Source: an uncultured Sphingopyxis sp.
Lineage (GTDB): Bacteria > Pseudomonadota > Alphaproteobacteria > Sphingomonadales > Sphingomonadaceae
Direction: 5' to 3'
Assembly (NCBI GenBank): GCA_937873425.1
Contig: CALMYE010000139.1
Location: 1-64,000, forward strand
Length of the DNA stretch: 64,000 nucleotides
The notes below the pieces were generated by a model that had not been told where the DNA came from, ran no database searches, and saw only the letters and a program-made list of their open reading frames with translations. Each line of letters begins with the position of its first letter. Position 1 is the first letter of the stretch. Made by a program: the position numbers and the translations under genes. This document shows positions 1 through 64,000 of the stretch, piece after piece.

Positions 1-52
1 CACAACCTTGCCAAGGTTGGGGTCGAGGGTTCGAATCCCTTCGCCCGCTCCA
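1..52 (+). tRNA. tRNA-Gly (GCC), 3' part only
   Basis: The first 52 bases are the anticodon arm to the encoded CCA end of a tRNA; the 5' half lies outside the window. The anticodon stem is CAACC paired with GGTTG around a seven-base loop TTGCCAA, which gives anticodon GCC (glycine). The T arm GAGGGTTCGAATCCCTT and the acceptor strand CGCCCGC, then T and CCA, follow. tRNA-Gly 3' ends are common integration sites for genomic islands, and a dense metal-resistance region starts about 0.6 kb further on. Confidence 0.9.
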
Positions 53-594
53 ATTTTCCGGCTAATTTCAGCCACTTACGCTAAAGGGCGGCGTAATATG
101 CCGCGTTACGTCGAGGCGCATTTCGTCTCGCGTAATAAGGGCGTAATATGATGACGGCGAGCCGACGGGTGTCTCTAGGAAAGGATTGGCGCTTAGCGTG
201 CCGCAACTACCGGATCGGGGCGCAAGCGCGCAGCAGGATGCGTCGGTCCCTCCGATCGGCTGAAATGCGTTAAAATTGCTGGAGTGGAACGCCAACGGCG
301 TGACCCCTTCGGAAATGGCTGCCCGGCCAAGGCGGAAGAGGACGTTGTCATATTCTCCGGCAGCGATTCCCACTCATTCCAACCAAGCGGTTGCGGAGCA
401 GATCGATGTTCAAACCGGTATAGGTACGCCGAACCGGGCCAAAATGTCTAACGCGCGGGGAAATCGGACAGGTCTAGCGCGCGTCTGCGATAATCGACTC
501 GCTTCCACCGACGATGTCGGCGGAAGCGTGAAGATGCCCGCAGTGTACGACACTGCTCGTCCCGGCTCGTTGGGCGCTTCCGGTGACGAGCACC
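53..594. other. Non-coding stretch between tRNA-Gly and the metal island
   Basis: No reading frame here looks like a real protein: the open frames are short and low-complexity, without a convincing start. No integrase remnant could be recognised. The only structure seen is a perfect 7-bp inverted repeat at 540-556 (GCAGTGT, 3-base loop, ACACTGC), which could be a small hairpin or an operator half-site pair. The stretch could also hold degraded island-end DNA. Confidence 0.5.
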
Positions 595-789
595 TCATCC
601 GTTCCGGGCTGGACCTGGATCCAGATTTTTAGAATTCTGATCCCTTACGATGTGAATCACCAGGCAATGTGGCAACATGTTCACGAAGTCGTCGAGGATC
701 GGCGCCCGGGCGCCAGCGGGCAGCATGGTTGCCCGCCGGTCCAAAAGAACCGCAGCCTTGCGCGCCGCGCGTCTTGTCGTGCTGATCAT
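595..789 (-). CDS. Possible small protein coupled to czcA
   Basis: A 64-codon frame begins with an ATG that shares its A with the czcA stop in a TGATG arrangement, the usual sign of translational coupling. The product is basic at the N-terminus (TTRRAARKAAVLLDRRA) and has a hydrophobic core (LPHCLVIHIV), with no recognisable domain. It would be the last gene of the leftward czc block. The position supports it, but nothing in the protein does, so it could be an accident of GC-rich sequence. Confidence 0.3.
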   Translation of the reverse strand: MISTTRRAARKAAVLLDRRATMLPAGARAPILDDFVNMLPHCLVIHIVRDQNSKNLDPGPARNG

Positions 790-3700
790 CAGGGGGTGCT
801 CGCAGGTAGGCTGTCGTCGTACTGCAAATGATCTTCCCGCAGGTCCGCTTCCCGGCTGCCATAGCGGGCATAGAGGGTCGGAAGTACGAAGAGCGTCAGC
901 AGGGTCGCCGAGATCAGCCCGCCGATCACCACAGTTGCGAGCGGCTTCTGGACTTCCGCGCCCGCACCGGTCGCAAGTGCCATCGGCACGAAGCCGAGGC
1001 TGGCGACGAGTGCGGTCATCACCACAGGGCGAAGGCGCATGAGCGCGCCTTGCCTTGCGGCTTCGGCCCGCGCCATGCCCGAGCGCATCAGCTCCTGGAT
1101 CGAGGACACCATCACGAGCCCGTTGAGCACGGCGATGCCCGACAGCGCGATGAACCCGACCGCCGCCGATATGGAGAAATCCATGCCCCGGAGGAACAGC
1201 GCGAGCACGCCGCCGATCAGTGCCAGCGGCACGCCCGTGAATACGATCGCCGCATCGCGCGACGATCGAAGCGCGCCATAGAGCAGCAACAGAATTAGCA
1301 CGAAACAGGCCGGGACGACGAGCTGGAGCCGATCGCGTGCGGAGGCGAGGTTCTCGAACTGGCCGCCCCATTCGAGATAGCTGCCGGCGGGCAAGCGAAC
1401 ATCGTTCGCGATGCCGGCCTTTGCATCGGCCACGACGTCGGAGATGGCACGCCCGCGGACATTGGCCTGTACGACGACGCGCCTCTTCCCGTTTTCGCGG
1501 CTGATCTGGTTCGGTCCCTCGACGATACGGATATCGGCGACGCTCGCCAGCGGCACGAAGGCGCCGCCCGCCACCGGGACCTGTACCTGTTCGAGCACCG
1601 ACAGGTCAGCGCGCTGCGCGTCGGACAGCCGGATGACGATCGGGAAGCGCCGGTCGCCTTCGAAGATCGTGCCGGCCTCGCGGCCGCCGATCGTTGCGGT
1701 GACGACATCCTGCACGTCACGCGCGCTGACGCCGAGCCGCGCCATCGCGTCGCGGTTCGCCCGAATGTCGAGCATCGAGAGACCTTCGGTCTCTTCGACG
1801 CGCACGTCGCTCGCGCCTTCGGTCTTCCGCAAGATTGCGGCGACTTGCTGCGCGGTCGCGTTCATCGCGTCGAAGTCGTCGCCATAGACCTTGATCGCAA
1901 TGTCACCGCGCACGCCCGCAATCAGCTCGTTGAAGCGCATCTGGATCGGCTGAGTGATCTCATAGGCATTGCCCGGGATCTTGTTCAGTTCCTTCTCCAG
2001 CCGCTCGACGAGTTCGGCCTTGGGGAGGCTTGGGTCCGGCCATTCTTTCCGAGGCTTGAGGATCACGAAATTGTCGGTCGCGTTGGGCGGCATCGGATCG
2101 GACGCAAGGTCCGCCGTGCCGGTCTTCGAGAAGACAATCGCGACTTCGGGCTGCCTTGCGAGCATTTTCTCGATTGGCACTTGCATGGCCTGGCTCTGTT
2201 CGACGGACGTCGAGGGCACGCGAAACGCCTGGATCAGGAGATCGCCCTCGTCGAGCTGCGGCAGGAACACCTGGCCGAGCGAGAAGAAGGCGAGGATCGC
2301 AACAAGGAACCCCCCGATGCCCGCGCCGAGCGTGACCTTGGGCTTGCTCATAGCGCGGTCGAGACCGGGCTCGTAGCGTTGCTTCAGCCAGCTCATGATG
2401 CGGCCCTCTTTCTCCTCGACCCGCTTCGACAGCCAGATGGCGATCGCGGCGGGGACGAAGGTGAGCGAGAGGATGAAGGCGAAAGCGAGGGCGATGATCA
2501 CGGTCAGCGCCATCGGGATGAAGGTCTTGCCCTCGACCCCGCTGAGCGTGAGCAGCGGCACATAGACGAGGATGATGATCGCCTGCCCATAGACTGACGG
2601 GCGCACCATCTCGCGCGCCGCCGATGCGACGGTTGCGAGACGCTCTTGGACGGTCAGGATGCGGCCGTGGCGATGCTGGAGGTCGGCCATGCGCCGCAGC
2701 GCATTCTCGACGATGATGACGGCGCCATCGACGATGAGGCCGAAGTCGAGTGCGCCGAGGCTCATCAGGTTCGCCGAGACGCCGGCGCGCAGCATGCCGA
2801 AGCTGGTGAGCAGCATTGTGATCGGGATGACGAGCGCCGCGATCAGCGCCGCGCGGAAATTGCCGAGCAGCAGGAAAAGCACGACAATGACGAGCAGCGC
2901 ACCCTCGGTCAGGTTCTTGCCGACCGTCCAGATCGTCGAATTGACGAGCTTGGTACGATCGAGCGCCGGCTCGATAACGACATCGGGCGGCAGCGAGGCG
3001 TTTACCTCCTTCAGCCGGTCTGCGACCGCGGTCGCGACCGTCCGGCTGTTCTCGCCGATGCGCATGACCGCGGTGCCGACGACGACTTCGGTGCCATTTT
3101 CAGAGGCTGAACCCATGCGAACCGCCTGGCCGGTGCGGACCGTCGCCACCTGGTCGAGCGTGATCGGAACGCCCGCGCGCGTTGCGACGACGGTGCGCGC
3201 CAGCTCGGCGGTGTCGCGGACCAGCGCGTCCGAACGAACGGCGAGCCCTTCGCCATTGCGCTCGACGACGCCGCCGCCGACCGCGCTATTGTTCCGTTCG
3301 AGGGCTTCGGCGAGCTCGGTGAGGCTGAGGTCGAGCGCGGCGAGGCGCTGCACGTCGGGAACGACCAGATACTGCTTCGAATAGCCGCCGATCGCATCGA
3401 CGCCCGCGACGCCGGGAACCGTCCGGACGAGCGGCGTGACGATCCAGTCCTGCGTCGTGCGAAGATAGGTCGACTTGTCGGCCTCGGTGACGAGCCGTTC
3501 GCCTTCGGGGGTCACATAGCTGCCGTCGGGTTGCAGGCCGGGCTCGCCGGCCTTGTGCGCATCGTCCTTGCGGTGCGCGAGGCGGACCGTCCACATATAG
3601 ACGTCGCCGAGACCCGTCGCGATCGGCCCCATCTCGGGGCGAACCCCGTCGGGCATATTCTCGGTTGCCTCGTTGAGGCGTTCGCCCACCTGCTGGCGCG

Positions 3701-4016
3701 CGAAATAAATGTCGGTCGAATCGTCGAAGACCGCGGTGACCTGCGCGAAGCCGTTGCGGCTCAGCGACCTTGTGTGATCGAGGCCGGGGATCCCCGCGAG
3801 CGCGGTCTCGATCGGGAAGGCGACCTGCTTCTCGACGAGTTCGGGCGACAGCGCGGGGGCGCGGACGTTGATCTGGATCTGGTTGTTGGTGATGTCGGGA
3901 ACCGCGTCGATCGGCAGGCGCGACAATGCTGTCGCTCCGATTATGGCGGCGATGGCGGTGAGCAGGACGACAAGCCAGCGCTTCTCGACCGCCCAGGTAA
4001 CGATACGAGCGATCAT
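789..4016 (-). CDS. czcA: CzcA/CusA-family heavy-metal RND permease (Co/Zn/Cd type)
   Basis: This 1075-residue inner-membrane proton antiporter is the pump subunit of a CzcCBA tripartite system that exports divalent metal across the outer membrane. The N-terminus shows the family opening ([17 protein letters not shown]), followed by a large periplasmic loop and the fourth-helix motif [15 protein letters not shown], whose acidic residues belong to the proton relay of Co/Zn/Cd-type pumps. A second helical bundle and porter domain follow, and the length is normal. It lies 3 bases downstream of czcB and is the last large gene of the block led by a CDF exporter. The substrate is inferred from the family: probably Zn, Cd or Co, and Pb is possible given the FTR1-like neighbour. 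Confidence 0.95.
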   Translation of the reverse strand: MIARIVTWAVEKRWLVVLLTAIAAIIGATALSRLPIDAVPDITNNQIQINVRAPALSPELVEKQVAFPIETALAGIPGLDHTRSLSRNGFAQVTAVFDDSTDIYFARQQVGERLNEATENMPDGVRPEMGPIATGLGDVYMWTVRLAHRKDDAHKAGEPGLQPDGSYVTPEGERLVTEADKSTYLRTTQDWIVTPLVRTVPGVAGVDAIGGYSKQYLVVPDVQRLAALDLSLTELAEALERNNSAVGGGVVERNGEGLAVRSDALVRDTAELARTVVATRAGVPITLDQVATVRTGQAVRMGSASENGTEVVVGTAVMRIGENSRTVATAVADRLKEVNASLPPDVVIEPALDRTKLVNSTIWTVGKNLTEGALLVIVVLFLLLGNFRAALIAALVIPITMLLTSFGMLRAGVSANLMSLGALDFGLIVDGAVIIVENALRRMADLQHRHGRILTVQERLATVASAAREMVRPSVYGQAIIILVYVPLLTLSGVEGKTFIPMALTVIIALAFAFILSLTFVPAAIAIWLSKRVEEKEGRIMSWLKQRYEPGLDRAMSKPKVTLGAGIGGFLVAILAFFSLGQVFLPQLDEGDLLIQAFRVPSTSVEQSQAMQVPIEKMLARQPEVAIVFSKTGTADLASDPMPPNATDNFVILKPRKEWPDPSLPKAELVERLEKELNKIPGNAYEITQPIQMRFNELIAGVRGDIAIKVYGDDFDAMNATAQQVAAILRKTEGASDVRVEETEGLSMLDIRANRDAMARLGVSARDVQDVVTATIGGREAGTIFEGDRRFPIVIRLSDAQRADLSVLEQVQVPVAGGAFVPLASVADIRIVEGPNQISRENGKRRVVVQANVRGRAISDVVADAKAGIANDVRLPAGSYLEWGGQFENLASARDRLQLVVPACFVLILLLLYGALRSSRDAAIVFTGVPLALIGGVLALFLRGMDFSISAAVGFIALSGIAVLNGLVMVSSIQELMRSGMARAEAARQGALMRLRPVVMTALVASLGFVPMALATGAGAEVQKPLATVVIGGLISATLLTLFVLPTLYARYGSREADLREDHLQYDDSLPASTP

Positions 4017-4019
4017 GGC

Positions 4020-5168
4020 TTAGTCCTCATCGCCTGCTTCGCCCTTGCCGATCTCGGCCTTGAGCGAAAAGCTGTTGGTGATGGCGATCTGCTCGGTGCC
4101 CTTGAGCCCGGAGCGGACGATGACATTGGCTCCCGCGCGGTCGCCGAGCACCACGGGGACAGCCTCGAACCCGTCCTTGGTACGCACGAACACGACGCTC
4201 TTGCCCTCGACGGTCTGGATCGCGGTCGCGGGAACGCTGATCGAGCCGTCGCCGCCGCTCGCAGCCAGCGCGACCGAGGCGGTCACGGCTTCGCCAACGC
4301 GCCATTGGCCGGCGCGATTGTCGAGGATCGCGATTGCGGGCACGAGCTTCGTGGCCGGATCGAGCGCGGGCGAGACGAAGCTGATCTTGCCGGTCGCCTG
4401 GCGTCCGGGTGCGCTTACCGAGACGGTGGCGCCGGGCCGGATACGACCGGCGTCGGCGGGCTGGAGGTTCAGCGAGAGCGAAACGCTCGAGAGGTTGGCG
4501 ATGCGATAGAGTTCTGCATCGGCGGGGACCGTCTGACCGAGCACCACGCTGCGCGCGATTACCTGGCCCGAAATCGGCGCGGTAATGGCAATCCGGTTGA
4601 GCTGGCCGCCGCCGCCGCCTGCGGCGGATACCTGCTGCTGTGCGAGTTGATAGGCGATCCTGGCTTCGGTCGCGGCGGTGCGTGCCGCAATCACATCCTG
4701 CTCGGGCGACACGCGCTGTGCGAACAGCCGTTCCTCGCGCGCGAGATTGGAGTTGGCGAGTGCGAGCCGAGCGCGCGTCGCCTGCACCTCGCCCTGGAGC
4801 TGCGCGGCCTCGCGGCTTTCGATGATCGCGAGCGTCTGTCCGCGCCCGACGCTCTGCCCGAGATTGCGATTGAGCGCGACGACGCGCCCGCCGATCGCCG
4901 CCGACACGGCCTGCGTTCCTTGCGGATCGCCTTCGATCGTCGCGGGCAGTTGCAGCGCACCGGCGTTGCCGACGGTCGGACGGCCGAGCGCAATCCCGGC
5001 GATCTTGATCTGCTCGTTGGTGAGGGTGATCTTGCCCTCGTCGGCATGGCCTGCCTCTTCTTCGCCATGCTCGTCGGCGGGCTTGGCACTCTCGCCGCCA
5101 CCGCAGGCGGCGAGGAACAGCGGCAGCGTCGCGGCGAGCAGCAGCTTTCGGTTTATAGTGATGGTCAT
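4020..5168 (-). CDS. czcB: CzcB-family periplasmic adaptor (membrane fusion protein)
   Basis: This 382-residue lipoprotein adaptor links the CzcA pump to the outer-membrane channel. The start is the ATG preceded by AAGGAAATTGATCCC; a longer open frame upstream runs into czcC and is not used. The N-terminal signal ends in a lipobox (LAAC), then comes a short His/Glu-rich segment (EHGEEEAGHADE) that may bind metal. Biotinyl-lipoyl-like halves flank a helical hairpin (about residues 95-180), and a beta-barrel and membrane-proximal domain follow. It sits 4 bases after czcC and 3 bases before czcA, so the three are clearly cotranscribed. Confidence 0.92.
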   Translation of the reverse strand: MTITINRKLLLAATLPLFLAACGGGESAKPADEHGEEEAGHADEGKITLTNEQIKIAGIALGRPTVGNAGALQLPATIEGDPQGTQAVSAAIGGRVVALNRNLGQSVGRGQTLAIIESREAAQLQGEVQATRARLALANSNLAREERLFAQRVSPEQDVIAARTAATEARIAYQLAQQQVSAAGGGGGQLNRIAITAPISGQVIARSVVLGQTVPADAELYRIANLSSVSLSLNLQPADAGRIRPGATVSVSAPGRQATGKISFVSPALDPATKLVPAIAILDNRAGQWRVGEAVTASVALAASGGDGSISVPATAIQTVEGKSVVFVRTKDGFEAVPVVLGDRAGANVIVRSGLKGTEQIAITNSFSLKAEIGKGEAGDED

Positions 5169-5172
5169 GGGA

Positions 5173-6444
5173 TCAATTTCCTTCGAGCGGCGCGGGAGCC
5201 GTGAGGCGTTCCAACCGGGCCTTGGCGAGTTGATAGGAGGCGAGGGCATCGATCGACGCGGAGCGCATCTCGGTCAGCGTCCGTTCGGCATCGAGCAGTT
5301 CGAGCTGTCCGAATTTGCCCTCGCGGTAGCCGATGCGCGCGATCCGCGCGGCCTCCATCGCGGAGGACAGAGCGGGGCCGCTGGCCACGCGTGCCGCGGC
5401 CGCCGCGTTGGCGGCCTCGACTTCGGCGTCGCTGATCTGTTGCTCGACATCGAGCGCGGTGACGCGGCGCTCGGCATCGGCGCGCCGCCGTTCGGCATTC
5501 GCCTGGTCGACCGCGGCGCGGCCGTTGTTGAACAGCGGCAGCGGCACCGAGACGCTGAACACCGCCGCGACATCATTGGTCGCCTCCAGCCGGCGAATGC
5601 CCGGGCCGACGGTGAGATCGGGCACGCGCTGCGAACGTGCCAGCTCGACGCCGGCATCGGCGGTGGCGAGGTCGGCGTCGGCCGCCGCCAGCGCGAGCGT
5701 TCCCGCCGCCGAGGTCGGCCGCGGTGGCCCCATCGTCCCGGCGCCGGGTCCGCCGAGCACCGCGATATCGAGCGGGCCGGCGATCGGGCGGCCGATGCGG
5801 CGCGCGAGATTGCCGCGCGCGGCATCGGCGAGCCGGCGTGCTTTCTTGGCCTCGGCTTCCGCCGTCAGGCGCGCGACTTCGGCGCGTTCCTGTTCGAGCG
5901 GTGAGGCGCGCCCGGCCTGCACTCTTATGGTAGCGGCGCGCGCCGTATCCCCGGCAATACGATATTGGTCCTCGGCAATCGCGACGCGCACTTCGGCGGC
6001 TGAGGCCTGGATATAAAGCTCGGTCACCTGCAAGCGGATGTCGGCCTCTGCGATTGCCTGTGCGATTTGCGCACGGAGCGCCGCCGCATCGGCGACCGCG
6101 ATCCGGGCTTGCCGCTTGCCGCCGAGTTCGAGCGGGATGGCGATGCTGGCCGTCACATCGGCGCCCTTGACGCCATTATAGGGGCCAGTGCCGACGAAAT
6201 TCTCGACTTCGACCGAGAGAGCGGGGTTTGGCCTGAGACCCGCTACGCGCCGCGCGGCATTCGCGGCATCGACATTCGCCGCCGCCGCTTCCGCCGCGGG
6301 CGCGCTACCACCCGCGAGCGCGACCGCCTCGTCGAGCGTCAGGAGCGGGCCTGATATCTGCCGGCTTTCGGTGCCGGCCTCCTGTGCATGCGCGATTGCG
6401 ACGCACGATGTGGCTGCCACGAGGGCAGCAACGTACCTGAACAT
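5173..6444 (-). CDS. czcC: CzcC-family outer-membrane efflux channel (TolC type)
   Basis: This 423-residue protein has a Sec signal (cleavage near AIAHA-QE) and two long Ala-rich coiled-coil repeats typical of TolC-like channels. The family signature RPNPALSVEVENFVGTGPY resembles the one in the CzcC at 54365. It forms the outer-membrane exit duct of the CzcCBA pump encoded just downstream. The ATG has a GAGGATGGATC Shine-Dalgarno region. It follows a small secreted His/Cys-rich gene by 62 bases. Confidence 0.92.
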   Translation of the reverse strand: MFRYVAALVAATSCVAIAHAQEAGTESRQISGPLLTLDEAVALAGGSAPAAEAAAANVDAANAARRVAGLRPNPALSVEVENFVGTGPYNGVKGADVTASIAIPLELGGKRQARIAVADAAALRAQIAQAIAEADIRLQVTELYIQASAAEVRVAIAEDQYRIAGDTARAATIRVQAGRASPLEQERAEVARLTAEAEAKKARRLADAARGNLARRIGRPIAGPLDIAVLGGPGAGTMGPPRPTSAAGTLALAAADADLATADAGVELARSQRVPDLTVGPGIRRLEATNDVAAVFSVSVPLPLFNNGRAAVDQANAERRRADAERRVTALDVEQQISDAEVEAANAAAAARVASGPALSSAMEAARIARIGYREGKFGQLELLDAERTLTEMRSASIDALASYQLAKARLERLTAPAPLEGN

Positions 6445-6506
6445 AAAGATCCATCCTCGATTGATCGGAGAGATCGCCGCGGGAAAGCGGCGAGTGCGTC
6501 AAGGGG

Positions 6507-6827
6507 TCAGGCGAGAGGTGGATCGAGCAAGGGAGGCAGCACCCGCGACGGTCGTTGCACGACCGTCGCTGAAAATGGCGGTTCGCTGGCCGGAGCAAGC
6601 TGAGCCGTGCTGGCGACTTGGTGCTGGTCCGATGCAATGCAACAATGATCGTGACCGCTATGGGCGACCTTTTTCGCCGGCTCGCTTGGCCGTCGCTCAT
6701 CGCTGTCCTGACCCAGCGAATAGGCGGCGCCTTGATCGGCAGTGTGGGCGGACGCGGGCTCGCAGAATTGCAACGTACAAAGCAGCACGCCCACAATCAC
6801 CAGCAATCGCATCATTGCACCAGCCAT
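6507..6827 (-). CDS. Small secreted His/Cys-rich protein heading czcCBA
   Basis: This 106-residue protein has a signal peptide (LLVIVGVLLCTLQF, cleavage near ASA-HT), a short metal-ligand patch (HSGHDHCCIASDQHQ) and a Pro-rich end (PPLLDPPLA). The start ATG has an AAGGGAC ribosome site. The product at 52729 shares both the C-x-x-A-S-D-Q patch and the PPLxPPLA tail and holds the same place before another czcC, so they are paralogues. It may be a periplasmic metal chaperone or sensor; it recalls DUF2946-like proteins, but I cannot confirm the family. Confidence 0.75.
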   Translation of the reverse strand: MAGAMMRLLVIVGVLLCTLQFCEPASAHTADQGAAYSLGQDSDERRPSEPAKKVAHSGHDHCCIASDQHQVASTAQLAPASEPPFSATVVQRPSRVLPPLLDPPLA

Positions 6828-6835
6828 AAAGTCCC

Positions 6836-7214
6836 TTACCGGCTCTTAAGCCGATCGTCGCCGCATGACATCGCGGCGGCCAGATCGGATGGAATTGCCA
6901 TGGGCAAGAACGCGCTGACCCGGGCCCGCCCCCTATTTCCCGCAGGCAGTCGGCCCGTAAGCGAACCCATGGGGACCAGGGCGAGCATCGAAAAGCTGAC
7001 CCGCCACCTCGCGCCAATCTCGGAGCACCAAGGCGAAGAGAGCCCTCCACCATTCCGTGACCAGATGGGGCGCAAAGTAGGGCTGGGCGATGATATGCGC
7101 GCGCTCCAGCGCACGCCACCCGGACGGCTGGTCCATCGCCTGCTTGGCGAAACGAAACCGATCCGTTTCAAAGGCAAGCAGAATCTCGGGCCGTTGACGT
7201 CTTGCCGAAGTCAT
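6836..7214 (-). pseudogene. DUF3703-like gene broken by a one-base frameshift
   Basis: Two overlapping frames together match the intact paralogue at 53117. The first (TSARRQRPEILLAFETD to about REVAGQL) carries the N-terminal two thirds, and the second (LALVPMGSLTGRLPAGN to SDLAAAM) carries the C-terminal third. They meet at a run of four T on the coding strand (about 6991-6994). Removing one T restores continuous reading with the same spacing as the paralogue. It is therefore either a recent pseudogene or a homopolymer base-call error. Its stop lies 8 bases before the small His/Cys-rich gene, the same order as at 53.1 kb. Confidence 0.8.
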
Positions 7215-7291
7215 CGAGTCCCTTACGAGCGCGCAATGCCTGACGCCGACACGTCTCCTTGTGATGGCATTTGCTGACGATTGCCGCACCG

Positions 7292-9235
7292 TTATCCATG
7301 CGCCGCCTCGTTCTGCCGGTGCTTTCGGCTGTTGTAGCGATAACCAGCCCAGAGAATCGTCAACGACAAAAACTGCAGCAAAAGGGATTCCATCGTTGGA
7401 AAAACCCCAAGCGTCGGGAGCCGGGGAACAAGGGCGAGCGGCGTAACGCCGAGGAGACCAGCTTCCTGCAGCGCGCCCGCGCCCTTGCCAGCCAGGATGA
7501 CTGCCAGGATCGCGATCAGCGCAGAACTATAAGCGAAAAATTTCCCGATCGGCAGGACCCGGCTGTACCGAAGCATGACCCATGCGATTGCTGCGAGGAT
7601 TACCAATGCGGTTCCAGCTCCGGCGGCGATTGCGCCGCGGCTTCCTTGCGCGGCAAGCGCCGCGAAAAACAGGATGGTCTCAAAGACTTCCCGATAGACC
7701 ACCAGGAAGGCGAGCCCGAATAGAAACCAGGCTGAGCGGCGCGAAAGCGCCTTGCCCATCGCTTCGCGAATATAGCGCTGCCAGCTCTCCGCATGGGACT
7801 TGCCGTGCATCCAGATGCCAACCCAGACCAGAACCACCGCGGCGAAGAGCGAGCCGAACCCTTCGGTCAACTCGCGGTTCGCGCCGCTGATCGAGATCGC
7901 ATAGGTCGCGACCGCCCAGGTTGCGCCGCCGGCCGCCAGGGCGGCGATCCAGCCGCCATGAACATAGGACAGGACGTCGGGTCGTTCAGCTTTTCGCAAG
8001 AAGGCGATCATCGCCACGATGATCAGAAGGGCTTCGAGACCTTCGCGCAGCAAGATGGTCAGCGCCCCGACAAAGGTCGACGCGTCGCTGGCTGCATCTG
8101 GAGACAGAGCGGCTTCTGCGTCGGTGAAAAGGGCTTCGACTGCGGCGGCTTTACCCGCGACCGCATCGACCGGCATTCCTCGCGTGATGGAGACGCGGTA
8201 ATCGGACATCGCGGATTCGATTTGCGCCATAAGGGCCGAATCTCGCGTCGTCAGAATCGGCTCGACTGGTTCAAAACCATCAAGATAGGCGGACAACGCC
8301 AGACGCGCTGCTTCGCTCCGATTTCCCTTGCGGTAGGCGGCCAGGCTTTGCGCCAGTTTAGCCCGTGCAACCGCGAGCGTTGCGGGCGAGGCGGTGCTCA
8401 ATGCCTTGGGATCGGAGCGCAAATAGGCTGTGAGCGCATCAGCCTTCTCGGGGTCGAGCATACGCCCAAGCGCTTCCGGGCTGAGGCTCGTCAAGGCCTG
8501 CAGGTCGGGGACCATTTCGCGAGCGGCGGGAGTCTGGTTCCAGAATTTCTGACCGGCCGCGATGTCGCGAAAGGCAAACCCACCAGCATAGGCTGCCACC
8601 GCCCAGCGATCGTCCGATGGCAAATTGGCAAAGCTGGGCATGGAGGTGCCCTCGAGCCCTTGGCCTATGACCTGGTAGAGAGCGAACAGGCTGCGCTTGC
8701 GAGCACGTGCGGCATCGGTGAAATCGATGGGTGCGGGGTCCAGCCCCTTAGCCTGAGGTCCGTTGCCATCGCCTCGTACCCCGTGACAGCTGGCGCAATT
8801 CTCGAGATAGATTTGGGCTCCGCGCCGGGGATCGGGAGCGTTGCGCGGGGCGAGAGGCACCGGATAGGCGGCAAGCAGGTCCGCCGCGAGTGCGCGTGCT
8901 TGGCCGGCAACCTTGCCGGGCTCGGTCTTCGACGCGATCGCCGCTTCGAGTTGCCCCGCTTCGGCAACCAGGCGAGCCCGCGCCGGTGATACCGGGAGAG
9001 CGGCGATACCTTTGCGAACAGTGGCCGCGAACTCCGTCATCTCGGCATATTCGACTGTGCTAGTTACCTCCCCATTCGCGACGGCCCCGCCATAATCGAC
9101 GGCAATATAGTCCAGCAGGCGCCAGACGGTCTGGACTTCATCGGCATCGCTGCGCGCCTGCGCACCCTGCGCGGCGAGGCTGCCAATGGCGGCAAGCAAG
9201 ACCAGCAAGAAGCGAAGGCCGCGAGTGGGTGGCAT
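7292..9235 (-). CDS. Cytochrome c-FTR1 fusion, iron/lead permease family
   Basis: This 647-residue protein has a signal peptide, a helical periplasmic region, a mono-heme cytochrome c domain (C147-A-S-C150-H151), and a C-terminal seven-helix FTR1 permease with the two REXXE metal sites (REGLE at 397-401, REVFE at 515-519). FTR1 permeases take up oxidised iron coupled to an oxidase or redox partner. The related PbrT protein of Pb-resistance operons is an FTR1-family Pb(II) importer. Here it starts 5 bases after a CDF gene governed by a MerR-type promoter, which favours a pbr-like Pb/Zn/Cd role. The heme domain could supply the electron step in cis. Confidence 0.88.
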   Translation of the reverse strand: MPPTRGLRFLLVLLAAIGSLAAQGAQARSDADEVQTVWRLLDYIAVDYGGAVANGEVTSTVEYAEMTEFAATVRKGIAALPVSPARARLVAEAGQLEAAIASKTEPGKVAGQARALAADLLAAYPVPLAPRNAPDPRRGAQIYLENCASCHGVRGDGNGPQAKGLDPAPIDFTDAARARKRSLFALYQVIGQGLEGTSMPSFANLPSDDRWAVAAYAGGFAFRDIAAGQKFWNQTPAAREMVPDLQALTSLSPEALGRMLDPEKADALTAYLRSDPKALSTASPATLAVARAKLAQSLAAYRKGNRSEAARLALSAYLDGFEPVEPILTTRDSALMAQIESAMSDYRVSITRGMPVDAVAGKAAAVEALFTDAEAALSPDAASDASTFVGALTILLREGLEALLIIVAMIAFLRKAERPDVLSYVHGGWIAALAAGGATWAVATYAISISGANRELTEGFGSLFAAVVLVWVGIWMHGKSHAESWQRYIREAMGKALSRRSAWFLFGLAFLVVYREVFETILFFAALAAQGSRGAIAAGAGTALVILAAIAWVMLRYSRVLPIGKFFAYSSALIAILAVILAGKGAGALQEAGLLGVTPLALVPRLPTLGVFPTMESLLLQFLSLTILWAGYRYNSRKHRQNEAAHG

Positions 9236-9240
9236 CGGTC

Positions 9241-9894
9241 CTATTGCCCGGTCACAGTCGACAATTCGCGCAGTTCGGTCCGGGCACTGCGCAGAATCTC
9301 ATAGGCTGAATGAAGGAAAAGCGCTGCAATGATGGCGGCGACTGCAAGGTCGGGCCAGGCCTGGCCGGTCCATGCGACGAGGCCCGCAGCGATGATTACC
9401 GCGACATTAGCGACCGCGTCATTGCGGCTGAACAGCCAAACAGCGCGGACATTGGCGTCGCCTTCGCGAAACCGCGAGAGGACCGCCGCCGAGGTGAGAT
9501 TGACGAGCAGTGCAACGAAGCCGATGCCGCCCATCAGCTCGGCTTCGGGCGGAACCGCTGTCAGGGCGCGCCACAGCGCGACGCCGATGACGCCGAGCCC
9601 GAGCGTCAGCAGGAACAGGCCTTGGGCAAGAGCGATGCGGGTGCGGGCGAGCGCCGTCCAGCCGATCGCGACGAGGCCGGCCAGCGTGATCGTGCCGTCG
9701 CCGATGAAGTCGAGCGAGTCGGCCTTCAGCGCCTGGCTGTTGGCGATGAATCCGCCGACGATCTCGATAGCGCCGAAGCCGAGATTTAGGATAACCACGA
9801 TCCAGAGGGCACGGCGATAGGCGGGGTCCTTTTCCGCGCGCACCGGGTCTCCCGTGCATCCGCAGCCGTCACCGCTCTCGGATCCCTCCGCCAT
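9241..9894 (-). CDS. CDF-family metal exporter, short form
   Basis: This 217-residue inner-membrane cation diffusion facilitator exports divalent metal to the periplasm by proton exchange. Helix II carries the zinc-site pattern D59-x-x-D62-x-x-x-D66 (KADSLDFIGDG), and the paired helix carries SRNDAVANV. The usual cytoplasmic C-terminal domain is absent. A Cys patch (CGC) lies near the N-terminus. An ATG further upstream at 9969 is rejected because it lies inside the MerR operator and before the likely transcription start. The chosen ATG follows GGAGTGAAG. It is the first gene of the leftward block and is divergent from merR. Confidence 0.88.
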   Translation of the reverse strand: MAEGSESGDGCGCTGDPVRAEKDPAYRRALWIVVILNLGFGAIEIVGGFIANSQALKADSLDFIGDGTITLAGLVAIGWTALARTRIALAQGLFLLTLGLGVIGVALWRALTAVPPEAELMGGIGFVALLVNLTSAAVLSRFREGDANVRAVWLFSRNDAVANVAVIIAAGLVAWTGQAWPDLAVAAIIAALFLHSAYEILRSARTELRELSTVTGQ

Positions 9895-9960
9895 CGCGTC
9901 TTCACTCCATGGTGGCGGCGCGCTCTTCGCTTTGCCGCCTTCAACTTCGTACAGGGCGCG

Positions 9961-9991
9961 CCTATACATCCTCCAGTCACTGGAGGATCAA
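9961..9991 (-). promoter_or_regulatory. MerR-type promoter/operator for the CDF-FTR1-czc block
   Basis: On the minus strand TTGATC (9991-9986) and TATAGG (9966-9961) are separated by 19 bases, the over-long spacing typical of MerR-activated promoters. Between and overlapping them, 9968-9988 is a perfect dyad: ATCCTCCAGT, one base, then its complement. merR starts 11 bases beyond on the opposite strand. The promoter points at the CDF gene. Confidence 0.8.
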
Positions 9992-9998
9992 GCATAAT

Positions 9999-10421
9999 AT
10001 GACCAAGCGGCTCGCGATCGGCGACCTTGCCCGGGAGACCGGGACCAAGGTCAACACCATCCGCTTCTATGAAGAGATCGGGCTGCTGCCCGAAGCCCTG
10101 CGCACCGCTTCGGGACGGCGAAGCTATGATGCGGCCGACCTTCGGCGGCTCGCCTTCGTCCGCCACGGCCGGCAGCTCGGTTTTTCGATCCCCGAAATCC
10201 GCTCGCTGCTGGCGCTTTCGGATCAGCCCGACCGCGATTGCGGCGCGGCCGCGGCGATCGCGCGCGCGCATCTTGCCGATATCGGCATCCGCATCGCGCG
10301 GCTCGAAACCTTGCGCTCGGCGCTGACCGAAGTCGCGACCTCCTGCGAGGGCGGCCGGGCCGCCGAATGCCGGGTGATCGAGGCGATCGCGGGCACCGAA
10401 CTCGCGCTCCAGACCGATTGA
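9999..10421 (+). CDS. MerR-family metal-responsive regulator (CadR/PbrR/ZntR-like)
   Basis: This 140-residue DNA-distorting activator has an N-terminal winged helix (LAIGDLARETGTKVNTIRFYEE), a long dimerisation helix, and a C-terminal loop with cysteines (RDCGAA, then SCEGGRAAEC) that suits soft or borderline divalent metals. Sequence alone does not separate Cd, Pb and Zn. It is divergent from the CDF-FTR1-czc block and its operator lies between them, so it almost certainly controls that block. The upstream in-frame codons belong to the shared promoter, so the ATG directly downstream of the dyad was chosen. Confidence 0.92.
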   Translation: MTKRLAIGDLARETGTKVNTIRFYEEIGLLPEALRTASGRRSYDAADLRRLAFVRHGRQLGFSIPEIRSLLALSDQPDRDCGAAAAIARAHLADIGIRIARLETLRSALTEVATSCEGGRAAECRVIEAIAGTELALQTD

Positions 10422-10464
10422 TCGATCCGACCGGACGCATCCGGGTTCGGGGAAGGAAGGGGCT

Positions 10465-10498
10465 GGCGCGCGCGACGACTGGCTTCGCCGCGCGCGCC
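10465..10498. terminator. Hairpin between convergent merR and cusF
   Basis: A perfect 10-bp inverted repeat (GGCGCGCGCG and its complement, 14-base loop) lies in the 85-base gap between the merR stop and the stop of the CusF-like gene coming from the other side. It is suited to terminate both transcripts, although neither side has a clear T run. Confidence 0.45.
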
Positions 10499-10506
10499 GG
10501 CGGATC

Positions 10507-10875
10507 TTACGGCGCCTTGTCGAGCTTGGTGATCGTCCCGGCCTTGCCGTTCCAGTCGAGCTCGAACGCGACCTTGTCGCCGACCTTGATGTCCTTCAGC
10601 AGCTCGGGCTTTGCGGCGAAGCCCATCGTCATCGGCGGCCATTCGAGTTCGGCGATCGCGCCATGATCGAGCGTGACCTGTCCCTTCGCGCTATCGATTG
10701 CGGTCACGGTCGCCGTGCCCTTGCCATGTTTGGTTTCGGCGGGCATCGCCATGGTTCCGGCGTCATCGGCCATCGCGGCCTTTTCTTCGGTCTTCGGCGC
10801 TTCGCCCTGCTTGCCGCAGCCGGCAAGTCCTGCGCTGAGCGCGATGCCCAGTGCGATGGCGGTCAAATTCTTCAT
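10507..10875 (-). CDS. cusF: CusF-like periplasmic copper-binding lipoprotein
   Basis: This 122-residue protein has a lipoprotein signal (LSAGLAGC), a charged linker, then a small OB-fold domain containing EWPPMTMGF. That Trp-x-x-Met-x-Met pattern is how CusF cradles Cu(I) or Ag(I) and hands it to the CusB/CusA pump. The ATG has an AAGGAG site. It is the last gene of the cusCBA operon, right after cusA. The frame stays open far upstream inside cusA, but that extension is a shadow. Confidence 0.9.
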
Positions 10876-13800
10876 GTCATTTCTCCTTCGGGTTGAACGG
10901 GATGGGCCGCGCGCCTGCGCATCAGCAGATAGGCGGCGGGAATGATGAGCATCGAGAGCAGCGGCGCGGTCAGCATGCCGCCGATCATCGGCGCGGCGAT
11001 GCGGCTCATCACTTCGGAGCCGGTGCCGGTCCCGACGAGGATCGGGAACAGGCCCGCGAGGATCACCGCGACGGTCATCGCCTTCGGCCGGACGCGAAGC
11101 AGCGCGCCCTCGCGAACCGCGGCCAATATGTCGCCATCGCCGCGATCGGCGAGCGCATGCTTGAGGTAGATGAGCATGACGACCCCGAACTCGGCGGCGA
11201 CGCCGGCGAGAGCGATGAACCCGACCGCGCTCGCGACCGACTGGTTGTAACCGAGCAGATAGAGCAGCCAGAGCCCGCCGGTGAGTGCAAAGGGCAAGGT
11301 CGCCATGATGAGCAGCGCCTCGTCCCAGCGGCGGAAGGTGAGGTAGAGCAGGATGAAGATGATCGCGAGCGTGACCGGCACGACCACCTTCATCCGCTCG
11401 GTCGCACGAACGAGGAACTCGAACTGCCCGGTGTAGGAGATGCTGACGCCGGGGGGCAGCTCGACATCGCGCGCGATCGCCCGCTGGATGTCGTGCACCA
11501 GACCCTGCAAATCGCGGCCGCGGCTGTCGACATAGATCCAGGTCACCGGGCGGCCATTCTCGCTGCGCAGCATCGGCGGCCCGTCGCTGACCTTGACGCT
11601 CGCCACCGTCCCGAGCGTGATCTGCTGGCGCGACGGCGTCAGGATCGGAAGGGCCGCGAGCTTGCCGATGCTGTCGCGCAGCTCGCGTGGATAGCGGACG
11701 CTGATCGGATAGCGCGCGAGCCCCTCGACCGTCTGGCCGATCGTCTCGCCGCCGATCGCGCCCGCGACGATCGCCTGCACGTCGGCGACGTTGAGACCAT
11801 AGCGCGCCGCGGCGGCGCGATCGATGTCGACGTCGATATAACGGCCGCCAGTCAGGCGCTCGGCCAGCGCCGAGGCGACGCCGGGGACGGTCCTGACTAC
11901 GCCCTCGATGCGCTTCGCGGTGCGGTCGATCTCGGCAAGATCCGAGCCCGCGACCTTGATGCCGACCGGGCTTTTGATCCCGGTCGCAAGCATGTCGATC
12001 CGGTTGCGGATCGGCGGAATCCAGAAATTGGCGAGCCCGGGAACCCGGACCCGCGCATCGAGCTCCTCGATCAGCTTCTCCTCGGTCATGCCGGGGCGCC
12101 ACTGGTCCTTCGGCTTGAAGCGGATCGTCGTCTCGAACATCTCGAGGGGCGCGGGGTCGGTCGCACTGTCGGCGCGGCCGGCCTTGCCGAACACGCTTTC
12201 GACCTCTGGCACCGTCTTGATCAGCCGATCGGTCTGCTGGAGCAGGCTCGACGCCCGCGCTGCTGAGATGCCGGGAAGCGCTGAGGGCATGTAGAGGAGA
12301 TCGCCCTCATGCATCTGCGGCATGAACTCGCCGCCGATCTGGGTCATCGGCCAGAGGCTGGTGGCGAAGACGAGGCCGGCGATGAGGAGCGCCTTTTTCG
12401 GCCGTTCGAGCACCCAGTCGAGTGCCGGGCGATAGATGCGGGTCAGCCAGCGGTTGACCGGATTGGCCTGTTCGGCGGGGATCTTTCCGCGGATCAGCCA
12501 GCCCATCAGCACGGGGATGAGCGTGATCGAGAGGATCGCGGCGGCCGCCATCGCATAGGTTTTGGTGAAGGCGAGCGGCGAGAAGAGCCGCCCTTCCTGG
12601 CCTTCGAGCGTGAAGATCGGCAAGAAGGAGAAGGTGATGATGAGGAGGCTGAGGAACAGCGCCGGACCGACCTCTGCGGCGGCGTCGGTGATGACGCGCC
12701 AGCGCACGGCGCCTTTCAGCTCCTCGCCAGGATGATCGCGTTCCCAATGTTCGAGATGCTTGTGGGCATTTTCGATCATCACCACGGCCGCATCGACCAT
12801 CGCGCCGACCGCGATCGCGATGCCGCCGAGCGACAATATATTGGCGTTGAGCCCCTGCAGCCGCATGACGATGAAGGCGATGAGGATGCCGAGCGGGAGG
12901 GTCAGGATCGCGACCAGCGCCGACCGGGCGTGCCAGAGGAACAGTGCGCAGACGAGCCCGACGATGATGAACTCCTCGACGAGCTTCGAGGTCAGATTGT
13001 CGACCGCGCGGTCGATCAGCCCCGAGCGATCATAGGTGGTGACGATCTCGACACCGGGCGGCAGGCTGCGCTTGAGCTCGGCGAGCTTGGCGCGGACGCC
13101 GTCGATGACCTCGCGGGCATTCTTGCCTTCGCGCATGACGATCACGCCGCCCGCAACTTCGCCCTCGCCATTGAGTTCGGCGATGCCGCGCCTTGTGTCG
13201 GGGCCGATCTGGACCGTCGCGACATCGCCGACCGTCACCGGGAGTCCGCCGCCGGCGGTGCGGACGGGGACCGAACGGAAGTCGTCGAGCGACTTCAGAT
13301 AGCCGCTCGCGCGGACGATATATTCGGCCTCGGCGAGTTCGAGGGAGCCGCCGCCGCTCTCCTGGTTGGCGCGCTTGAGGGCATCTGCCACCTCGGTTGC
13401 GGTCACGTCGAAGGCGGCAAGCTTCTGCGGATCGACGATGATCTGATACTGGCGCACCATGCCGCCGATGCTCGCGACCTCGGCGACGCCGGGAACCGAC
13501 TTGAGTTCGAAGCGCAGGAACCAGTCCTGGAGGCTGCGCAGCTCGGCAAGATCGTGGCGGCCGCTCTTGTCGACCAGCGCATATTCATAGATCCAGCCGA
13601 CCCCGGTCGCGTCGGGGCCGAGGCTTGCGCGTGCGTCCTCGGGGAGACGGCTTTGCACCTGGCTCAGATATTCGAGCACGCGGCTACGCGCCCAATAGGG
13701 ATCGGTGCCGTCGTCGAACAGCACGTAGACGAAGCTGTCGCCGACGAAGCTATAGCCGCGGACCACACGCGCGCCTGGCACCGAGAGCATCGTCGTCGTG

Positions 13801-14006
13801 ATCGGGTAGGTGACCTGGTCCTCGACGATCCGCGGCGCTTGGCCCGCATAAGTCGTGCGGATGATGACCTGGACGTCCGACAGGTCGGGCAGGGCATCGA
13901 CCGGCGTCGTGCGTACCGCGGCGATCCCGAGCAACGTGAGGATCAGTGCCGCCGCGACGACAAGTCCGCGCGCCGCGACCGAGGCGCGAATGATCTTCGC
14001 GATCAT
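10872..14006 (-). CDS. cusA: CusA-family Cu(I)/Ag(I) RND permease
   Basis: This 1044-residue inner-membrane pump has the family opening [21 protein letters not shown] and the helix-4 motif [19 protein letters not shown], which differs from the [10 protein letters not shown] form of the three Czc pumps here and is typical of monovalent-metal pumps. The segment [18 protein letters not shown] contains the conserved Met position of the CusA metal cleft. The start ATG overlaps the cusB stop (ATGA), and the end overlaps the cusF start by 4 bases. It works with the adaptor and channel encoded upstream to expel Cu(I)/Ag(I). Confidence 0.95.
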
Positions 14007-15232
14007 TGCGCCGCCTCCAGCGGGCGGACGGTGAGGCCGGTCAGGCTCGCTTCGGAATCGAGCAGGAACTGACCCGACGCGACGACCTTCTCGCCGGGAG
14101 CGAGACCCTGCAATATCTCGGTCTTGCCGCCGCCTTCGCGTCCGGCGACCACCTCGGCGGGATGGTACCGTCCGTCGCCCTTTTCGAGCATCACGATGCT
14201 GCGCGTGCCGGTGCGGATCACCGCTTCGCTCGGCACCAGCAGCGCAGGCTTGGCGTCGCCGCCGAGCGCGACCACCGCGAACATGCCGGGGCGGAGGCGC
14301 CCGCCGCGATTGGCGAGCTCGACGCGCACCGTCAGCGTCCGGCTGTCGGCCGATGCGGTCGGCAGGATGGCGATGACCCTGCCGGTGAATGTTTCGCCGG
14401 GAAAGGCGGTGAGGGTCGCGCTCGCCCGCTGGCCGATCTTTACGAGTCCGGCTTGCGCCTCGGGAAGCGCGGCGTTGAGCCATACCGTGCCGAGCCCCGA
14501 GATTTCGGCAAGGGTCTGGCCGGCGGCGAGCGTCACACCCGCGCGCGCATTGAGCGTCTGGACAACCCCGCCGATCGGCGCGCGCACCGTCAGTCTGCCG
14601 CCGGTGCGCCCGGTCCGGTCGACCTCGGTTATCACGCCTTCGGGCATGCCCATCAGCCGCAGCCGCAGCCGCGCCGCCGCGGTGAGGTCGGGTTTGCCGA
14701 GCTTTTTGACGCTCAGATATTCGGTCTGGGCGCTGCCCCATTCGGGCAATTGCAGGTCGGCGATTGGCGTGCCGGACCCGATCACGTCGCCCGGCGCGAG
14801 ACGATAGACGCGCTCAACGAAACCGCCCGAGCGCGCCTGGACGATCGCGACGTCGCGCTGGTTGAAATCGATACTGCCGTTGACGTCGAAGGTCGCCGCG
14901 AGGCTTCCCATTTCGGCCGCGACCACCCTTATGCCGAGGCTCTGCCTTGCGGCCGGATCGACCGACACGCCCGGTGCGATGCCGCTGCCGTCGTCGGCAT
15001 ATTTGGGCTCGAGCTGCATATCCATGAAGGGCGACTTGCCGGGCTTGTCGAACTTCTGGTTCGGGAACATCGGATCATAATAATAGAGGATCTTGCGCCC
15101 GCCGCTGCCGGCCGCCTCGGTTGGCGCATCGCCCTGGCCGCTCTGTCCGAGCCAGTAACCGCCGCCGCCCGCGATCAGCACCGCGGCCAATATTCCGGCG
15201 CGCCAACGCGCCGCTGATGTTGCATCGGTCAT
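14003..15232 (-). CDS. cusB: CusB-family periplasmic adaptor with heavy-metal-binding domain
   Basis: This 409-residue membrane-fusion protein has an N-terminal anchor helix and then the heavy-metal-binding domain signature [30 protein letters not shown], whose Met residues accept copper from CusF. Lipoyl, hairpin and barrel domains follow. It is coupled by 4-base overlaps to both cusC upstream and cusA downstream. It stabilises the tripartite pump and actively passes metal to CusA. Confidence 0.93.
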
Positions 15233-16455
15233 CGACCTGCCTCCCCATAAACATAATTGATCCGGATCGCGTCGCGCGCGACCTCGGCTTCGCGCGCCAG
15301 CGCATCGACTTCGGCCTCGGCGAGCGCGAGGGTCGACAGCAGTGCGGTCCCGAGGTCGAGCTTTCCGGCGGCGTAACTTGCAAGATCGAGCTCGGCGCGC
15401 TTCTTCGCGAGCGGCACGAGCCGCGTGCGCGCATTGGCGAGCTGCTCATGATGCATGCGGTGATCGGCGAGATCGGCGTCGAGCGCCGCCGCGATGTCGC
15501 GCTTGGCCGCCTCGCGGTCGAGCCGCGCGCGCGCCGCTTCGCTGGCGCGCGCGGCAATCTTCGGGTCCTGCCGTTTCTTCGAGAAGAAGGGCAGGTCGAC
15601 GGTAACCCCGACCGTGACGAGGTCGCCAAAATTGGGTTCGCGCCGCCCATAGGCCGCATTGACGCTCCAGTCGGGGCGCTTGTCGGCGCGCGCGAGACCG
15701 GTCTCGGCATCGGCCGCGAGCGCGCGGGCGTCGAGCGCGCGTAGCCTTGGCAGGGCGTCGATCCCGGCGCGCAATCCTTGCTCGTCGATCATCTGCGGCG
15801 GCAAATCGCCGAGCGTATCGGCGGCGGGGTCGCCGGTAAAGCGGGCGAGCTGTGCGCGGGCTCGGGCGATCTCGGCGGCGAGCGCGCTGCGGCGATCGGC
15901 GATCGCGGCGCGAAGCTGGTCGGGCTCGAGCGCGTGCGCCGGGCGCGCCGCGCCGCTGGCGAGCCGCGCGGTCACCGTCGCTTGAAGGTCTTCGAGGCCG
16001 GTATCGAGCAGGTCGAGTTCCTTGAGGCGCTTCTTGGCGTAGAAGAGATCGACCCAGGCGAGCGCGGTCGCGAGCCTGATGTCCTGCGCAGTGACCGCCT
16101 CGTCGGCGCGGGCGATTCCGATATCGGCCTGCGCGCGCGTTGCGCGCGCGCGGCGCTTGGCGGGGTTCGGAAAATCCTGGCTGACGCCGATGACCTGCAT
16201 CGTGAAATCGTCGCGATTGAACCGGCCCGCATCGGGCCCGGTCACCGGGAAGTCCTGCAGGACGATATTGAGTTTCGGGTCGGGCAGCCGGTCGGCGGCG
16301 ATCGCCGCCGATTGGGCGGCGTCGATGCCGGCTTCGCGAGCTTGCAGTTCCGGCGCGCGCGTCGCTGCCAGCCCAAGCGCCGTGTCGAGCGTCATCGGCT
16401 CGGCGTGAAGGGCCGTGGGCAGCGCGAGCAAGGCTGCCGTAAAGAATAGGCGCAT
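15229..16455 (-). CDS. cusC: CusC-like outer-membrane efflux channel (TolC family)
   Basis: This 408-residue protein has a Sec signal (TALHA-EP), two OEP repeats of Ala/Arg-rich coiled coil and the segment RLPDPKLNIVLQDFPVTGPD near the first strand. It is the outer-membrane exit of the Cu/Ag pump. The ATG has a GGGGGACATC site, and its stop overlaps the cusB start. Sequence similarity to CzcC-type channels is also possible, but the context assigns it to the Cus system. Confidence 0.9.
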   Translation of the reverse strand: MRLFFTAALLALPTALHAEPMTLDTALGLAATRAPELQAREAGIDAAQSAAIAADRLPDPKLNIVLQDFPVTGPDAGRFNRDDFTMQVIGVSQDFPNPAKRRARATRAQADIGIARADEAVTAQDIRLATALAWVDLFYAKKRLKELDLLDTGLEDLQATVTARLASGAARPAHALEPDQLRAAIADRRSALAAEIARARAQLARFTGDPAADTLGDLPPQMIDEQGLRAGIDALPRLRALDARALAADAETGLARADKRPDWSVNAAYGRREPNFGDLVTVGVTVDLPFFSKKRQDPKIAARASEAARARLDREAAKRDIAAALDADLADHRMHHEQLANARTRLVPLAKKRAELDLASYAAGKLDLGTALLSTLALAEAEVDALAREAEVARDAIRINYVYGEAGR

Positions 16456-16521
16456 GATGTCCCCCTGTTGTGGACTGGACGAATGCCTCCCCGGCGGATG
16501 TACGCCGGGGAGGAAAGACCG

Positions 16522-16788
16522 TCACCCTTGTGGGGGCATCTTATGGTCGCCGGACATTTTCTTCATGCAGTCAGCCGGACTCACCTTCATCATGTCGCAG
16601 TCGCAATGTGCCATCTGTCCCGGCTTGTCTTTGACCCAGACGCGGAATCGCGAGTTGGTATTGGACTTGTTCGGTCCCGGCACCTGGCGGGTCTGCCATT
16701 CATAATGGCCGCCCGATTGCTCTTGAGCGAAAACGGGAGCTGCAAGGGTTGCTGCCGCGAACGCGGCAACGGCAAAAAACGGTTTCAT
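16522..16788 (-). CDS. Small secreted Cys/Met/His-rich protein of the cus operon
   Basis: This 88-residue protein has a clear signal peptide (AAPVFA-QE), a conserved-looking core (HYEWQTRQVPGPNKSNTNSR) and a C-terminal metal-ligand cluster (HCDCDMM, DCMKKMSGDHKM). The ATG follows GAGGAATTCAAC. It lies 66 bases before cusC and 65 bases after the small leader protein gene. A periplasmic copper buffer or chaperone role is inferred from composition and position; no named family was recognised. Confidence 0.75.
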   Translation of the reverse strand: MKPFFAVAAFAAATLAAPVFAQEQSGGHYEWQTRQVPGPNKSNTNSRFRVWVKDKPGQMAHCDCDMMKVSPADCMKKMSGDHKMPPQG

Positions 16789-16853
16789 GTTGAATTCCTC
16801 AGTTGAAAAGGCAGGAAGCGCGCGCCGGAACGGCCCGTCGCGCATCGTGCAAT

Positions 16854-17213
16854 TCAGCTGAGAATTAGAGGTGGATCGGGCTCGGGGCCGAATGTCCGGC
16901 CATCCAGTCGCTGGATCGGAAGCGGATCGAGCAAGCCCGGCATATGAGTCGCTGCCGCTATCAGCATTGGCGGGGATACGACGATGGGCGGGAGCGCACA
17001 GCCCATCTTGGCGATGCAGTCGAACGTCAGGCCTTTGCAGGGCGCGCCGTCCCCCGATTTGTCGATACCCATCATTTCCGCGCATTCATCGCTCATCGCT
17101 GCGATCGTCATGCCGGACGTCGGGATTGCCGGAGCAGACGCGAACGCGGCCTCCTGGCCCAAAAGGCCAAGTACGGCTCCGAAAAGCAGCAGGAAGGAAA
17201 GCCAGCGTTTCAC
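16854..17213 (-). CDS. Small secreted Cys/Met-rich leader protein of the cus operon
   Basis: This 119-residue protein starts at GTG, because the nearby ATG at 17224 is out of frame and hits a stop after four codons. It has a signal peptide, scattered Cys and Met (CAEMMG, CKGLTFDCIAKMGC) and a Pro-rich C-terminus (PEPDPPLILS). The tail resembles the PPLA/PPIA ends of the small proteins that head the three Czc operons in this window, so it probably plays the same unknown role for the Cu/Ag pump. Confidence 0.7.
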   Translation of the reverse strand: MKRWLSFLLLFGAVLGLLGQEAAFASAPAIPTSGMTIAAMSDECAEMMGIDKSGDGAPCKGLTFDCIAKMGCALPPIVVSPPMLIAAATHMPGLLDPLPIQRLDGRTFGPEPDPPLILS

Positions 17214-17324
17214 GGTTGAAGCATGATCCTTGTCAAACTTTGCGTCAATTCGAAACTGGAACTGCGGGCCTGTAGACCTATTCGCCGACAGACCCGCCGC
17301 GGTTACACCCGAACCCGGCTATCT

Positions 17325-17339
17325 AGGACCCACGGTCCT
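17325..17339. repeat. Small hairpin in the 156-base gap between the NTF2-like gene and the cus operon
   Basis: AGGACC, 3 bases, then GGTCCT forms a perfect 6-bp stem just past the stop of the NTF2-like gene on the minus strand. It could be a weak terminator; no T run follows. No clear promoter was identified for the cus operon in the rest of the gap. Confidence 0.3.
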
Positions 17340-17369
17340 GACTGCTGGCGCGACCGACATCCAATGCGC

Positions 17370-17828
17370 TCAAGCCTTCGGCTTACGCGAGGAGCTGTGC
17401 AGGCTGACGATCCGCCATTTGCCATCCGTCCATTTGAGGACACTCGTCGTGACACCGGCGCGCTCGATCGTCTCACCGCTCGCGAGAATGATCGTATAGC
17501 CATAGGTCTCTGTAGCAATCGCGACCTCGCCTTCGCCGCGCACCGAAACCTTATAGTCCTTGAAGGCGAAGGATTTGAAAGCCTTCAGTTCGGGCGCGAG
17601 ATGATGATCGCGATAATGGGCAAAATTGCCCTCGATGCCGCCGGACTCGAAGATCTGGGCGTCTTGCGCAAACAATGCCTCGACGCCCGACAGGTCGCGG
17701 TTTTCGATCGCCTGCTTATATTGCGCCAACGTCGCGGTCGCCGCCTGATAATCCGGGGTTGCCGCCGCATGGGCGGGAACCGCCATGACCAGCGCCAGCC
17801 CGATGGCCGCCGTTGTGAAACTTCTCAT
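17370..17828 (-). CDS. Secreted NTF2/SnoaL-like protein
   Basis: This 152-residue protein has a signal peptide (AVPAHA-AA) and a single NTF2-like (SnoaL/DUF4440) cone fold. Visible pieces are the helix YKQAIENRDLSGVEALFAQDA and the strand pattern ending in LKWTDGKWRIVSLHSS. The second ATG is chosen because AGGGAGA lies 7 bases before it and sits against the first. Such proteins occur in copper clusters of sphingomonads, but no reaction can be assigned. It is downstream of the copper ATPase on the same strand. Confidence 0.75.
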   Translation of the reverse strand: MRSFTTAAIGLALVMAVPAHAAATPDYQAATATLAQYKQAIENRDLSGVEALFAQDAQIFESGGIEGNFAHYRDHHLAPELKAFKSFAFKDYKVSVRGEGEVAIATETYGYTIILASGETIERAGVTTSVLKWTDGKWRIVSLHSSSRKPKA

Positions 17829-17881
17829 TCCCATTCTCCCTTTTGTGTTTGCCGCCGCCCATGGCCGCGGCGATGCTTCGA

Positions 17882-20209
17882 TCAGATTTTCACGAACCGC
17901 AGGCGCAGCGAATTGGCGATGACGCTGACCGAGGAAAGCGCCATCGCGGCGGCAGCAATGATCGGCGAGAGCAGCAGGCCGAAGACCGGGTAGAGCACGC
18001 CCGCCGCTACCGGAATGCCCGCGACATTATAGGCGAAGGCGAAAAAGAGATTCTGGCGGATGTTCGTCATCGTCGCATGGCTGAGGTGCCGCGCCCGCAC
18101 GATACCGAGCAGATCGCCGCGCAGCAGCGTGACCCCCGCGCTTTCGATGGCGACATCGGTTCCCGATCCCATGGCGATCCCGACATCGGCAGCGGCGAGC
18201 GCGGGGGCGTCATTGACCCCGTCGCCCGCCATAGCGACGACCCGGCCCTGCTCGCGCAGCCGCTGCACGACGGCGCTCTTCTGGTCGGGGAGGACATCGG
18301 CCTCGACGTCGGCGATACCGAGGCGCCGGGCGATCGCCTCGGCCGTCACGCGATTGTCGCCGGTGAGCATGATGACCCGGATTCCCGCATCGCGCAGCGC
18401 AGCAAGCGCTGCCCCCGTCGTCTCCTTGACGGGGTCGGCGATCGCGATGACGCCCGCGGCCGTGCCGCCCACCGCGATATAGATCGCCGTTGCCCCGTCG
18501 GCGCGAAGCCGATCGGCCGCCTCGGCAAGCGCGCCCGGATCAACGTCATACTCCTCGAGGAAACCGGCATTGCCGAGGACGACGGCTTTGTCGTCGACCA
18601 CCCCGACGATGCCCTTGCCGACCGGCTGGTCGACTCCCGACGGCTCAACGAGCGCGAGACCCCGATCTTCGGCTGCCTTGACGATCGCCGCCGCGAGCGG
18701 ATGCTCGCTGCTGCGCTCAAGGCTGGCGGCGATCCGCAGGAGGTCGGTTTCCTCAAATCCGTCAGCGACCTCGATTGCAACCACCGAGGGTCTGCCTTCG
18801 GTGAGGGTTCCGGTCTTGTCGACGACAAGTGTGTCGACCTTCTCCATCCGTTCGAGCGCTTCCGCATTCTTGATCAGCACGCCGGCTTCGGCGCCGCGCC
18901 CGACCCCGACCATGATCGACATGGGCGTTGCTAGGCCTAGCGCGCACGGGCAGGCAATAATCAGCACCGAGACCGCTGCGATCAGGCCATAGGCCATGGC
19001 GGGCACAGGGCCGAGAAGCGACCAGATGATGAATGCGATGACGGCGACGATGATGACGCCGGGTACGAACCAGCCCGAAACCGTATCGGCAAGCCGCTGG
19101 ATCGGCGCGCGGCTGCGCTGCGCATCGGCGACCATCTGAACGATACGCGCCAGCATCGTGTCGCGGCCGACTTTCTCGCTGCGCATCAGCAAGCCGCCGG
19201 TCTGGTTTATCGTGCCCCCGATGAGCGCCGCGCCGGCTTCCTTGGTCACAGGCATGGACTCGCCCGTGACCATCGACTCATCGACCGTGCCGCGGCCTTC
19301 GAGTACGACCCCGTCGACGGGAACTTTTTCGCCCGGGCGGATGCGCAGCACGTCGCCGACGGCAACCGCCTCGAGCGCGACTTCCTCGTCGCTCCCGTCG
19401 TCGCGGACGCGCCGCGCGAGCTTGGGCGTCAAGTCGAGAAGCGCGCGGATCGCTCCGCTCGTCGTCTCGCGCGCCCTCAACTCGAGCACCTGTCCGAGCA
19501 GGACCAGCACCGTGATGACCGCGGCGGCTTCGAAATAGACCGCGACCGACCCGTCGGCGGCGCGGAACGCGTCGGGGAAAATCTGCGGCGCGAGCGCCGC
19601 GATCATGCTGTAGCCCCAGGCGACGCCCGTCCCCATCGCGATGAGGGTGAACATGTTGAGGCTCTTGTTGCGGATCGAGAGCCAGGCGCGCTCGAAGAAG
19701 GGCCAGCCCGCCCACAACACGACCGGGGTCGCGAGCAGCATCTGGATCCAGTTGCTCGTCTGGCGACCGACGACCTGGTGAAGGCCGGTCAAATGGCCGC
19801 CCATCTCGAGCGCCAAAACCGGAAGGGCGAGCAGGAGCCCGACCCAGAAGCGACGCCGCATGTCGCGATATTCTGCGCTCGGACCGCTTGTCGCCTCGGG
19901 CATGAGGGGCTCGAGCGCCATGCCGCAGATCGGACAGCTTCCGGGCCCCGGACGCTGAATTTCGGGATGCATCGGACAGGTCCAGATCGCGCCCTCGACG
20001 GGTTCGGCCACGGCCGCCTCGCGTCCGGCCGTGTAGCGACCGGGGTCGGCCTCGAATTTCGCGAGGCAGTCCGCGCTACAAAAATAATGATGCGCGCCGT
20101 CATGCGTCGCGACATGCGGCGTGGTCGCGGGGTCGACCGTCATGCCGCAGACCGGATCGGTCGTGGTATCGCTGCCTTTTCCTGCGTCCTGATGATCGTG
20201 CACCGCCAT
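17882..20209 (-). CDS. Copper-translocating P1B-type ATPase with YHS and heavy-metal-binding domains
   Basis: This 775-residue Cu(I)/Ag(I) export ATPase belongs to the family variously called CopA, ActP or SilP. Instead of HMA domains, its N-terminus has a YHS domain (TDPVCGM, residues 17-23, with later paired Cys CSADC) and a heavy-metal-binding domain (WTCPMHPE at 76-83, [10 protein letters not shown] at 92-101). Eight helices and catalytic motifs follow: TGES (315-318), CPC (420-422), DKTGT (464-468), the HP loop and GDGVNDAPA. The ATG with AGGAGCG is chosen over a longer frame. It would pump copper to the periplasm, where the Cop and Cus systems take over. Confidence 0.95.
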
Positions 20210-20260
20210 CGCTCCTGTCGCTGCCTCGGCGTGGCCGGGAAAGGTCGCGCGCGGGCTTCC

Positions 20261-20279
20261 CGGTCGGGCTTCCCGACCG
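20261..20279. repeat. 8-bp hairpin in the leader of the copper ATPase gene
   Basis: CGGTCGGG, 3 bases, CCCGACCG forms a perfect stem 52 bases upstream of the ATPase start, between it and the methyltransferase stop. It may be a weak terminator or mRNA-processing structure. The remaining bases of this 156-base gap show nothing further. Confidence 0.3.
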
Positions 20280-20365
20280 CGGCCATCGTTGCGGCAGCAG
20301 AATGAGGCCGCTCCTATCGATACGCAAGGCAAGCCGTTGCCCCTTGGATTTTCTTCGCGGTGCCG

Positions 20366-21043
20366 TCAGGCTAGGCGCTTTCTGGCGTGCAGGATGCCGA
20401 TGGCGCCGGTGGGCGTCCGAAAATTCTCGAGTTCGCGAATGTCGTCAAAACCGGCTTCGCGCATGAGGAATGGCAGCAAGCCATCGGCGTTGGGCTGGGT
20501 ATCATGGACACCATCGAGCTGCTGGATCGTCAGGCGGAACAGCCAGCGCATCAGGCGGCTGCGCTGTTCCCCATAGTCGGCGATATAGAGCGCGCCGCCA
20601 GGGGCGAGCTTGTGCCAGGCCTCGCGCAGCAGCCGGGCCTTTTCCTCCATTCCCACCTGGTGGAGGACGAGACAGATTGCGATCGTCGACGGGGGCGGCC
20701 AGTCCGCAACCGACGGCGCCGAGAAAAAGCCGACGCGAAACTCAGGCAGCGGATCAAGCTGCGCCGTCTTGGTTCGGGCAATGCGCGTCGCGGCCTCATC
20801 GGGGTCGATGCCGAGATAGCGCACGCCGTCAGTGCGCCGGGCAATCGCCAGCGCGAGATTCCCCGTTCCCGAGCCGATATCGAGAAGGATCTCGCCCTTG
20901 GCTAGCGCCATATGGCGAACGAGACGGTCCCGCCACAGGCGTTCGCGCGTTGTGACGGCGACGCCGAAATCATAGAGCGGCGTCAGAAAATGATAGCCGG
21001 CCGCCGGCGTGTAGCTTCGGTCAGCGCCTGCGGGTTCGGGCAT
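20366..21043 (-). CDS. Class I SAM-dependent methyltransferase
   Basis: This 225-residue soluble protein has the Rossmann motif I LLDIGSGTGNLALAI (about residues 52-66), an acidic motif II (YLGIDPDEAA), and a UbiE/COQ5-like C-terminal half (LAPGGALYIADYGEQRSRL). The ATG follows GGAGGAG. Methyltransferases of this kind recur in sphingomonad copper clusters, but the substrate is unknown; small-molecule or quinone methylation is only inference. It lies between the AraC-type regulator and the copper ATPase. Confidence 0.82.
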   Translation of the reverse strand: MPEPAGADRSYTPAAGYHFLTPLYDFGVAVTTRERLWRDRLVRHMALAKGEILLDIGSGTGNLALAIARRTDGVRYLGIDPDEAATRIARTKTAQLDPLPEFRVGFFSAPSVADWPPPSTIAICLVLHQVGMEEKARLLREAWHKLAPGGALYIADYGEQRSRLMRWLFRLTIQQLDGVHDTQPNADGLLPFLMREAGFDDIRELENFRTPTGAIGILHARKRLA

Positions 21044-21173
21044 CGTTCAACTCCTCCCTGCTGCTTGGCTCGCTGCGTTATGCCGCCGATGCCAGCCTGG
21101 ATAAGCCGCATAGAAGTCCGTCACGGCTCCGGTCTTGAATGTTTCGCCGGGGCAGCGCGGCGGGTGCTCCCGC

Positions 21174-21899
21174 TCAGGGGACGATTTCGAATGCGAACGC
21201 CGCAAGGCCTGCCGAAGGCGTCACCCCGAGCCATTGCGCACAGCGGCGGGTGAAGTGCGACTGGTCGGCAAAGCCGCCCGCCGCGGCCGCGTCGGCGAGG
21301 CCGCCGCCGCCGACAAGCGCGCGCAGCGCCCGCTGGAGTTGGAGCCATTGCAACAATTTCGCCGGCGGCACGCCGAAATCCCGGCCGACGATTTCGCGCA
21401 GGCGCGAAGGCGAGAGGCGGGCGACATCGGCGAGCGCGCGGGCGGTCGACAGATCGCCGGGTTTCGCGAGCGCCGAGGACAGGCGCGAATCGAGCGGATC
21501 TCCGGACATCCGGTCGAGATAGGAGGAGGCCCAGCGCCTCGCTTCGTCACCACTGGCGATAGCGCCAAGGCAGGCCGTTTCCGCCGGTGGCAGCAGCGTG
21601 GGTTCCGATCCGGCCGACATTCGCGCACCGGCGCGAAAAAGCGGGTCGAGATAGAAAGAGCGCACCATCGCGCCCTGCGGCCCCAGACGGTGCGGAACAT
21701 GCGATGCAAACACGACCGCTTGTCCGGCCGGGACCGTCATGTCGACGTCCCCGGAAATCTCGAGATCCTGTTCGACCGCGAGGCTGATCTGATGCGCCAG
21801 ATGGCTATGGGGGCGGCTGGCCCCGATGCGGGCATCGATCAAAGCCCAGCCCGTCCCGAGCATGATCGAACCCGACCAGGGGGCGGTGCTGGCGGTCAA
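21174..21899 (-). CDS. AraC-family transcriptional regulator
   Basis: This protein of about 241 residues has an N-terminal cupin-like sensor half (ASRPHSHLAHQISLAV, FASHVPHRLGPQG) and a C-terminal pair of helix-turn-helix units (LADVARLSPSRLREIVGRDFG; LADAAAAGGFADQSHFTRRC). The start is uncertain. A TTG overlapping the copD stop (TTGA) gives tight coupling, and the next ATG lies at 21863. Sitting inside the copD-methyltransferase-ATPase run, it may regulate that run; no operator was identified. Confidence 0.85.
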   Translation of the reverse strand: MTASTAPWSGSIMLGTGWALIDARIGASRPHSHLAHQISLAVEQDLEISGDVDMTVPAGQAVVFASHVPHRLGPQGAMVRSFYLDPLFRAGARMSAGSEPTLLPPAETACLGAIASGDEARRWASSYLDRMSGDPLDSRLSSALAKPGDLSTARALADVARLSPSRLREIVGRDFGVPPAKLLQWLQLQRALRALVGGGGLADAAAAGGFADQSHFTRRCAQWLGVTPSAGLAAFAFEIVP

Positions 21900-22861
21900 G
21901 CCGCGTCGGCGCCGACAAATGGTTCGAGCGTGCCGAACCACGCGACCAGCGCGAGAATGGCGAGGGCGGCCAGCGCTTCGATGACCAAGCTCCTGCGCAT
22001 GGCCGCAAGCGCAGCGTCGGGATCGGTATCGATGTCCTCGGTGTCACCACCCGCCACCGCAGCGGCGAGCGCCGGCGTGAGGCGCCAGCGATTGGCGGCG
22101 GCGAGTGCCAGCATCAGTCCGAACAGCGCCAGCTTGGCAAGGAGCAATTGTCCATAGGGCGAGCCGAGTGACCGGCCGATATTCTCGGCGCCGATGATGA
22201 GCTGGCTGTTGATGAGCCCGGTCGCGGCAATGACGAGGACGCAGACCGTACCGACCCAGGAAAATCGATCGAGGCTGCGCGCGGCAATAGGAAGCCCGTC
22301 CGGCCAGTCGCGGATGCGCCGCGGCGAAATCAGGATTAGAAAGGCGCCGATTGCGCCAACCCAGACCGCGGCCGCGATCATATGCAATATGTCGCTGATC
22401 CGGTGGAAGTTGCCCGGGGTGCCTTCGGTGGCGCCCGCATGGCCGGACCAGACCAGGGTCGCGACGGCCACCGAGCCTGCGGCGGCAAGCAGCGCAGCAG
22501 CGGTGGTAGGCCACCGCGCCATCCAGAATGCTGCGCCCAGCGCGAGGGCAAGAGCGGCGCTACGGAAAATCCAGGCCATCCCGACATCGGTCTCGCGAAC
22601 AAGATCCCAGAAGGGCTGTAACTCCAACGACAGGATGCCTACGCCCTGCATCGAAGCCGCGAGCACGCCCATCCCCAAGGTGGAGAGAAGCAGTCCGGCG
22701 GCGCAGAACCATCGCTCCGCGCGCCAGATCGCGGCCATCGGCTGCGGCCCAACGCGCTCGCTGCGTGTCAGTGCATAAAGCGGGAACGCAGCGAGGCCGG
22801 CGATGAGCATCAGGTCCGCATAAAGTGCGAACCTGATGCCGATCAGGACGGGATCGCCCAC
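21896..22861 (-). CDS. copD: CopD/PcoD-family copper resistance membrane protein
   Basis: This 321-residue protein has about eight transmembrane helices and conserved His/Met positions in the CopD fold (WSGHAG, FHRISDILHMIAAAVWVGAIG). CopD proteins work with periplasmic CopC in copper uptake across the inner membrane, supplying copper for enzymes or sensing. It follows copC by only 4 bases and its stop overlaps the AraC-type gene. It is probably transcribed from the ECF-type promoter in front of copC. Confidence 0.92.
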   Translation of the reverse strand: MGDPVLIGIRFALYADLMLIAGLAAFPLYALTRSERVGPQPMAAIWRAERWFCAAGLLLSTLGMGVLAASMQGVGILSLELQPFWDLVRETDVGMAWIFRSAALALALGAAFWMARWPTTAAALLAAAGSVAVATLVWSGHAGATEGTPGNFHRISDILHMIAAAVWVGAIGAFLILISPRRIRDWPDGLPIAARSLDRFSWVGTVCVLVIAATGLINSQLIIGAENIGRSLGSPYGQLLLAKLALFGLMLALAAANRWRLTPALAAAVAGGDTEDIDTDPDAALAAMRRSLVIEALAALAILALVAWFGTLEPFVGADAA

Positions 22862-22865
22862 CGCC

Positions 22866-23249
22866 TTACTTTACGGTGAAGCTGAATTCACTGCCCATGC
22901 GGTGGGTGTCGGCACCCGCAGCCGACCATTTGACCTTGTAGGTTCCGGGTGCCAGCGCGCGCTTCAGCGCAAGCGTCATCGACTTGCCGTCCTTGCCCAT
23001 CGCCGAGGTATAGGGAATTTTCATCGGCGCGTGATTGGCCATGCCCGGCATCCCGGTCATGACGAATTCGGTCTTCACGGTCGAGGCGATCACCTTTTCG
23101 TTAAATTTCAGGCTCACCGACGTCACCTTCGAGACGGTCGAATTGGCCGCGGGTGTCGAACCGACGAGCTTGGTATGTGCGCTCGCTGCGGCAGGCATGA
23201 GGAGCAGCGCGAAAGCCGCTGCCGCGGAGGGGAGAAGAGATTTGAACAT
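22866..23249 (-). CDS. copC: CopC/YobA-family periplasmic copper-binding protein
   Basis: This 127-residue secreted protein has signal cleavage at ASA-HT, which leaves the N-terminal His that forms the CopC Cu(II) site. The conserved strands TKLVGSTPAANSTV and VSLKFNEKVI follow, then the Met segment (MTGMPGMANHAPMKI) and a final DTHRMGSEFSFTV carrying the other His. The second of two in-frame ATGs is used because the first contains the ribosome site (GGAGGTC). It partners CopD immediately downstream. Confidence 0.93.
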   Translation of the reverse strand: MFKSLLPSAAAAFALLLMPAAASAHTKLVGSTPAANSTVSKVTSVSLKFNEKVIASTVKTEFVMTGMPGMANHAPMKIPYTSAMGKDGKSMTLALKRALAPGTYKVKWSAAGADTHRMGSEFSFTVK

Positions 23250-23279
23250 AAAGACCTCCAAATTGTGTCTGTTCTGCTA

Positions 23280-23306
23280 ATACGCAGGGCGTTGGCGTAA
23301 CCCTCA
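23280..23306 (-). promoter_or_regulatory. ECF-type promoter A, reading toward copC-copD
   Basis: On the minus strand TGAGGG (23306-23301), 13 bases, then CTGCGTAT (23287-23280). The same two blocks with the same 13-base gap recur at 23319 and 24717 and, with one base changed, at 38398. It ends 30 bases before the copC start codon. Confidence 0.75.
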
Positions 23307-23318
23307 AACATTCTGGCG

Positions 23319-23345
23319 TGAGGGGTGAAGCGATCTGCTGCGTAT
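23319..23345 (+). promoter_or_regulatory. ECF-type promoter B, reading toward the anti-sigma/sensor/sigma genes
   Basis: TGAGGG, 13 bases, CTGCGTAT, back-to-back with promoter A. It lies 18 bases before the anti-sigma gene start, as expected for an autoregulated ECF sigma operon. Confidence 0.75.
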
Positions 23346-23363
23346 ATGCAATTACGGAAAGAC

Positions 23364-23645
23364 ATGACGAGACAGTCGATGGATGAAGAGCTTCGCATTT
23401 TGAACAGGATCGATCTGCCCGCGGCGCTCGATGCGCTGGACGATCGCATCATTGGCGCGCTCGCAGTGCGCCGCCGGGAAGCGGCCGCGACGGGACGCCT
23501 CATGGCGCTGGCAGCGTTTGTCTCGCTGGGCGGCGGCTTTGTCGCGGGCAGCGCGATCTCCCAGCCCGCGGTGGCAGCAAGCCCGCTTGCCCCCTTTGGT
23601 CCGCCAAGCGCTCTCGCACCCTCCACCTTGCTGGACACGCAGTAA
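23364..23645 (+). CDS. CnrY-like single-pass anti-sigma factor (putative)
   Basis: This 93-residue protein has a cytoplasmic N-terminal amphipathic segment (MDEELRILNRIDLPAALDALDDRI), a basic stretch, one transmembrane helix (LMALAAFVSLGGGFVAG) and a short Pro/Ser periplasmic tail. This is the build of CnrY-type anti-sigma factors, which hold the sigma factor at the membrane through the N-terminal helix. The ATG with GGAAAG is chosen. It lies 2 bases before the periplasmic sensor gene, in cnrYXH order. Family membership is inferred from architecture and context rather than strong similarity. Confidence 0.7.
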   Translation: MTRQSMDEELRILNRIDLPAALDALDDRIIGALAVRRREAAATGRLMALAAFVSLGGGFVAGSAISQPAVAASPLAPFGPPSALAPSTLLDTQ

Positions 23646-23647
23646 CG

Positions 23648-24085
23648 ATGCCGTCACGCCGTCTTCTTCTCTTGGGGCTTATCGCCTTCGCTGCTGCTAT
23701 CGCTGGCGTTTTCGCCGGCCGCATAGTGTCGGACGCGCCGAAGGCGAACGAAACCGAATTGCACGCGCTTCTTCACAACGAACTCGACCTGACCGCGGAC
23801 CAGGAAGCGAGGATCGAGCAGATCGAAGCCGATTTCGCGCGCCGCCGCACGGCGCTTGAGCTCGAGATGCGGGCTGCCAATGTCCGCCTCGCCCAGGCGA
23901 TCGAAGCCGAACATGGCTATGGGCCGCAGGTGACCAAGGCGATCGACGAGACGCACGAGGTGATGGGCGAGCTGCAAAAGGAAACGCTCCAGCATCTTTT
24001 CGCGATGCGCGCGATTCTCGATCGCGATCAGGCGCGCATGTTCGACAAGAGCGTGGTCAAGGCGCTGACCGCCGATGCACGGTGA
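23648..24085 (+). CDS. Periplasmic metal sensor, CnrX/NccX type (heavy-metal resistance family)
   Basis: This 145-residue protein has an N-terminal membrane anchor (LLLLGLIAFAAAIAGVFAG) and an all-helical periplasmic hooked-hairpin domain (LHALLHNELDLTADQEARIEQIEADFARR; HEVMGELQKETLQHLFAMRAIL). CnrX-family proteins bind metal through His/Glu/Met side chains and release the anti-sigma factor. Available ligands here include His in LHALLHNEL and HEVM. The neighbouring cop genes suggest copper rather than Ni/Co, which is inference. Its stop overlaps the sigma gene start. Confidence 0.85.
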   Translation: MPSRRLLLLGLIAFAAAIAGVFAGRIVSDAPKANETELHALLHNELDLTADQEARIEQIEADFARRRTALELEMRAANVRLAQAIEAEHGYGPQVTKAIDETHEVMGELQKETLQHLFAMRAILDRDQARMFDKSVVKALTADAR

Positions 24086-24666
24086 TTCCCGACCTATCGC
24101 AGTATAGCGACCAGGACCTGGCGGCCCTCGCTCGCGCACATCGCGACGACGCCTGCCGCGAGTTGCTGCGCCGTTACAAGACCGGCGTCTACCGGCTCAT
24201 AGTCAAGCATATCGGTGACGCCGAAGAGGCGATGGACCTGACGCAGGAAACCTTTGTTGCCGGCTTCTCGGCCCTCAATCGCTATGATGGCGATCGCCCC
24301 TTCCGCATCTGGATCGCGCGGATCGCGCTCAACAAATGTCGCGACTGGGCGCGCCGGCGGAGGGTGCGTGCCTTTTTCTCCCGGGCGCTTCCGCTCGAGA
24401 GCGCGCATCAGGTGGCAAGCGACGTCCCATCGCCCGATTCAGAGGCAACCGACAGAGGCGAGCTTGCAAGGGTCCGCGGAGCGATCGACCGGCTTCCGCA
24501 GAATTTGCGCGAGGTGTTGCTCCTTCGCGGCGTAGACGAGGTCAGCCAAGCCGAAACCGCGGTGATTTTGCAGGTCAGCGAAAAGACCGTCGAGACCCGC
24601 CTCTACCGTGCGCGGACCAAGCTCAGGGAGCTGCTCGCGGGAACGTCGGCGAGGGCGCGGGGTTGA
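24082..24666 (+). CDS. ECF RNA polymerase sigma factor (CnrH-like)
   Basis: This 194-residue protein starts at GTG overlapping the sensor stop. Region 2 is visible (ELLRRYKTGVYRLIVKHIGDAEEAMDL, TQETFVAGF, FRIWIARIALNKCRDW), and region 4 ends in a helix-turn-helix (QAETAVILQVSEKTVETRLYRARTKLREL). Release from its membrane anti-sigma under metal stress would direct RNA polymerase to the TGAGGG-13-CTGCGTAT promoters, including the one before its own operon. That target assignment is inferred from promoter recurrence around this locus. Confidence 0.92.
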   Translation: MIPDLSQYSDQDLAALARAHRDDACRELLRRYKTGVYRLIVKHIGDAEEAMDLTQETFVAGFSALNRYDGDRPFRIWIARIALNKCRDWARRRRVRAFFSRALPLESAHQVASDVPSPDSEATDRGELARVRGAIDRLPQNLREVLLLRGVDEVSQAETAVILQVSEKTVETRLYRARTKLRELLAGTSARARG

Positions 24667-24671
24667 CGTAT

Positions 24672-24689
24672 CGTCCGCTTGTTCGGACG
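24672..24689 (+). terminator. Weak terminator-like hairpin after the sigma gene
   Basis: CGTCCG, 6-base loop, CGGACG, followed within 15-30 bases by T-rich runs (CATTTTAC, CATTTTTATT). It separates the sigma operon from the copA promoter. Confidence 0.4.
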
Positions 24690-24716
24690 GCGATCCTCAT
24701 TTTACGGCATTTTTAT

Positions 24717-24743
24717 TGAGGGGCGGCCCTCTCCCCTGCGTAT
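24717..24743 (+). promoter_or_regulatory. ECF-type promoter C, reading toward copAB
   Basis: TGAGGG, 13 bases, CTGCGTAT, identical blocks and gap to promoters A and B. It ends 41 bases before the copA start codon. Confidence 0.75.
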
Positions 24744-24784
24744 GGCTTTAGGAACAGTCAGTAACGGTCAGAAAGAATTTATTG

Positions 24785-26629
24785 ATGGAAAGGCGTAGGT
24801 TCGTCAGTGGAGCTTTGGGCGGGGGCGCGGCTGCAGCAATGACCGCATGGTTCCCGGCCTGGGCCCAACCGGTCTCGCAGGGCATTACGGCGCCCATTCC
24901 CACCGTGTCGGGCAACGACATCACCCTGCGCATCGCGCGGCAGACGATGCGCATCGACGGCAAGCTGAGCCGCGCCATCGGCATCAACGGCACGGTGCCG
25001 GCACCGCTGGTTCGCCTCAAGGAAGGCCAGACGGCGAAGCTCACCGTCGTCAACGACCTGGACGAGGACAGTTCGATCCACTGGCACGGCCTGATCCTGC
25101 CGTTCCAGATGGATGGCGTACCAGGCGTCAGCTTTCCGGGGATCAAGCCGCGCTCACAGTTCGTCTATGAATTCCCGGTCGTCCAGTCGGGGACCTACTG
25201 GTATCACAGTCACTCGGGTCTCCAGGAGCAGCTCGGCCACTATGGCCCGATCGTCATCGATCCTGCTGGCGCCGACCCGATCGGTTATGATCGCGAGCAT
25301 GTCGTCGTCCTGTCCGACCACAGTCAATTGTCGCCCGAGGCGATCTTCCGCAAGCTCAAGGTCAATCCCGGCCATTTCAACATGCAGCGCCAGACGCTGA
25401 GCGGTCTCCTTGCCGGTAAGGACCAGCCGCTGAAGGACCGGATCGAGTGGGGCGCGATGCGGATGGACCCGACCGACGTCGCCGACGTCAATGGTTCAAC
25501 CTACACTTTCCTCGTCAACGGCCACGGCCCGCGCGATAACTGGACCGCGCTCTTCAAGCCGGGGGAGCGCGTGCGGCTGCGTATCGTCAATGCGTCGGCG
25601 ATGACGATCTTCAACGTCCGCATCCCGGGCCTCAGGATGACCGTGGTGCAGGCCGACGGCCTCAATGTCGTGCCGACCGAGATCGACGAGTTCCAGATCG
25701 CGGTTGCCGAGACCTACGACGTCATCGTGACCCCGGTCGAGGACCGAGCTTATACGCTCGTTGCCGAGGCCAATGACCGCTCGGGCATGGGGCGCGCGAC
25801 GCTCGCACCGCGCGCCGGCATTGTCGCCGAGGTGCCGCCGCTCCGCGAGCGGCCACTCGCGACGATGAAGGACATGGGCATGGGCGACATGGATATGTCG
25901 GGCGGCTCGATGGCGGGCATGGACCATTCGGGCGGCGGCGATATGGGCGCCATGCCCATGCCGGCGAGCGATCCTTCCTGTCCCCCTGAACATGCCAAGA
26001 TGGGCCATTGCACGCCAGCGGGAGAAAGCGGCGCGATGGCGGGCATGGATCATGGATCGGGCGGAGGCATGCAGCACAGCATGCGCGACTTCAGTGTCGC
26101 GCCGCAGGTCAAGCGCGACCCGAGCGTCCAGACGATCTCGCCGATGCCGATGGATCGCATGGGCGAGCCAGGACAGGGACTTGAAGACGTCGGGCACAAG
26201 GTGCTGACCTACCACGATCTGGTGGCGCTCGAGCGCAATCCTGACGTGCGCGCCGCCTCGCGCTCGCTCGACATCCATCTGACAGGCAACATGGAACGCT
26301 TCATGTGGTCGTTCGACGGCGTGAAGATGTCCGATCATCACGAACCCATCCCCTTCATCGAGGGCGAGCGGGTGCGTGTGAACCTCATCAACGATTCGAT
26401 GATGAGCCACCCCATCCACCTGCACGGCCATTTTTTCGAGCTGGTCACGGGGAGGGGCGACCGGTCGCCGCGCAAGCATACGGTGCTGGTCCAGCCGGGC
26501 GGGACCGCGAGTTTCGACTTCACCGCCGACGCGCTCGGCGACTGGGCGTTCCATTGCCACCTTCTCTATCACATGCACGCGGGGATGATGCGCGTCGTCA
26601 GCGTCCGTCCGAAGGGAGACGGCGAATGA
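24785..26629 (+). CDS. copA: CopA/PcoA multicopper oxidase
   Basis: This 614-residue periplasmic Cu(I) oxidase is exported by Tat (signal MERRRFVSGALGGG). Three cupredoxin domains carry the trinuclear and type 1 copper motifs: HWHG (99-102), YWYHSHSG (138-145), HPIHLHGH (542-549) and HCHLLYHMHAGMM (590-602). A Met/His-rich insert (about residues 361-433) should bind extra copper and contains a CPPEHAKMGHCTP module also found in CopB. A TTG one codon upstream is ignored. The stop overlaps copB. It detoxifies periplasmic copper by oxidising Cu(I) and sequestering copper. Confidence 0.96.
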   Translation: MERRRFVSGALGGGAAAAMTAWFPAWAQPVSQGITAPIPTVSGNDITLRIARQTMRIDGKLSRAIGINGTVPAPLVRLKEGQTAKLTVVNDLDEDSSIHWHGLILPFQMDGVPGVSFPGIKPRSQFVYEFPVVQSGTYWYHSHSGLQEQLGHYGPIVIDPAGADPIGYDREHVVVLSDHSQLSPEAIFRKLKVNPGHFNMQRQTLSGLLAGKDQPLKDRIEWGAMRMDPTDVADVNGSTYTFLVNGHGPRDNWTALFKPGERVRLRIVNASAMTIFNVRIPGLRMTVVQADGLNVVPTEIDEFQIAVAETYDVIVTPVEDRAYTLVAEANDRSGMGRATLAPRAGIVAEVPPLRERPLATMKDMGMGDMDMSGGSMAGMDHSGGGDMGAMPMPASDPSCPPEHAKMGHCTPAGESGAMAGMDHGSGGGMQHSMRDFSVAPQVKRDPSVQTISPMPMDRMGEPGQGLEDVGHKVLTYHDLVALERNPDVRAASRSLDIHLTGNMERFMWSFDGVKMSDHHEPIPFIEGERVRVNLINDSMMSHPIHLHGHFFELVTGRGDRSPRKHTVLVQPGGTASFDFTADALGDWAFHCHLLYHMHAGMMRVVSVRPKGDGE

Positions 26630-27843
26630 CCCGGGTCGCGCTTCTCCTCGCGGGTATCGCCCCGCTGACATTTGCTGTGCCCGCTGCCGCGCAGTCCATG
26701 AATCATTCGATGCATGGCGCGGCGCCCGCGCCGACACCCGTTCCCTCGCCAACGCCAGCGCCAGCGCCGGTAGCGCAGCCCGCGCCCGAAGCGCCCGCCG
26801 AAGGGTCGATGGAGCAGATGGACCATGGGAACATGCAGGGCATGGACATGGAACCCGAGGCTTCAAGCTGCCCGCCCGAACATGCGGCGATGGGTCATTG
26901 TACGCCTGAGGCGGAGGCTCCAGACAAGGGCGCTTCGGACATGGGCGCGATGGATCATGGCGCACCGCAGCCGTCCGATCCCGATTGCCCGCCCGAACAT
27001 GCCAAAATGGGCCATTGCACCCCGAAGGGCGGATATGCGGACCCCGTGGCGGGAATGGAAGGCATGGCGACCACGACCAGCGCTAGCGGCACCGATTTGC
27101 CGCCGGGAGATGCTACCGCGCCTGCGCCTCCCGGCGACTGGTATGCCGATCGCATCTACCCCAAAGCCGAAATGGAGCATTCGCGCCACGACATGATGAA
27201 AGAGAATGGCGCGCAGACCATCGCTTTCATCAGCTTCAACCTTGCCGAATTTCAGGCGCGCAAGGGCCGCGACGGGTTCCGCTGGGACGGTGAGGCCTGG
27301 TACGGCGGCGACATCAACCGGCTGACGATCAAGAGCGAAGGCGAGGGCGTGTTCGGCGAAGGCATCGAAGGCGCCGAGGTACAGGCGCTGTACAGCCGGG
27401 CGATCGGACCCTATTTCAACGCGCAGGCGGGTATCAGGCAGGATCTCGGACTCGGCCCCGATCGCACCTATGCGACGATCGGTTTCGAGGGGCTCGCGCC
27501 CTATTGGTTCGAAGTCGAGGGCGCTCTGTTCCTTTCGAACAAGGGTGACCTGCTCGCCCGGCTCGAAGGCTATTACGACCAGCGCATCACGCAGAAGCTG
27601 ATCCTGCAGCCGATGGCGGAGGTCAATTTTGCGCTCCAGGATGTCCCCGAGACCGGCGTTGGCTCGGGCCTCTCCGACTTCGAGCTCGGGCTTCGCCTGC
27701 GTTACGAGGTCGTGAAGGAGTTCGCGCCTTATGTCGGCGTCGAATGGGCCGGCAAGGTCGGCGATACCGCGCGTTTCGCCCGCGCCGCTGGCGAGGATGC
27801 GAGCGGTGTCAGTTTCGTGATGGGGGTGCGGGCCTGGTTCTAG
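26626..27843 (+). CDS. copB: CopB/PcoB outer-membrane copper resistance protein
   Basis: This 405-residue protein starts at the ATGA overlap with copA. A signal peptide (AVPAAA-QS) is followed by a low-complexity Pro/Ala/Met/His half with two metal-ligand modules (CPPEHAAMGHCTP at residue 82, CPPEHAKMGHCTP at 121). The C-terminal beta-barrel of the CopB family begins near DWYADRIYPKAEMEHSRHDM and ends in the terminal aromatic (VRAWF) recognised by the outer-membrane assembly machinery. It binds or moves copper at the outer membrane together with CopA. Confidence 0.94.
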   Translation: MTRVALLLAGIAPLTFAVPAAAQSMNHSMHGAAPAPTPVPSPTPAPAPVAQPAPEAPAEGSMEQMDHGNMQGMDMEPEASSCPPEHAAMGHCTPEAEAPDKGASDMGAMDHGAPQPSDPDCPPEHAKMGHCTPKGGYADPVAGMEGMATTTSASGTDLPPGDATAPAPPGDWYADRIYPKAEMEHSRHDMMKENGAQTIAFISFNLAEFQARKGRDGFRWDGEAWYGGDINRLTIKSEGEGVFGEGIEGAEVQALYSRAIGPYFNAQAGIRQDLGLGPDRTYATIGFEGLAPYWFEVEGALFLSNKGDLLARLEGYYDQRITQKLILQPMAEVNFALQDVPETGVGSGLSDFELGLRLRYEVVKEFAPYVGVEWAGKVGDTARFARAAGEDASGVSFVMGVRAWF

Positions 27844-27881
27844 AAGTTTCGCGGGGTGGCGACACGTCGAGGAGAAATGCC

Positions 27882-28325
27882 GTGAAACCAGCCTATCGCA
27901 GCCTCGCGCTGCAGACAATCATCAGCGGCGTCATCATGTATCTGGTGATGTTCGTCATGATCGACCGCCTCTCGAGCTTCTACAATAATCTCAACATGCT
28001 CTACATGACGCTGATGATGGTTTCGCCGATGGTCGTACTGATGATCGTCGCGATGCCTGACATGTTCCCGTCGAAACGCCTTAACACGCTCCTGCTGCTG
28101 GGATCGGCAGTCGCCTTCTTCGGAAGCTTCGCGCTGATTCGGACTCAGACGACCATCGGCGACACGGCCTTCTTGCGTTCGATGATCCCGCATCATTCGG
28201 GCGCGATCCTCATGTGCGAACAGGCTTCCCTCAGGGATGCCGAAATACGCGAACTTTGCCGCGGCATCATCGCAGGGCAGGCGGCCGAAATCGAACAGAT
28301 GAAATCCATTCTCGCGAGGAAATGA
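27882..28325 (+). CDS. DUF305-type membrane protein of the cop operon
   Basis: This 147-residue protein starts at GTG after GAGGAG. Three predicted membrane helices (SGVIMYLVMFVMI; LMMVSPMVVLMIVAM; LLLLGSAVAFFGSFAL) are followed by a DUF305-like helical end with the hallmark MIPHHSGAILMCEQA and the helix EIEQMKSIL. DUF305 proteins are frequent in copper clusters and probably bind metal through the His pair. No reaction is known. It lies 38 bases after copB and 1 base before the DUF411 gene. Confidence 0.85.
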   Translation: MKPAYRSLALQTIISGVIMYLVMFVMIDRLSSFYNNLNMLYMTLMMVSPMVVLMIVAMPDMFPSKRLNTLLLLGSAVAFFGSFALIRTQTTIGDTAFLRSMIPHHSGAILMCEQASLRDAEIRELCRGIIAGQAAEIEQMKSILARK

Positions 28326-28326
28326 C

Positions 28327-28851
28327 ATGAAAAGTCCGATGACGCGCCGTCACCTTCTCGGTCTGATTGCCGTCGGCTCGGGGATGGGGCTTGCGGCATG
28401 CAATTCTTCCCCGGGACCGGCGGCAACCAGCGACAAAGACGGCGGGGCTCGCGAGCCTCGCGCCGATGCGGCGAACATCCGGCAGATGCTCGTCTATCGC
28501 GATCCCGAATGCGGATGCTGTGAAGCCTGGGCGGATATTGCGCGCGCGGCGGGCTATGCGGTGACCGTTGAGAACCGTTCCGACATGCCTGCCGTAAAGG
28601 CGCGATATGGTGTGCCCGACGAGCTAGCTTCGTGTCACACCGCGATCGTCGGTGGCTATGCCATCGAAGGCCATGTGCCGATGCCACATGTCGCGAAGCT
28701 GCTTCGCGACAAGCCGCGCGACATTCGCGGGATCGCCGTGCCTGGCATGCCGCGCGGATCTCCGGGCATGGAAATGCCGGATGGAAGAACCGACGCCTTC
28801 GAAGTGATGGCGTTCGCTGGCGACGGCAAGGTTGCGCAATTTCGCGCATGA
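28327..28851 (+). CDS. DUF411 (CopG-like) periplasmic metal-binding protein
   Basis: This 174-residue protein has a Tat/lipoprotein-like N-terminus (MTRRHLLGLIAV, lipobox LAAC) and a DUF411 domain with the thioredoxin-like Cys cluster YRDPECGCCEAW. A second conserved part follows (ELASCHTAIVGGYAIEGHVP), with a Met-rich loop (GMPRGSPGMEMPDG). DUF411/CopG proteins bind copper and are thought to cycle it redox-wise in the periplasm. The order copA-copB-DUF305-DUF411 is a single coherent operon. Confidence 0.9.
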   Translation: MKSPMTRRHLLGLIAVGSGMGLAACNSSPGPAATSDKDGGAREPRADAANIRQMLVYRDPECGCCEAWADIARAAGYAVTVENRSDMPAVKARYGVPDELASCHTAIVGGYAIEGHVPMPHVAKLLRDKPRDIRGIAVPGMPRGSPGMEMPDGRTDAFEVMAFAGDGKVAQFRA

Positions 28852-28879
28852 GCTGTCGCAACGACAAGTGGAGATTGAT

Positions 28880-29212
28880 ATGACGAGATATATTCCCCTC
28901 GCGAGCGCCGCAGCGCTGATGGTCGCACTGGCGGGATGCGGCGCGGAGTCTGCGCAGAAGAGCGACACGGCGCCGGAACAAAGCGAAGTCCCTGCCGGTG
29001 AGGCCCCGGCAATGGTCGAGACCACGCCGGCTGCCGACGAGACGCCAACAGCCCCTGAAGCGGCACCGACAGAAGCAGCAAGGCCGGCGGAGAATTCCAA
29101 ACTTGCCGCAAAACCTGCTGTTCCGCCGCGGGCTAAGGCCGCGCCGGAAGCGCCGAAGCCCGTAGAAACCGAGCCCGATCCGCACGCCGGGCACGATATG
29201 GATAAAAAGTAA
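28880..29212 (+). CDS. Small Ala/Pro/Glu-rich lipoprotein ending in a His/Met motif
   Basis: This 110-residue protein has a lipoprotein signal (LMVALAGC), a disordered Ala/Pro/Glu middle and a short C-terminal ligand motif (DPHAGHDMDKK). It is the last gene of the cop operon, 28 bases after DUF411. No family was recognised; a tethered copper ligand is a guess from composition. Confidence 0.65.
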   Translation: MTRYIPLASAAALMVALAGCGAESAQKSDTAPEQSEVPAGEAPAMVETTPAADETPTAPEAAPTEAARPAENSKLAAKPAVPPRAKAAPEAPKPVETEPDPHAGHDMDKK

Positions 29213-29552
29213 GAGATCATTTGCCGATGAGGCTTGTCGGCCGGCCACCCAAGGACAGCCGGCATGAAGCGCCCGCCGGGACTGGTAATCACCCGCGGGA
29301 CCGGCCGCCTGTTCGCCGCAATGGCGGGCGGCCCCCGCAGATCACGCTGTTCGCGCCGAAGCCCGTCCGGGAGAATGGAACGGCGAGGCCGGGTTGGGCG
29401 CGGCGCGCCGCCGTGCGGCACGGAGCGAGAGATATAACTATATGGAATAACCATCTCGTTTTTAGCGATGAGTCGTGATTATTTCTGGTCATGCCACGGT
29501 CACAGAGATAGCTCGGTGGCGAAGCCGAGAGCTTTCGCAAATGGAGGGGACC
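29213..29552. other. Intergenic region before the first TonB receptor
   Basis: There is no coding potential in about 340 bases. The first 200 bases are GC-rich with no recognised terminator. From about 29430 the sequence turns AT-rich and contains GATATAACTATATG (29431-29444), a plausible promoter or operator element for the TonB receptor. The reverse complement of that 14-mer matches 11 of 14 bases with 32979-32992 in the LysR/ABC promoter gap. Confidence 0.4.
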
Positions 29553-32024
29553 ATGAGGAAATTGCTTCGCACGAGTGGCTCGATTATCGCCGTCCTGGCA
29601 GGATTGTCGGCCGCCGCCGCCTTCGCGCAGGATAACGCCAAAGAGGCGCCGCAGTCAGGCGCGTCGCAGGGCGAAATCGTCGTGACGGGCACGCGGCGGA
29701 ACGATCTCAAGGCGGCCGATTCCGCTCAGCCGATCGACATCATCTCCGGCGCCGAACTGCTCGAAAAGGGCACGGCCGACATGAACGATCTCCTCCGCAC
29801 CGAGGTCCCGTCGCTCAACGTCCAGCGCCTCGTAAGCAACGACGGCGCCGTCTTCACCCGGCCTTTCTCGCTCCGCGGCCTGCCGCCGGACCAGACGCTG
29901 GTGCTCGTGAACGGCAAGCGGCGCCATCGCGGCGCAACGGTCCAGTTCACCAATGTTCCCTATATCCGAGGATCGCAGGGACCCGATCTTTCGGCGATCC
30001 CGTCGATCGCGATCGGCCAGCTCGAGGTTCTGCGTGACGGCGCGTCGGCGCTCTATGGATCCGATGCGATCGCGGGCGTACTCAATTTCGGTCTGCGCCG
30101 CGACCGCGAGGGCGGATTGCTGATCGCCCGCTATGGCCAATTCTACAAGGGCGACGGCGAGGATTTCCTCGTTCAGGGCAATGTCGGGCTTCCCTTCACC
30201 GACGCGGGTTTCGTCAACATCAGCGGCGAATATGTGAACGCCAGCACGACGTCGCGCGGTATCCAGCGTCCCGACGCGCAGGCGCTCATCGATGCCGGCG
30301 TTCAGGATGTCCCGGTCCCGGCGCAGCGCTGGGGAAATCCCGAATCCGAGGCGGCGCGCATCTTCGTCAACGCAGGCATCGAACTGTCGGACGAGATGGA
30401 ATTCTACACCTTCGGCAACTATAGCTGGAGCCGCGGCACGACGGCCTTCTTCTACCGCAACCCCAATGCCAGCTTCATTTCCACCTCGATTCCGCTCACC
30501 AATACGCCCGGAGGACAGCGGTTCAGCTTCCGCCAGCTCTTTCCCGGCGGCTTTACCCCGGATTTCGGCGCGACGGTAACCGATGCCGCGCTTGCGGCCG
30601 GCCTCAAGGGCGAATTCTCCTCGGGCCTGACCTATGATCTCAGCGCTTCCTATGATCAGAACCATGCTTCCTACCGGATCGACAATACGGTCAATCCGTC
30701 GCTTGGCCTCACGTCGCCGACGTCGTTCAAGCCGGGGCAACTCAAGCAGCGCGAACTCGCTTTCAATCTCGATCTCACTTACCCCATCGCGATCGGCACC
30801 TCCGATCCGCTGACGCTTGCCGGCGGTCTTGAGTATCGGCGCGAGACATATGAGATCACGGCTGGCGACATCGCATCGTGGCAGGTTGGGCCTTTCGCGT
30901 CGGTTATCGATCCCGATACCGGGAACCGCGTCGGACTGCCGGTCGGCTCGAACGGCTTCCCGGGCTTCAGTCCCATCCAGGCAGGTGAGTTCGCGCGCAG
31001 CAATTGGGCTGCCTATGCGTCGATCGAGGGCAATCTCACCGACGCGCTCCAGTTCGGCCTTGCCGGCCGCTACGAGAATTATTCGGACTTCGGCTCGAAA
31101 TTCACCTGGAAGGTCAACGGGCGATATGATTTCTCGGACGTCTTCGCGGTGCGCGGATCGGTCAACACCGGCTTTCGTGCGCCGACGCCGGGCCAGTCGA
31201 ACGCCTCGCAGGTCCAGACCAACATCGACTCGATAACCGGGGCGCCGCTGACCGCAGGCATTATCGCGCCCAACAATCCGGTCGCGCAATTCTTCGGCGC
31301 GACGCCGCTCAAGCCCGAGAATTCGTTCAACTTCACCGGTGGCATCGTGGTGAAACCTTCTAATCGGGTCACCCTCACCATCGACTATTTCAACATCAAG
31401 GTCGAAGACCGGATCGCCGTTTCGGGCAACTTCAACCTCACCCCGGCGCAGCGCGCGCAGCTCGCGGCGCTTGGCATTCCCGGTGGGGATTCCTTCCAGC
31501 AGGTGAGCTTCTTCACCAACTCCTTCGACAGCCGCACCCAGGGCGTCGATGCAGTGCTCACCGTGGGCTTCGACCTCGGCGGCGGCAAGGCCACGCTCGG
31601 TCTCAACGGCAACTATACCAAAACCGATGTCATCAAGGCCTCGCCGGTGATCACTGCGGACCGCGAGCGGCTGCTCGAACTCGAGGGCTTCGTTCCGAAG
31701 TGGAAGGGCAATGCGTCCTTCACCTATGCGGGTGAGCGCTTCGGCTTCGTCGCGCGTGCAAATTATTACGGCAAATGGACCGACTATGGCGCCGCACCGG
31801 CTGCCGACCAGACGGGCGCCGCCGAACTGCTGGTCGATCTCGAGCTGTCCTACAAGGTCAGCGACATGCTCAAGCTTGCGGTCGGCGGCGAGAATATCTT
31901 CGACAATTACCCCGACGTCGAGGCGCGGCAATCCCAGATCAACAACGGGATCCGATATCTCCGCTTCGCGCCGACCGGGTTCAACGGAGGCTTCTGGTAC
32001 GTCCGTGCGACCGCCTCCTTCTGA
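29553..32024 (+). CDS. TonB-dependent outer-membrane receptor (first)
   Basis: This 823-residue receptor has a signal peptide, a TonB-box-like start (GEIVVTGTRRNDL), a plug domain (FSLRGLPPDQTLVLVNGKRRHR; VLRDGASALYGSDAIAGVLNF) and a 22-strand barrel ending in VRATASF. The GGAGGGG-preceded ATG is used; an ATG four codons upstream contains that site. It imports an unknown ligand too large for porins using proton-motive force through TonB. Its convergent partner is a LysR regulator, and the Aap-type ABC system lies just beyond, which hints at a peptide- or amino-acid-derived ligand. Confidence 0.93.
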   Translation: MRKLLRTSGSIIAVLAGLSAAAAFAQDNAKEAPQSGASQGEIVVTGTRRNDLKAADSAQPIDIISGAELLEKGTADMNDLLRTEVPSLNVQRLVSNDGAVFTRPFSLRGLPPDQTLVLVNGKRRHRGATVQFTNVPYIRGSQGPDLSAIPSIAIGQLEVLRDGASALYGSDAIAGVLNFGLRRDREGGLLIARYGQFYKGDGEDFLVQGNVGLPFTDAGFVNISGEYVNASTTSRGIQRPDAQALIDAGVQDVPVPAQRWGNPESEAARIFVNAGIELSDEMEFYTFGNYSWSRGTTAFFYRNPNASFISTSIPLTNTPGGQRFSFRQLFPGGFTPDFGATVTDAALAAGLKGEFSSGLTYDLSASYDQNHASYRIDNTVNPSLGLTSPTSFKPGQLKQRELAFNLDLTYPIAIGTSDPLTLAGGLEYRRETYEITAGDIASWQVGPFASVIDPDTGNRVGLPVGSNGFPGFSPIQAGEFARSNWAAYASIEGNLTDALQFGLAGRYENYSDFGSKFTWKVNGRYDFSDVFAVRGSVNTGFRAPTPGQSNASQVQTNIDSITGAPLTAGIIAPNNPVAQFFGATPLKPENSFNFTGGIVVKPSNRVTLTIDYFNIKVEDRIAVSGNFNLTPAQRAQLAALGIPGGDSFQQVSFFTNSFDSRTQGVDAVLTVGFDLGGGKATLGLNGNYTKTDVIKASPVITADRERLLELEGFVPKWKGNASFTYAGERFGFVARANYYGKWTDYGAAPAADQTGAAELLVDLELSYKVSDMLKLAVGGENIFDNYPDVEARQSQINNGIRYLRFAPTGFNGGFWYVRATASF

Positions 32025-32060
32025 TCGGTGGCCGTGAAGGCCGTGCGGCGACCTGTGTCT

Positions 32061-32966
32061 TCAGCTGGCGTCGGAGCCGAACATCGCGTCTCGGTGGGAT
32101 TCGAGCACCGCTATAAAGGCCGCAGCGACTTGGGACATCGGCCTCAACTTCGGCGTGAAGAGCATATATTCGAAATGGACCTCCGGCGCGAAATCACGGA
32201 CCGTAAGGCCCCGCTCGGCATAATCCGCTGCGGTCACGGGGTTGAGAATCGAACATCCGACCCCCTGCATGACAAGCGCGCAGATGGTCATCGCATATTG
32301 GGTTTCGATGACCATCTCGCGGTGGACGCCTGCGTCTTCGAAAATGCGGTCGATGCGGTGACGCACACCGTCCTCGAGCGCGAGCGAAATGAAGGGCTCG
32401 CCCTCGAGATCGGCCGGCCGGATGACGTCCTTGACAGCCAGCCGGTGGCCGGCGGGGAGAACGCAGGCGCCGGGGCAGCGCAGGAAGCGCTCCATCCTTA
32501 TGCCTGGCAGTTCGCGCGCCGGCGTTGCGAGGCCGATGTCGAACTGCTGGTTCGCCATCCATTGCCGCACCGTCGAGGAGCTGCGGGTCTGGAGCTGAAC
32601 GGTGACGCCGGAATGTGTCTCGCGAAAGGCCGCGATCACGCGCGGCAGGAAACTGACCGCGAGCGCCGGGAGGGCCGCGATCCGGAGCGTACCGGTCGCC
32701 ATGTTGCGAATGTCTTCCGCTACCCGCTTCAGGGCCGCAATGCCCGAGAAACTCCGCTCGACTTCGTAGAAAAAGGCGTCGGCTTCGGGCGTCACAGTGA
32801 GCGCGCTGCCGCGCGAGCGCAGGAAGAGCTGAAAGCCCAGCTGATGCTCGAGCTCGGCAAGCATCTTGCTCACTGCGGGTTGCGACAGGTTGAGCGACTG
32901 TGCGGCCTGAGTAACCGATCCGGAGAGCATTACGGCTCTGAAGGCTTCGAGGTGACGCAGGTTCAT
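32061..32966 (-). CDS. LysR-family transcriptional regulator
   Basis: This 301-residue protein has an N-terminal winged helix (LRHLEAFRAVMLSGSVTQAAQSLNLSQ, PAVSKMLAELEHQLG) and a periplasmic-binding-protein-like effector domain. The ATG after GGGAG is used; the open frame extends upstream into the divergent gene and is discarded. It is divergent, 55 bases away, from the amino-acid ABC transporter operon, the classic arrangement for direct control, and convergent with the first TonB receptor. The effector is probably an amino-acid-like molecule. Confidence 0.92.
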   Translation of the reverse strand: MNLRHLEAFRAVMLSGSVTQAAQSLNLSQPAVSKMLAELEHQLGFQLFLRSRGSALTVTPEADAFFYEVERSFSGIAALKRVAEDIRNMATGTLRIAALPALAVSFLPRVIAAFRETHSGVTVQLQTRSSSTVRQWMANQQFDIGLATPARELPGIRMERFLRCPGACVLPAGHRLAVKDVIRPADLEGEPFISLALEDGVRHRIDRIFEDAGVHREMVIETQYAMTICALVMQGVGCSILNPVTAADYAERGLTVRDFAPEVHFEYMLFTPKLRPMSQVAAAFIAVLESHRDAMFGSDAS

Positions 32967-33021
32967 TGGACATCGCTCCCTATAGCTATTTCTTATGGCG
33001 CTAGCATCGAAAGCCTCGTTC

Positions 33022-34092
33022 ATGAATAGGTCGCACGCACCGCGCCGCTGGCTTCCGGCGCTGCTCGCCGCCGGCGCCCTGCTTCTTGGCGGCTGCGACC
33101 GCGAGCCGGCCGGCACCGGCGGATATGAGATTGCCGCGGCGAAGGGATCTACGCTCGCGCGGATTCGTGCGCGCGGAACGCTCAATTGCGCCATTCATAC
33201 GGGGCAGCTCGGTATGTCCTATCTCGACAAGCGCGGGCGCTGGCAAGGGTTCTTCGTCGATTATTGCCGGGCGCTCGCCGCCGCGGTCCTCGGCGATGCC
33301 CGCAAGGTCCGGTTCATGCCGGTCGCCTCGAACAAGCGCTTCACGATCGTGCAGACGGGCGAGGCCGACGTCCTGTCGCGGACGACGACATGGACGCTGA
33401 CGCGCGACACCGACCTCGGGGTGAATTTCGTCGGCACCATGTATTATGACGGGCAGAGTTTTCTGGTGCCGCGTCGGTCGGGCGTGCGGCTGCCCGCAGA
33501 TCTTGACGGCGCGTCGATCTGCATCACCAAGGGAACGACTTCTGAACTCAACACCGCCGAATATTTCGAGCGCAAGGGGCTGCGCTTCCAGTCGGTCGTG
33601 TTCGAGAATCCCGAGGAAGCCAAGCTCGCCTTCTTTGCCGGGCGGTGCGACGCGATGACCACCGATGCCTTCACGCTGACCGTGATCCGTCTCGCCGATA
33701 CCGCGCATCCGGACGATTATGTTGTGCTGCCCGAACGACTCACCAAGGAGCCGGTAGGTCCCGTCGTGCGCAGCGACGACGAGCAATGGTATGAGATCAA
33801 CAAATGGGTGCTGAACGCGCTCTTTGCTGCCGAGGAAATGGGGGTCACCCGCGCGAATGCAGCGCGCATGCGCGTGGCCTCGCGTGACCCCGAAGTGCGC
33901 AAGATGCTCGGCGGCCTGCCCGGATTCGGCAAGTCGCTCGGCCTCGACGATGACTGGGCGTATCGGGCGATCGAGGCGACGGGCAATTATGGCGAAATCT
34001 TCGACCGGCACATTACGCCGCTCGGCGTCGAGCGCGGGCAAAATAAGCTCTATCGGGACGGCGGGCTGATCTACCCGTTGCCGATGCGATGA
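33022..34092 (+). CDS. aapJ: Amino-acid ABC transporter substrate-binding lipoprotein (AapJ-like)
   Basis: This 356-residue solute-binding protein has a lipobox (LLLGGC) and the AapJ-family signature spread over its first half (ARGTLNCAIHTGQLGMSYLD, RFTIVQTGEADVLSRTTTWT, LTRDTDLGVNFVGTMYYDGQ). AapJ-type proteins bind polar L-amino acids broadly. An earlier ATG at 32995 is possible but would add nine residues before the basic signal start. It is the first gene of an ABC operon divergent from lysR. Its stop overlaps the permease start. Confidence 0.9.
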   Translation: MNRSHAPRRWLPALLAAGALLLGGCDREPAGTGGYEIAAAKGSTLARIRARGTLNCAIHTGQLGMSYLDKRGRWQGFFVDYCRALAAAVLGDARKVRFMPVASNKRFTIVQTGEADVLSRTTTWTLTRDTDLGVNFVGTMYYDGQSFLVPRRSGVRLPADLDGASICITKGTTSELNTAEYFERKGLRFQSVVFENPEEAKLAFFAGRCDAMTTDAFTLTVIRLADTAHPDDYVVLPERLTKEPVGPVVRSDDEQWYEINKWVLNALFAAEEMGVTRANAARMRVASRDPEVRKMLGGLPGFGKSLGLDDDWAYRAIEATGNYGEIFDRHITPLGVERGQNKLYRDGGLIYPLPMR

Positions 34093-36281
34093 CTCATAAA
34101 CACAGGCGGCTTGCCATCGCTGCGTTGCCCTGGCTGCTGATCGCGGGCGGGCTAGTGGTCGCCTACGGCCTCTTTGCGACATTGGCGGACAATCTCGCGG
34201 ACCGAAACATCCGGACGGGGTTCGGTTTCCTGTTCGACCGGGCGGGTTTCGCAATCGGCGAAACGCTGATCGCATACGCGCCGGGCGACTCCTATGTCGC
34301 GGCGCTGGCGGTGGGTCTTCTCAACACGCTTCTGATATCGGCGCTCGGTATTATCTTCTCGACCTTGCTCGGCCTCGCGGTCTGCATGGCGCGCCTGTCG
34401 TCCAACTGGCTGCTTGCGAGGCTCTCCGGCCTTTACATCGAACTTGTTCGCAACATTCCGCTGCTGCTCCAGATGTTCGTCTGGTACGCGGTCCTGCTTT
34501 TCGGTCTACCCGGCCCCGGTCCGGACGCCATCGGTGCGTTCGACCTCGACAATCGGGGCTTGCACATCCCCGCGCTCACCCTGGCCGGTCCGGGAAGGGC
34601 GGCCCTGCTCATCGCTATCGTTGCCTGTGCGATCCTGCTGGGTGCCGTGCGGCGAGGAGCCGTTCGCACACGCACCGCGCTGGCCTTCGCCGGCATCTCC
34701 CTGGCTCCGCTCCTGCTGTGGGGCGGGATCGATCTGCCGCGGGCGGGGCGCTTCGGAACCGTGGGCGGGCTGTCGCTCTCCACAGAGTTTCTGACGCTGG
34801 TCGCCAGCCTTTCGGTCTATGCCTCGGCCTATCTGGCCGAGATATTCCGCGGCGCGATCCTCGCCGTTCCTGCAGGGCAGAGCGAGGCCGCCAAAGCGCT
34901 CGGCCTGTCAACCGCGCAAACGATGAGACGGATCGTGATTCCGCAAGCGCTGCGCATTGCCATCCCGCCGATGACGAGCTGGCATCTCAACACGATCAAG
35001 AACAGCTCCCTGGGGGTAGCGATCGGTTATCCCGAGTTTGTCTCGGTAGTCGATACCGTTATCAGCCAGACAGGGCAGGCGATCGAAGGTGTTGGTCTGA
35101 TCGTCGCGACTTTCCTCCTGCTCTCGCTGTCCTTGTCGTTCGTTACCGGCCGCTATGCCCGCCGGTTGGGCTGGAACGTTGCCGGGCAGCCCGGCCGGAG
35201 CATCCCGTCGGCGCCCCTCGAACCCTTTCCGCTGCGCTCGGTAGTCGCCTGGCCGTCGTGGATGCGGCGCAATCTCTTCGGGGGAGGGCGCCAGTCAATA
35301 TTGACCATCGCGATCCTCGCCATGACCGCGGCTCTTGCCGGCAAGGCACTCTCGTGGCTGCTGTTCGACGCGACCTTCGCCGGGGGCGCGGCCGATTGCC
35401 GTTTGGCCAGCGGTGCCTGCTGGCCATTCCTCCGCGAAAATGTGCGGCTTATATTGTTCGGGACCTATCCCGAAGCCGAGCAGTGGCGGTCCGCAGCAGC
35501 GGCGGCGGCGCTGCTTTCCTGCCTCGCGTTCTCCTTCGTTCCGCGATTTTGGCGTAGCCGCCTCGGCCTAGCCTGGCTCGGCGCGATCGCGGTGGCGGTA
35601 CTTCTGCTGCGCGGCGGGTTCGCGGGCCTTTCCTATGTGCCGATGGAGAAGTGGAGCGGCCTGCCGGTCACATTGCTGCTCGCGAGCCTAGCGGTGGTCG
35701 GCGCGTTTCCGCTGGCCATACTCCTCGCATTCGGCCGCAGGTCGTCGCGGCGCGGGATTAGCTGGCCGAGCATCGCCTTCATCGAGCTGGTTCGTGGAAC
35801 GCCGCTGATCGGCGTGCTCTTCCTCGCCGCGGTCCTGTTCCCGCTGTTCGTGCCCTCTTATCTCTCGATCGACAGCCTGCCGCGCGTCCAGCTCGCGCTC
35901 ATATTCTTCACCGCCGCCTATATGGCGGAGGTCATCCGGGGCGGCCTGCTGGCGGTTCCCGCGGGGCAGGCCGAGGCCGCGCAGGCTCTTGGCCTCGCCA
36001 AATGGCAGGCGCGGCGCCACATCCTGTTGCCGCAGGCCCTGAAAGTCAGCGTACCCGGACTGGTCAACACTTCGATCAGCGAGGTGAAGAACACGACGCT
36101 CGTCCTCATCGTCGGCGTCTTCGATTTGTTGCAGACGACCCGCCTCTCCTACGTCGAGGCGCAATGGCGACCCTATTTCGCCGAAGCCTATCTTTTTACC
36201 GGGACAATCTTCTTCCTCCTCTGTTTTTCCCTGTCCCGGCTCAGCATGAAGATCGAACGGAAACTAAACTATGCAGGATAA
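34089..36281 (+). CDS. Fused amino-acid ABC permease (AapQ-AapM in one chain)
   Basis: This 730-residue inner-membrane protein contains two HisM-type permease domains end to end. Each has its own EAA loop for the ATPase: AEIFRGAILAVPAGQSEAAK, ALGLST near residue 255 and AEVIRGGLLAVPAGQAEAAQ, ALGLAK near residue 620. AapQ and AapM are normally separate polypeptides; here a linker (about residues 375-420) joins them with no stop or frameshift. It starts inside the SBP gene end and overlaps the downstream lyase start. It forms the membrane channel with the ATPase at 37515. Confidence 0.9.
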   Translation: MTHKHRRLAIAALPWLLIAGGLVVAYGLFATLADNLADRNIRTGFGFLFDRAGFAIGETLIAYAPGDSYVAALAVGLLNTLLISALGIIFSTLLGLAVCMARLSSNWLLARLSGLYIELVRNIPLLLQMFVWYAVLLFGLPGPGPDAIGAFDLDNRGLHIPALTLAGPGRAALLIAIVACAILLGAVRRGAVRTRTALAFAGISLAPLLLWGGIDLPRAGRFGTVGGLSLSTEFLTLVASLSVYASAYLAEIFRGAILAVPAGQSEAAKALGLSTAQTMRRIVIPQALRIAIPPMTSWHLNTIKNSSLGVAIGYPEFVSVVDTVISQTGQAIEGVGLIVATFLLLSLSLSFVTGRYARRLGWNVAGQPGRSIPSAPLEPFPLRSVVAWPSWMRRNLFGGGRQSILTIAILAMTAALAGKALSWLLFDATFAGGAADCRLASGACWPFLRENVRLILFGTYPEAEQWRSAAAAAALLSCLAFSFVPRFWRSRLGLAWLGAIAVAVLLLRGGFAGLSYVPMEKWSGLPVTLLLASLAVVGAFPLAILLAFGRRSSRRGISWPSIAFIELVRGTPLIGVLFLAAVLFPLFVPSYLSIDSLPRVQLALIFFTAAYMAEVIRGGLLAVPAGQAEAAQALGLAKWQARRHILLPQALKVSVPGLVNTSISEVKNTTLVLIVGVFDLLQTTRLSYVEAQWRPYFAEAYLFTGTIFFLLCFSLSRLSMKIERKLNYAG

Positions 36282-37518
36282 TCACGACAGAAAATGGCCC
36301 GGGGAGCCGGCAAGCCCGAAAGGGCACGCCTGGCAGGACCCGACGCGTGCCGTTCACGGCGGTCCCCGCCCGCGCGATCAGCGGGGCCTCATCAATCCGC
36401 CCGTCGATCGAGCCTCCACCATTATCTACGGCAGCGTCGAGGCCTATATGGACCGGCACCAGGGTCTCTACGATGAGGTCATCTATGGCCTGTACGGAAC
36501 GCGAACGACCTTTGCGCTCGCCGAGGCCGTCAGCGAACTCGAAGGCGGCTGCGCCACCGTCATCACCTCGTCTGGAACCAGCGCGATCGCGCTAGCCCTC
36601 ACGGCTTTCGTGGCCGGGGGCGATCATCTGCTCGTTGCGGATTGCGTCTATGGGCCGACCCGCAAGTTTCTGACCGACGTTCTCGCGCGCTTCGGGGTCG
36701 AGGTGGAGTATTTCCGGCCCGATATCGGAGCGGAGATTGCCGGGCTGTGCCGCAGCAACACCCGGCTCATCTACATCGAGACCCCGGGCTCGCAGACATT
36801 CGATATGATCGACGTCCCCGCGATCACGGCGGTTGCACGCAGCCGGGGCATATTGACCGCTCTCGACAACACCTGGGCGACGCCGCTTTTCTTCAAACCC
36901 TTGGCCCATGGGGTCGACATCTCGCTTGCTTCGGCAACCAAATATCTCTCGGGGCACTCCGACTGTCTGCTCGGCACGATGACCGCCGCCAGCGATGCCG
37001 TCTACCGCCAGCTCAAGGATGCGGCGGCGCGCTGGGGCAACTGCGCGAGTCCCGACAATTGTTATCTCGTCCACCGGGGCATCAGGACGCTCGATGCCCG
37101 CCTTGAACGCCACCAGCGTACCGCAGCGACGCTGATCGAATGGTTCGCCCAGCAACCCGAAGTGGTCGCGGTCCGCTATCCGGCCCATCCCGCCGATCCC
37201 GGCCATGCGATCTGGAAGCGGGATTTCACCGGAGCGTCCGGATTGTTCGGTGTTCAGCTCGATGGTCTTACCCCTCCGGAAACCAGCGCCTTTTTCAACG
37301 AATTCTCGCTGTTCCAGCTCGGTTCGAGTTGGGGCGGCTTCGAAAGCCTCGCGGTTCCGGCGTGGCCCGCTCCGATCCGCGACTTTCCCAATGGCGAGGC
37401 AGATGGGGCGCTGATCCGTATTCACGCCGGCCTCGAAGCGCCGCAGGATCTGATCGCCGACCTCGCCGCAGCCTTCGCGCGGGTACGGGCGCTACGCGGC
37501 CGGGGGCAGGCGTCATGA
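36271..37518 (+). CDS. PLP-dependent Cys/Met-metabolism enzyme, cystathionine beta-lyase-like
   Basis: This 415-residue enzyme is of the trans-sulfuration family. The Schiff-base lysine is K224 in SATKYLSGHSD; TSSGTSAIALAL binds the cofactor phosphate, and LDNTWATPLFFKP carries the Asp that pairs with the pyridine nitrogen. Beta-lyases release a thiol, pyruvate and ammonia from cystathionine or other S-substituted cysteines. The gene sits between the permease and the ATPase of an amino-acid ABC transporter, overlapping both by 4-11 bases. It therefore probably cleaves the imported substrate rather than serving core methionine synthesis. Confidence 0.88.
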   Translation: MQDNHDRKWPGEPASPKGHAWQDPTRAVHGGPRPRDQRGLINPPVDRASTIIYGSVEAYMDRHQGLYDEVIYGLYGTRTTFALAEAVSELEGGCATVITSSGTSAIALALTAFVAGGDHLLVADCVYGPTRKFLTDVLARFGVEVEYFRPDIGAEIAGLCRSNTRLIYIETPGSQTFDMIDVPAITAVARSRGILTALDNTWATPLFFKPLAHGVDISLASATKYLSGHSDCLLGTMTAASDAVYRQLKDAAARWGNCASPDNCYLVHRGIRTLDARLERHQRTAATLIEWFAQQPEVVAVRYPAHPADPGHAIWKRDFTGASGLFGVQLDGLTPPETSAFFNEFSLFQLGSSWGGFESLAVPAWPAPIRDFPNGEADGALIRIHAGLEAPQDLIADLAAAFARVRALRGRGQAS

Positions 37519-38267
37519 CCGACGCCTCGGGCCACGCGGCCGTCAGCTTGCGGCAGGTCGACAAATATTATGGCGCCTATCATGCCCTCCGCTCGATCGA
37601 CCTCGAAATCGCCCCGCGCGAGCGGATCGTGATTTGCGGCCCTTCAGGCTCCGGCAAATCGACGCTCATTCGCTGCATGAACAGGCTCGAAGTGCCCGAC
37701 TCCGGTGCCGTTTTGATCGAGGGAACCAAGATAACCGACGCGTCGCGGGAGGCCGTTGCGGCGCTCCGCGCCGTCGGCATGGTCTTTCAACTGTTCAATC
37801 TGTTCCCGCACAAGACGGTGCTGGAGAATTGCACCCTCGCGCCTGTCCTGCTCGGCGGCTTGTCTCTTCCGGAGGCGGAGGCGCGGGCCATATCCTATTT
37901 GGACAAAGTGAGGATTGCCGACCAGGCGGACAAATATCCGGGGCAGCTCTCGGGAGGGCAGCAACAGCGGGCCGCGATCGCCCGCGCTCTGACGATGGAA
38001 CCCCGGATTTTTCTCTTCGACGAGCCGACATCGGCGCTCGATCCCGAAATGATCAAGGAGGTACTAGATGTGATGACGGCCCTTGCCGGCGAAGGACGGA
38101 CGATGGTGTGCGTGACGCACGAAATGGGATTCGCGCGCGAGGCGGCCGATCGCATTCTTTTCATGGATCAGGGCCAGATCATCGAAGACGCGAGGCCGGC
38201 CGATTTTTTCGCGGCGCCGAAAAGCGAGCGCGCACGGACCTTTCTCGAACAGATAATTTCGCATTGA
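37515..38267 (+). CDS. aapP: Amino-acid ABC transporter ATPase (AapP/GlnQ-like)
   Basis: This 250-residue cytoplasmic ATPase has Walker A GPSGSGKST (42-50), Q-loop FQLFNLFPHKT, signature LSGGQQQR (145-152), Walker B IFLFDE (165-170), D-loop SALDPE and the switch His in VTHEMGFA. It powers the fused permease upstream. Its ATG overlaps the lyase stop, so the operon order is SBP, permease, lyase, ATPase. The open frame upstream inside the lyase gene is a shadow. Confidence 0.95.
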   Translation: MTDASGHAAVSLRQVDKYYGAYHALRSIDLEIAPRERIVICGPSGSGKSTLIRCMNRLEVPDSGAVLIEGTKITDASREAVAALRAVGMVFQLFNLFPHKTVLENCTLAPVLLGGLSLPEAEARAISYLDKVRIADQADKYPGQLSGGQQQRAAIARALTMEPRIFLFDEPTSALDPEMIKEVLDVMTALAGEGRTMVCVTHEMGFAREAADRILFMDQGQIIEDARPADFFAAPKSERARTFLEQIISH

Positions 38268-38397
38268 ACGGCTCATGTCGGTCGCCCCAAGCGGTGCCGA
38301 CCTACTTAATCATGTCATTTCATGAGCAAGCCGAGGGAGAGACCAGCCGGCTCCTTGCGCCAATAGGCTCGGGCCAGCAAAAAAATTTCAAAATCGA

Positions 38398-38424
38398 TGA
38401 GGGGTAGAGCTTTGGGGTGCGTAT
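38398..38424 (+). promoter_or_regulatory. ECF-type promoter D, reading toward the second TonB receptor
   Basis: TGAGGG, 13 bases, GTGCGTAT. It differs from the three promoters at the cop locus by one base in the second block and has exactly the same gap. It lies 127 bases before the receptor start codon. Confidence 0.6.
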
Positions 38425-38492
38425 CTAATAGGTATCATGCGCCCGGAATTTCCTTCATAACTAATTGATATGATTCAATAAATTCCTATTGA

Positions 38493-38506
38493 CCTGTATA
38501 TACATT
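38493..38506 (+). promoter_or_regulatory. HutC-type operator before the second TonB receptor
   Basis: CCTGTATATACATT contains the 10-bp palindrome TGTATATACA, the core expected for HutC-family GntR repressors. A related site CCTGTATAGACGGG lies at the start of the HutC-type gene at 43.5 kb, which flanks this same operon. Confidence 0.6.
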
Positions 38507-38551
38507 TGATGCTCTCTGAGGGGAATCAGCTAACCATCAGGGGGTTTCGCT

Positions 38552-41257
38552 ATGATGACCAGGACAATTTTGCTCGCGAGCGCCGCAGCGGTCGCCACCT
38601 TTGCAACGCCAGCGCTCGCGCAGAGCGATGCAGCGACGCAGTCACCCGCTGCGGAGGATGCTCCGAACGGATCGGACATCGTCGTGACCGGCTCGCGCAT
38701 TCGTCGCCAGGACCTCGCGGGCGTGGGGCCTGCGACGGTGGTATCCGCCGAACAGATAGAAAATACCGGTGTCGTCAATATCGAGACGGTGCTGCAGCGC
38801 CTGCCGGCCAACGCCGGTTTCGCGGGCAACCAGACCTCGGCCTATTGGGCGAACAATGGCTATGGGACGGCGCAGGTGAACCTGCGCGGCCTCGGTATCA
38901 AGCGCACCCTTGTGCTGCTCAACGGCCGCCGTCTCGTCGCGGGTGGCACCGGGGCGAACTCGTCGCCCGACCTCAACATGATCCCGGTCGCCGCACTCGC
39001 GCGCACCGATGTGCTGAAGGACGGCGCCTCGGCGATCTATGGCGCCGATGCGATGGCGGGTGTCGTCAACCTTGTAACGCGCACCGACTATGAAGGCCTC
39101 GGCCTCAGCGTCCGGCAGGGGATCACCGAAAAGGGCGATGGGTCGGATTTCACCGCCGATCTCCTCTGGGGTATCCGCAACGACCGTGGCGGCTTCATGG
39201 CAGCCGTCACCTACCAGAAGACGAAGGCCGTCAACATGGCCTCGCGAGCGCCCTGTTCGCTCGCGGAAACGACGCCGGGATCGCTGAGCTGCGTCAACAG
39301 CGCTTCGACCATCGGTGGGCGTGCGGTGCTGCCCAACGGTCAGCAGATCAACTTCAACCAGGTGCCGGGCGGCAACGGCAATTTCTTCGAGCCGTACAGC
39401 GCTGCGAAGCACAACTTCAACTCGAACCCGTTCCTGAACGCGGTCAGCCCGGTCGAGCGTGTCAGCACGGCCTTCTTCGCCGATTATGACCTGACCGACA
39501 ATATCGAGACGTTTGGCGAGTTCCTCTACACCTTCCGCAAATCGAACCAGATCGCGACGCCGGGAACGCTGCGCAACCTGTCGATCGCGGCGAGCAATCC
39601 GACCAACCCGACCGGACAGAATATCGTCCTCATCCAGCGCCGCCTCGCCGAGCCCGGCCCGCGTCAGTTCTTCCAGGAAACCGATACCTGGCAGGGCACC
39701 TTCGGCCTCCGCGGCAAGCTGTCGAACAATTGGGGATGGGAAGTCGCGGGCGCGTTCGGGCGTAACACCGCGGTCGATGGTTCGACCAACATCGCCAACC
39801 TCGAGCGCGTCGGCAACACGCTCGATACGACCAAGTGCAGCCTCGCGGCGGGGGCTTCGATTCCCTGCGCCGACTATCTGGGGTTCGGCGACCTGACGCC
39901 CGAAGTTCTCGACTATATCCTGTTCACCTCGCGCGATCGTGGCGGTAACGAACTGGCGACGGTCACGGCAGACATCAACGGCGACCTGTTCAAGCTGCCC
40001 GCAGGGCCCGTCTCCTTCGCGGCGGGCGTCGTCTATCGCAAGGAGAAGGGCTGGCGCGATCCCGATCCGCTGACCGTGCTCGGCATCGCCAACACCAACC
40101 AGCAAAGCCCGATTTCGGGAACGAGCATCGCCAAGGAAGCCTATCTCGAACTGTCGGTGCCGATCCTCGCCGACAAGCCCTTCTTCCAGTCGCTTACGCT
40201 CGATGGTGCGGTTCGCTACTCGAACTACGACCTGTTCGGCAGCGACTGGAACTACAAGGGTAGCGTTGACTGGGTCATCAATGACAGCTTCCGCCTGCGC
40301 GGGACCTACGGCACCGGTTTCCGCATTCCGAACGTCCCCGAACTGTTCGGGGGTGTGTCGGAGGGCAATCTGACGACGACCGATCCTTGCTCGCGCTACG
40401 CGACCAGCGGCAATGCGACGCTGATCGCGAACTGCCAGGCATCGGGCGTGCCCGCCAACTATGTCCAGCTCGGCACCACGATCCTCACCACGGTGGGCGG
40501 GAACGAGAATCTCCAGCCCGAAAGCTCGACCACCTGGACGGTCGGCACCGTGATCTCGCCGAAGGGGCTGGTCCCCGGCCTGTCGCTCACCGCCGACTGG
40601 TTCGATATCAAGATCAAGGACGCGATCCGCGCGATTCCGGGGTCCACGAAGCTGTCGATCTGCTACGCGAGTACGAACCTGTCGCATCCCTTCTGCGATG
40701 ATTTCACGCGCAGCCCGCTGACCGGCGAAGTGACATTCCTCTCCGCGCAGCCGATCAACACCGGCCGCGAGGAAATGAACGGGCTCGATCTCGGTCTCGT
40801 TTACGCGGGTGGCATCGGCAGTGTGAACATCTCGCTCGACGTCAATCTCACCTATCTCAATAAATATGTCGTCCTGCCCTTCCCGGGCGGCGCGCCGATC
40901 GATTTCGACGGCTTCATCGGCGGCGGCAACGGCGGCTATTCGAAGTGGCGCGGCTATGGCGTACTGACCGCCGAGAAGGACGGCATCAGCGCGACCTGGT
41001 CGACCCAGTGGATCGGCAAGGCGACCGACTTCAATGCGTCGCCCGGCGAAATCGGTTATCGCACGCCGAACGTCTTCTATCATAATCTCCAGCTCGCCTT
41101 TGAGATCGACGAGAAGACCCGCTTCCAATTCGGGGTCGACAACCTCTTCGATCGCAAGGCGCCGTACATCCAGAGCTTCACCGATGCGAACACCGACACG
41201 ATGACCTACGACCTGCTCGGCCGGCGCTTCTATGTCGGCTTCCGCACCGCCTTCTGA
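38552..41257 (+). CDS. TonB-dependent outer-membrane receptor (second)
   Basis: This 901-residue receptor has a signal peptide (TPALA-QS), a TonB-box region (SDIVVTGSRIRRQDL), a plug (VNLRGLGIKRTLVLLNGRRLV; VLKDGASAIYGADAMAGVVNL) and a barrel ending in VGFRTAF. Four cysteines in the barrel loops (APCSLAETTPGSLSC and others) could form disulfides. The ATG has an AGGGGG site. It is followed 11 bases later by two PepSY membrane proteins, a pairing usual for siderophore or metallophore uptake, where PepSY proteins act as inner-membrane reductases. The ligand is unknown. Confidence 0.93.
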   Translation: MMTRTILLASAAAVATFATPALAQSDAATQSPAAEDAPNGSDIVVTGSRIRRQDLAGVGPATVVSAEQIENTGVVNIETVLQRLPANAGFAGNQTSAYWANNGYGTAQVNLRGLGIKRTLVLLNGRRLVAGGTGANSSPDLNMIPVAALARTDVLKDGASAIYGADAMAGVVNLVTRTDYEGLGLSVRQGITEKGDGSDFTADLLWGIRNDRGGFMAAVTYQKTKAVNMASRAPCSLAETTPGSLSCVNSASTIGGRAVLPNGQQINFNQVPGGNGNFFEPYSAAKHNFNSNPFLNAVSPVERVSTAFFADYDLTDNIETFGEFLYTFRKSNQIATPGTLRNLSIAASNPTNPTGQNIVLIQRRLAEPGPRQFFQETDTWQGTFGLRGKLSNNWGWEVAGAFGRNTAVDGSTNIANLERVGNTLDTTKCSLAAGASIPCADYLGFGDLTPEVLDYILFTSRDRGGNELATVTADINGDLFKLPAGPVSFAAGVVYRKEKGWRDPDPLTVLGIANTNQQSPISGTSIAKEAYLELSVPILADKPFFQSLTLDGAVRYSNYDLFGSDWNYKGSVDWVINDSFRLRGTYGTGFRIPNVPELFGGVSEGNLTTTDPCSRYATSGNATLIANCQASGVPANYVQLGTTILTTVGGNENLQPESSTTWTVGTVISPKGLVPGLSLTADWFDIKIKDAIRAIPGSTKLSICYASTNLSHPFCDDFTRSPLTGEVTFLSAQPINTGREEMNGLDLGLVYAGGIGSVNISLDVNLTYLNKYVVLPFPGGAPIDFDGFIGGGNGGYSKWRGYGVLTAEKDGISATWSTQWIGKATDFNASPGEIGYRTPNVFYHNLQLAFEIDEKTRFQFGVDNLFDRKAPYIQSFTDANTDTMTYDLLGRRFYVGFRTAF

Positions 41258-41268
41258 GGAATTGGGAG

Positions 41269-41973
41269 ATGGCGATACGTTGGCCGCTGCTCGTTCGGCG
41301 AACGCATAAATGGCTGGCGCTGGTCGTGGGCGTCCAGGCTTTGCTCTGGACGTTGACCGGCTTCTACATGGTGGTCGTTCACATTGACACCATCCACGGC
41401 GATCATCTGGTGCGCTCCCCGGTGGCCCAGCCCTTCGACCTCGACGGCCTCGCAGCGCCGTCGAAGGTCGTCGCGGCCACGCCGGGGGTGTCCGAAATCC
41501 GTCTCCAGCGCTTTTCTGGCCAACCGGTCTGGCGCGCCGAGACTCCTGAAGGCGCGCGCTTGTTCGACGCGCGTTCGGGTGCGCCGCTGCCTGCCCTGAC
41601 CGAGTCCCGGGTCCGAGAACAGGCACGGCGCCTCTACACCGGTGACGGCAAGATCGTCTCAGTGCGACTTTTGACCGAGGCACCTCAGGAAATGCAGGCG
41701 CGCAAGCCACCCTATTGGCAGGTCGAGTTCGAAGGCTGGAACCGCCCGACGCTCTATCTGTCGCCGACGACCGGTGAGCTTATCTCGCGCCGCCACGCAT
41801 TGTGGCGCGTGTTCGACTTCGCGTGGATGCTCCACATCATGGACTATGATGAGCGCACGGACGTCAACAACCCGTTGCTCCGCGTCGCGACCTGGAGCGC
41901 CTTTGCGATGGCGCTGACCGGTGCGTGGTTGCTGATCTGGTCCTTCAAACGCCGCAAGAGGAAGCAGGCATGA
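41269..41973 (+). CDS. PepSY-type inner-membrane protein (first)
   Basis: This 234-residue protein has an N-terminal helix (RRTHKWLALVVGVQALLWTLTG), a periplasmic PepSY-like beta/alpha region (LYLSPTTGELISRRHALWRVFDF) and a C-terminal helix near a His pair (WMLHIMDYDE). Conserved His in the two membrane segments (RTHKW, LHIMDY) are typical heme or metal ligands of PepSY_TM proteins, several of which reduce ferric siderophores. It lies between the TonB receptor and a paralogue, with a 4-base overlap to the latter. Confidence 0.85.
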   Translation: MAIRWPLLVRRTHKWLALVVGVQALLWTLTGFYMVVVHIDTIHGDHLVRSPVAQPFDLDGLAAPSKVVAATPGVSEIRLQRFSGQPVWRAETPEGARLFDARSGAPLPALTESRVREQARRLYTGDGKIVSVRLLTEAPQEMQARKPPYWQVEFEGWNRPTLYLSPTTGELISRRHALWRVFDFAWMLHIMDYDERTDVNNPLLRVATWSAFAMALTGAWLLIWSFKRRKRKQA

Positions 41974-42704
41974 AGAAGATCCGCCTGACGCCGCTTTTCT
42001 TCCGGCGCATCCACAAATGGGTCGGCCTGATCCTCGGGCTCCAGTTCCTGCTCTGGGCGCTCAGCGGCTCGGTGATGGCCCTTCTCGACAAGGACAAGGT
42101 CGGCGGCCACGGCGGCGGCATGTCGCACGGGCATCCGCTGCCTCCGGGGGAATATTTCGACGTTGCGGCCTTGCCGCGGGGCGAGCCCGTCACCGGCGTA
42201 ATACTCCGCGATCTCGGAACCCGGCCGGTCTACGAGGTGCGCTCCGCGAAGGGCGTCCGCCTCGTCGATGCGACGAGCGGCGAGACTATTCGCGTCGATG
42301 AAGCCATGGCGCGCGAAGTCGCGTCGATGATGAACGAGGCGCCGATCCGGGAGGTGAGCGTGATCGCCAAGCCGAACCTCGAATCGCGCGATCATGAGGG
42401 TGCCATGTGGCGCGTCGATTTCGCCGATGCCGAGAACAGCAGCGCCTATGTCTCGCTCGACACCGCGCGTTTTCTTGTCATGCGCGGCGACACGTGGCGA
42501 ACGTGGGACTTCTTCTGGATGCTTCACAATATGGACTATGTGAACCGGAAGAGCTTCAATCACCCGTTGATCATTTTCGTCGCGTTCGGGGTGCTCTGGT
42601 TGTCCGGGACCGGCTTCTACCTTTTGTTCAAGAGCTTCAGTCGCGCCGATTTTCGCTGGCTGCGGCGCCGCCGCAAGCCCGTCGTGATCCGCCGCACAGC
42701 CTGA
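41970..42704 (+). CDS. PepSY-type inner-membrane protein (second)
   Basis: This 244-residue paralogue of the preceding product has the same plan: a first helix with the matching RIHKWVGLILGLQFLLWALSG, a periplasmic domain with a His-rich turn (GGHGGGMSHGHPLPPGEYFD), and a last helix after FFWMLHNMDYVNRKSFNHP. The start overlaps the preceding stop (ATGA). Two unequal halves encoded in tandem may form a heterodimer. It is convergent with the HutC-type gene, with an 11-base gap. Confidence 0.85.
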   Translation: MKKIRLTPLFFRRIHKWVGLILGLQFLLWALSGSVMALLDKDKVGGHGGGMSHGHPLPPGEYFDVAALPRGEPVTGVILRDLGTRPVYEVRSAKGVRLVDATSGETIRVDEAMAREVASMMNEAPIREVSVIAKPNLESRDHEGAMWRVDFADAENSSAYVSLDTARFLVMRGDTWRTWDFFWMLHNMDYVNRKSFNHPLIIFVAFGVLWLSGTGFYLLFKSFSRADFRWLRRRRKPVVIRRTA

Positions 42705-42715
42705 CGCGCCCGCGG

Positions 42716-43516
42716 TCAGTCGTCGATCGAGAAGGCGGCCGACAGTTCGAAGCGCGAGCCCGGATGCGTCAGCCATGCGTGGCTGACGAGCCGCGAGTGG
42801 CTCCCGGTCCGACGGGTCATCCGCAGTACCGGTTCGCCATCCGACAGGCCCAACATGCTGTGAGTCTGCGCGTCGGGCACTTCGGCGCGAACGCGATGCT
42901 CGACCCGCTCCAACGGTGCCGTGCGCGTCAGATATTCGTTCGGCGTCATTTGCGTGAAGTCGATCTTGCCATAGTCGGGCGCGGCCGACGCCAGCACGAA
43001 ACGCTCCTCGAGCTGAATCGGGAACTCGGCTTCGTGATGCACGATGATCGAGTGGAACAACTTCGTGCCGACCGGAACCTGAAGAAGGGCCGCGGTTTCA
43101 GCGTTTGCCCGTATCTCGTCATTCTGGACAACGCGGGCGCGATAGACATGGCCGCGATCGCGGATTTCCTCGGCGATATTCCGTATTTCGATCATCTGGC
43201 CGATCGGCTTCGGTTCCGCGACGAAAGAACCGCTGCCAGCCCGGCGGACGAGGACACCCGCGGCCTGAAGCTCGCGAAGCGCCCGGTTCGCGGTCATTCG
43301 CGAGACATCGAATTGCTCGACGAGTTCGGCCTCGGATGGCACGCGATCGCCCGGTTTCAGTTGACCGTCGCGCACGGCATCGCAAATGCTCTGCTTGATT
43401 GCGGCATAGCGGCGGGGAGGCTGGTTCTCCTTCTCATCGGGGCTGGGGCGCCGCGCCGGTGTGGACTGGTTTGAAGGCCGGGACCCGTTGCCCGAGGTGC
43501 GAGAGGGAAAATCCAT
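42716..43516 (-). CDS. HutC-family (GntR) transcriptional repressor
   Basis: This protein of 266 residues or so has an N-terminal winged helix (RYAAIKQSICDAVRDGQLKPG, VPSEAELVEQFDVSRMTANRAL, RELQAAGVLVRRAGSGSFVA) and a UTRA effector domain (RNIAEEIRDRGHVYRARVV onward). It is close to histidine-utilisation repressors, but no hut genes are present here. The ATG right after the operator-like dyad is preferred over a TTG 12 codons upstream that would place the dyad inside the gene. It ends 11 bases from the TonB/PepSY operon, which carries the matching operator. Confidence 0.88.
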   Translation of the reverse strand: MDFPSRTSGNGSRPSNQSTPARRPSPDEKENQPPRRYAAIKQSICDAVRDGQLKPGDRVPSEAELVEQFDVSRMTANRALRELQAAGVLVRRAGSGSFVAEPKPIGQMIEIRNIAEEIRDRGHVYRARVVQNDEIRANAETAALLQVPVGTKLFHSIIVHHEAEFPIQLEERFVLASAAPDYGKIDFTQMTPNEYLTRTAPLERVEHRVRAEVPDAQTHSMLGLSDGEPVLRMTRRTGSHSRLVSHAWLTHPGSRFELSAAFSIDD

Positions 43517-43518
43517 AA

Positions 43519-43532
43519 CCCGTCTATACAGG
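43519..43532 (-). promoter_or_regulatory. HutC-type operator at its own gene start
   Basis: On the minus strand CCTGTATAGACGGG overlaps the region just before the ATG at 43516. It matches the known enterobacterial hut operator form (CTTGTATAGACAAG) in its core, consistent with autorepression. Confidence 0.55.
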
Positions 43533-43609
43533 TTGGCCTCGGTCTTTTCCAAGCGTTCGGAAATAAAAATTGCGCGACGCCGGATAGCGGAAGGTTTGCA
43601 ACGAGGCGG

Positions 43610-44365
43610 CTAGGCTCCGGGTAGTTTGGCGAGCTCGGCGGGCGTGATGACCGGCTCTTTCCGATCCTTCCGTTCCGAATAGCGATCGACGAGCTGGTCG
43701 GCATGGACGCGCGTGAGCACGGTGAATCGCACCAGTTCCTCGGCGACATCGACGATGCGATCATAATAGCTCGACCGGATCATGCGCCCCGATTCGTCGA
43801 ATTCCTGATAGGCTTTGGCGACGCTCGACTGGTTGGGAATGGTGATCATCCGCATCCAGCGGCCGAGGATGCGCAGCGTGTTGACGCTGTTGAACGATTG
43901 CGATCCTGCCGACACCTGCATCACCGCGAGGGTCCGGCCCTGCGTGGGACGAAGACCCTTATAGGCGAGGGGAAGATGATCGACCTGCGCCTTCATGATG
44001 CCGGTGATCTGGCCATGGCGCTCGGGGCTGCACCAGACCTGGCCTTCGGACCAGATCGAATGCTGTCTGAGTTCCTCGACCGCGGGATGATCGTCGTCGG
44101 CGACCTGATCGGGAAGCGGGAGATCGGACGGGTCGAAGATGCGCGTCTCGCAGCCGAAGAGCCGGAGCAGGCGCGCCGTCTCTTCCACGACGAGCCGCGA
44201 GTAGGACCTTTCTCGCAAGCTTCCGTAAAGGAGGAGGATGCGCGGGGCAGGATCGAGCGGCCCGAGGCCGAGCGCGGGCCGCGCGTGAAGATATTCGGGG
44301 CTGAGCGCGGGAAGATGATCGGGATCGCCAAGCGTGCGCAGGCGACCGTAGGTTTGTACTGTCAT
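43610..44365 (-). CDS. arsH: ArsH NADPH-dependent FMN oxidoreductase
   Basis: This 251-residue flavodoxin-fold protein has the FMN phosphate loop [10 protein letters not shown] (about 49-58), the ArsH middle region ([22 protein letters not shown]) and the dinucleotide-binding stretch [20 protein letters not shown]. ArsH oxidises trivalent organoarsenicals to less toxic pentavalent forms and can reduce quinones and metals. It is the last gene of the ars operon, 5 bases after acr3. Its length and motifs are complete. Confidence 0.94.
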
Positions 44366-44370
44366 GTTAC

Positions 44371-45438
44371 TCAGACTTTTGAAGGAACGGTTGCGGGAAA
44401 CCAGCGGCGGCCGAGGCGGAATGCAACGCCGACGAGCAGAATGAGGACGGGAACCTCGACGAGCGGGCCGATCACGGCGGCAAAGGCCACCGGCGAGGCG
44501 AGACCAAAGGCGGCGATGGCGACAGCGATCGCAAGTTCGAAATTATTGCCCGCGGCGGTGAAGGCGACCGCGGTCGTGCGCGGATAATCGGCTTCGATAA
44601 GCTTGCCCATCCAGAAGCTGATGAGGAACTGCACCACGAAATAGATGGTGAGCGGGATGGCAATCCGGACGACGTCGCCGGGAATGGTGACGATCTCGCC
44701 GCCCTTGAGGCTGAACATCGCGACGATGGTGAAGAGCAGCGCGACGAGCGTGATTGGACCGATCTTCGGTAGGAAGCGTGCCTCGTACCACTCGTCTCCC
44801 TTGGCGCGCGCGAGAAATCGCCGCGTGAGGTATCCGGCTAGGAACGGGATGCCGAGATAGATGAGAACCGCCTCGGCAATCGTCCAGAAACTCACGTCGA
44901 TCACGCTGCCCTCGAGGCCGAAGAGCGGCGGCAGCACGGCGAGGAAGAACCAGGCGTAAACGCTGAAGAAGAGGATCTGGAAGATCGAGTTGAAGGCGAC
45001 GAGCGCGGCGACATATTGATTGTCGCCTTTCGCGAGCTGGTTCCAGATGATCACCATCGCGATGCAGCGCGCGAGGCCGATCAGGATCAGGCCCGTCATA
45101 TATTCGGGCTTGTCCGATAGAAAGAGGACCGCGAGCGCGAACATCAGCGCCGGTCCGATGATCCAGTTCTGGATGAGCGAAATCGCAAGGACGCGCTTGT
45201 CCTCGAACACGCGCGGGAGCTCGTTGTAGCGCACGCGCGCGAGCGGAGGGTACATCATCAGGATCAGGCCAATCGCGATCGGGATATTCGTCGTCCCGAT
45301 CGAAATCGCGTCGATAGCGGCGGGAAGTCCCTTGAAAAGCGATCCGAGTGCGACGCCGAAGGCCATCGCGAGAAAGATCCAGAGGGTCAGATAGCGGTCG
45401 AGGAACGACAGGCGTTCCTGCTTCGCGGCAGAGGACAT
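44371..45438 (-). CDS. acr3: ACR3-family arsenite efflux permease
   Basis: This 355-residue inner-membrane protein has ten predicted helices. It carries the conserved Cys in [19 protein letters not shown], required for As(III) transport in this family, and the later motif [19 protein letters not shown]. It expels arsenite using membrane potential. The ATG following GAGGAGAGCATC is used rather than a longer frame that runs into arsC. It lies between arsC and arsH. Confidence 0.95.
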
Positions 45439-45448
45439 GATGCTCTCC

Positions 45449-45877
45449 TCAGGCCTGGACGCGATGGCCGTCGGCGTCGACGACCTGTTCGCCATCCTCC
45501 TTGGCGAAGGCGCCGAGCTGCGGCGCGGGAAGAATATCGAGCACAGCCTCGGACGGGCGGCAGAGCCTGACCCCCAGCGGTGATACGACAAGCGGGCGGT
45601 TGATGAGGATGGGATGCGCCATCATCGCATCGACGAGTTCGCTATCGCCGAGGCCGGGGTCGCCGAGGCCGCGGTCCGCATAAGGCGTGCCTTTTTCGCG
45701 AAGCAGGTCGCGTGGCGCGATGCCCGCGCGTTCGATCAGCTGTTCGAGCAAGGCTCGCGACGGCGGGGTCTTCAAATATTCGACGACGTGCGGTTCGATC
45801 CCGGCATTCCGGATCAGCGCGAGCGTGTTGCGCGAGGTGCCGCAGTCGGGATTGTGGTAGATGACGATGTCGGTCAC
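45449..45877 (-). CDS. arsC: ArsC arsenate reductase, glutaredoxin-coupled type
   Basis: This 142-residue cytoplasmic enzyme starts at GTG with AAGGAA upstream. The active-site loop [15 protein letters not shown] carries catalytic Cys12, and the later conserved segment [21 protein letters not shown] holds the arginines that bind arsenate. It reduces As(V) to As(III) with glutathione and glutaredoxin, supplying the ACR3 pump encoded 10 bases downstream. Confidence 0.95.
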
Positions 45878-45890
45878 GCGGCTGGTTCCT

Positions 45891-46220
45891 TCAGCAGCAG
45901 GTGAGTTCGGCAAGCAGCGGCTCGCATAGCTCGGGGCGGCCTTGGCAACAGTCCTTCGCAAGGAAGAGCATCAGTTCGCGGAGCGTGTCGATATCGGCTC
46001 GCTGTATCTGCTGCCGCCCAAGCTTCTCGGACTTTACGAGACCGGCTTTGGCGAGCACGGCGAGATGCGTCGAGAAGGTGCTCTGCGTGAGACCCGATGC
46101 GTCAACAAGCTCCCCGGTCGACAGGCCTTCCGGCTCATGCCGGACGAGCAAACGGAAGGCCTCGAGACGCGTCGGATGAGCGAGGGCGGCGAGAGCGGGA
46201 AGCGCGGTGTCAACGTTCAT
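45891..46220 (-). CDS. arsR: ArsR-family arsenic-responsive repressor
   Basis: This 109-residue winged-helix repressor has a DNA-recognition helix (SGLTQSTFSTHLAVLAKAG). The metalloid site is not the classic alpha-3 ELCVCDL; instead cysteines cluster at the C-terminus (C91, C92, C99, C108, C109), as in the group with C-terminal As(III) sites described for Acidithiobacillus ArsR. It is first in the arsR-arsC-acr3-arsH operon, and an operator lies directly upstream. Confidence 0.94.
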   Translation of the reverse strand: MNVDTALPALAALAHPTRLEAFRLLVRHEPEGLSTGELVDASGLTQSTFSTHLAVLAKAGLVKSEKLGRQQIQRADIDTLRELMLFLAKDCCQGRPELCEPLLAELTCC

Positions 46221-46221
46221 G

Positions 46222-46255
46222 CATCGGAATTATCCGATGTGTTTCATTCTGTCAA
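46222..46255 (-). promoter_or_regulatory. ars operon promoter with ArsR operator
   Basis: On the minus strand a perfect TTGACA (46255-46250) is followed after 15 bases by GATAAT (46234-46229). The latter lies inside a perfect 6-bp inverted repeat CATCGG, 6 bases, CCGATG (46222-46239), which abuts the arsR start. ArsR bound there would cover the -10. Confidence 0.65.
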
Positions 46256-46260
46256 ATCGC

Positions 46261-46276
46261 ATCGGGAAAACCCGAT
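46261..46276. repeat. Hairpin at the end of the second CDF gene
   Basis: ATCGGG, AAAA, CCCGAT forms a perfect 6-bp stem that touches the CDF stop codon and lies upstream of the ars promoter. It may be a terminator or a second ArsR-like site, since its arm resembles the ArsR operator arm CATCGG. Confidence 0.35.
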
Positions 46277-46872
46277 TAGACGGGCGACTTCTTAGTCTCG
46301 GCGCGAGCATCGCGAAGAATTTCGATCCCGCCCTTGATCGCGATCAGCGCGGTCGCAAATCCAACCAGAAGGTCTGGCCAATTCGTGCCGAGCCACCAGA
46401 CAAGGACACCCGCGATCAGGATGCCGCCGTTCGAGATGAAGTCGTTGTAGCTGAAGGTTGTCGCGGCTCTGAGGTTGACGTCCGGATCCTGAATGCGTTG
46501 CAAGAGCTTCAGGCAAGCATAGTTCGCCACCGCAGCGACCGCCGACATGATCATCATCGTCGGACCGATCGGTTCGCTGCCTTCGAAATAGCGGCGTCCC
46601 ACATCGAACAGGACGCCGGCCGCGAAGACCAGCAGCATGACGCCCGATGCCGTGGCAGCACGGGTTTTCCATTTCAGGCCGTGGCTGAGCGCAACGAGGC
46701 TCAAGGCATAGACCGCGGCGTCGGACAGATTGTCGAGCCCATTGGCGATGAGCGCGCTTGAATCACCGAGCCCGCCCGTCACGAGGAAGGCGATCGCGAT
46801 AGCCGCGTTCAGGACGAGAACGATCTGGAGCGTTCGCTTTTCGCGTTCGCTCCCGGATGCTTTTTCATTCAT
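46276..46872 (-). CDS. CDF-family cation transporter, short form (second)
   Basis: This 198-residue inner-membrane protein has about six helices. Metal-site residues lie in helix II (SSALIANGLDNLSDAAVYAL) and in the paired helix (FSYNDFISNGGILIAG). The C-terminal cytoplasmic domain is missing, as in the CDF at 9.2 kb. The ATG after GGAGGAG is used. It lies upstream of arsR on the same strand and just beyond the terminator of the czc operon to its right, so it is probably its own unit or read with ars. Confidence 0.88.
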   Translation of the reverse strand: MNEKASGSEREKRTLQIVLVLNAAIAIAFLVTGGLGDSSALIANGLDNLSDAAVYALSLVALSHGLKWKTRAATASGVMLLVFAAGVLFDVGRRYFEGSEPIGPTMMIMSAVAAVANYACLKLLQRIQDPDVNLRAATTFSYNDFISNGGILIAGVLVWWLGTNWPDLLVGFATALIAIKGGIEILRDARAETKKSPV

Positions 46873-46900
46873 TGCAAGCTCCTCCATCCTCACCATCCCT

Positions 46901-46931
46901 AAAAGGAGGCGGAACCCGCTTGGGTTCCGCC
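46901..46931 (-). terminator. Rho-independent terminator of the leftward czc operon at 47-53 kb
   Basis: GGCGGAACCC, 4-base loop, then its exact complement (46908-46931) gives a 10-bp GC-rich stem. On the minus strand it is followed by CCTTTTAG. It lies 58 bases after the czcA stop and upstream of the CDF start. Confidence 0.75.
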
Positions 46932-46989
46932 CCAGTCAGCACTCCCGGTTGCCGCCGACAGGGGGGAATGGCAGCCATCCGGGAGGGTC

Positions 46990-51427
<4,438 letters not shown>

Positions 51428-51431
<4 letters not shown>

Positions 51432-52663
51432 GGAATATTCTCCGCAAGGGGGGCCGCATCGAAGCGGCCGGTCAGGCGATCGATCTCCGCGAGCAAATCG
51501 CGGAAGCGCGTCATGGCCTCGGCCCACTGACCCTGGATCTGGATGATGACGTCGGCGGCATCCTGTACGTCGGCGAACAGGAACCCGCCGCGGGCATAGC
51601 CTTCGCGCACCTGGCCGAGCGTCTTCACCGCCTTGGGATAGACGTCGTTCATGATGCCCTCGGCCCGGACGCGTGCGGCGTCGGCGTCGGCGCGCAGCGA
51701 CGCGAGGCGCCGCAGCCGCTCGAGCCGGCTCGCTTCGGATTGGAACTCGAGCTGCCGCCGTTCGGCCTGCGCCCGGGCGATATTGCCCTGGTTGCGGTCG
51801 AACCGTCCGAGCGGGATGGAGATGCCGCCGAGAACGGCGACATCGTTGGTCTCGCGAAGGAAGCGGGTGCCGCCCGAGACCGTATAGTCCTGGTGCGCGC
51901 GGCTTTGCTCGACGACGACCTGCGCGCGGGCCCGGTCGACGGCGGCGTCGAAGACCGCCGCGTCGGCTTCGGCAAGCGGCGGATCGCGCGGATCGGGTTT
52001 CTCGATCCCCTCGGCGATAACGAGGCTGTCAGGCGTGCCGCCCCAGAAGGAGGTGAGCAACGCGCGTGCGGATTGCCGCTTCGCCTGGGCTTCCTTCAGG
52101 GCCAGCTCGGCTTCGAGAATGCGGGCATCGGCGCGCGTCTCGACGAAGAGCGGATCCTTGTAGCCGCGCACGCGCCGGATCGCTTCGGTCCGCATCTCCT
52201 TTTCGAGTTTGACGCGATCCTCTGCGATCCAGACCATCTGCTCGGCGATCTGGACGTCGATATAGGCGCGCTGCACTTCCTGGGCGATGTCGAGCCGGAC
52301 GAGCCGCCACTGCGCCTCGGCGAGTACGACACCGCGCTCGGCAAGCGCCATCCGTGCCTCGCGCTTGCCCCCGCGTTCGAGCGGCTGCGAATAGGTGACG
52401 GTGAGTTCCGATTGCCGGAACAGGCCATAGCCGCCCGTTCCGACGCCATTTTCCATGTCGACCGACACGGTCGGATTGGGACGGACGCGGGCTTGCAGCT
52501 GGTCGGCGCGCGCGGCGTCGACCCCCGCTTCGCCGGCTCTAAGCTCGGGCGATGCAGCGATGGCCCGCTCGACCGCCTGGTTGAGCGTTAGCGGCTGGGC
52601 CCAAACGGACCCCGCCAGCAGCGCAGCCCCGGCCAACAGGGCGGCGCGCATATGGATATGCAT
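51428..52663 (-). CDS. czcC: CzcC-family outer-membrane efflux channel (second Czc system)
   Basis: This 411-residue TolC-like channel has a signal peptide (SVWA-QP), the strand signature RPNPTVSVDMENGVGTGGYG and two coiled-coil repeats. The ATG after GGAGTGATC is used. It is the exit duct for the pump encoded downstream and follows the small His-rich gene by 65 bases. Confidence 0.92.
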
Positions 52664-52728
52664 GAATGATCACTCCTGAACGGTTCGACTGAGCGCAGGC
52701 CGAAAAGGAGCCGCGCGGCAGGCGTCGT

Positions 52729-53067
52729 TCAGGCGAGGGGAGGGTTCAGGGGAGGTGCGAGCGCGCGCGAAGCGAGGCGCGTCGCGGGCAGCGCAAAGTG
52801 CAGGCCGCCGGAAAAACAGGACAGATCGTCATGACCCGAAAGGGCCTGATCGGATGCGACCGGGCAATTATGGTGACTGCCGTGGAGGTCGGCGTCCTGC
52901 TGACCTTTTTGCGTGTCCTTGTCCGACGCATGGCCCGGCTCGACATGGTGCGAAAGATGCGAATCCGTCGCATGGTGCGTCATGCCCGCCATCGCCGGCG
53001 CAGCATTGTGGAGCCCGCTGAGCAGCAGGATGAACACAAGCAACAGGCGAAGGGGAGCGCCGGACAT
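52729..53067 (-). CDS. Small secreted His-rich protein heading the second czc operon
   Basis: This 112-residue protein has a signal peptide (LLLVFILLLSGLHNAAPAMA), about a dozen His in the middle (MTHHATDSHLSHHVEPGH; HGSHHNCPVASDQ), and the C-terminal tail APPLNPPLA. It is paralogous to the product at 6507: both have the C-x-V/I-ASDQ patch and the PPL-x-PPLA end. It lies 49 bases after the DUF3703 gene and before czcC. It is likely a periplasmic Zn/Cd/Co ligand; the function is unproven. Confidence 0.75.
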   Translation of the reverse strand: MSGAPLRLLLVFILLLSGLHNAAPAMAGMTHHATDSHLSHHVEPGHASDKDTQKGQQDADLHGSHHNCPVASDQALSGHDDLSCFSGGLHFALPATRLASRALAPPLNPPLA

Positions 53068-53116
53068 GGTCGCGCCCCTAACAGCGAATGCCCTGTTCCG
53101 GAAGTCCAAAACCGGA

Positions 53117-53521
53117 TCAATCGGTTCGCGCAGCGCCGCTCTCCCTCGATCGGGCCGCTTCGATCAGCGCTTCCAGGGCGTTCGGCATTGGCATCGGCTC
53201 GAAGGCGCTCACCCGCGCGCGGCCATTGTTGCCCGCGGGGAGGCGACCGGTCAGCGAACCGAGCGGGACGAGCAGGAACCGCATCGCCTGACCGGCAGCT
53301 TCACGGGCATCGCCGAGCTCGATCGCATAGCGAAGCATGTGCCAGTGGGAGGCGAGATGCGCGCCCATATAGGGCTGGCTCAATATATGTTCCCATTCCA
53401 GCGCCTGCCACGCAGCGGCTTCATCTCCGATTCGGCGTGATTCGCAAAACAGGCGATATTGATCGCGCAGCAGCGGCTCGATGACGGCCATGCTCACGGG
53501 ATTTACTGTCGGCGGCACCAT
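53117..53521 (-). CDS. DUF3703 family protein
   Basis: This 134-residue soluble, mostly helical protein has the conserved pieces WQALEWEHILSQPYMGAHLASHW and LVPLGSLTGRLPAGNNGRAR. The ATG with GGGGGAATGG upstream is used; an ATG two codons earlier sits on that site. DUF3703 genes are typically found next to czc operons. Function is unknown. It is first in the leftward operon and lies directly downstream of a MerR-type operator. The frameshifted copy at 6836 is its paralogue. Confidence 0.85.
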   Translation of the reverse strand: MVPPTVNPVSMAVIEPLLRDQYRLFCESRRIGDEAAAWQALEWEHILSQPYMGAHLASHWHMLRYAIELGDAREAAGQAMRFLLVPLGSLTGRLPAGNNGRARVSAFEPMPMPNALEALIEAARSRESGAARTD

Positions 53522-53557
53522 GTCCATTCCCCCTTTTTGTGCAGGGCAGGCTTTTGC

Positions 53558-53581
53558 ACCCTGTAGTAGATACAGGGTCAA
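53558..53581 (-). promoter_or_regulatory. MerR/CadR-type operator of the second czc operon
   Basis: A perfect 8-bp dyad, ACCCTGTA, 5 bases, TACAGGGT (53558-53578), overlaps TTGACC (minus strand 53581-53576). This resembles the CadR operator of Pseudomonas putida. It lies 36 bases before the DUF3703 start. No good -10 is seen at 19-20 bases (CAAAAG). No merR gene is adjacent. Confidence 0.65.
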
Positions 53582-53659
53582 GCCCTGATGTTCCGGCGGG
53601 ACGCTGTGCCGCTCGGCTTCCGATTTACGCCCTCGTCTCACGGGAAGCATATCGCTCGA

Positions 53660-53887
53660 ATGTCGTCCCGAACAAAGGAGGCGGCAGCCAATAGCGAAAC
53701 GATAGAAATAACAGCAAAAGACAATCGTAGAATTATTGTGCTTAACGCGCGATTGTTCGGCGGATATCCTGTTTCTTTAGACGCTTCTGCAACTATAGAG
53801 GGGCAAGATGCACTGCTCCCTTACCTCCATGAGATAATATTACGGAGCCGGTTCGGGGGTTCGAAGAGTGCCGCCGAAGTTGATTGA
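53660..53887 (+). CDS. Possible small low-GC hypothetical protein
   Basis: A 75-codon frame in conspicuously AT-richer DNA has the protein-like sequence SETIEITAKDNRRIIVLNAR, LFGGYPVSLDA, LLPYLHEIILRSRFG. Codon use differs from all neighbours (many A/T third positions), suggesting foreign origin. A start further upstream at 53588 is possible but would overlap the MerR operator region. It lies between two divergent czc operons. No family was recognised. Confidence 0.4.
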   Translation: MSSRTKEAAANSETIEITAKDNRRIIVLNARLFGGYPVSLDASATIEGQDALLPYLHEIILRSRFGGSKSAAEVD

Positions 53888-53936
53888 AAATCTTCTACTT
53901 TTCACCGCGCCGTTTCGATGCTAGGGGCCGGTTTCA

Positions 53937-54299
53937 ATGCGACGGGTGATCCTCTTCCTCCTGACCCTTCTCCTTGCATCCGGAACGGTTGCGGGGTCGC
54001 TCGCACATGCGACCGAGGATCGGGCCGAAGCGAGCCTTTTTGTCGCGGCGATCGAGGCCGGCTGCGTTTCCGCACCGGCGATCGAAAGCGCCGAAGTCGA
54101 CAAGAAAAAATCCTCTCCCGGCGAAAAACAGCAGGTGCCAGCCGCCGCTCATGGTTGCCATGGTCACCATTCGGGCGTCCCGGCGGAAACGCTGTCGGCA
54201 GCGACCGAAACCCCTGCTCCTGAAGCGCACACGCGCATCCTGACGGCCGCCTTGCCGCCCGTCGCCTATATCGGGACGTTCCGCCCTCCAATCGCCTGA
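53937..54299 (+). CDS. Small secreted Cys/His protein heading the third czc operon
   Basis: This 120-residue protein has a signal peptide (LLTLLLASGTVAGSLAHA-TE), one Cys in the middle, a ligand patch HGCHGHHSG and the C-terminal tail TFRPPIA. It recalls the PPLA-tailed proteins at 6507 and 52729 and fills the same position before czcC. The ATG has an AGGGG site. Function is probably periplasmic metal binding; it is unproven. Confidence 0.7.
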   Translation: MRRVILFLLTLLLASGTVAGSLAHATEDRAEASLFVAAIEAGCVSAPAIESAEVDKKKSSPGEKQQVPAAAHGCHGHHSGVPAETLSAATETPAPEAHTRILTAALPPVAYIGTFRPPIA

Positions 54300-54364
54300 C
54301 GCTTTAGGTCTGCGCGCGCCCTTCGCGTGCGCTTCTCCCTGGAAACGTCAGGAGTCTCTTTTTC

Positions 54365-55672
54365 ATGAAATCCATAGTTGTCGCCGCGAGTCTCGTGGCG
54401 CTCGTTGCAGGCGCAAATTCCGCGCCCGCCGCTGCCCAGTCGGCAGCGACGGAGCTGGTGGGACCGCCTTCTTCCGCAGGCGAGGCCGTGCGTACCGGCC
54501 CGCTTCCCGCTCGATTGTCCCTCGCACAGGCGATGGAGGAAGCCGACGCCCGATCGCCGCGCGTGGTTGCCGCCGAAGCCGAAGTGGAGGCCGCGCGCGG
54601 TCGCCAGCGTCAGGCGGGCTATCGCTACAATCCGACGCTCAATGTCGATGTCGAGAATTTCGCAGGCACCGGCCCCTATTCGGGCCTGAACGGTCTCGAG
54701 ACGACCGTTTCGGTAAACCAGCGCCTCGATATCGGGGGCCGGCGCCGGGCGCGCATGACGCTCGCCGACGCCGAGTTTCTGGCAGCGAAGTACAGGTTGG
54801 AGATTGCACGCGCAGATCTTGCGCTCGATGTCCGCAACCAGTTCGCGACCGCTCTTGCGGCGCGCGATAGCCTCGCGCTCGCACGCGAAAATGAAGCGCG
54901 TGCCCGTGAACTCGTTCGCGTGGCACAGGCCATGGTCGATACCGGCAACGAGCCGCCGCTCCGCGCGTTCCGCGCCAACGCGGCTCTCGTTCAGGCCACC
55001 GCCGAGCTGCGCACGGCCGAGGCCGAAGAAAGAACCGCCCGGCGTTCGCTCGCGGCGCTCCTCGGAAGCTCGGTCCCGCCTGCCGAGTTGATGGAAGGCG
55101 ATATGTGGGTGGCACCGGAGACGGTGGACTCGCTTGCGACGCTCGACGTTCGCTTGGCAGAAACCGAGAAGCTGATTGCCGAAGCGCGGCTCCAGGGGCA
55201 GCGCGCCGATGGCCGGCTCGATCCGTCGGTCGGCTTCGGGGTGCGTCAGCTTCGCGACACCGGCGATCGCGCATTGATCGCCAACGTCTCCGTGCCGCTC
55301 CCCGTCTTCGATCGCAACCGCGGCAACATCTCGGCAGCCAAGTCCGATGTCGCCGCCGCCATTGCGCGGCGCGAGAATGCGGTGGTCAACGCTCAGGCGG
55401 AGATCGCCAATGCGCAGGCCGAACTCGAAGCCGCAGAGGCCCGCCTCGCGGCGCTTGAGGGCAGCGGCATCGAGCAGGCGCGCGAGGGCGTCCGGCTCGC
55501 CGAACTCAGCTACCGCGCCGGCAAGTCCTCGCTCGTCGAATATATCGACGCGCAGCAAGCCTATGCGGCAACGCAGGCCGAGCTGATCGCGGCGCGCCAG
55601 GCCCGGGCCGAAGCCCGCGCCATCCTCTCGCGCCAGGCAGCCGCCGACGGCGATGCGGATCATCAGCCATGA
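54365..55672 (+). CDS. czcC: CzcC-family outer-membrane efflux channel (third Czc system)
   Basis: This 435-residue TolC-like protein has a signal peptide (APAAA-QS), the signature YNPTLNVDVENFAGTGPYSG and the usual duplicated coiled-coil domain. AGGAG lies upstream of the ATG. It heads the rightward czcCBA genes after the small Cys/His protein, with 109 bases before czcB. Confidence 0.92.
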   Translation: MKSIVVAASLVALVAGANSAPAAAQSAATELVGPPSSAGEAVRTGPLPARLSLAQAMEEADARSPRVVAAEAEVEAARGRQRQAGYRYNPTLNVDVENFAGTGPYSGLNGLETTVSVNQRLDIGGRRRARMTLADAEFLAAKYRLEIARADLALDVRNQFATALAARDSLALARENEARARELVRVAQAMVDTGNEPPLRAFRANAALVQATAELRTAEAEERTARRSLAALLGSSVPPAELMEGDMWVAPETVDSLATLDVRLAETEKLIAEARLQGQRADGRLDPSVGFGVRQLRDTGDRALIANVSVPLPVFDRNRGNISAAKSDVAAAIARRENAVVNAQAEIANAQAELEAAEARLAALEGSGIEQAREGVRLAELSYRAGKSSLVEYIDAQQAYAATQAELIAARQARAEARAILSRQAAADGDADHQP

Positions 55673-55781
55673 GCGCGCCGAGCCTTCCAGTGGACGGAGG
55701 CGCCTTCGCCATCGTCCTTCCAAGTCAACAGGGGTGCGCCGCCGGTCGGCGCGCGAACCGCATCAACAGCGGAGATAGAAT

Positions 55782-56951
55782 ATGATCACCAAGGACAAGC
55801 GTCTCCTCGGCACTGTCGCGGGCGCCATGATACTCGCCGCCGTCACGGGCTTCGGCGTTGCCCGCTGCACCGCCGACCCGGCCGCCGCACCGGCTGCCGA
55901 CGGCGAAAAGGAAGCGGCGAGCGAAGCTCTTCCGAGCAGCCTCGCCATCACGCCCGAAGCGATCAAGGCCGCCGAGATCGGCGTCGAGACGATCGGCGCC
56001 GGCGGACTCGGTTCGGAAATCATCTCGCAAGCGACCGTTACCGCCGCGCCGAGCGGCGAGGCGATCGTCACCGCCCGCGCGGGCGGCGCGGTCACCCGTC
56101 TCTTCAAGCGGCTCGGCGATCCGGTCAGCGCCGGTGAGACGATCGCGATCGTGCAAAGCCGCGACGCCGCCCAGATTGCGGCCGAACGGATTGCCGCCGA
56201 TGCGCGCTCGACGCTCGCGCAGAAAAATCTCCACCGCGAGAAGACCCTGTTCGACCAGAAGGTGTCGGCGCGCGTCGACTATGAGCAGGCGCAAGCCGAA
56301 GCCGCGGCCGCCGCGGCCGAAGCGCAGCGCGCGCGTGCCGCAGCGAGCGCCGCGCAGGTCACGCGCGATGGCAGCAGCGTCATCGTGGCAAGCCCGATCT
56401 CGGGACGGATCACGGCCGAGAACGCCAGCCTTGGCGCCTTCGTTCAGCCCGAAACCGAATTGTTCCGCGTTGCCGATCCCAGCAAGGTGCAGATCGAGGC
56501 GGCCGTCGGCCCGGCCGATGCACAGCGGCTCTCGCCCGGAGACCGTGCGATCATCGAACTTCCCGACGGACGCACGATCGATGCCCGCGTGCGGGCTGTG
56601 ACCCCCGGCCTGTCCGGCGATACGCGCTCGGCAACCGCCGTGCTCGACGTACCCGGGGCGCTCCAGCCGGGCCTTGCGGTCCGGGTGCGGTTGCTCCCGA
56701 GCCGCGGCGCCGAAACCGGTGGGCCGGCCCGGATCGTGATCGCCGACGAAGCCCTCCAGACGCTCGAAGGCCGCGACGTGGTGTTCGTCCGCACGAAGGA
56801 CGGCTTCCGGGCGCAGCAGGTCACCGTCGGCCAGCGCAGCGCGGGCCGTGTCGAAATCCTCTCCGGGCTGAAGCCGGGCCAGATCGTCGCGACCAAGAAC
56901 GCTTTCCTGCTCAAGGCCGAACTCGGCAAGGGCGCGGGCGAGGAGGAATAA
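55782..56951 (+). CDS. czcB: CzcB-family periplasmic adaptor (third Czc system)
   Basis: This 389-residue adaptor has an N-terminal membrane anchor (LLGTVAGAMILAAVTGFGVA), lipoyl halves around an Ala-rich hairpin (EQAQAEAAAAAAEAQRARAA), and the C-terminal domain ending ATKNAFLLKAELGKGAGEEE, very like the end of the adaptor at 4.0 kb. This suggests the first and third systems are closer to each other than to the second. GGAGATAG precedes the ATG; czcA starts 3 bases after the stop. Confidence 0.92.
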   Translation: MITKDKRLLGTVAGAMILAAVTGFGVARCTADPAAAPAADGEKEAASEALPSSLAITPEAIKAAEIGVETIGAGGLGSEIISQATVTAAPSGEAIVTARAGGAVTRLFKRLGDPVSAGETIAIVQSRDAAQIAAERIAADARSTLAQKNLHREKTLFDQKVSARVDYEQAQAEAAAAAAEAQRARAAASAAQVTRDGSSVIVASPISGRITAENASLGAFVQPETELFRVADPSKVQIEAAVGPADAQRLSPGDRAIIELPDGRTIDARVRAVTPGLSGDTRSATAVLDVPGALQPGLAVRVRLLPSRGAETGGPARIVIADEALQTLEGRDVVFVRTKDGFRAQQVTVGQRSAGRVEILSGLKPGQIVATKNAFLLKAELGKGAGEEE

Positions 56952-56954
56952 ACC

Positions 56955-59900
56955 GTGATCGCGAAACTGATAGCGCTATCCGTCCGCGCGCGCTGGGCGG
57001 TGCTCTTCCTCTTCCTCGTGATCGCGGGCCTCGGCGTCTGGCAGCTCACCAAGCTGCCGATCGACGCGGTTCCCGACATCACCAACAAGCAGGTGCAAAT
57101 CAACACGATCGACCCGCGCCTTTCGCCGGTCGAAATCGAGAAGCTCGTAACCTACCCGATCGAAATCTCGCTGGCAGGCATTCCGGGGCTCGAGACAACA
57201 CGCTCGATCTCGCGCAACGGCTTCAGCCAGGTGACGGCGATTTTCACCGACGAGACCGATCTCTATTTCGCGCGCCAGCAGGTGGGTGAACGCCTGCTTC
57301 AGGCGGGCGAAAATCTGCCCGACGGCGTGCAGCCGCAAATCGGGCCGGTGACGACGGGTCTTGGCGAAGTCGTCATGTACACCGTCGGCTACAAGAACCC
57401 AGACGGCAAGGGCGCGAAGAAGGTCGCTGGTCAGCCCGGCTGGCAGCCGGATGGCAGCTATCTGACCCCCGAGGGCGATATCCTAACCGACGAAATCGCT
57501 AAATCGGGGTATCTGCGCACGGTCCAGGACTGGATCGTGAGCCCGCAGCTGAAGTCGGTTGGCGGCGTGGCTGGCGTCGACTCGATCGGCGGCTACGAGA
57601 AAATCTACCTCGTCGGACCCCAACCCACCCCCCCCCCCCCCCCCGGCCATTTCCTCCATGAACTTTGGGGGGCGCCCGCACGGGGCAATCTCGCAGTCGG
57701 CGCCAACTATTATAACCGGGCGGGCGAAGCCTATCTCGTGCGTGTCGACGCGCGCGTGCGTTCGGTCGATGAAATCCGCAACGCCGTTGTCGCGACGCGC
57801 GGCGGGGTTCCCGTCACCGTCGGACAGCTCGCCAATGTGAAAATTGGCGGCGATCTTCGAACCGGTGCGGGCAGCATGAACGGCAAGGAGGCCGTGATCG
57901 GCACCGTGCTCATGCTGATCGGCCAGAACAGCCGCACCGTCGCCGAAGACGTCTCGGCGAAAATCGCGCAAGTGTCGAAGACCCTGCCGCCCGGCGTCGA
58001 AGTGAAGGTGGTGCTCGACCGTGCCAGCCTCGTCAATGCAACGGTCGGAACGGTCGAGAAGAACCTCACCGAAGGCGCGCTGCTCGTGGCGGCCGCGCTC
58101 TTCTTCCTGCTCGGCAACTGGCGCGCGGCGATCATCGCGGTGCTCGTCATCCCCTTCTCCTTCCTGATGATGGCGATGGGCATGAACGCGTTCCGGGTCC
58201 CCGGTAACCTGATGAGCCTCGGCGCGCTCGACTTCGGTCTGATCGTCGACGGCGCGGTGATCATCATCGAGAACTGCTTGGCCAGATTGGCGCACCGGCA
58301 GGAACATGAAGGGAGATTGCTCAACCTTCGCGAACGTCTCGAGGAGACGATGCGCGCCAGCCAGGAGATGATCAAACCGACCGTCTTCGGCCAGGCGATC
58401 ATCCTGCTCGCCTTCGCGCCGCTGCTGATGTTCACGGGCGTCGAGGGCAAGACCTTCTCGCCGATGGCCATCACCATCATGCTCGCGCTCGTCGCCGCCT
58501 TCATTCTCGCGATCACGCTTGTCCCGGCGCTCGTCGCGCTGATGATCCGCGGCAAGGTCGCGGAGAAGGAAGTCTGGGCAATCCGCAAGTCGAAGGAGCG
58601 TTATCTGCCGCTGCTCGACAAGGCGATCGCCAAGCCCTGGGCTTTCATCGCCGGTGGTTTCGCCTTCTTCCTCCTCGCCATCCCGGCGTTCGGACTGCTC
58701 GGCTCGGAATTCATTCCGCAGCTCGACGAAAAGAATATGGCCCTCGCTTCCACTCGCGTTCCGTCGGTGAGTCTCGAACAGTCTCTCGCCATGCAGCGAA
58801 ACGTCGAGACGGCCATCTCGAAGCTGCCCGAAGTCGAGTTGATGTTCTCGAAGACGGGTACGGCGGAGGTAGCGACCGATCCGATGCCGCCGAACATCTC
58901 GGACGGCTTCGTGATCCTGAAGCCGCAGGATCAATGGCCGGCGGGCGTCGACTCCAAGGCCGATGTCGTCGAGCGGATCGAGAAGGCCGCTGGCGGCCAA
59001 CTCGGCCAGCTCTATGAAGTAAGCCAGCCGATTGAACTTCGCTTCAACGAACTGATCGCGGGTGTCCGCGGCGACGTCGCCATCAAGCTTTACGGCGACG
59101 ACCTTGACAAGATGTCGCTCGCCGCGAACGAGATGGTGAAGGTGCTCCAGGGCATCCCGGGTGCGGGCAGCGTCAAGGCTGACCAAGTCGGCGGCGCTCC
59201 CATGCTGGACGTGCAGCTCGATCGCAATGCGATCGCACGCTACGGCCTGTCGGTGCAGGAGGTGGCCGACACCGTGTCGGCCGCACTCGGTGGGCGGGAA
59301 TCGGGTCTCCTTTACGAGGGCGATCGCCGGTTCGACATCACCGTGCGCGTGCCCGATGCGACCCGCGTCAATCTCGACGACATCCGCGCGCTGCCTGTTC
59401 TCCTTCCCTCGGAAGGCGGCATCCGCGGACAAGTGCCGCTCGCTCAGGTGGCGCAGATCCGGCTGACCGAAGGGCTCAACCAGATCAGCCGCGAAAATGG
59501 CAAGCGGCGCGTCGTCGTGCAGGTGAACCTCGAGGGCCGCGATGCCGGCTCCTTCGTGGCCGAAGCGCAGGCGAAGATCGCCAATGTGAAGCTTCCGGCT
59601 GGCTATTACCTCGAATGGGGTGGCCAGTTCGAAAGCTTGCAGGCGGCGTCGAAGCGGCTCTCGATCGTGGTGCCGCTCTGCTTCGCAGGCATCTTCATCC
59701 TGCTCTACATGGCACTCGGCACCTTCGGACGCGCGACCGCCGTGTTCCTCGCGGTGCCGCTTGGGCTCGCTGGCGGCGTGTTCACGCTCGCGCTTACGGG
59801 CATCAACTTCTCGGTCTCTGCGGCAGTGGGCTTCATCTGCCTTGCCGGCGTCGCGGTGCTCAACGGTCTCGTCGTCATGACGGCGATCCGAGAGCGGCTC

Positions 59901-60197
59901 GAGAATGACGTCCCGCTCGCGGAGGCCATCCGCGAGGGCATGACCGAGAAGATGCGCGCGGTGATCATGACCGGCTTCGTGCCCGCAATCGGCTTCGTGC
60001 CGATGGCGATTGCGACCGGCACGGGTGCCGAAGTGCAGAAGCCGCTCGCGACGACCGTCATCGGCGGCCTCATCGCGGCGACCATCCTGACGCTGCTTGT
60101 TCTCCCAGCGATCGCAAAGGTCGTTCTCGGGGCGGACTGGCAGCCGAAGTTCCTGAAGCGAAAAGCGGAGCCGGCGGCTCAGCCGGTCACGGAATAG
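56955..60197 (+). CDS. czcA: CzcA-family heavy-metal RND permease (third Czc system), with a corrupted segment
   Basis: This 1080-residue pump has [20 protein letters not shown] at the N-terminus, [15 protein letters not shown] in helix 4 and a normal C-terminal half, starting at GTG or the next codon region (ATC GCG). Between residues of about 222 and 248 (57618-57690) the protein reads GPQPTPPPPPGHFLHELWGA where CzcA proteins have a normal porter segment. The length is unchanged but many positions differ, and the DNA contains 16 consecutive C. Sequence on both sides is intact. This looks like local base-call corruption; otherwise the gene is complete and coupled to czcB. Confidence 0.92.
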   Translation: MIAKLIALSVRARWAVLFLFLVIAGLGVWQLTKLPIDAVPDITNKQVQINTIDPRLSPVEIEKLVTYPIEISLAGIPGLETTRSISRNGFSQVTAIFTDETDLYFARQQVGERLLQAGENLPDGVQPQIGPVTTGLGEVVMYTVGYKNPDGKGAKKVAGQPGWQPDGSYLTPEGDILTDEIAKSGYLRTVQDWIVSPQLKSVGGVAGVDSIGGYEKIYLVGPQPTPPPPPGHFLHELWGAPARGNLAVGANYYNRAGEAYLVRVDARVRSVDEIRNAVVATRGGVPVTVGQLANVKIGGDLRTGAGSMNGKEAVIGTVLMLIGQNSRTVAEDVSAKIAQVSKTLPPGVEVKVVLDRASLVNATVGTVEKNLTEGALLVAAALFFLLGNWRAAIIAVLVIPFSFLMMAMGMNAFRVPGNLMSLGALDFGLIVDGAVIIIENCLARLAHRQEHEGRLLNLRERLEETMRASQEMIKPTVFGQAIILLAFAPLLMFTGVEGKTFSPMAITIMLALVAAFILAITLVPALVALMIRGKVAEKEVWAIRKSKERYLPLLDKAIAKPWAFIAGGFAFFLLAIPAFGLLGSEFIPQLDEKNMALASTRVPSVSLEQSLAMQRNVETAISKLPEVELMFSKTGTAEVATDPMPPNISDGFVILKPQDQWPAGVDSKADVVERIEKAAGGQLGQLYEVSQPIELRFNELIAGVRGDVAIKLYGDDLDKMSLAANEMVKVLQGIPGAGSVKADQVGGAPMLDVQLDRNAIARYGLSVQEVADTVSAALGGRESGLLYEGDRRFDITVRVPDATRVNLDDIRALPVLLPSEGGIRGQVPLAQVAQIRLTEGLNQISRENGKRRVVVQVNLEGRDAGSFVAEAQAKIANVKLPAGYYLEWGGQFESLQAASKRLSIVVPLCFAGIFILLYMALGTFGRATAVFLAVPLGLAGGVFTLALTGINFSVSAAVGFICLAGVAVLNGLVVMTAIRERLENDVPLAEAIREGMTEKMRAVIMTGFVPAIGFVPMAIATGTGAEVQKPLATTVIGGLIAATILTLLVLPAIAKVVLGADWQPKFLKRKAEPAAQPVTE

Positions 60198-60209
60198 GGA
60201 GAGACTGTC

Positions 60210-60554
60210 ATGACAAAAGCATCCAAGCTCTTGCGCATCTACACCGACGAATCCGCCTTCTTCGGCGATCAGCGGGTTTTCGAGTTCATTGCCGAACTCG
60301 CTCGCCAGCAAAAGCTGGCAGGCGTTACGGTGCTCGAAGCGGTTCTCGGTTTCGGTCGCTCGGCGCATCTCCATCGCAAGCATGCGCTGGAGAATGACCG
60401 GGCGGTGGTGATCGAGATCATCGACGAGGAGCAGCGGCTCCGCGACTTTGCGGCGCAGCTGACCGAGATACCGGACATCGGGCTCATCACGCTCGAAGCG
60501 GTCGACATCCTCGGCGGGAAATCCGCCGCGGAGCCCCCCGATGTTCAGAGCTGA
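60210..60554 (+). CDS. DUF190 (PII-like) protein
   Basis: This 114-residue cytoplasmic protein has a ferredoxin-like PII-type fold: LLRIYTDESAFFGDQRVFEF, GVTVLEAVLGFGRSAHLH and VVIEIIDEEQRLRDFAAQL. DUF190 proteins trimerise and are linked to transporters, some possibly as nucleotide sensors. It starts 12 bases after czcA, so it is part of the operon and may monitor or tune the pump. No enzymatic motif was seen. Confidence 0.88.
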   Translation: MTKASKLLRIYTDESAFFGDQRVFEFIAELARQQKLAGVTVLEAVLGFGRSAHLHRKHALENDRAVVIEIIDEEQRLRDFAAQLTEIPDIGLITLEAVDILGGKSAAEPPDVQS

Positions 60555-60606
60555 CCGGCATCTTGCCGGTCTACACCGCGGCGCAGGTCCCCGGCCTGCG
60601 TCGCGG
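60554..60606 (+). repeat. Two tandem hairpins after DUF190
   Basis: ACCGGCA, 3 bases, TGCCGGT (60554-60570) is followed by CCGCGGCGCAGG, 7 bases, CCTGCGTCGCGG (60576-60606, one mismatch in 12). They fill the 81-base gap before the SRPBCC gene. They could lower expression of the downstream genes or protect upstream mRNA. No T run. Confidence 0.4.
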
Positions 60607-60635
60607 ACCAGCTCGCGCGAGCGAGGAGGTCTCCG

Positions 60636-61106
60636 ATGTTCTCGGTAGGCACCTCGCTCCGCTTGCCGGTCCCGATCGGGCGCGTCTGGCGTCTGCTCGT
60701 CGATATCGAGCGCTACGGCGACTGGCATCCGACGCTTCGCTTCACCGATCGCCCCGGAGATGAAGAACGCGTCGACTATGTCTACTCGCCGCGCGGACCG
60801 CGCGGGCCGGAACTGTCTGCCGAGGGCCGGATCACGGGGCTCGACTGGCTCTCTGGCTTCTCCTGGCGGACGGGTATGCGCGGCCTCCTCGTCATCGAGG
60901 AAAGCTACCGGCTCGAAAAGCTCGGGCAGGGTGTCGAGGTGACGCACCGGCTCGATTGCCGCGGTTTCTTCTCGTGGCTCGGCTATCCCTTCCTGCGCCG
61001 CGCCTGCTCGGTGTTCCTGCGCCGCTCGAACGCTGCGCTCGAAAAGCATTTCCGCCGCACGACGGTCCAGTCCCGCTACGCGCGGCCGAGCGGACGTCGC
61101 GCATGA
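60636..61106 (+). CDS. SRPBCC (START-like) family protein
   Basis: This 156-residue soluble protein has the helix-grip fold: LRLPVPIGRVWRLLVDIERYGDWHP at the N-terminus and a long final helix (FLRRACSVFLRRSNAALEKHF). Such proteins bind hydrophobic ligands in a deep cavity; no ligand can be predicted. A GAGGAGG site precedes the ATG. It lies between DUF190 and the P1B-4 ATPase, an unusual position for this family. Confidence 0.82.
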   Translation: MFSVGTSLRLPVPIGRVWRLLVDIERYGDWHPTLRFTDRPGDEERVDYVYSPRGPRGPELSAEGRITGLDWLSGFSWRTGMRGLLVIEESYRLEKLGQGVEVTHRLDCRGFFSWLGYPFLRRACSVFLRRSNAALEKHFRRTTVQSRYARPSGRRA

Positions 61107-61185
61107 TATGGAATTCGAAACCTGGCCGTCGGAGGCCCCTCTCAATCGCCCCCCTCACCACGGGCAGGGATCTCCGGCTGTCAGG

Positions 61186-61230
61186 GAGGTGCGGGAGCCG
61201 GGTCGCATCCCGCAAAGGCTCCCGCACCTC
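61186..61230 (+). repeat. 14-bp perfect stem-loop before the P1B-4 ATPase gene
   Basis: GAGGTGCGGGAGCC, 17-base loop, then its exact complement ends 66 bases before the ATPase start, with possible extension by CAGG/CCTG around a bulge. It could be an attenuator, a terminator with read-through or an mRNA stability element. The rest of the 190-base gap shows no second promoter that I can support. Confidence 0.55.
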
Positions 61231-61296
61231 ATCCTGCCGGGCGTTTCGTGTAAGTCCGGATCGCAGTGCCGATCGCCAAGAGAAAAGGATGGCATC

Positions 61297-63837
61297 ATGA
61301 GTGACCAGTTGCGGCTCGATATTCCGCTTCTCCTCCCTGAGGTCGCTGACACCGCCGACCGCTGCGTCGCGCGCCTGATGGGCGAACTCGAAGGACGCGA
61401 AGGCGTCGACAAGGTCCATGTGGTCCGCTCGAGCGACGGTTCGCTGCCGCAGCTCTGCATCCATTACCGTCCGGATATTCTCCCGCTCGAACGTGTGCGG
61501 CAGCTCGCGCGCAGCGCCGGTGCCGAGCTCACGGACCAATATCAACATCTCTTCTGGGACGACCTCGAAGGCGTCGGCCACGCCCGTCGCGCGCGGACGA
61601 TCGGACTGAAGCTTCGCGAAATGCCGGGCGTGATCGAGGCCGAAGTCGGCGCCGCCGGTACGCTGCGCGCCGAGTTCCAGCGCTCGGAGACCTCCATCGA
61701 AACGATCAGAAAGACACTCTCGGATATGGGCGTCACACAGAAATCGGCTACCGTCGCCGCGGCTACCCCGGCACAGGCCCCCCATCAGCATGGTGATGAT
61801 GGCCATGACCATGGACCGGATCATGCGCATGGGCCTGATCACAAACATGGCCATACGGGCGAGGACAGCCACGACCATGGCCATGATCATGGCGGCATTT
61901 TCGGCGAGCGGACCGAGTTGATCTTCGCGCTGCTGTGCGGTCTCGTCCTCGGCATCGGCTTTGCGATCGAGAAGCTCGCCGCGGCACCGGAGTGGGTGCC
62001 GCTCGCATTCTATATTGCCGCTTATGGCTTCGGCGGCTGGTTTACGGTCCGCGAGGCCATCGAGAATCTGAAGCTCAAGCGCTTCGAGATCGACACGCTG
62101 ATGCTCGTCGCCGCGGCCGGCGCTGCCGCGCTCGGGGCGTGGGCCGAAGGCGCGCTGCTCCTCTTCCTCTTCAGCCTCGGCCATGCGCTCGAACATTATG
62201 CCATGGGCCGCGCCAAGCGCGCGATCGAGGCGCTTGCGGAGCTGGCGCCGCAGACCGCGACGGTGAAGGATGCCGACGGGACGGCTCGCGAAGTCCCCGT
62301 CGAGCAGCTGGCGATTGGCGACACCGTCATCGTCAAGCCCAACGAGCGTCTTGCCGCCGACGGCTTCGTCGTCGTTGGCCGCACGGCGATCGATCAGGCC
62401 CCGGTGACCGGCGAGAGCGTCCCCGTCGACAAGGAACCGGTAGCCGATCGCGCGCAGGCCGCGGCAAAGCCCGATGCACTCGACGCGAAGTTTCGCGTCT
62501 TCGCGGGCACCATCAATGGCTATGGCGCGATCGAGATCGCGGTAACCCGTCTTGCGGCCGATACCACGCTCGCCAAGGTCGTGAAGATGGTGAGCGAGGC
62601 GGAAACGCAGAAATCGCCAACCCAGCGCTTCACCGACAAATTCGAGCGCATCTTCGTGCCGAGCGTGCTCGCGCTCGTGTTCGTCCTGCTCTTCGCCTGG
62701 GTCGTTGTCGATGAGCCGTTCCGCGACAGCTTCTATCGCGCCATGGCGGTCCTCGTTGCGGCAAGCCCGTGCGCGCTCGCGATCGCGACGCCGAGCGCCG
62801 TCCTGTCGGGCGTTGCGCGGGCGGCGCGCGGCGGCGTGCTGGTCAAAGGCGGTGGCCCGCTTGAAAATCTCGGCTCGCTGACCGCGCTGGCGTTCGACAA
62901 GACGGGCACGCTCACCGAAGGAAAGCCGCGCATCACCGACGTCTTGCCGGCCAGCGGCGTGCCGAAGGAGGAACTGCTGCGCATCGCCGTGGCGGTCGAG
63001 CGACTGAGCGATCATCCGCTTGCCGCTGCCATCGCGCGCGATGGTGAGGCCATGCTGACGTCGACGCGCGTACCGGTAGCGGACGACCTCAACAGCCTGA
63101 CGGGTCGCGGCGTCACGGCGAAGGTCGAGGGCGAGACCGTCCTGATCGGCAAGGCCGAAATGTTTGGTGCCGACGGCATCGCGCCGATCGGCGGCGAAGT
63201 GGCAGCTGCGATCGCCGGCCTCCGCGAGCAGGGCCGCACGACGATGGTCGTTCGAATGGGCGACCGCGACCTTGGCGCGATCGGTCTGATGGACACGCCG
63301 CGCGAAGCGGCGCGCACAGCGATCGCCAAACTGCGCGAACTCGGAATCGGCCGGATGATCATGATTTCGGGCGATCACCAGAAGGTCGCGGAATCGATTG
63401 CCGCCGAAGTCGGGATCGACGAGGCTTGGGGCGACCTTATGCCCGACCAGAAAGTCGACGCCATTCGCGACCTCAAGGCGCAGCAGCCGGTCGCAATGGT
63501 CGGTGACGGCGTGAACGATGCGCCGGCGATGGCGAGCGCCACCGTCGGGATCGCGATGGGCGCCGCGGGGTCCGATGTCGCCCTCGAAACCGCCGACGTC
63601 GCGCTGATGGCCGATGACCTCGCTCATCTCCCGTTCGCGATCGGGCTCAGCCGCCAGACGCGCCGCATCATCCGCCAGAATCTGGTGGTCAGCCTCGGCG
63701 TCGTCGTGGTCCTCGTGCCGGCGACGATCTTCGGGCTCGGAATCGGTGCGGCGGTCGCGGCGCACGAAGGCTCGACCCTCGTCGTCGTCGCCAATGCGCT
63801 TCGCCTGCTCGCCTATCGCGATCGCAGCATGGGCTGA
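61297..63837 (+). CDS. P1B-4-type metal-exporting ATPase with His-rich N-terminal linker
   Basis: This 846-residue ATPase has an N-terminal region with two degenerate HMA-like folds lacking CxxC, a linker of many HD/HG pairs (residues 163-200, over a dozen His), six core helices, TGES, the SPC motif (490-492) in place of CPC, DKTGT from D534, GDGVNDAPA, and a last helix with AHEGSTLVVVANALRLL. SPC together with the HEGST motif marks the P1B-4 group, which exports Co, Zn, Cd, Ni or Fe. The ATG after AAAGGATGG is used. It would load the periplasm for the CzcCBA pump upstream. Confidence 0.94.
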   Translation: MSDQLRLDIPLLLPEVADTADRCVARLMGELEGREGVDKVHVVRSSDGSLPQLCIHYRPDILPLERVRQLARSAGAELTDQYQHLFWDDLEGVGHARRARTIGLKLREMPGVIEAEVGAAGTLRAEFQRSETSIETIRKTLSDMGVTQKSATVAAATPAQAPHQHGDDGHDHGPDHAHGPDHKHGHTGEDSHDHGHDHGGIFGERTELIFALLCGLVLGIGFAIEKLAAAPEWVPLAFYIAAYGFGGWFTVREAIENLKLKRFEIDTLMLVAAAGAAALGAWAEGALLLFLFSLGHALEHYAMGRAKRAIEALAELAPQTATVKDADGTAREVPVEQLAIGDTVIVKPNERLAADGFVVVGRTAIDQAPVTGESVPVDKEPVADRAQAAAKPDALDAKFRVFAGTINGYGAIEIAVTRLAADTTLAKVVKMVSEAETQKSPTQRFTDKFERIFVPSVLALVFVLLFAWVVVDEPFRDSFYRAMAVLVAASPCALAIATPSAVLSGVARAARGGVLVKGGGPLENLGSLTALAFDKTGTLTEGKPRITDVLPASGVPKEELLRIAVAVERLSDHPLAAAIARDGEAMLTSTRVPVADDLNSLTGRGVTAKVEGETVLIGKAEMFGADGIAPIGGEVAAAIAGLREQGRTTMVVRMGDRDLGAIGLMDTPREAARTAIAKLRELGIGRMIMISGDHQKVAESIAAEVGIDEAWGDLMPDQKVDAIRDLKAQQPVAMVGDGVNDAPAMASATVGIAMGAAGSDVALETADVALMADDLAHLPFAIGLSRQTRRIIRQNLVVSLGVVVVLVPATIFGLGIGAAVAAHEGSTLVVVANALRLLAYRDRSMG

Positions 63838-63881
63838 GAGCGCACAGTCGCGGTGGGATCGAACCGGAAGGGGGAGAGAGG

Positions 63882-64000
63882 ATGAACTTCAAGAATATCT
63901 CGGCCTGGTCCATCCGGAACCCGATCCCGCCGCTCGTCATGTTCTTCGGTCTGACGGTGGCGGGCATCGTCTCCTTCCTCATGATGGGGGTCCAGAGCGA
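63882..64000 (+). CDS. RND efflux permease, N-terminal fragment (runs off the window)
   Basis: The first 39 complete codons are present. MNFKNISAWSIRNPIPPLVM, then FFGLTVAGIVSFLMMGVQS, matches the first membrane helix of RND permeases of the AcrB/drug-type rather than the CzcA type, which begin with shorter [14 protein letters not shown] sequences. GGGGGAGAGAGG precedes the ATG. It is 44 bases after the ATPase stop, on the same strand. No MFP gene lies between, so its adaptor is probably downstream. Confidence 0.75.
   Translation, partial: MNFKNISAWSIRNPIPPLVMFFGLTVAGIVSFLMMGVQS

Follow-up and report, generated by a model that had tools for sequence, protein, structure and literature searches.

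We judge the three-gene system Y-X-H in the window (the whole 64,000-nucleotide stretch of DNA analyzed here) to belong to a copper branch of CnrYXH-like systems that is widespread. In the mechanism that we propose, Y would tether the sigma factor H to the inner membrane. Next to Y, the membrane-anchored X would bind a periplasmic metal, likely copper, and loosen Y. The freed H would then recognize a set of shared promoter sites and transcribe its own operon and the cop genes. This would jointly induce the multicopper oxidase CopA, CopB, CopC/CopD, Y-X-H, a TonB-dependent receptor, and, probably, a copper ATPase. We give this mechanism as a whole a probability of roughly 78%. CopA would oxidize Cu(I), with CopB, CopC, and CopD dealing with copper in the periplasm. 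What the sequence comparisons show directly is that the sites exist at one invariant spacing, that they occur together with H, that X and H are homologous to CnrX and CnrH, and that copper genes lie downstream; the proposal draws on these findings.

The Y-X-H genes and their neighbors

The three genes lie in the order Y-X-H (Table 1). Y ends at 23645, X begins at 23648, and X and H overlap by 4 bases. Within the assembly, X alone matched PF13801, with 63.7 bits against a cut-off of 29.2. The best PDB match of H is CnrH (4cxf, 1.3e-30; the next match is at 1e-20), and the two proteins are 41% identical. H has 194 aa and ends in LRELLAGTSARARG, without a Cys-rich extension. A CorE-like sigma factor was also considered and was ruled out because of the missing Cys-rich tail.

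Y is the least familiar of the three. It gave no significant match in Pfam, NCBIfam, or PDB. The CnrY model NF033790 missed the window Y and detected both CnrY controls. Aligning Y to CnrY with hhalign gave a probability of 0.2%, with a CnrY profile made of only two sequences. We infer that Y is the anti-sigma factor of the system. Its start codon is at 23364 or, more likely, at 23379. The later start is favored because, in one relative (L026), a stop codon separates the two candidate start codons. The first-pass annotation had described the locus as a CnrYXH-like triad. The description holds for X and H, which are homologous to CnrX and CnrH, and does not extend to Y, which has no detectable similarity to CnrY.

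The genes that adjoin Y-X-H are of the copABCD type, not the cnrCBA type of Ni/Co RND efflux genes. The two PepSY_TM genes 3' of the TonB-dependent receptor gene would be cotranscribed with it.

Table 1. Positions of genes and probable promoter sites of the Y-X-H system and its surroundings in the window
Feature	Position	Strand	Basis
Y, small protein with one likely membrane helix (by eye), predicted anti-sigma factor	23364..23645	+	ORF, conserved in relatives
X, membrane-anchored periplasmic metal sensor, CnrX homologue	23648..24085	+	PF13801, CnrX fold match
H, ECF sigma factor, CnrH homologue	24082..24666	+	Sigma70 r2 and r4
copA, periplasmic multicopper oxidase	24785..26629	+	TIGR01480, 808 bits, over cut-off
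copB, outer-membrane copper resistance protein	26626..27843	+	PF05275, 4.4e-88
DUF305 protein	27882..28325	+	PF03713, 3.3e-12
DUF411 protein	28327..28851	+	PF04214, 3.4e-25
copC	22866..23252	-	NF033814, 97.2 bits, cut-off 95
copD	21896..22861	-	NF033808, 282.7 bits, over cut-off
AraC-family protein gene, 3' of copD	21174-21941		
Copper-type P1B ATPase with YHS and HMBD domains, candidate fifth target	17882..20209	-	TIGR01511, 592.8 bits, over cut-off
TonB-dependent receptor, fourth predicted target	38552..41257	+	PF00593 and PF07715
Two PepSY_TM proteins, 3' of the receptor	41269-41973, 41970-42704	+	PF03929
Promoter site of copC-copD, TGAGGG-N13-CTGCGTAT	23280..23306	-	Exact match
Promoter site of Y-X-H (autoregulation)	23319..23345	+	Exact match
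Promoter site of copA-copB-DUF305-DUF411	24717..24743	+	Exact match
Fourth perfect core site, 5' of the TonB-dependent receptor	38398..38424	+	Core motif scan
Degenerate site CAAGGG-N14-TGCGTAT, 5' of the copper P-type ATPase, candidate weaker promoter	20320..20346	-	

Probable promoter sites in the window and in related genomes

Three promoters of the form TGAGGG-N13-CTGCGTAT had been proposed upstream of copC, Y, and copA, and all three are present base for base. We scanned the assembly of the window (G000; 4.34 Mb in 337 contigs, 92% complete) for this pattern, and these three sites, all in the window, are its only exact matches. About 0.03 matches to such a 14-base exact pattern would be expected on both strands by arithmetic. 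When up to three mismatches were allowed, the 64-kb window held 7 matches against a shuffle mean of 4.6. This is no enrichment, as 20 of 100 shuffles scored as high. What distinguishes the sites is therefore their exactness and their conservation.

To follow that conservation, we fetched 80 loci with relatives of H. They are the best 80 of 342 and come from named Sphingomonadales or from MAGs matching beside them. These loci were chosen by similarity to H and belong to related genomes, and many are near-copies, so that counts among them are not independent. TGAGGG and GCGTAT occur 15 bases apart 210 times in the 80 loci. At fourteen other spacings (8 to 14 and 16 to 22 bases), the same loci gave no match, and three scrambled patterns also gave none. 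The base 5' of GCGTAT is T at 127 of the 210 sites, C at 82, and G at 1 (Y in 209), and the remainder of the spacer is variable. The alignment of these sites therefore defines the core as TGAGGG-N14-YGCGTAT. The 8-base block CTGCGTAT is indeed identical at the three window sites, as had been noted; in the relatives, its leading C is free and the T that follows may be T or C.

The core has four perfect matches in the assembly, each upstream of genes and all within one 15-kb stretch. The fourth lies 127 bases before the TonB-dependent receptor gene. This site and the degenerate site before the copper ATPase gene had been overlooked when three promoters were said to define the regulon; the three sites themselves are real. 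Matches with one mismatch occur elsewhere in the assembly, at C184:19760 and on contigs C26, C61, and C181. The match at C184:19760 was set aside because it lies within a ligase-like reading frame (by eye). The Cus-type RND genes of the window (10872-16455) have no site within two mismatches.

We then relaxed the site to [TC][GA]AGGG and GCGTA and recorded the genes behind it in the 80 loci. Such a site precedes Y in 77 loci, copA in 73, and copC in 69. It precedes a P-type ATPase gene in 30 loci, 25 of them with the CRAGGG form. For that form, 52 matches fell at a gap of 15 bases and 2 over twelve other gaps from 9 to 21. A homologous TonB receptor gene has the relaxed site at a distance of 126 to 128 bases in 16 of the 80 loci, and a methyltransferase gene has it in 2. 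A further 13 relaxed sites, in 12 loci, were placed with none of these genes. Relatives of copA, copB, copC, or copD are present in 76 of the 80 stretches; in the other four (L058, L060, L061, and L067), none lies within the fetched stretch.

The pattern extends to 26 divergent loci. Eight are plasmid loci from Sphingomonas, Sphingobium, Novosphingobium, Caulobacter, and Asticcacaulis, and 18 were found by a profile of X. Four other loci were kept outside this set: L151 (a weak match from which no X was extracted), L166 and L167 (Ni/Co), and L168 (a contig end with odd gene order and a sensor with H/M). In the 26 loci, [N]GAGGG and GCGTA are separated by 15 bases in 63 pairs and by 16 in 6, and the remaining thirteen gaps between 8 and 22 yielded 4 pairs. 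Shuffles of the same composition averaged 0.75 at gap 15 and 1.6 at gap 16. Y has a site in front of it in 23 of the 26 loci, as does copA in 22 of the 24 tested. All 26 loci carry copA/B/C/D relatives, which, with the 76 related loci, bears out the earlier view that the genes under these promoters are copper genes.

The sites also follow the H gene from genome to genome. We compared 60 genomes, the window's own and 59 relatives, and took E below 1e-70 to mark a close H. At least one perfect core site occurs in 29 of 29 genomes with a close H and in 2 of 31 without one (Fisher p 4e-15, uncorrected for kinship). A reversed-pattern control found 2 sites in all 60 genomes. In one of the two exceptions (G009), a divergent H homologue with 38% identity is encoded on the same strand as the site, 0.8 kb downstream of it. 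The second (G036) has a perfect site and no close H.

Two CnrH promoters of C. metallidurans, whose transcription starts reportedly go back to Grass 2000, offer a direct comparison. These starts, of cnrY and cnrC, are described as CnrH dependent and map 24 and 25 bases upstream of the genes (PMC9045368). In the plasmid sequence that we fetched, both fall 8 bases past CGTAT in CRAGGG-N17-CGTAT. The window sites read YRAGGG-N16-CGTAT. The elements are those of the CnrH promoters, and the spacer is one base shorter. By analogy with the mapped starts, transcription is predicted to begin at 23272 (copC), 23353 (Y), 24751 (copA), and 38432 (TonB receptor).

Because the spacing is fixed, the sites track H, and the mapped CnrH promoters carry the same -35/-10 pair, the sites very probably belong to one ECF regulon. 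The first-pass annotation was well founded in reading them as promoters of a single sigma factor. The regulon would also take in the TonB receptor gene and perhaps the PepSY genes, and the copper ATPase gene probably belongs to it. The promoter rule is sharp enough for regulon prediction by sequence search, and it already adds the TonB receptor to the predicted copper regulon. Such a receptor is an odd partner for a detoxification regulon.

Sensor residues and the inducing signal

X keeps five metal ligands of CnrX, as H39, H43, E60, H116, and M120; the corresponding CnrX ligands we take to be H42, H46, E63, H119, and M123. All five are conserved in 80 of 80 rows, that is, in the window and 79 loci (L013 lacks both X and Y). 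Among the divergent copper sensors, H39 is replaced by D in two and M120 by I in one. Copper cannot be predicted from the sensor site alone, because the five ligands kept are those of the Ni/Co-binding CnrX. The same conservation would suit a system in which H reads the sites and X senses Ni, Co, Zn, or general envelope damage, with the copper genes as part of a broader response. The TonB receptor would fit such a response, and CnrX crystal forms with Zn, Ni, Co, and Cu exist, as the structure titles indicate. In four of the 80 loci, the fetched stretch contains no cop gene, and RND genes occur in some stretches; those related to CnrA (in 5 of 80 related and 5 of 26 divergent stretches) are weak or partial matches, mostly at stretch edges. 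We nevertheless consider a signal other than copper unlikely. Cop genes accompany the system in 76 of the 80 related loci and in every one of the 26 divergent loci, and four sensors linked to cnrCBA differ from the copper sensors at positions 103 and 106.

The two sorts of sensor separate fully in trees of X and of H. Each tree has 51 rows. Besides the window, these comprise 20 of the 80 related loci, all 26 of the divergent set, and four systems that adjoin cnrCBA-type genes. In both trees, which are unrooted, the 47 copper-branch systems and the 4 Ni/Co-linked systems lie on opposite sides of one branch, with support of 100/100 for X and 100/97 for H. Cop genes are present in the fetched stretch of 44 of the 47 copper-branch rows, and the other three (L058, L061, and L067) were labeled by kinship. 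Because a single fully supported branch splits the copper and Ni/Co systems, the sensors and sigma factors of the window's kind form a sister branch with its own sensor signature rather than a recent local change. The notion of a repurposed CnrYXH captures the kinship of X and H and the copper targets. However, it is too literal for a sister branch whose Y is not detectably a CnrY.

The signature consists of His103 and Met106, which are present together in 47 of 47 copper-branch sensors. The four sensors beside cnrCBA all have Glu at 103 and Ala at 106. Larger samples, compared at the protein level alone, agree with this division. Glu/Ala occurs in 63 of 63 CnrX relatives (of 65, two short proteins were dropped by a length filter). 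Among near relatives of X, 120 of 1750 proteins listed, His103 is found in 118 (one Q, one L) and Met106 in all 120. One genome (G756) holds both kinds, with two His/Met sensors beside copAB and one Glu/Ala sensor beside cnrCBA. M74 and H89 had been further candidates. They are copper specific in close relatives, yet variable in the divergent copper sensors, so only H103 and M106 were kept. In a structure model, these two residues lie on the long helix of H116 and M120, about three turns away. We suggest that they may help to set metal choice, and we hypothesize that they form a copper site. Copper is the likely inducing signal, and X would release Y and H in response to it.

Other regulators in the window could, in principle, own the sites. 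If an AraC-family or MerR-type protein bound them, they would not be H promoters at all. The window has genes for both, an AraC-family gene 3' of copD and a MerR-family gene at 10014-10421. The latter is 13 kb away, adjoins a CDF-like transporter gene (by eye), and scored 110.6 bits against a CueR cut-off of 147.4. Of 69 full-length related loci, 27 carry an AraC homologue and 16 a MerR homologue, compared with sites before Y in 77 of 80 loci. Sites of AraC- and MerR-type regulators are usually dyads, whereas the window blocks are asymmetric, and both blocks match the mapped CnrH promoters. Binding by such a regulator is therefore very improbable. A chance or low-complexity origin without function, for which one could cite the unenriched window at three mismatches, is excluded in practice by the spacing controls (210 to 0 in the 80 loci, and 63 versus 4 over thirteen other spacings in the divergent loci) and is also at odds with the co-occurrence with H.

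The earlier remark that these genes have neither CueR nor a copper two-component system nearby is roughly right, in that the MerR-family gene falls below the CueR cut-off; the window does contain that gene. In the assembly, no protein exceeded the cut-off for CueR (best, 116.4 bits against 147.4) or CopR (best, 229.8 against 279.2). These absences are weak evidence, and another copper regulator may be at work, because the cut-offs are strict (each was passed in 1 of 14 control genomes), MerR- and OmpR-type relatives score below them, and 8% of the genome is perhaps missing. In some divergent loci, cueR adjoins the ATPase gene; therefore, cytoplasmic copper sensing coexists there with the Y-X-H system.

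Comparison with known copper and Ni/Co systems

CopRS and CusRS respond to periplasmic copper and control target genes of a similar kind. They do so with a histidine kinase and a response regulator instead of an ECF sigma factor, and the assembly of the window has no CopR over the strict cut-off that 1 of 14 controls passed.

Among copper-responsive ECF sigma factors, the account of copper signaling consulted here names CorE alone (PMC10141476). CorE and CorE2 of Myxococcus (copper or Cd/Zn) resemble H in driving multicopper oxidase and copper ATPase genes. However, CorE is described as sensing metal by its own Cys-rich C-terminal extension, unlike sigma factors under anti-sigma control (PMC10141476, PMC8999054). 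H lacks an extension of this sort. SigAb-AabA-AabB of Acinetobacter is a copper-responsive ECF system with a periplasmic partner and a small membrane anti-sigma factor that has been likened to CnrY (PMC12153292). By the same description, it is set apart from the window system: the sigma gene comes first, the promoter is GTCAAC/CGTT, and the direct regulon is sigAb, relA, and an sRNA, with copper genes affected only indirectly (PMC12153292). SigF-NrsF of Caulobacter crescentus involves an alphaproteobacterial ECF sigma factor needed for copper tolerance. It differs in having other targets and in being induced also by chromate and cadmium, and the text consulted names no CnrX-like sensor (PMC8224329). 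As far as these descriptions go, the copper ECF systems found (CorE, SigAb, and SigF) use other sensors, partners, or promoters. A literature search described no CnrX-linked copper regulon among the matches listed; a 2019 review of metal-responsive ECF factors and a 2021 ECF reclassification lay outside its coverage.

The closest relatives are CnrYXH and NccYXH of Cupriavidus, which respond to Ni/Co through the CnrH sigma factor. The window system shares with them the Y-X-H order with overlaps, the fold and five ligands of X, an H 41% identical to CnrH, (Y)RAGGG and CGTAT promoter elements, and a site before its own operon. In contrast, its targets are copper genes, and those in Cupriavidus are cnrCBA. 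The window Y is not recognizably a CnrY, 16 bases instead of 17 precede CGTAT, H103/M106 replace the E/A of CnrX, and the system stands on a separate branch in both the X and the H trees.

This places a branch of CnrX-like sensors on copper clusters, including those on conjugative plasmids of Sphingomonas, Caulobacter, and Asticcacaulis. A broader proposal, which we offer tentatively and at rather less than even odds, is that, in sphingomonads and other alphaproteobacteria, periplasmic copper resistance is governed by a copper-sensing CnrX/CnrH branch and not by CopRS/CusRS. The sensor would choose copper through a second His-Met site (H103 and M106, together with the facing helix's E71 or M74), which the Ni/Co-type CnrX has lost or never had. 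Because both branches share the five ligands, the copper and Ni/Co systems amount to a natural experiment on metal choice by one periplasmic fold.

Metal genes and regulators in the window

The copper P-type ATPase gene carries a variant of the predicted sigma factor H site, TGAGGG-N14-YGCGTAT. Among relatives, the ATPase site begins with CAAGGG, CGAGGG, or TGAGGG, and this variation may set the promoter strength of the gene. We did not find the motif at the Cus-like RND efflux genes when allowing up to two mismatches. Therefore, these genes may be under other control. For the MerR-family regulator, the top models were CueR and CadR-PbrR, each scoring under its cutoff. The AraC-family gene has a homologue in 27 of the 69 full-length related loci.

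Metal-related and neighboring features of the window
Feature	Positions	Strand	Remarks
CDF-like transporter and divergent MerR-family regulator	9241-10421		Transporter called by eye
Cus-like RND efflux genes	10872-16455	minus	
Copper P-type ATPase	17882-20346		YHS and HMBD domains; CAAGGG version of the site
Homologue of UbiE-like methyltransferase gene	20366-21043		
AraC-family regulator	21174-21941		Overlaps the copD end
TonB-dependent receptor and two PepSY_TM genes	38398-42704		Downstream of a perfect copper-regulon site

Sites at genes other than cop

Two related loci, L080 and L085, have a perfect site (position 5200, minus strand) at a UbiE-like methyltransferase gene that is homologous to the window gene listed in the table. 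The TonB-dependent receptor is of the uptake type and shares its predicted regulon with copper detoxification genes. In four loci with copper-branch anti-sigma, sensor, and sigma genes (L058, L060, L061, and L067), no copA, copB, copC, or copD relatives were found within about 12.5 kb. The TonB-dependent receptor of L061 also has the site, yet cop genes are absent within reach.

Divergent copper loci

Two divergent copper-linked loci, L148 and L150, have an Asp at the first ligand histidine (H39) of sensor X, and their sites start with GGAGGG or AGAGGG. One genome, G756, encodes two copper-type sensors adjoining copAB (L163 and L164) and one CnrX-type sensor adjoining cnrCBA (L167). This genome is well suited as a host in which to examine insulation between the copper and CnrX-type branches. 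In some divergent loci, the gap between NGAGGG and GCGTA is 16 bases instead of 15 (L160, at about 5792-5821; L163, at 4627; and L156, at 6072), and L163 has sites with both gaps. The 16-base gap of these three loci is the counterpart of the spacer in the CnrH promoters.
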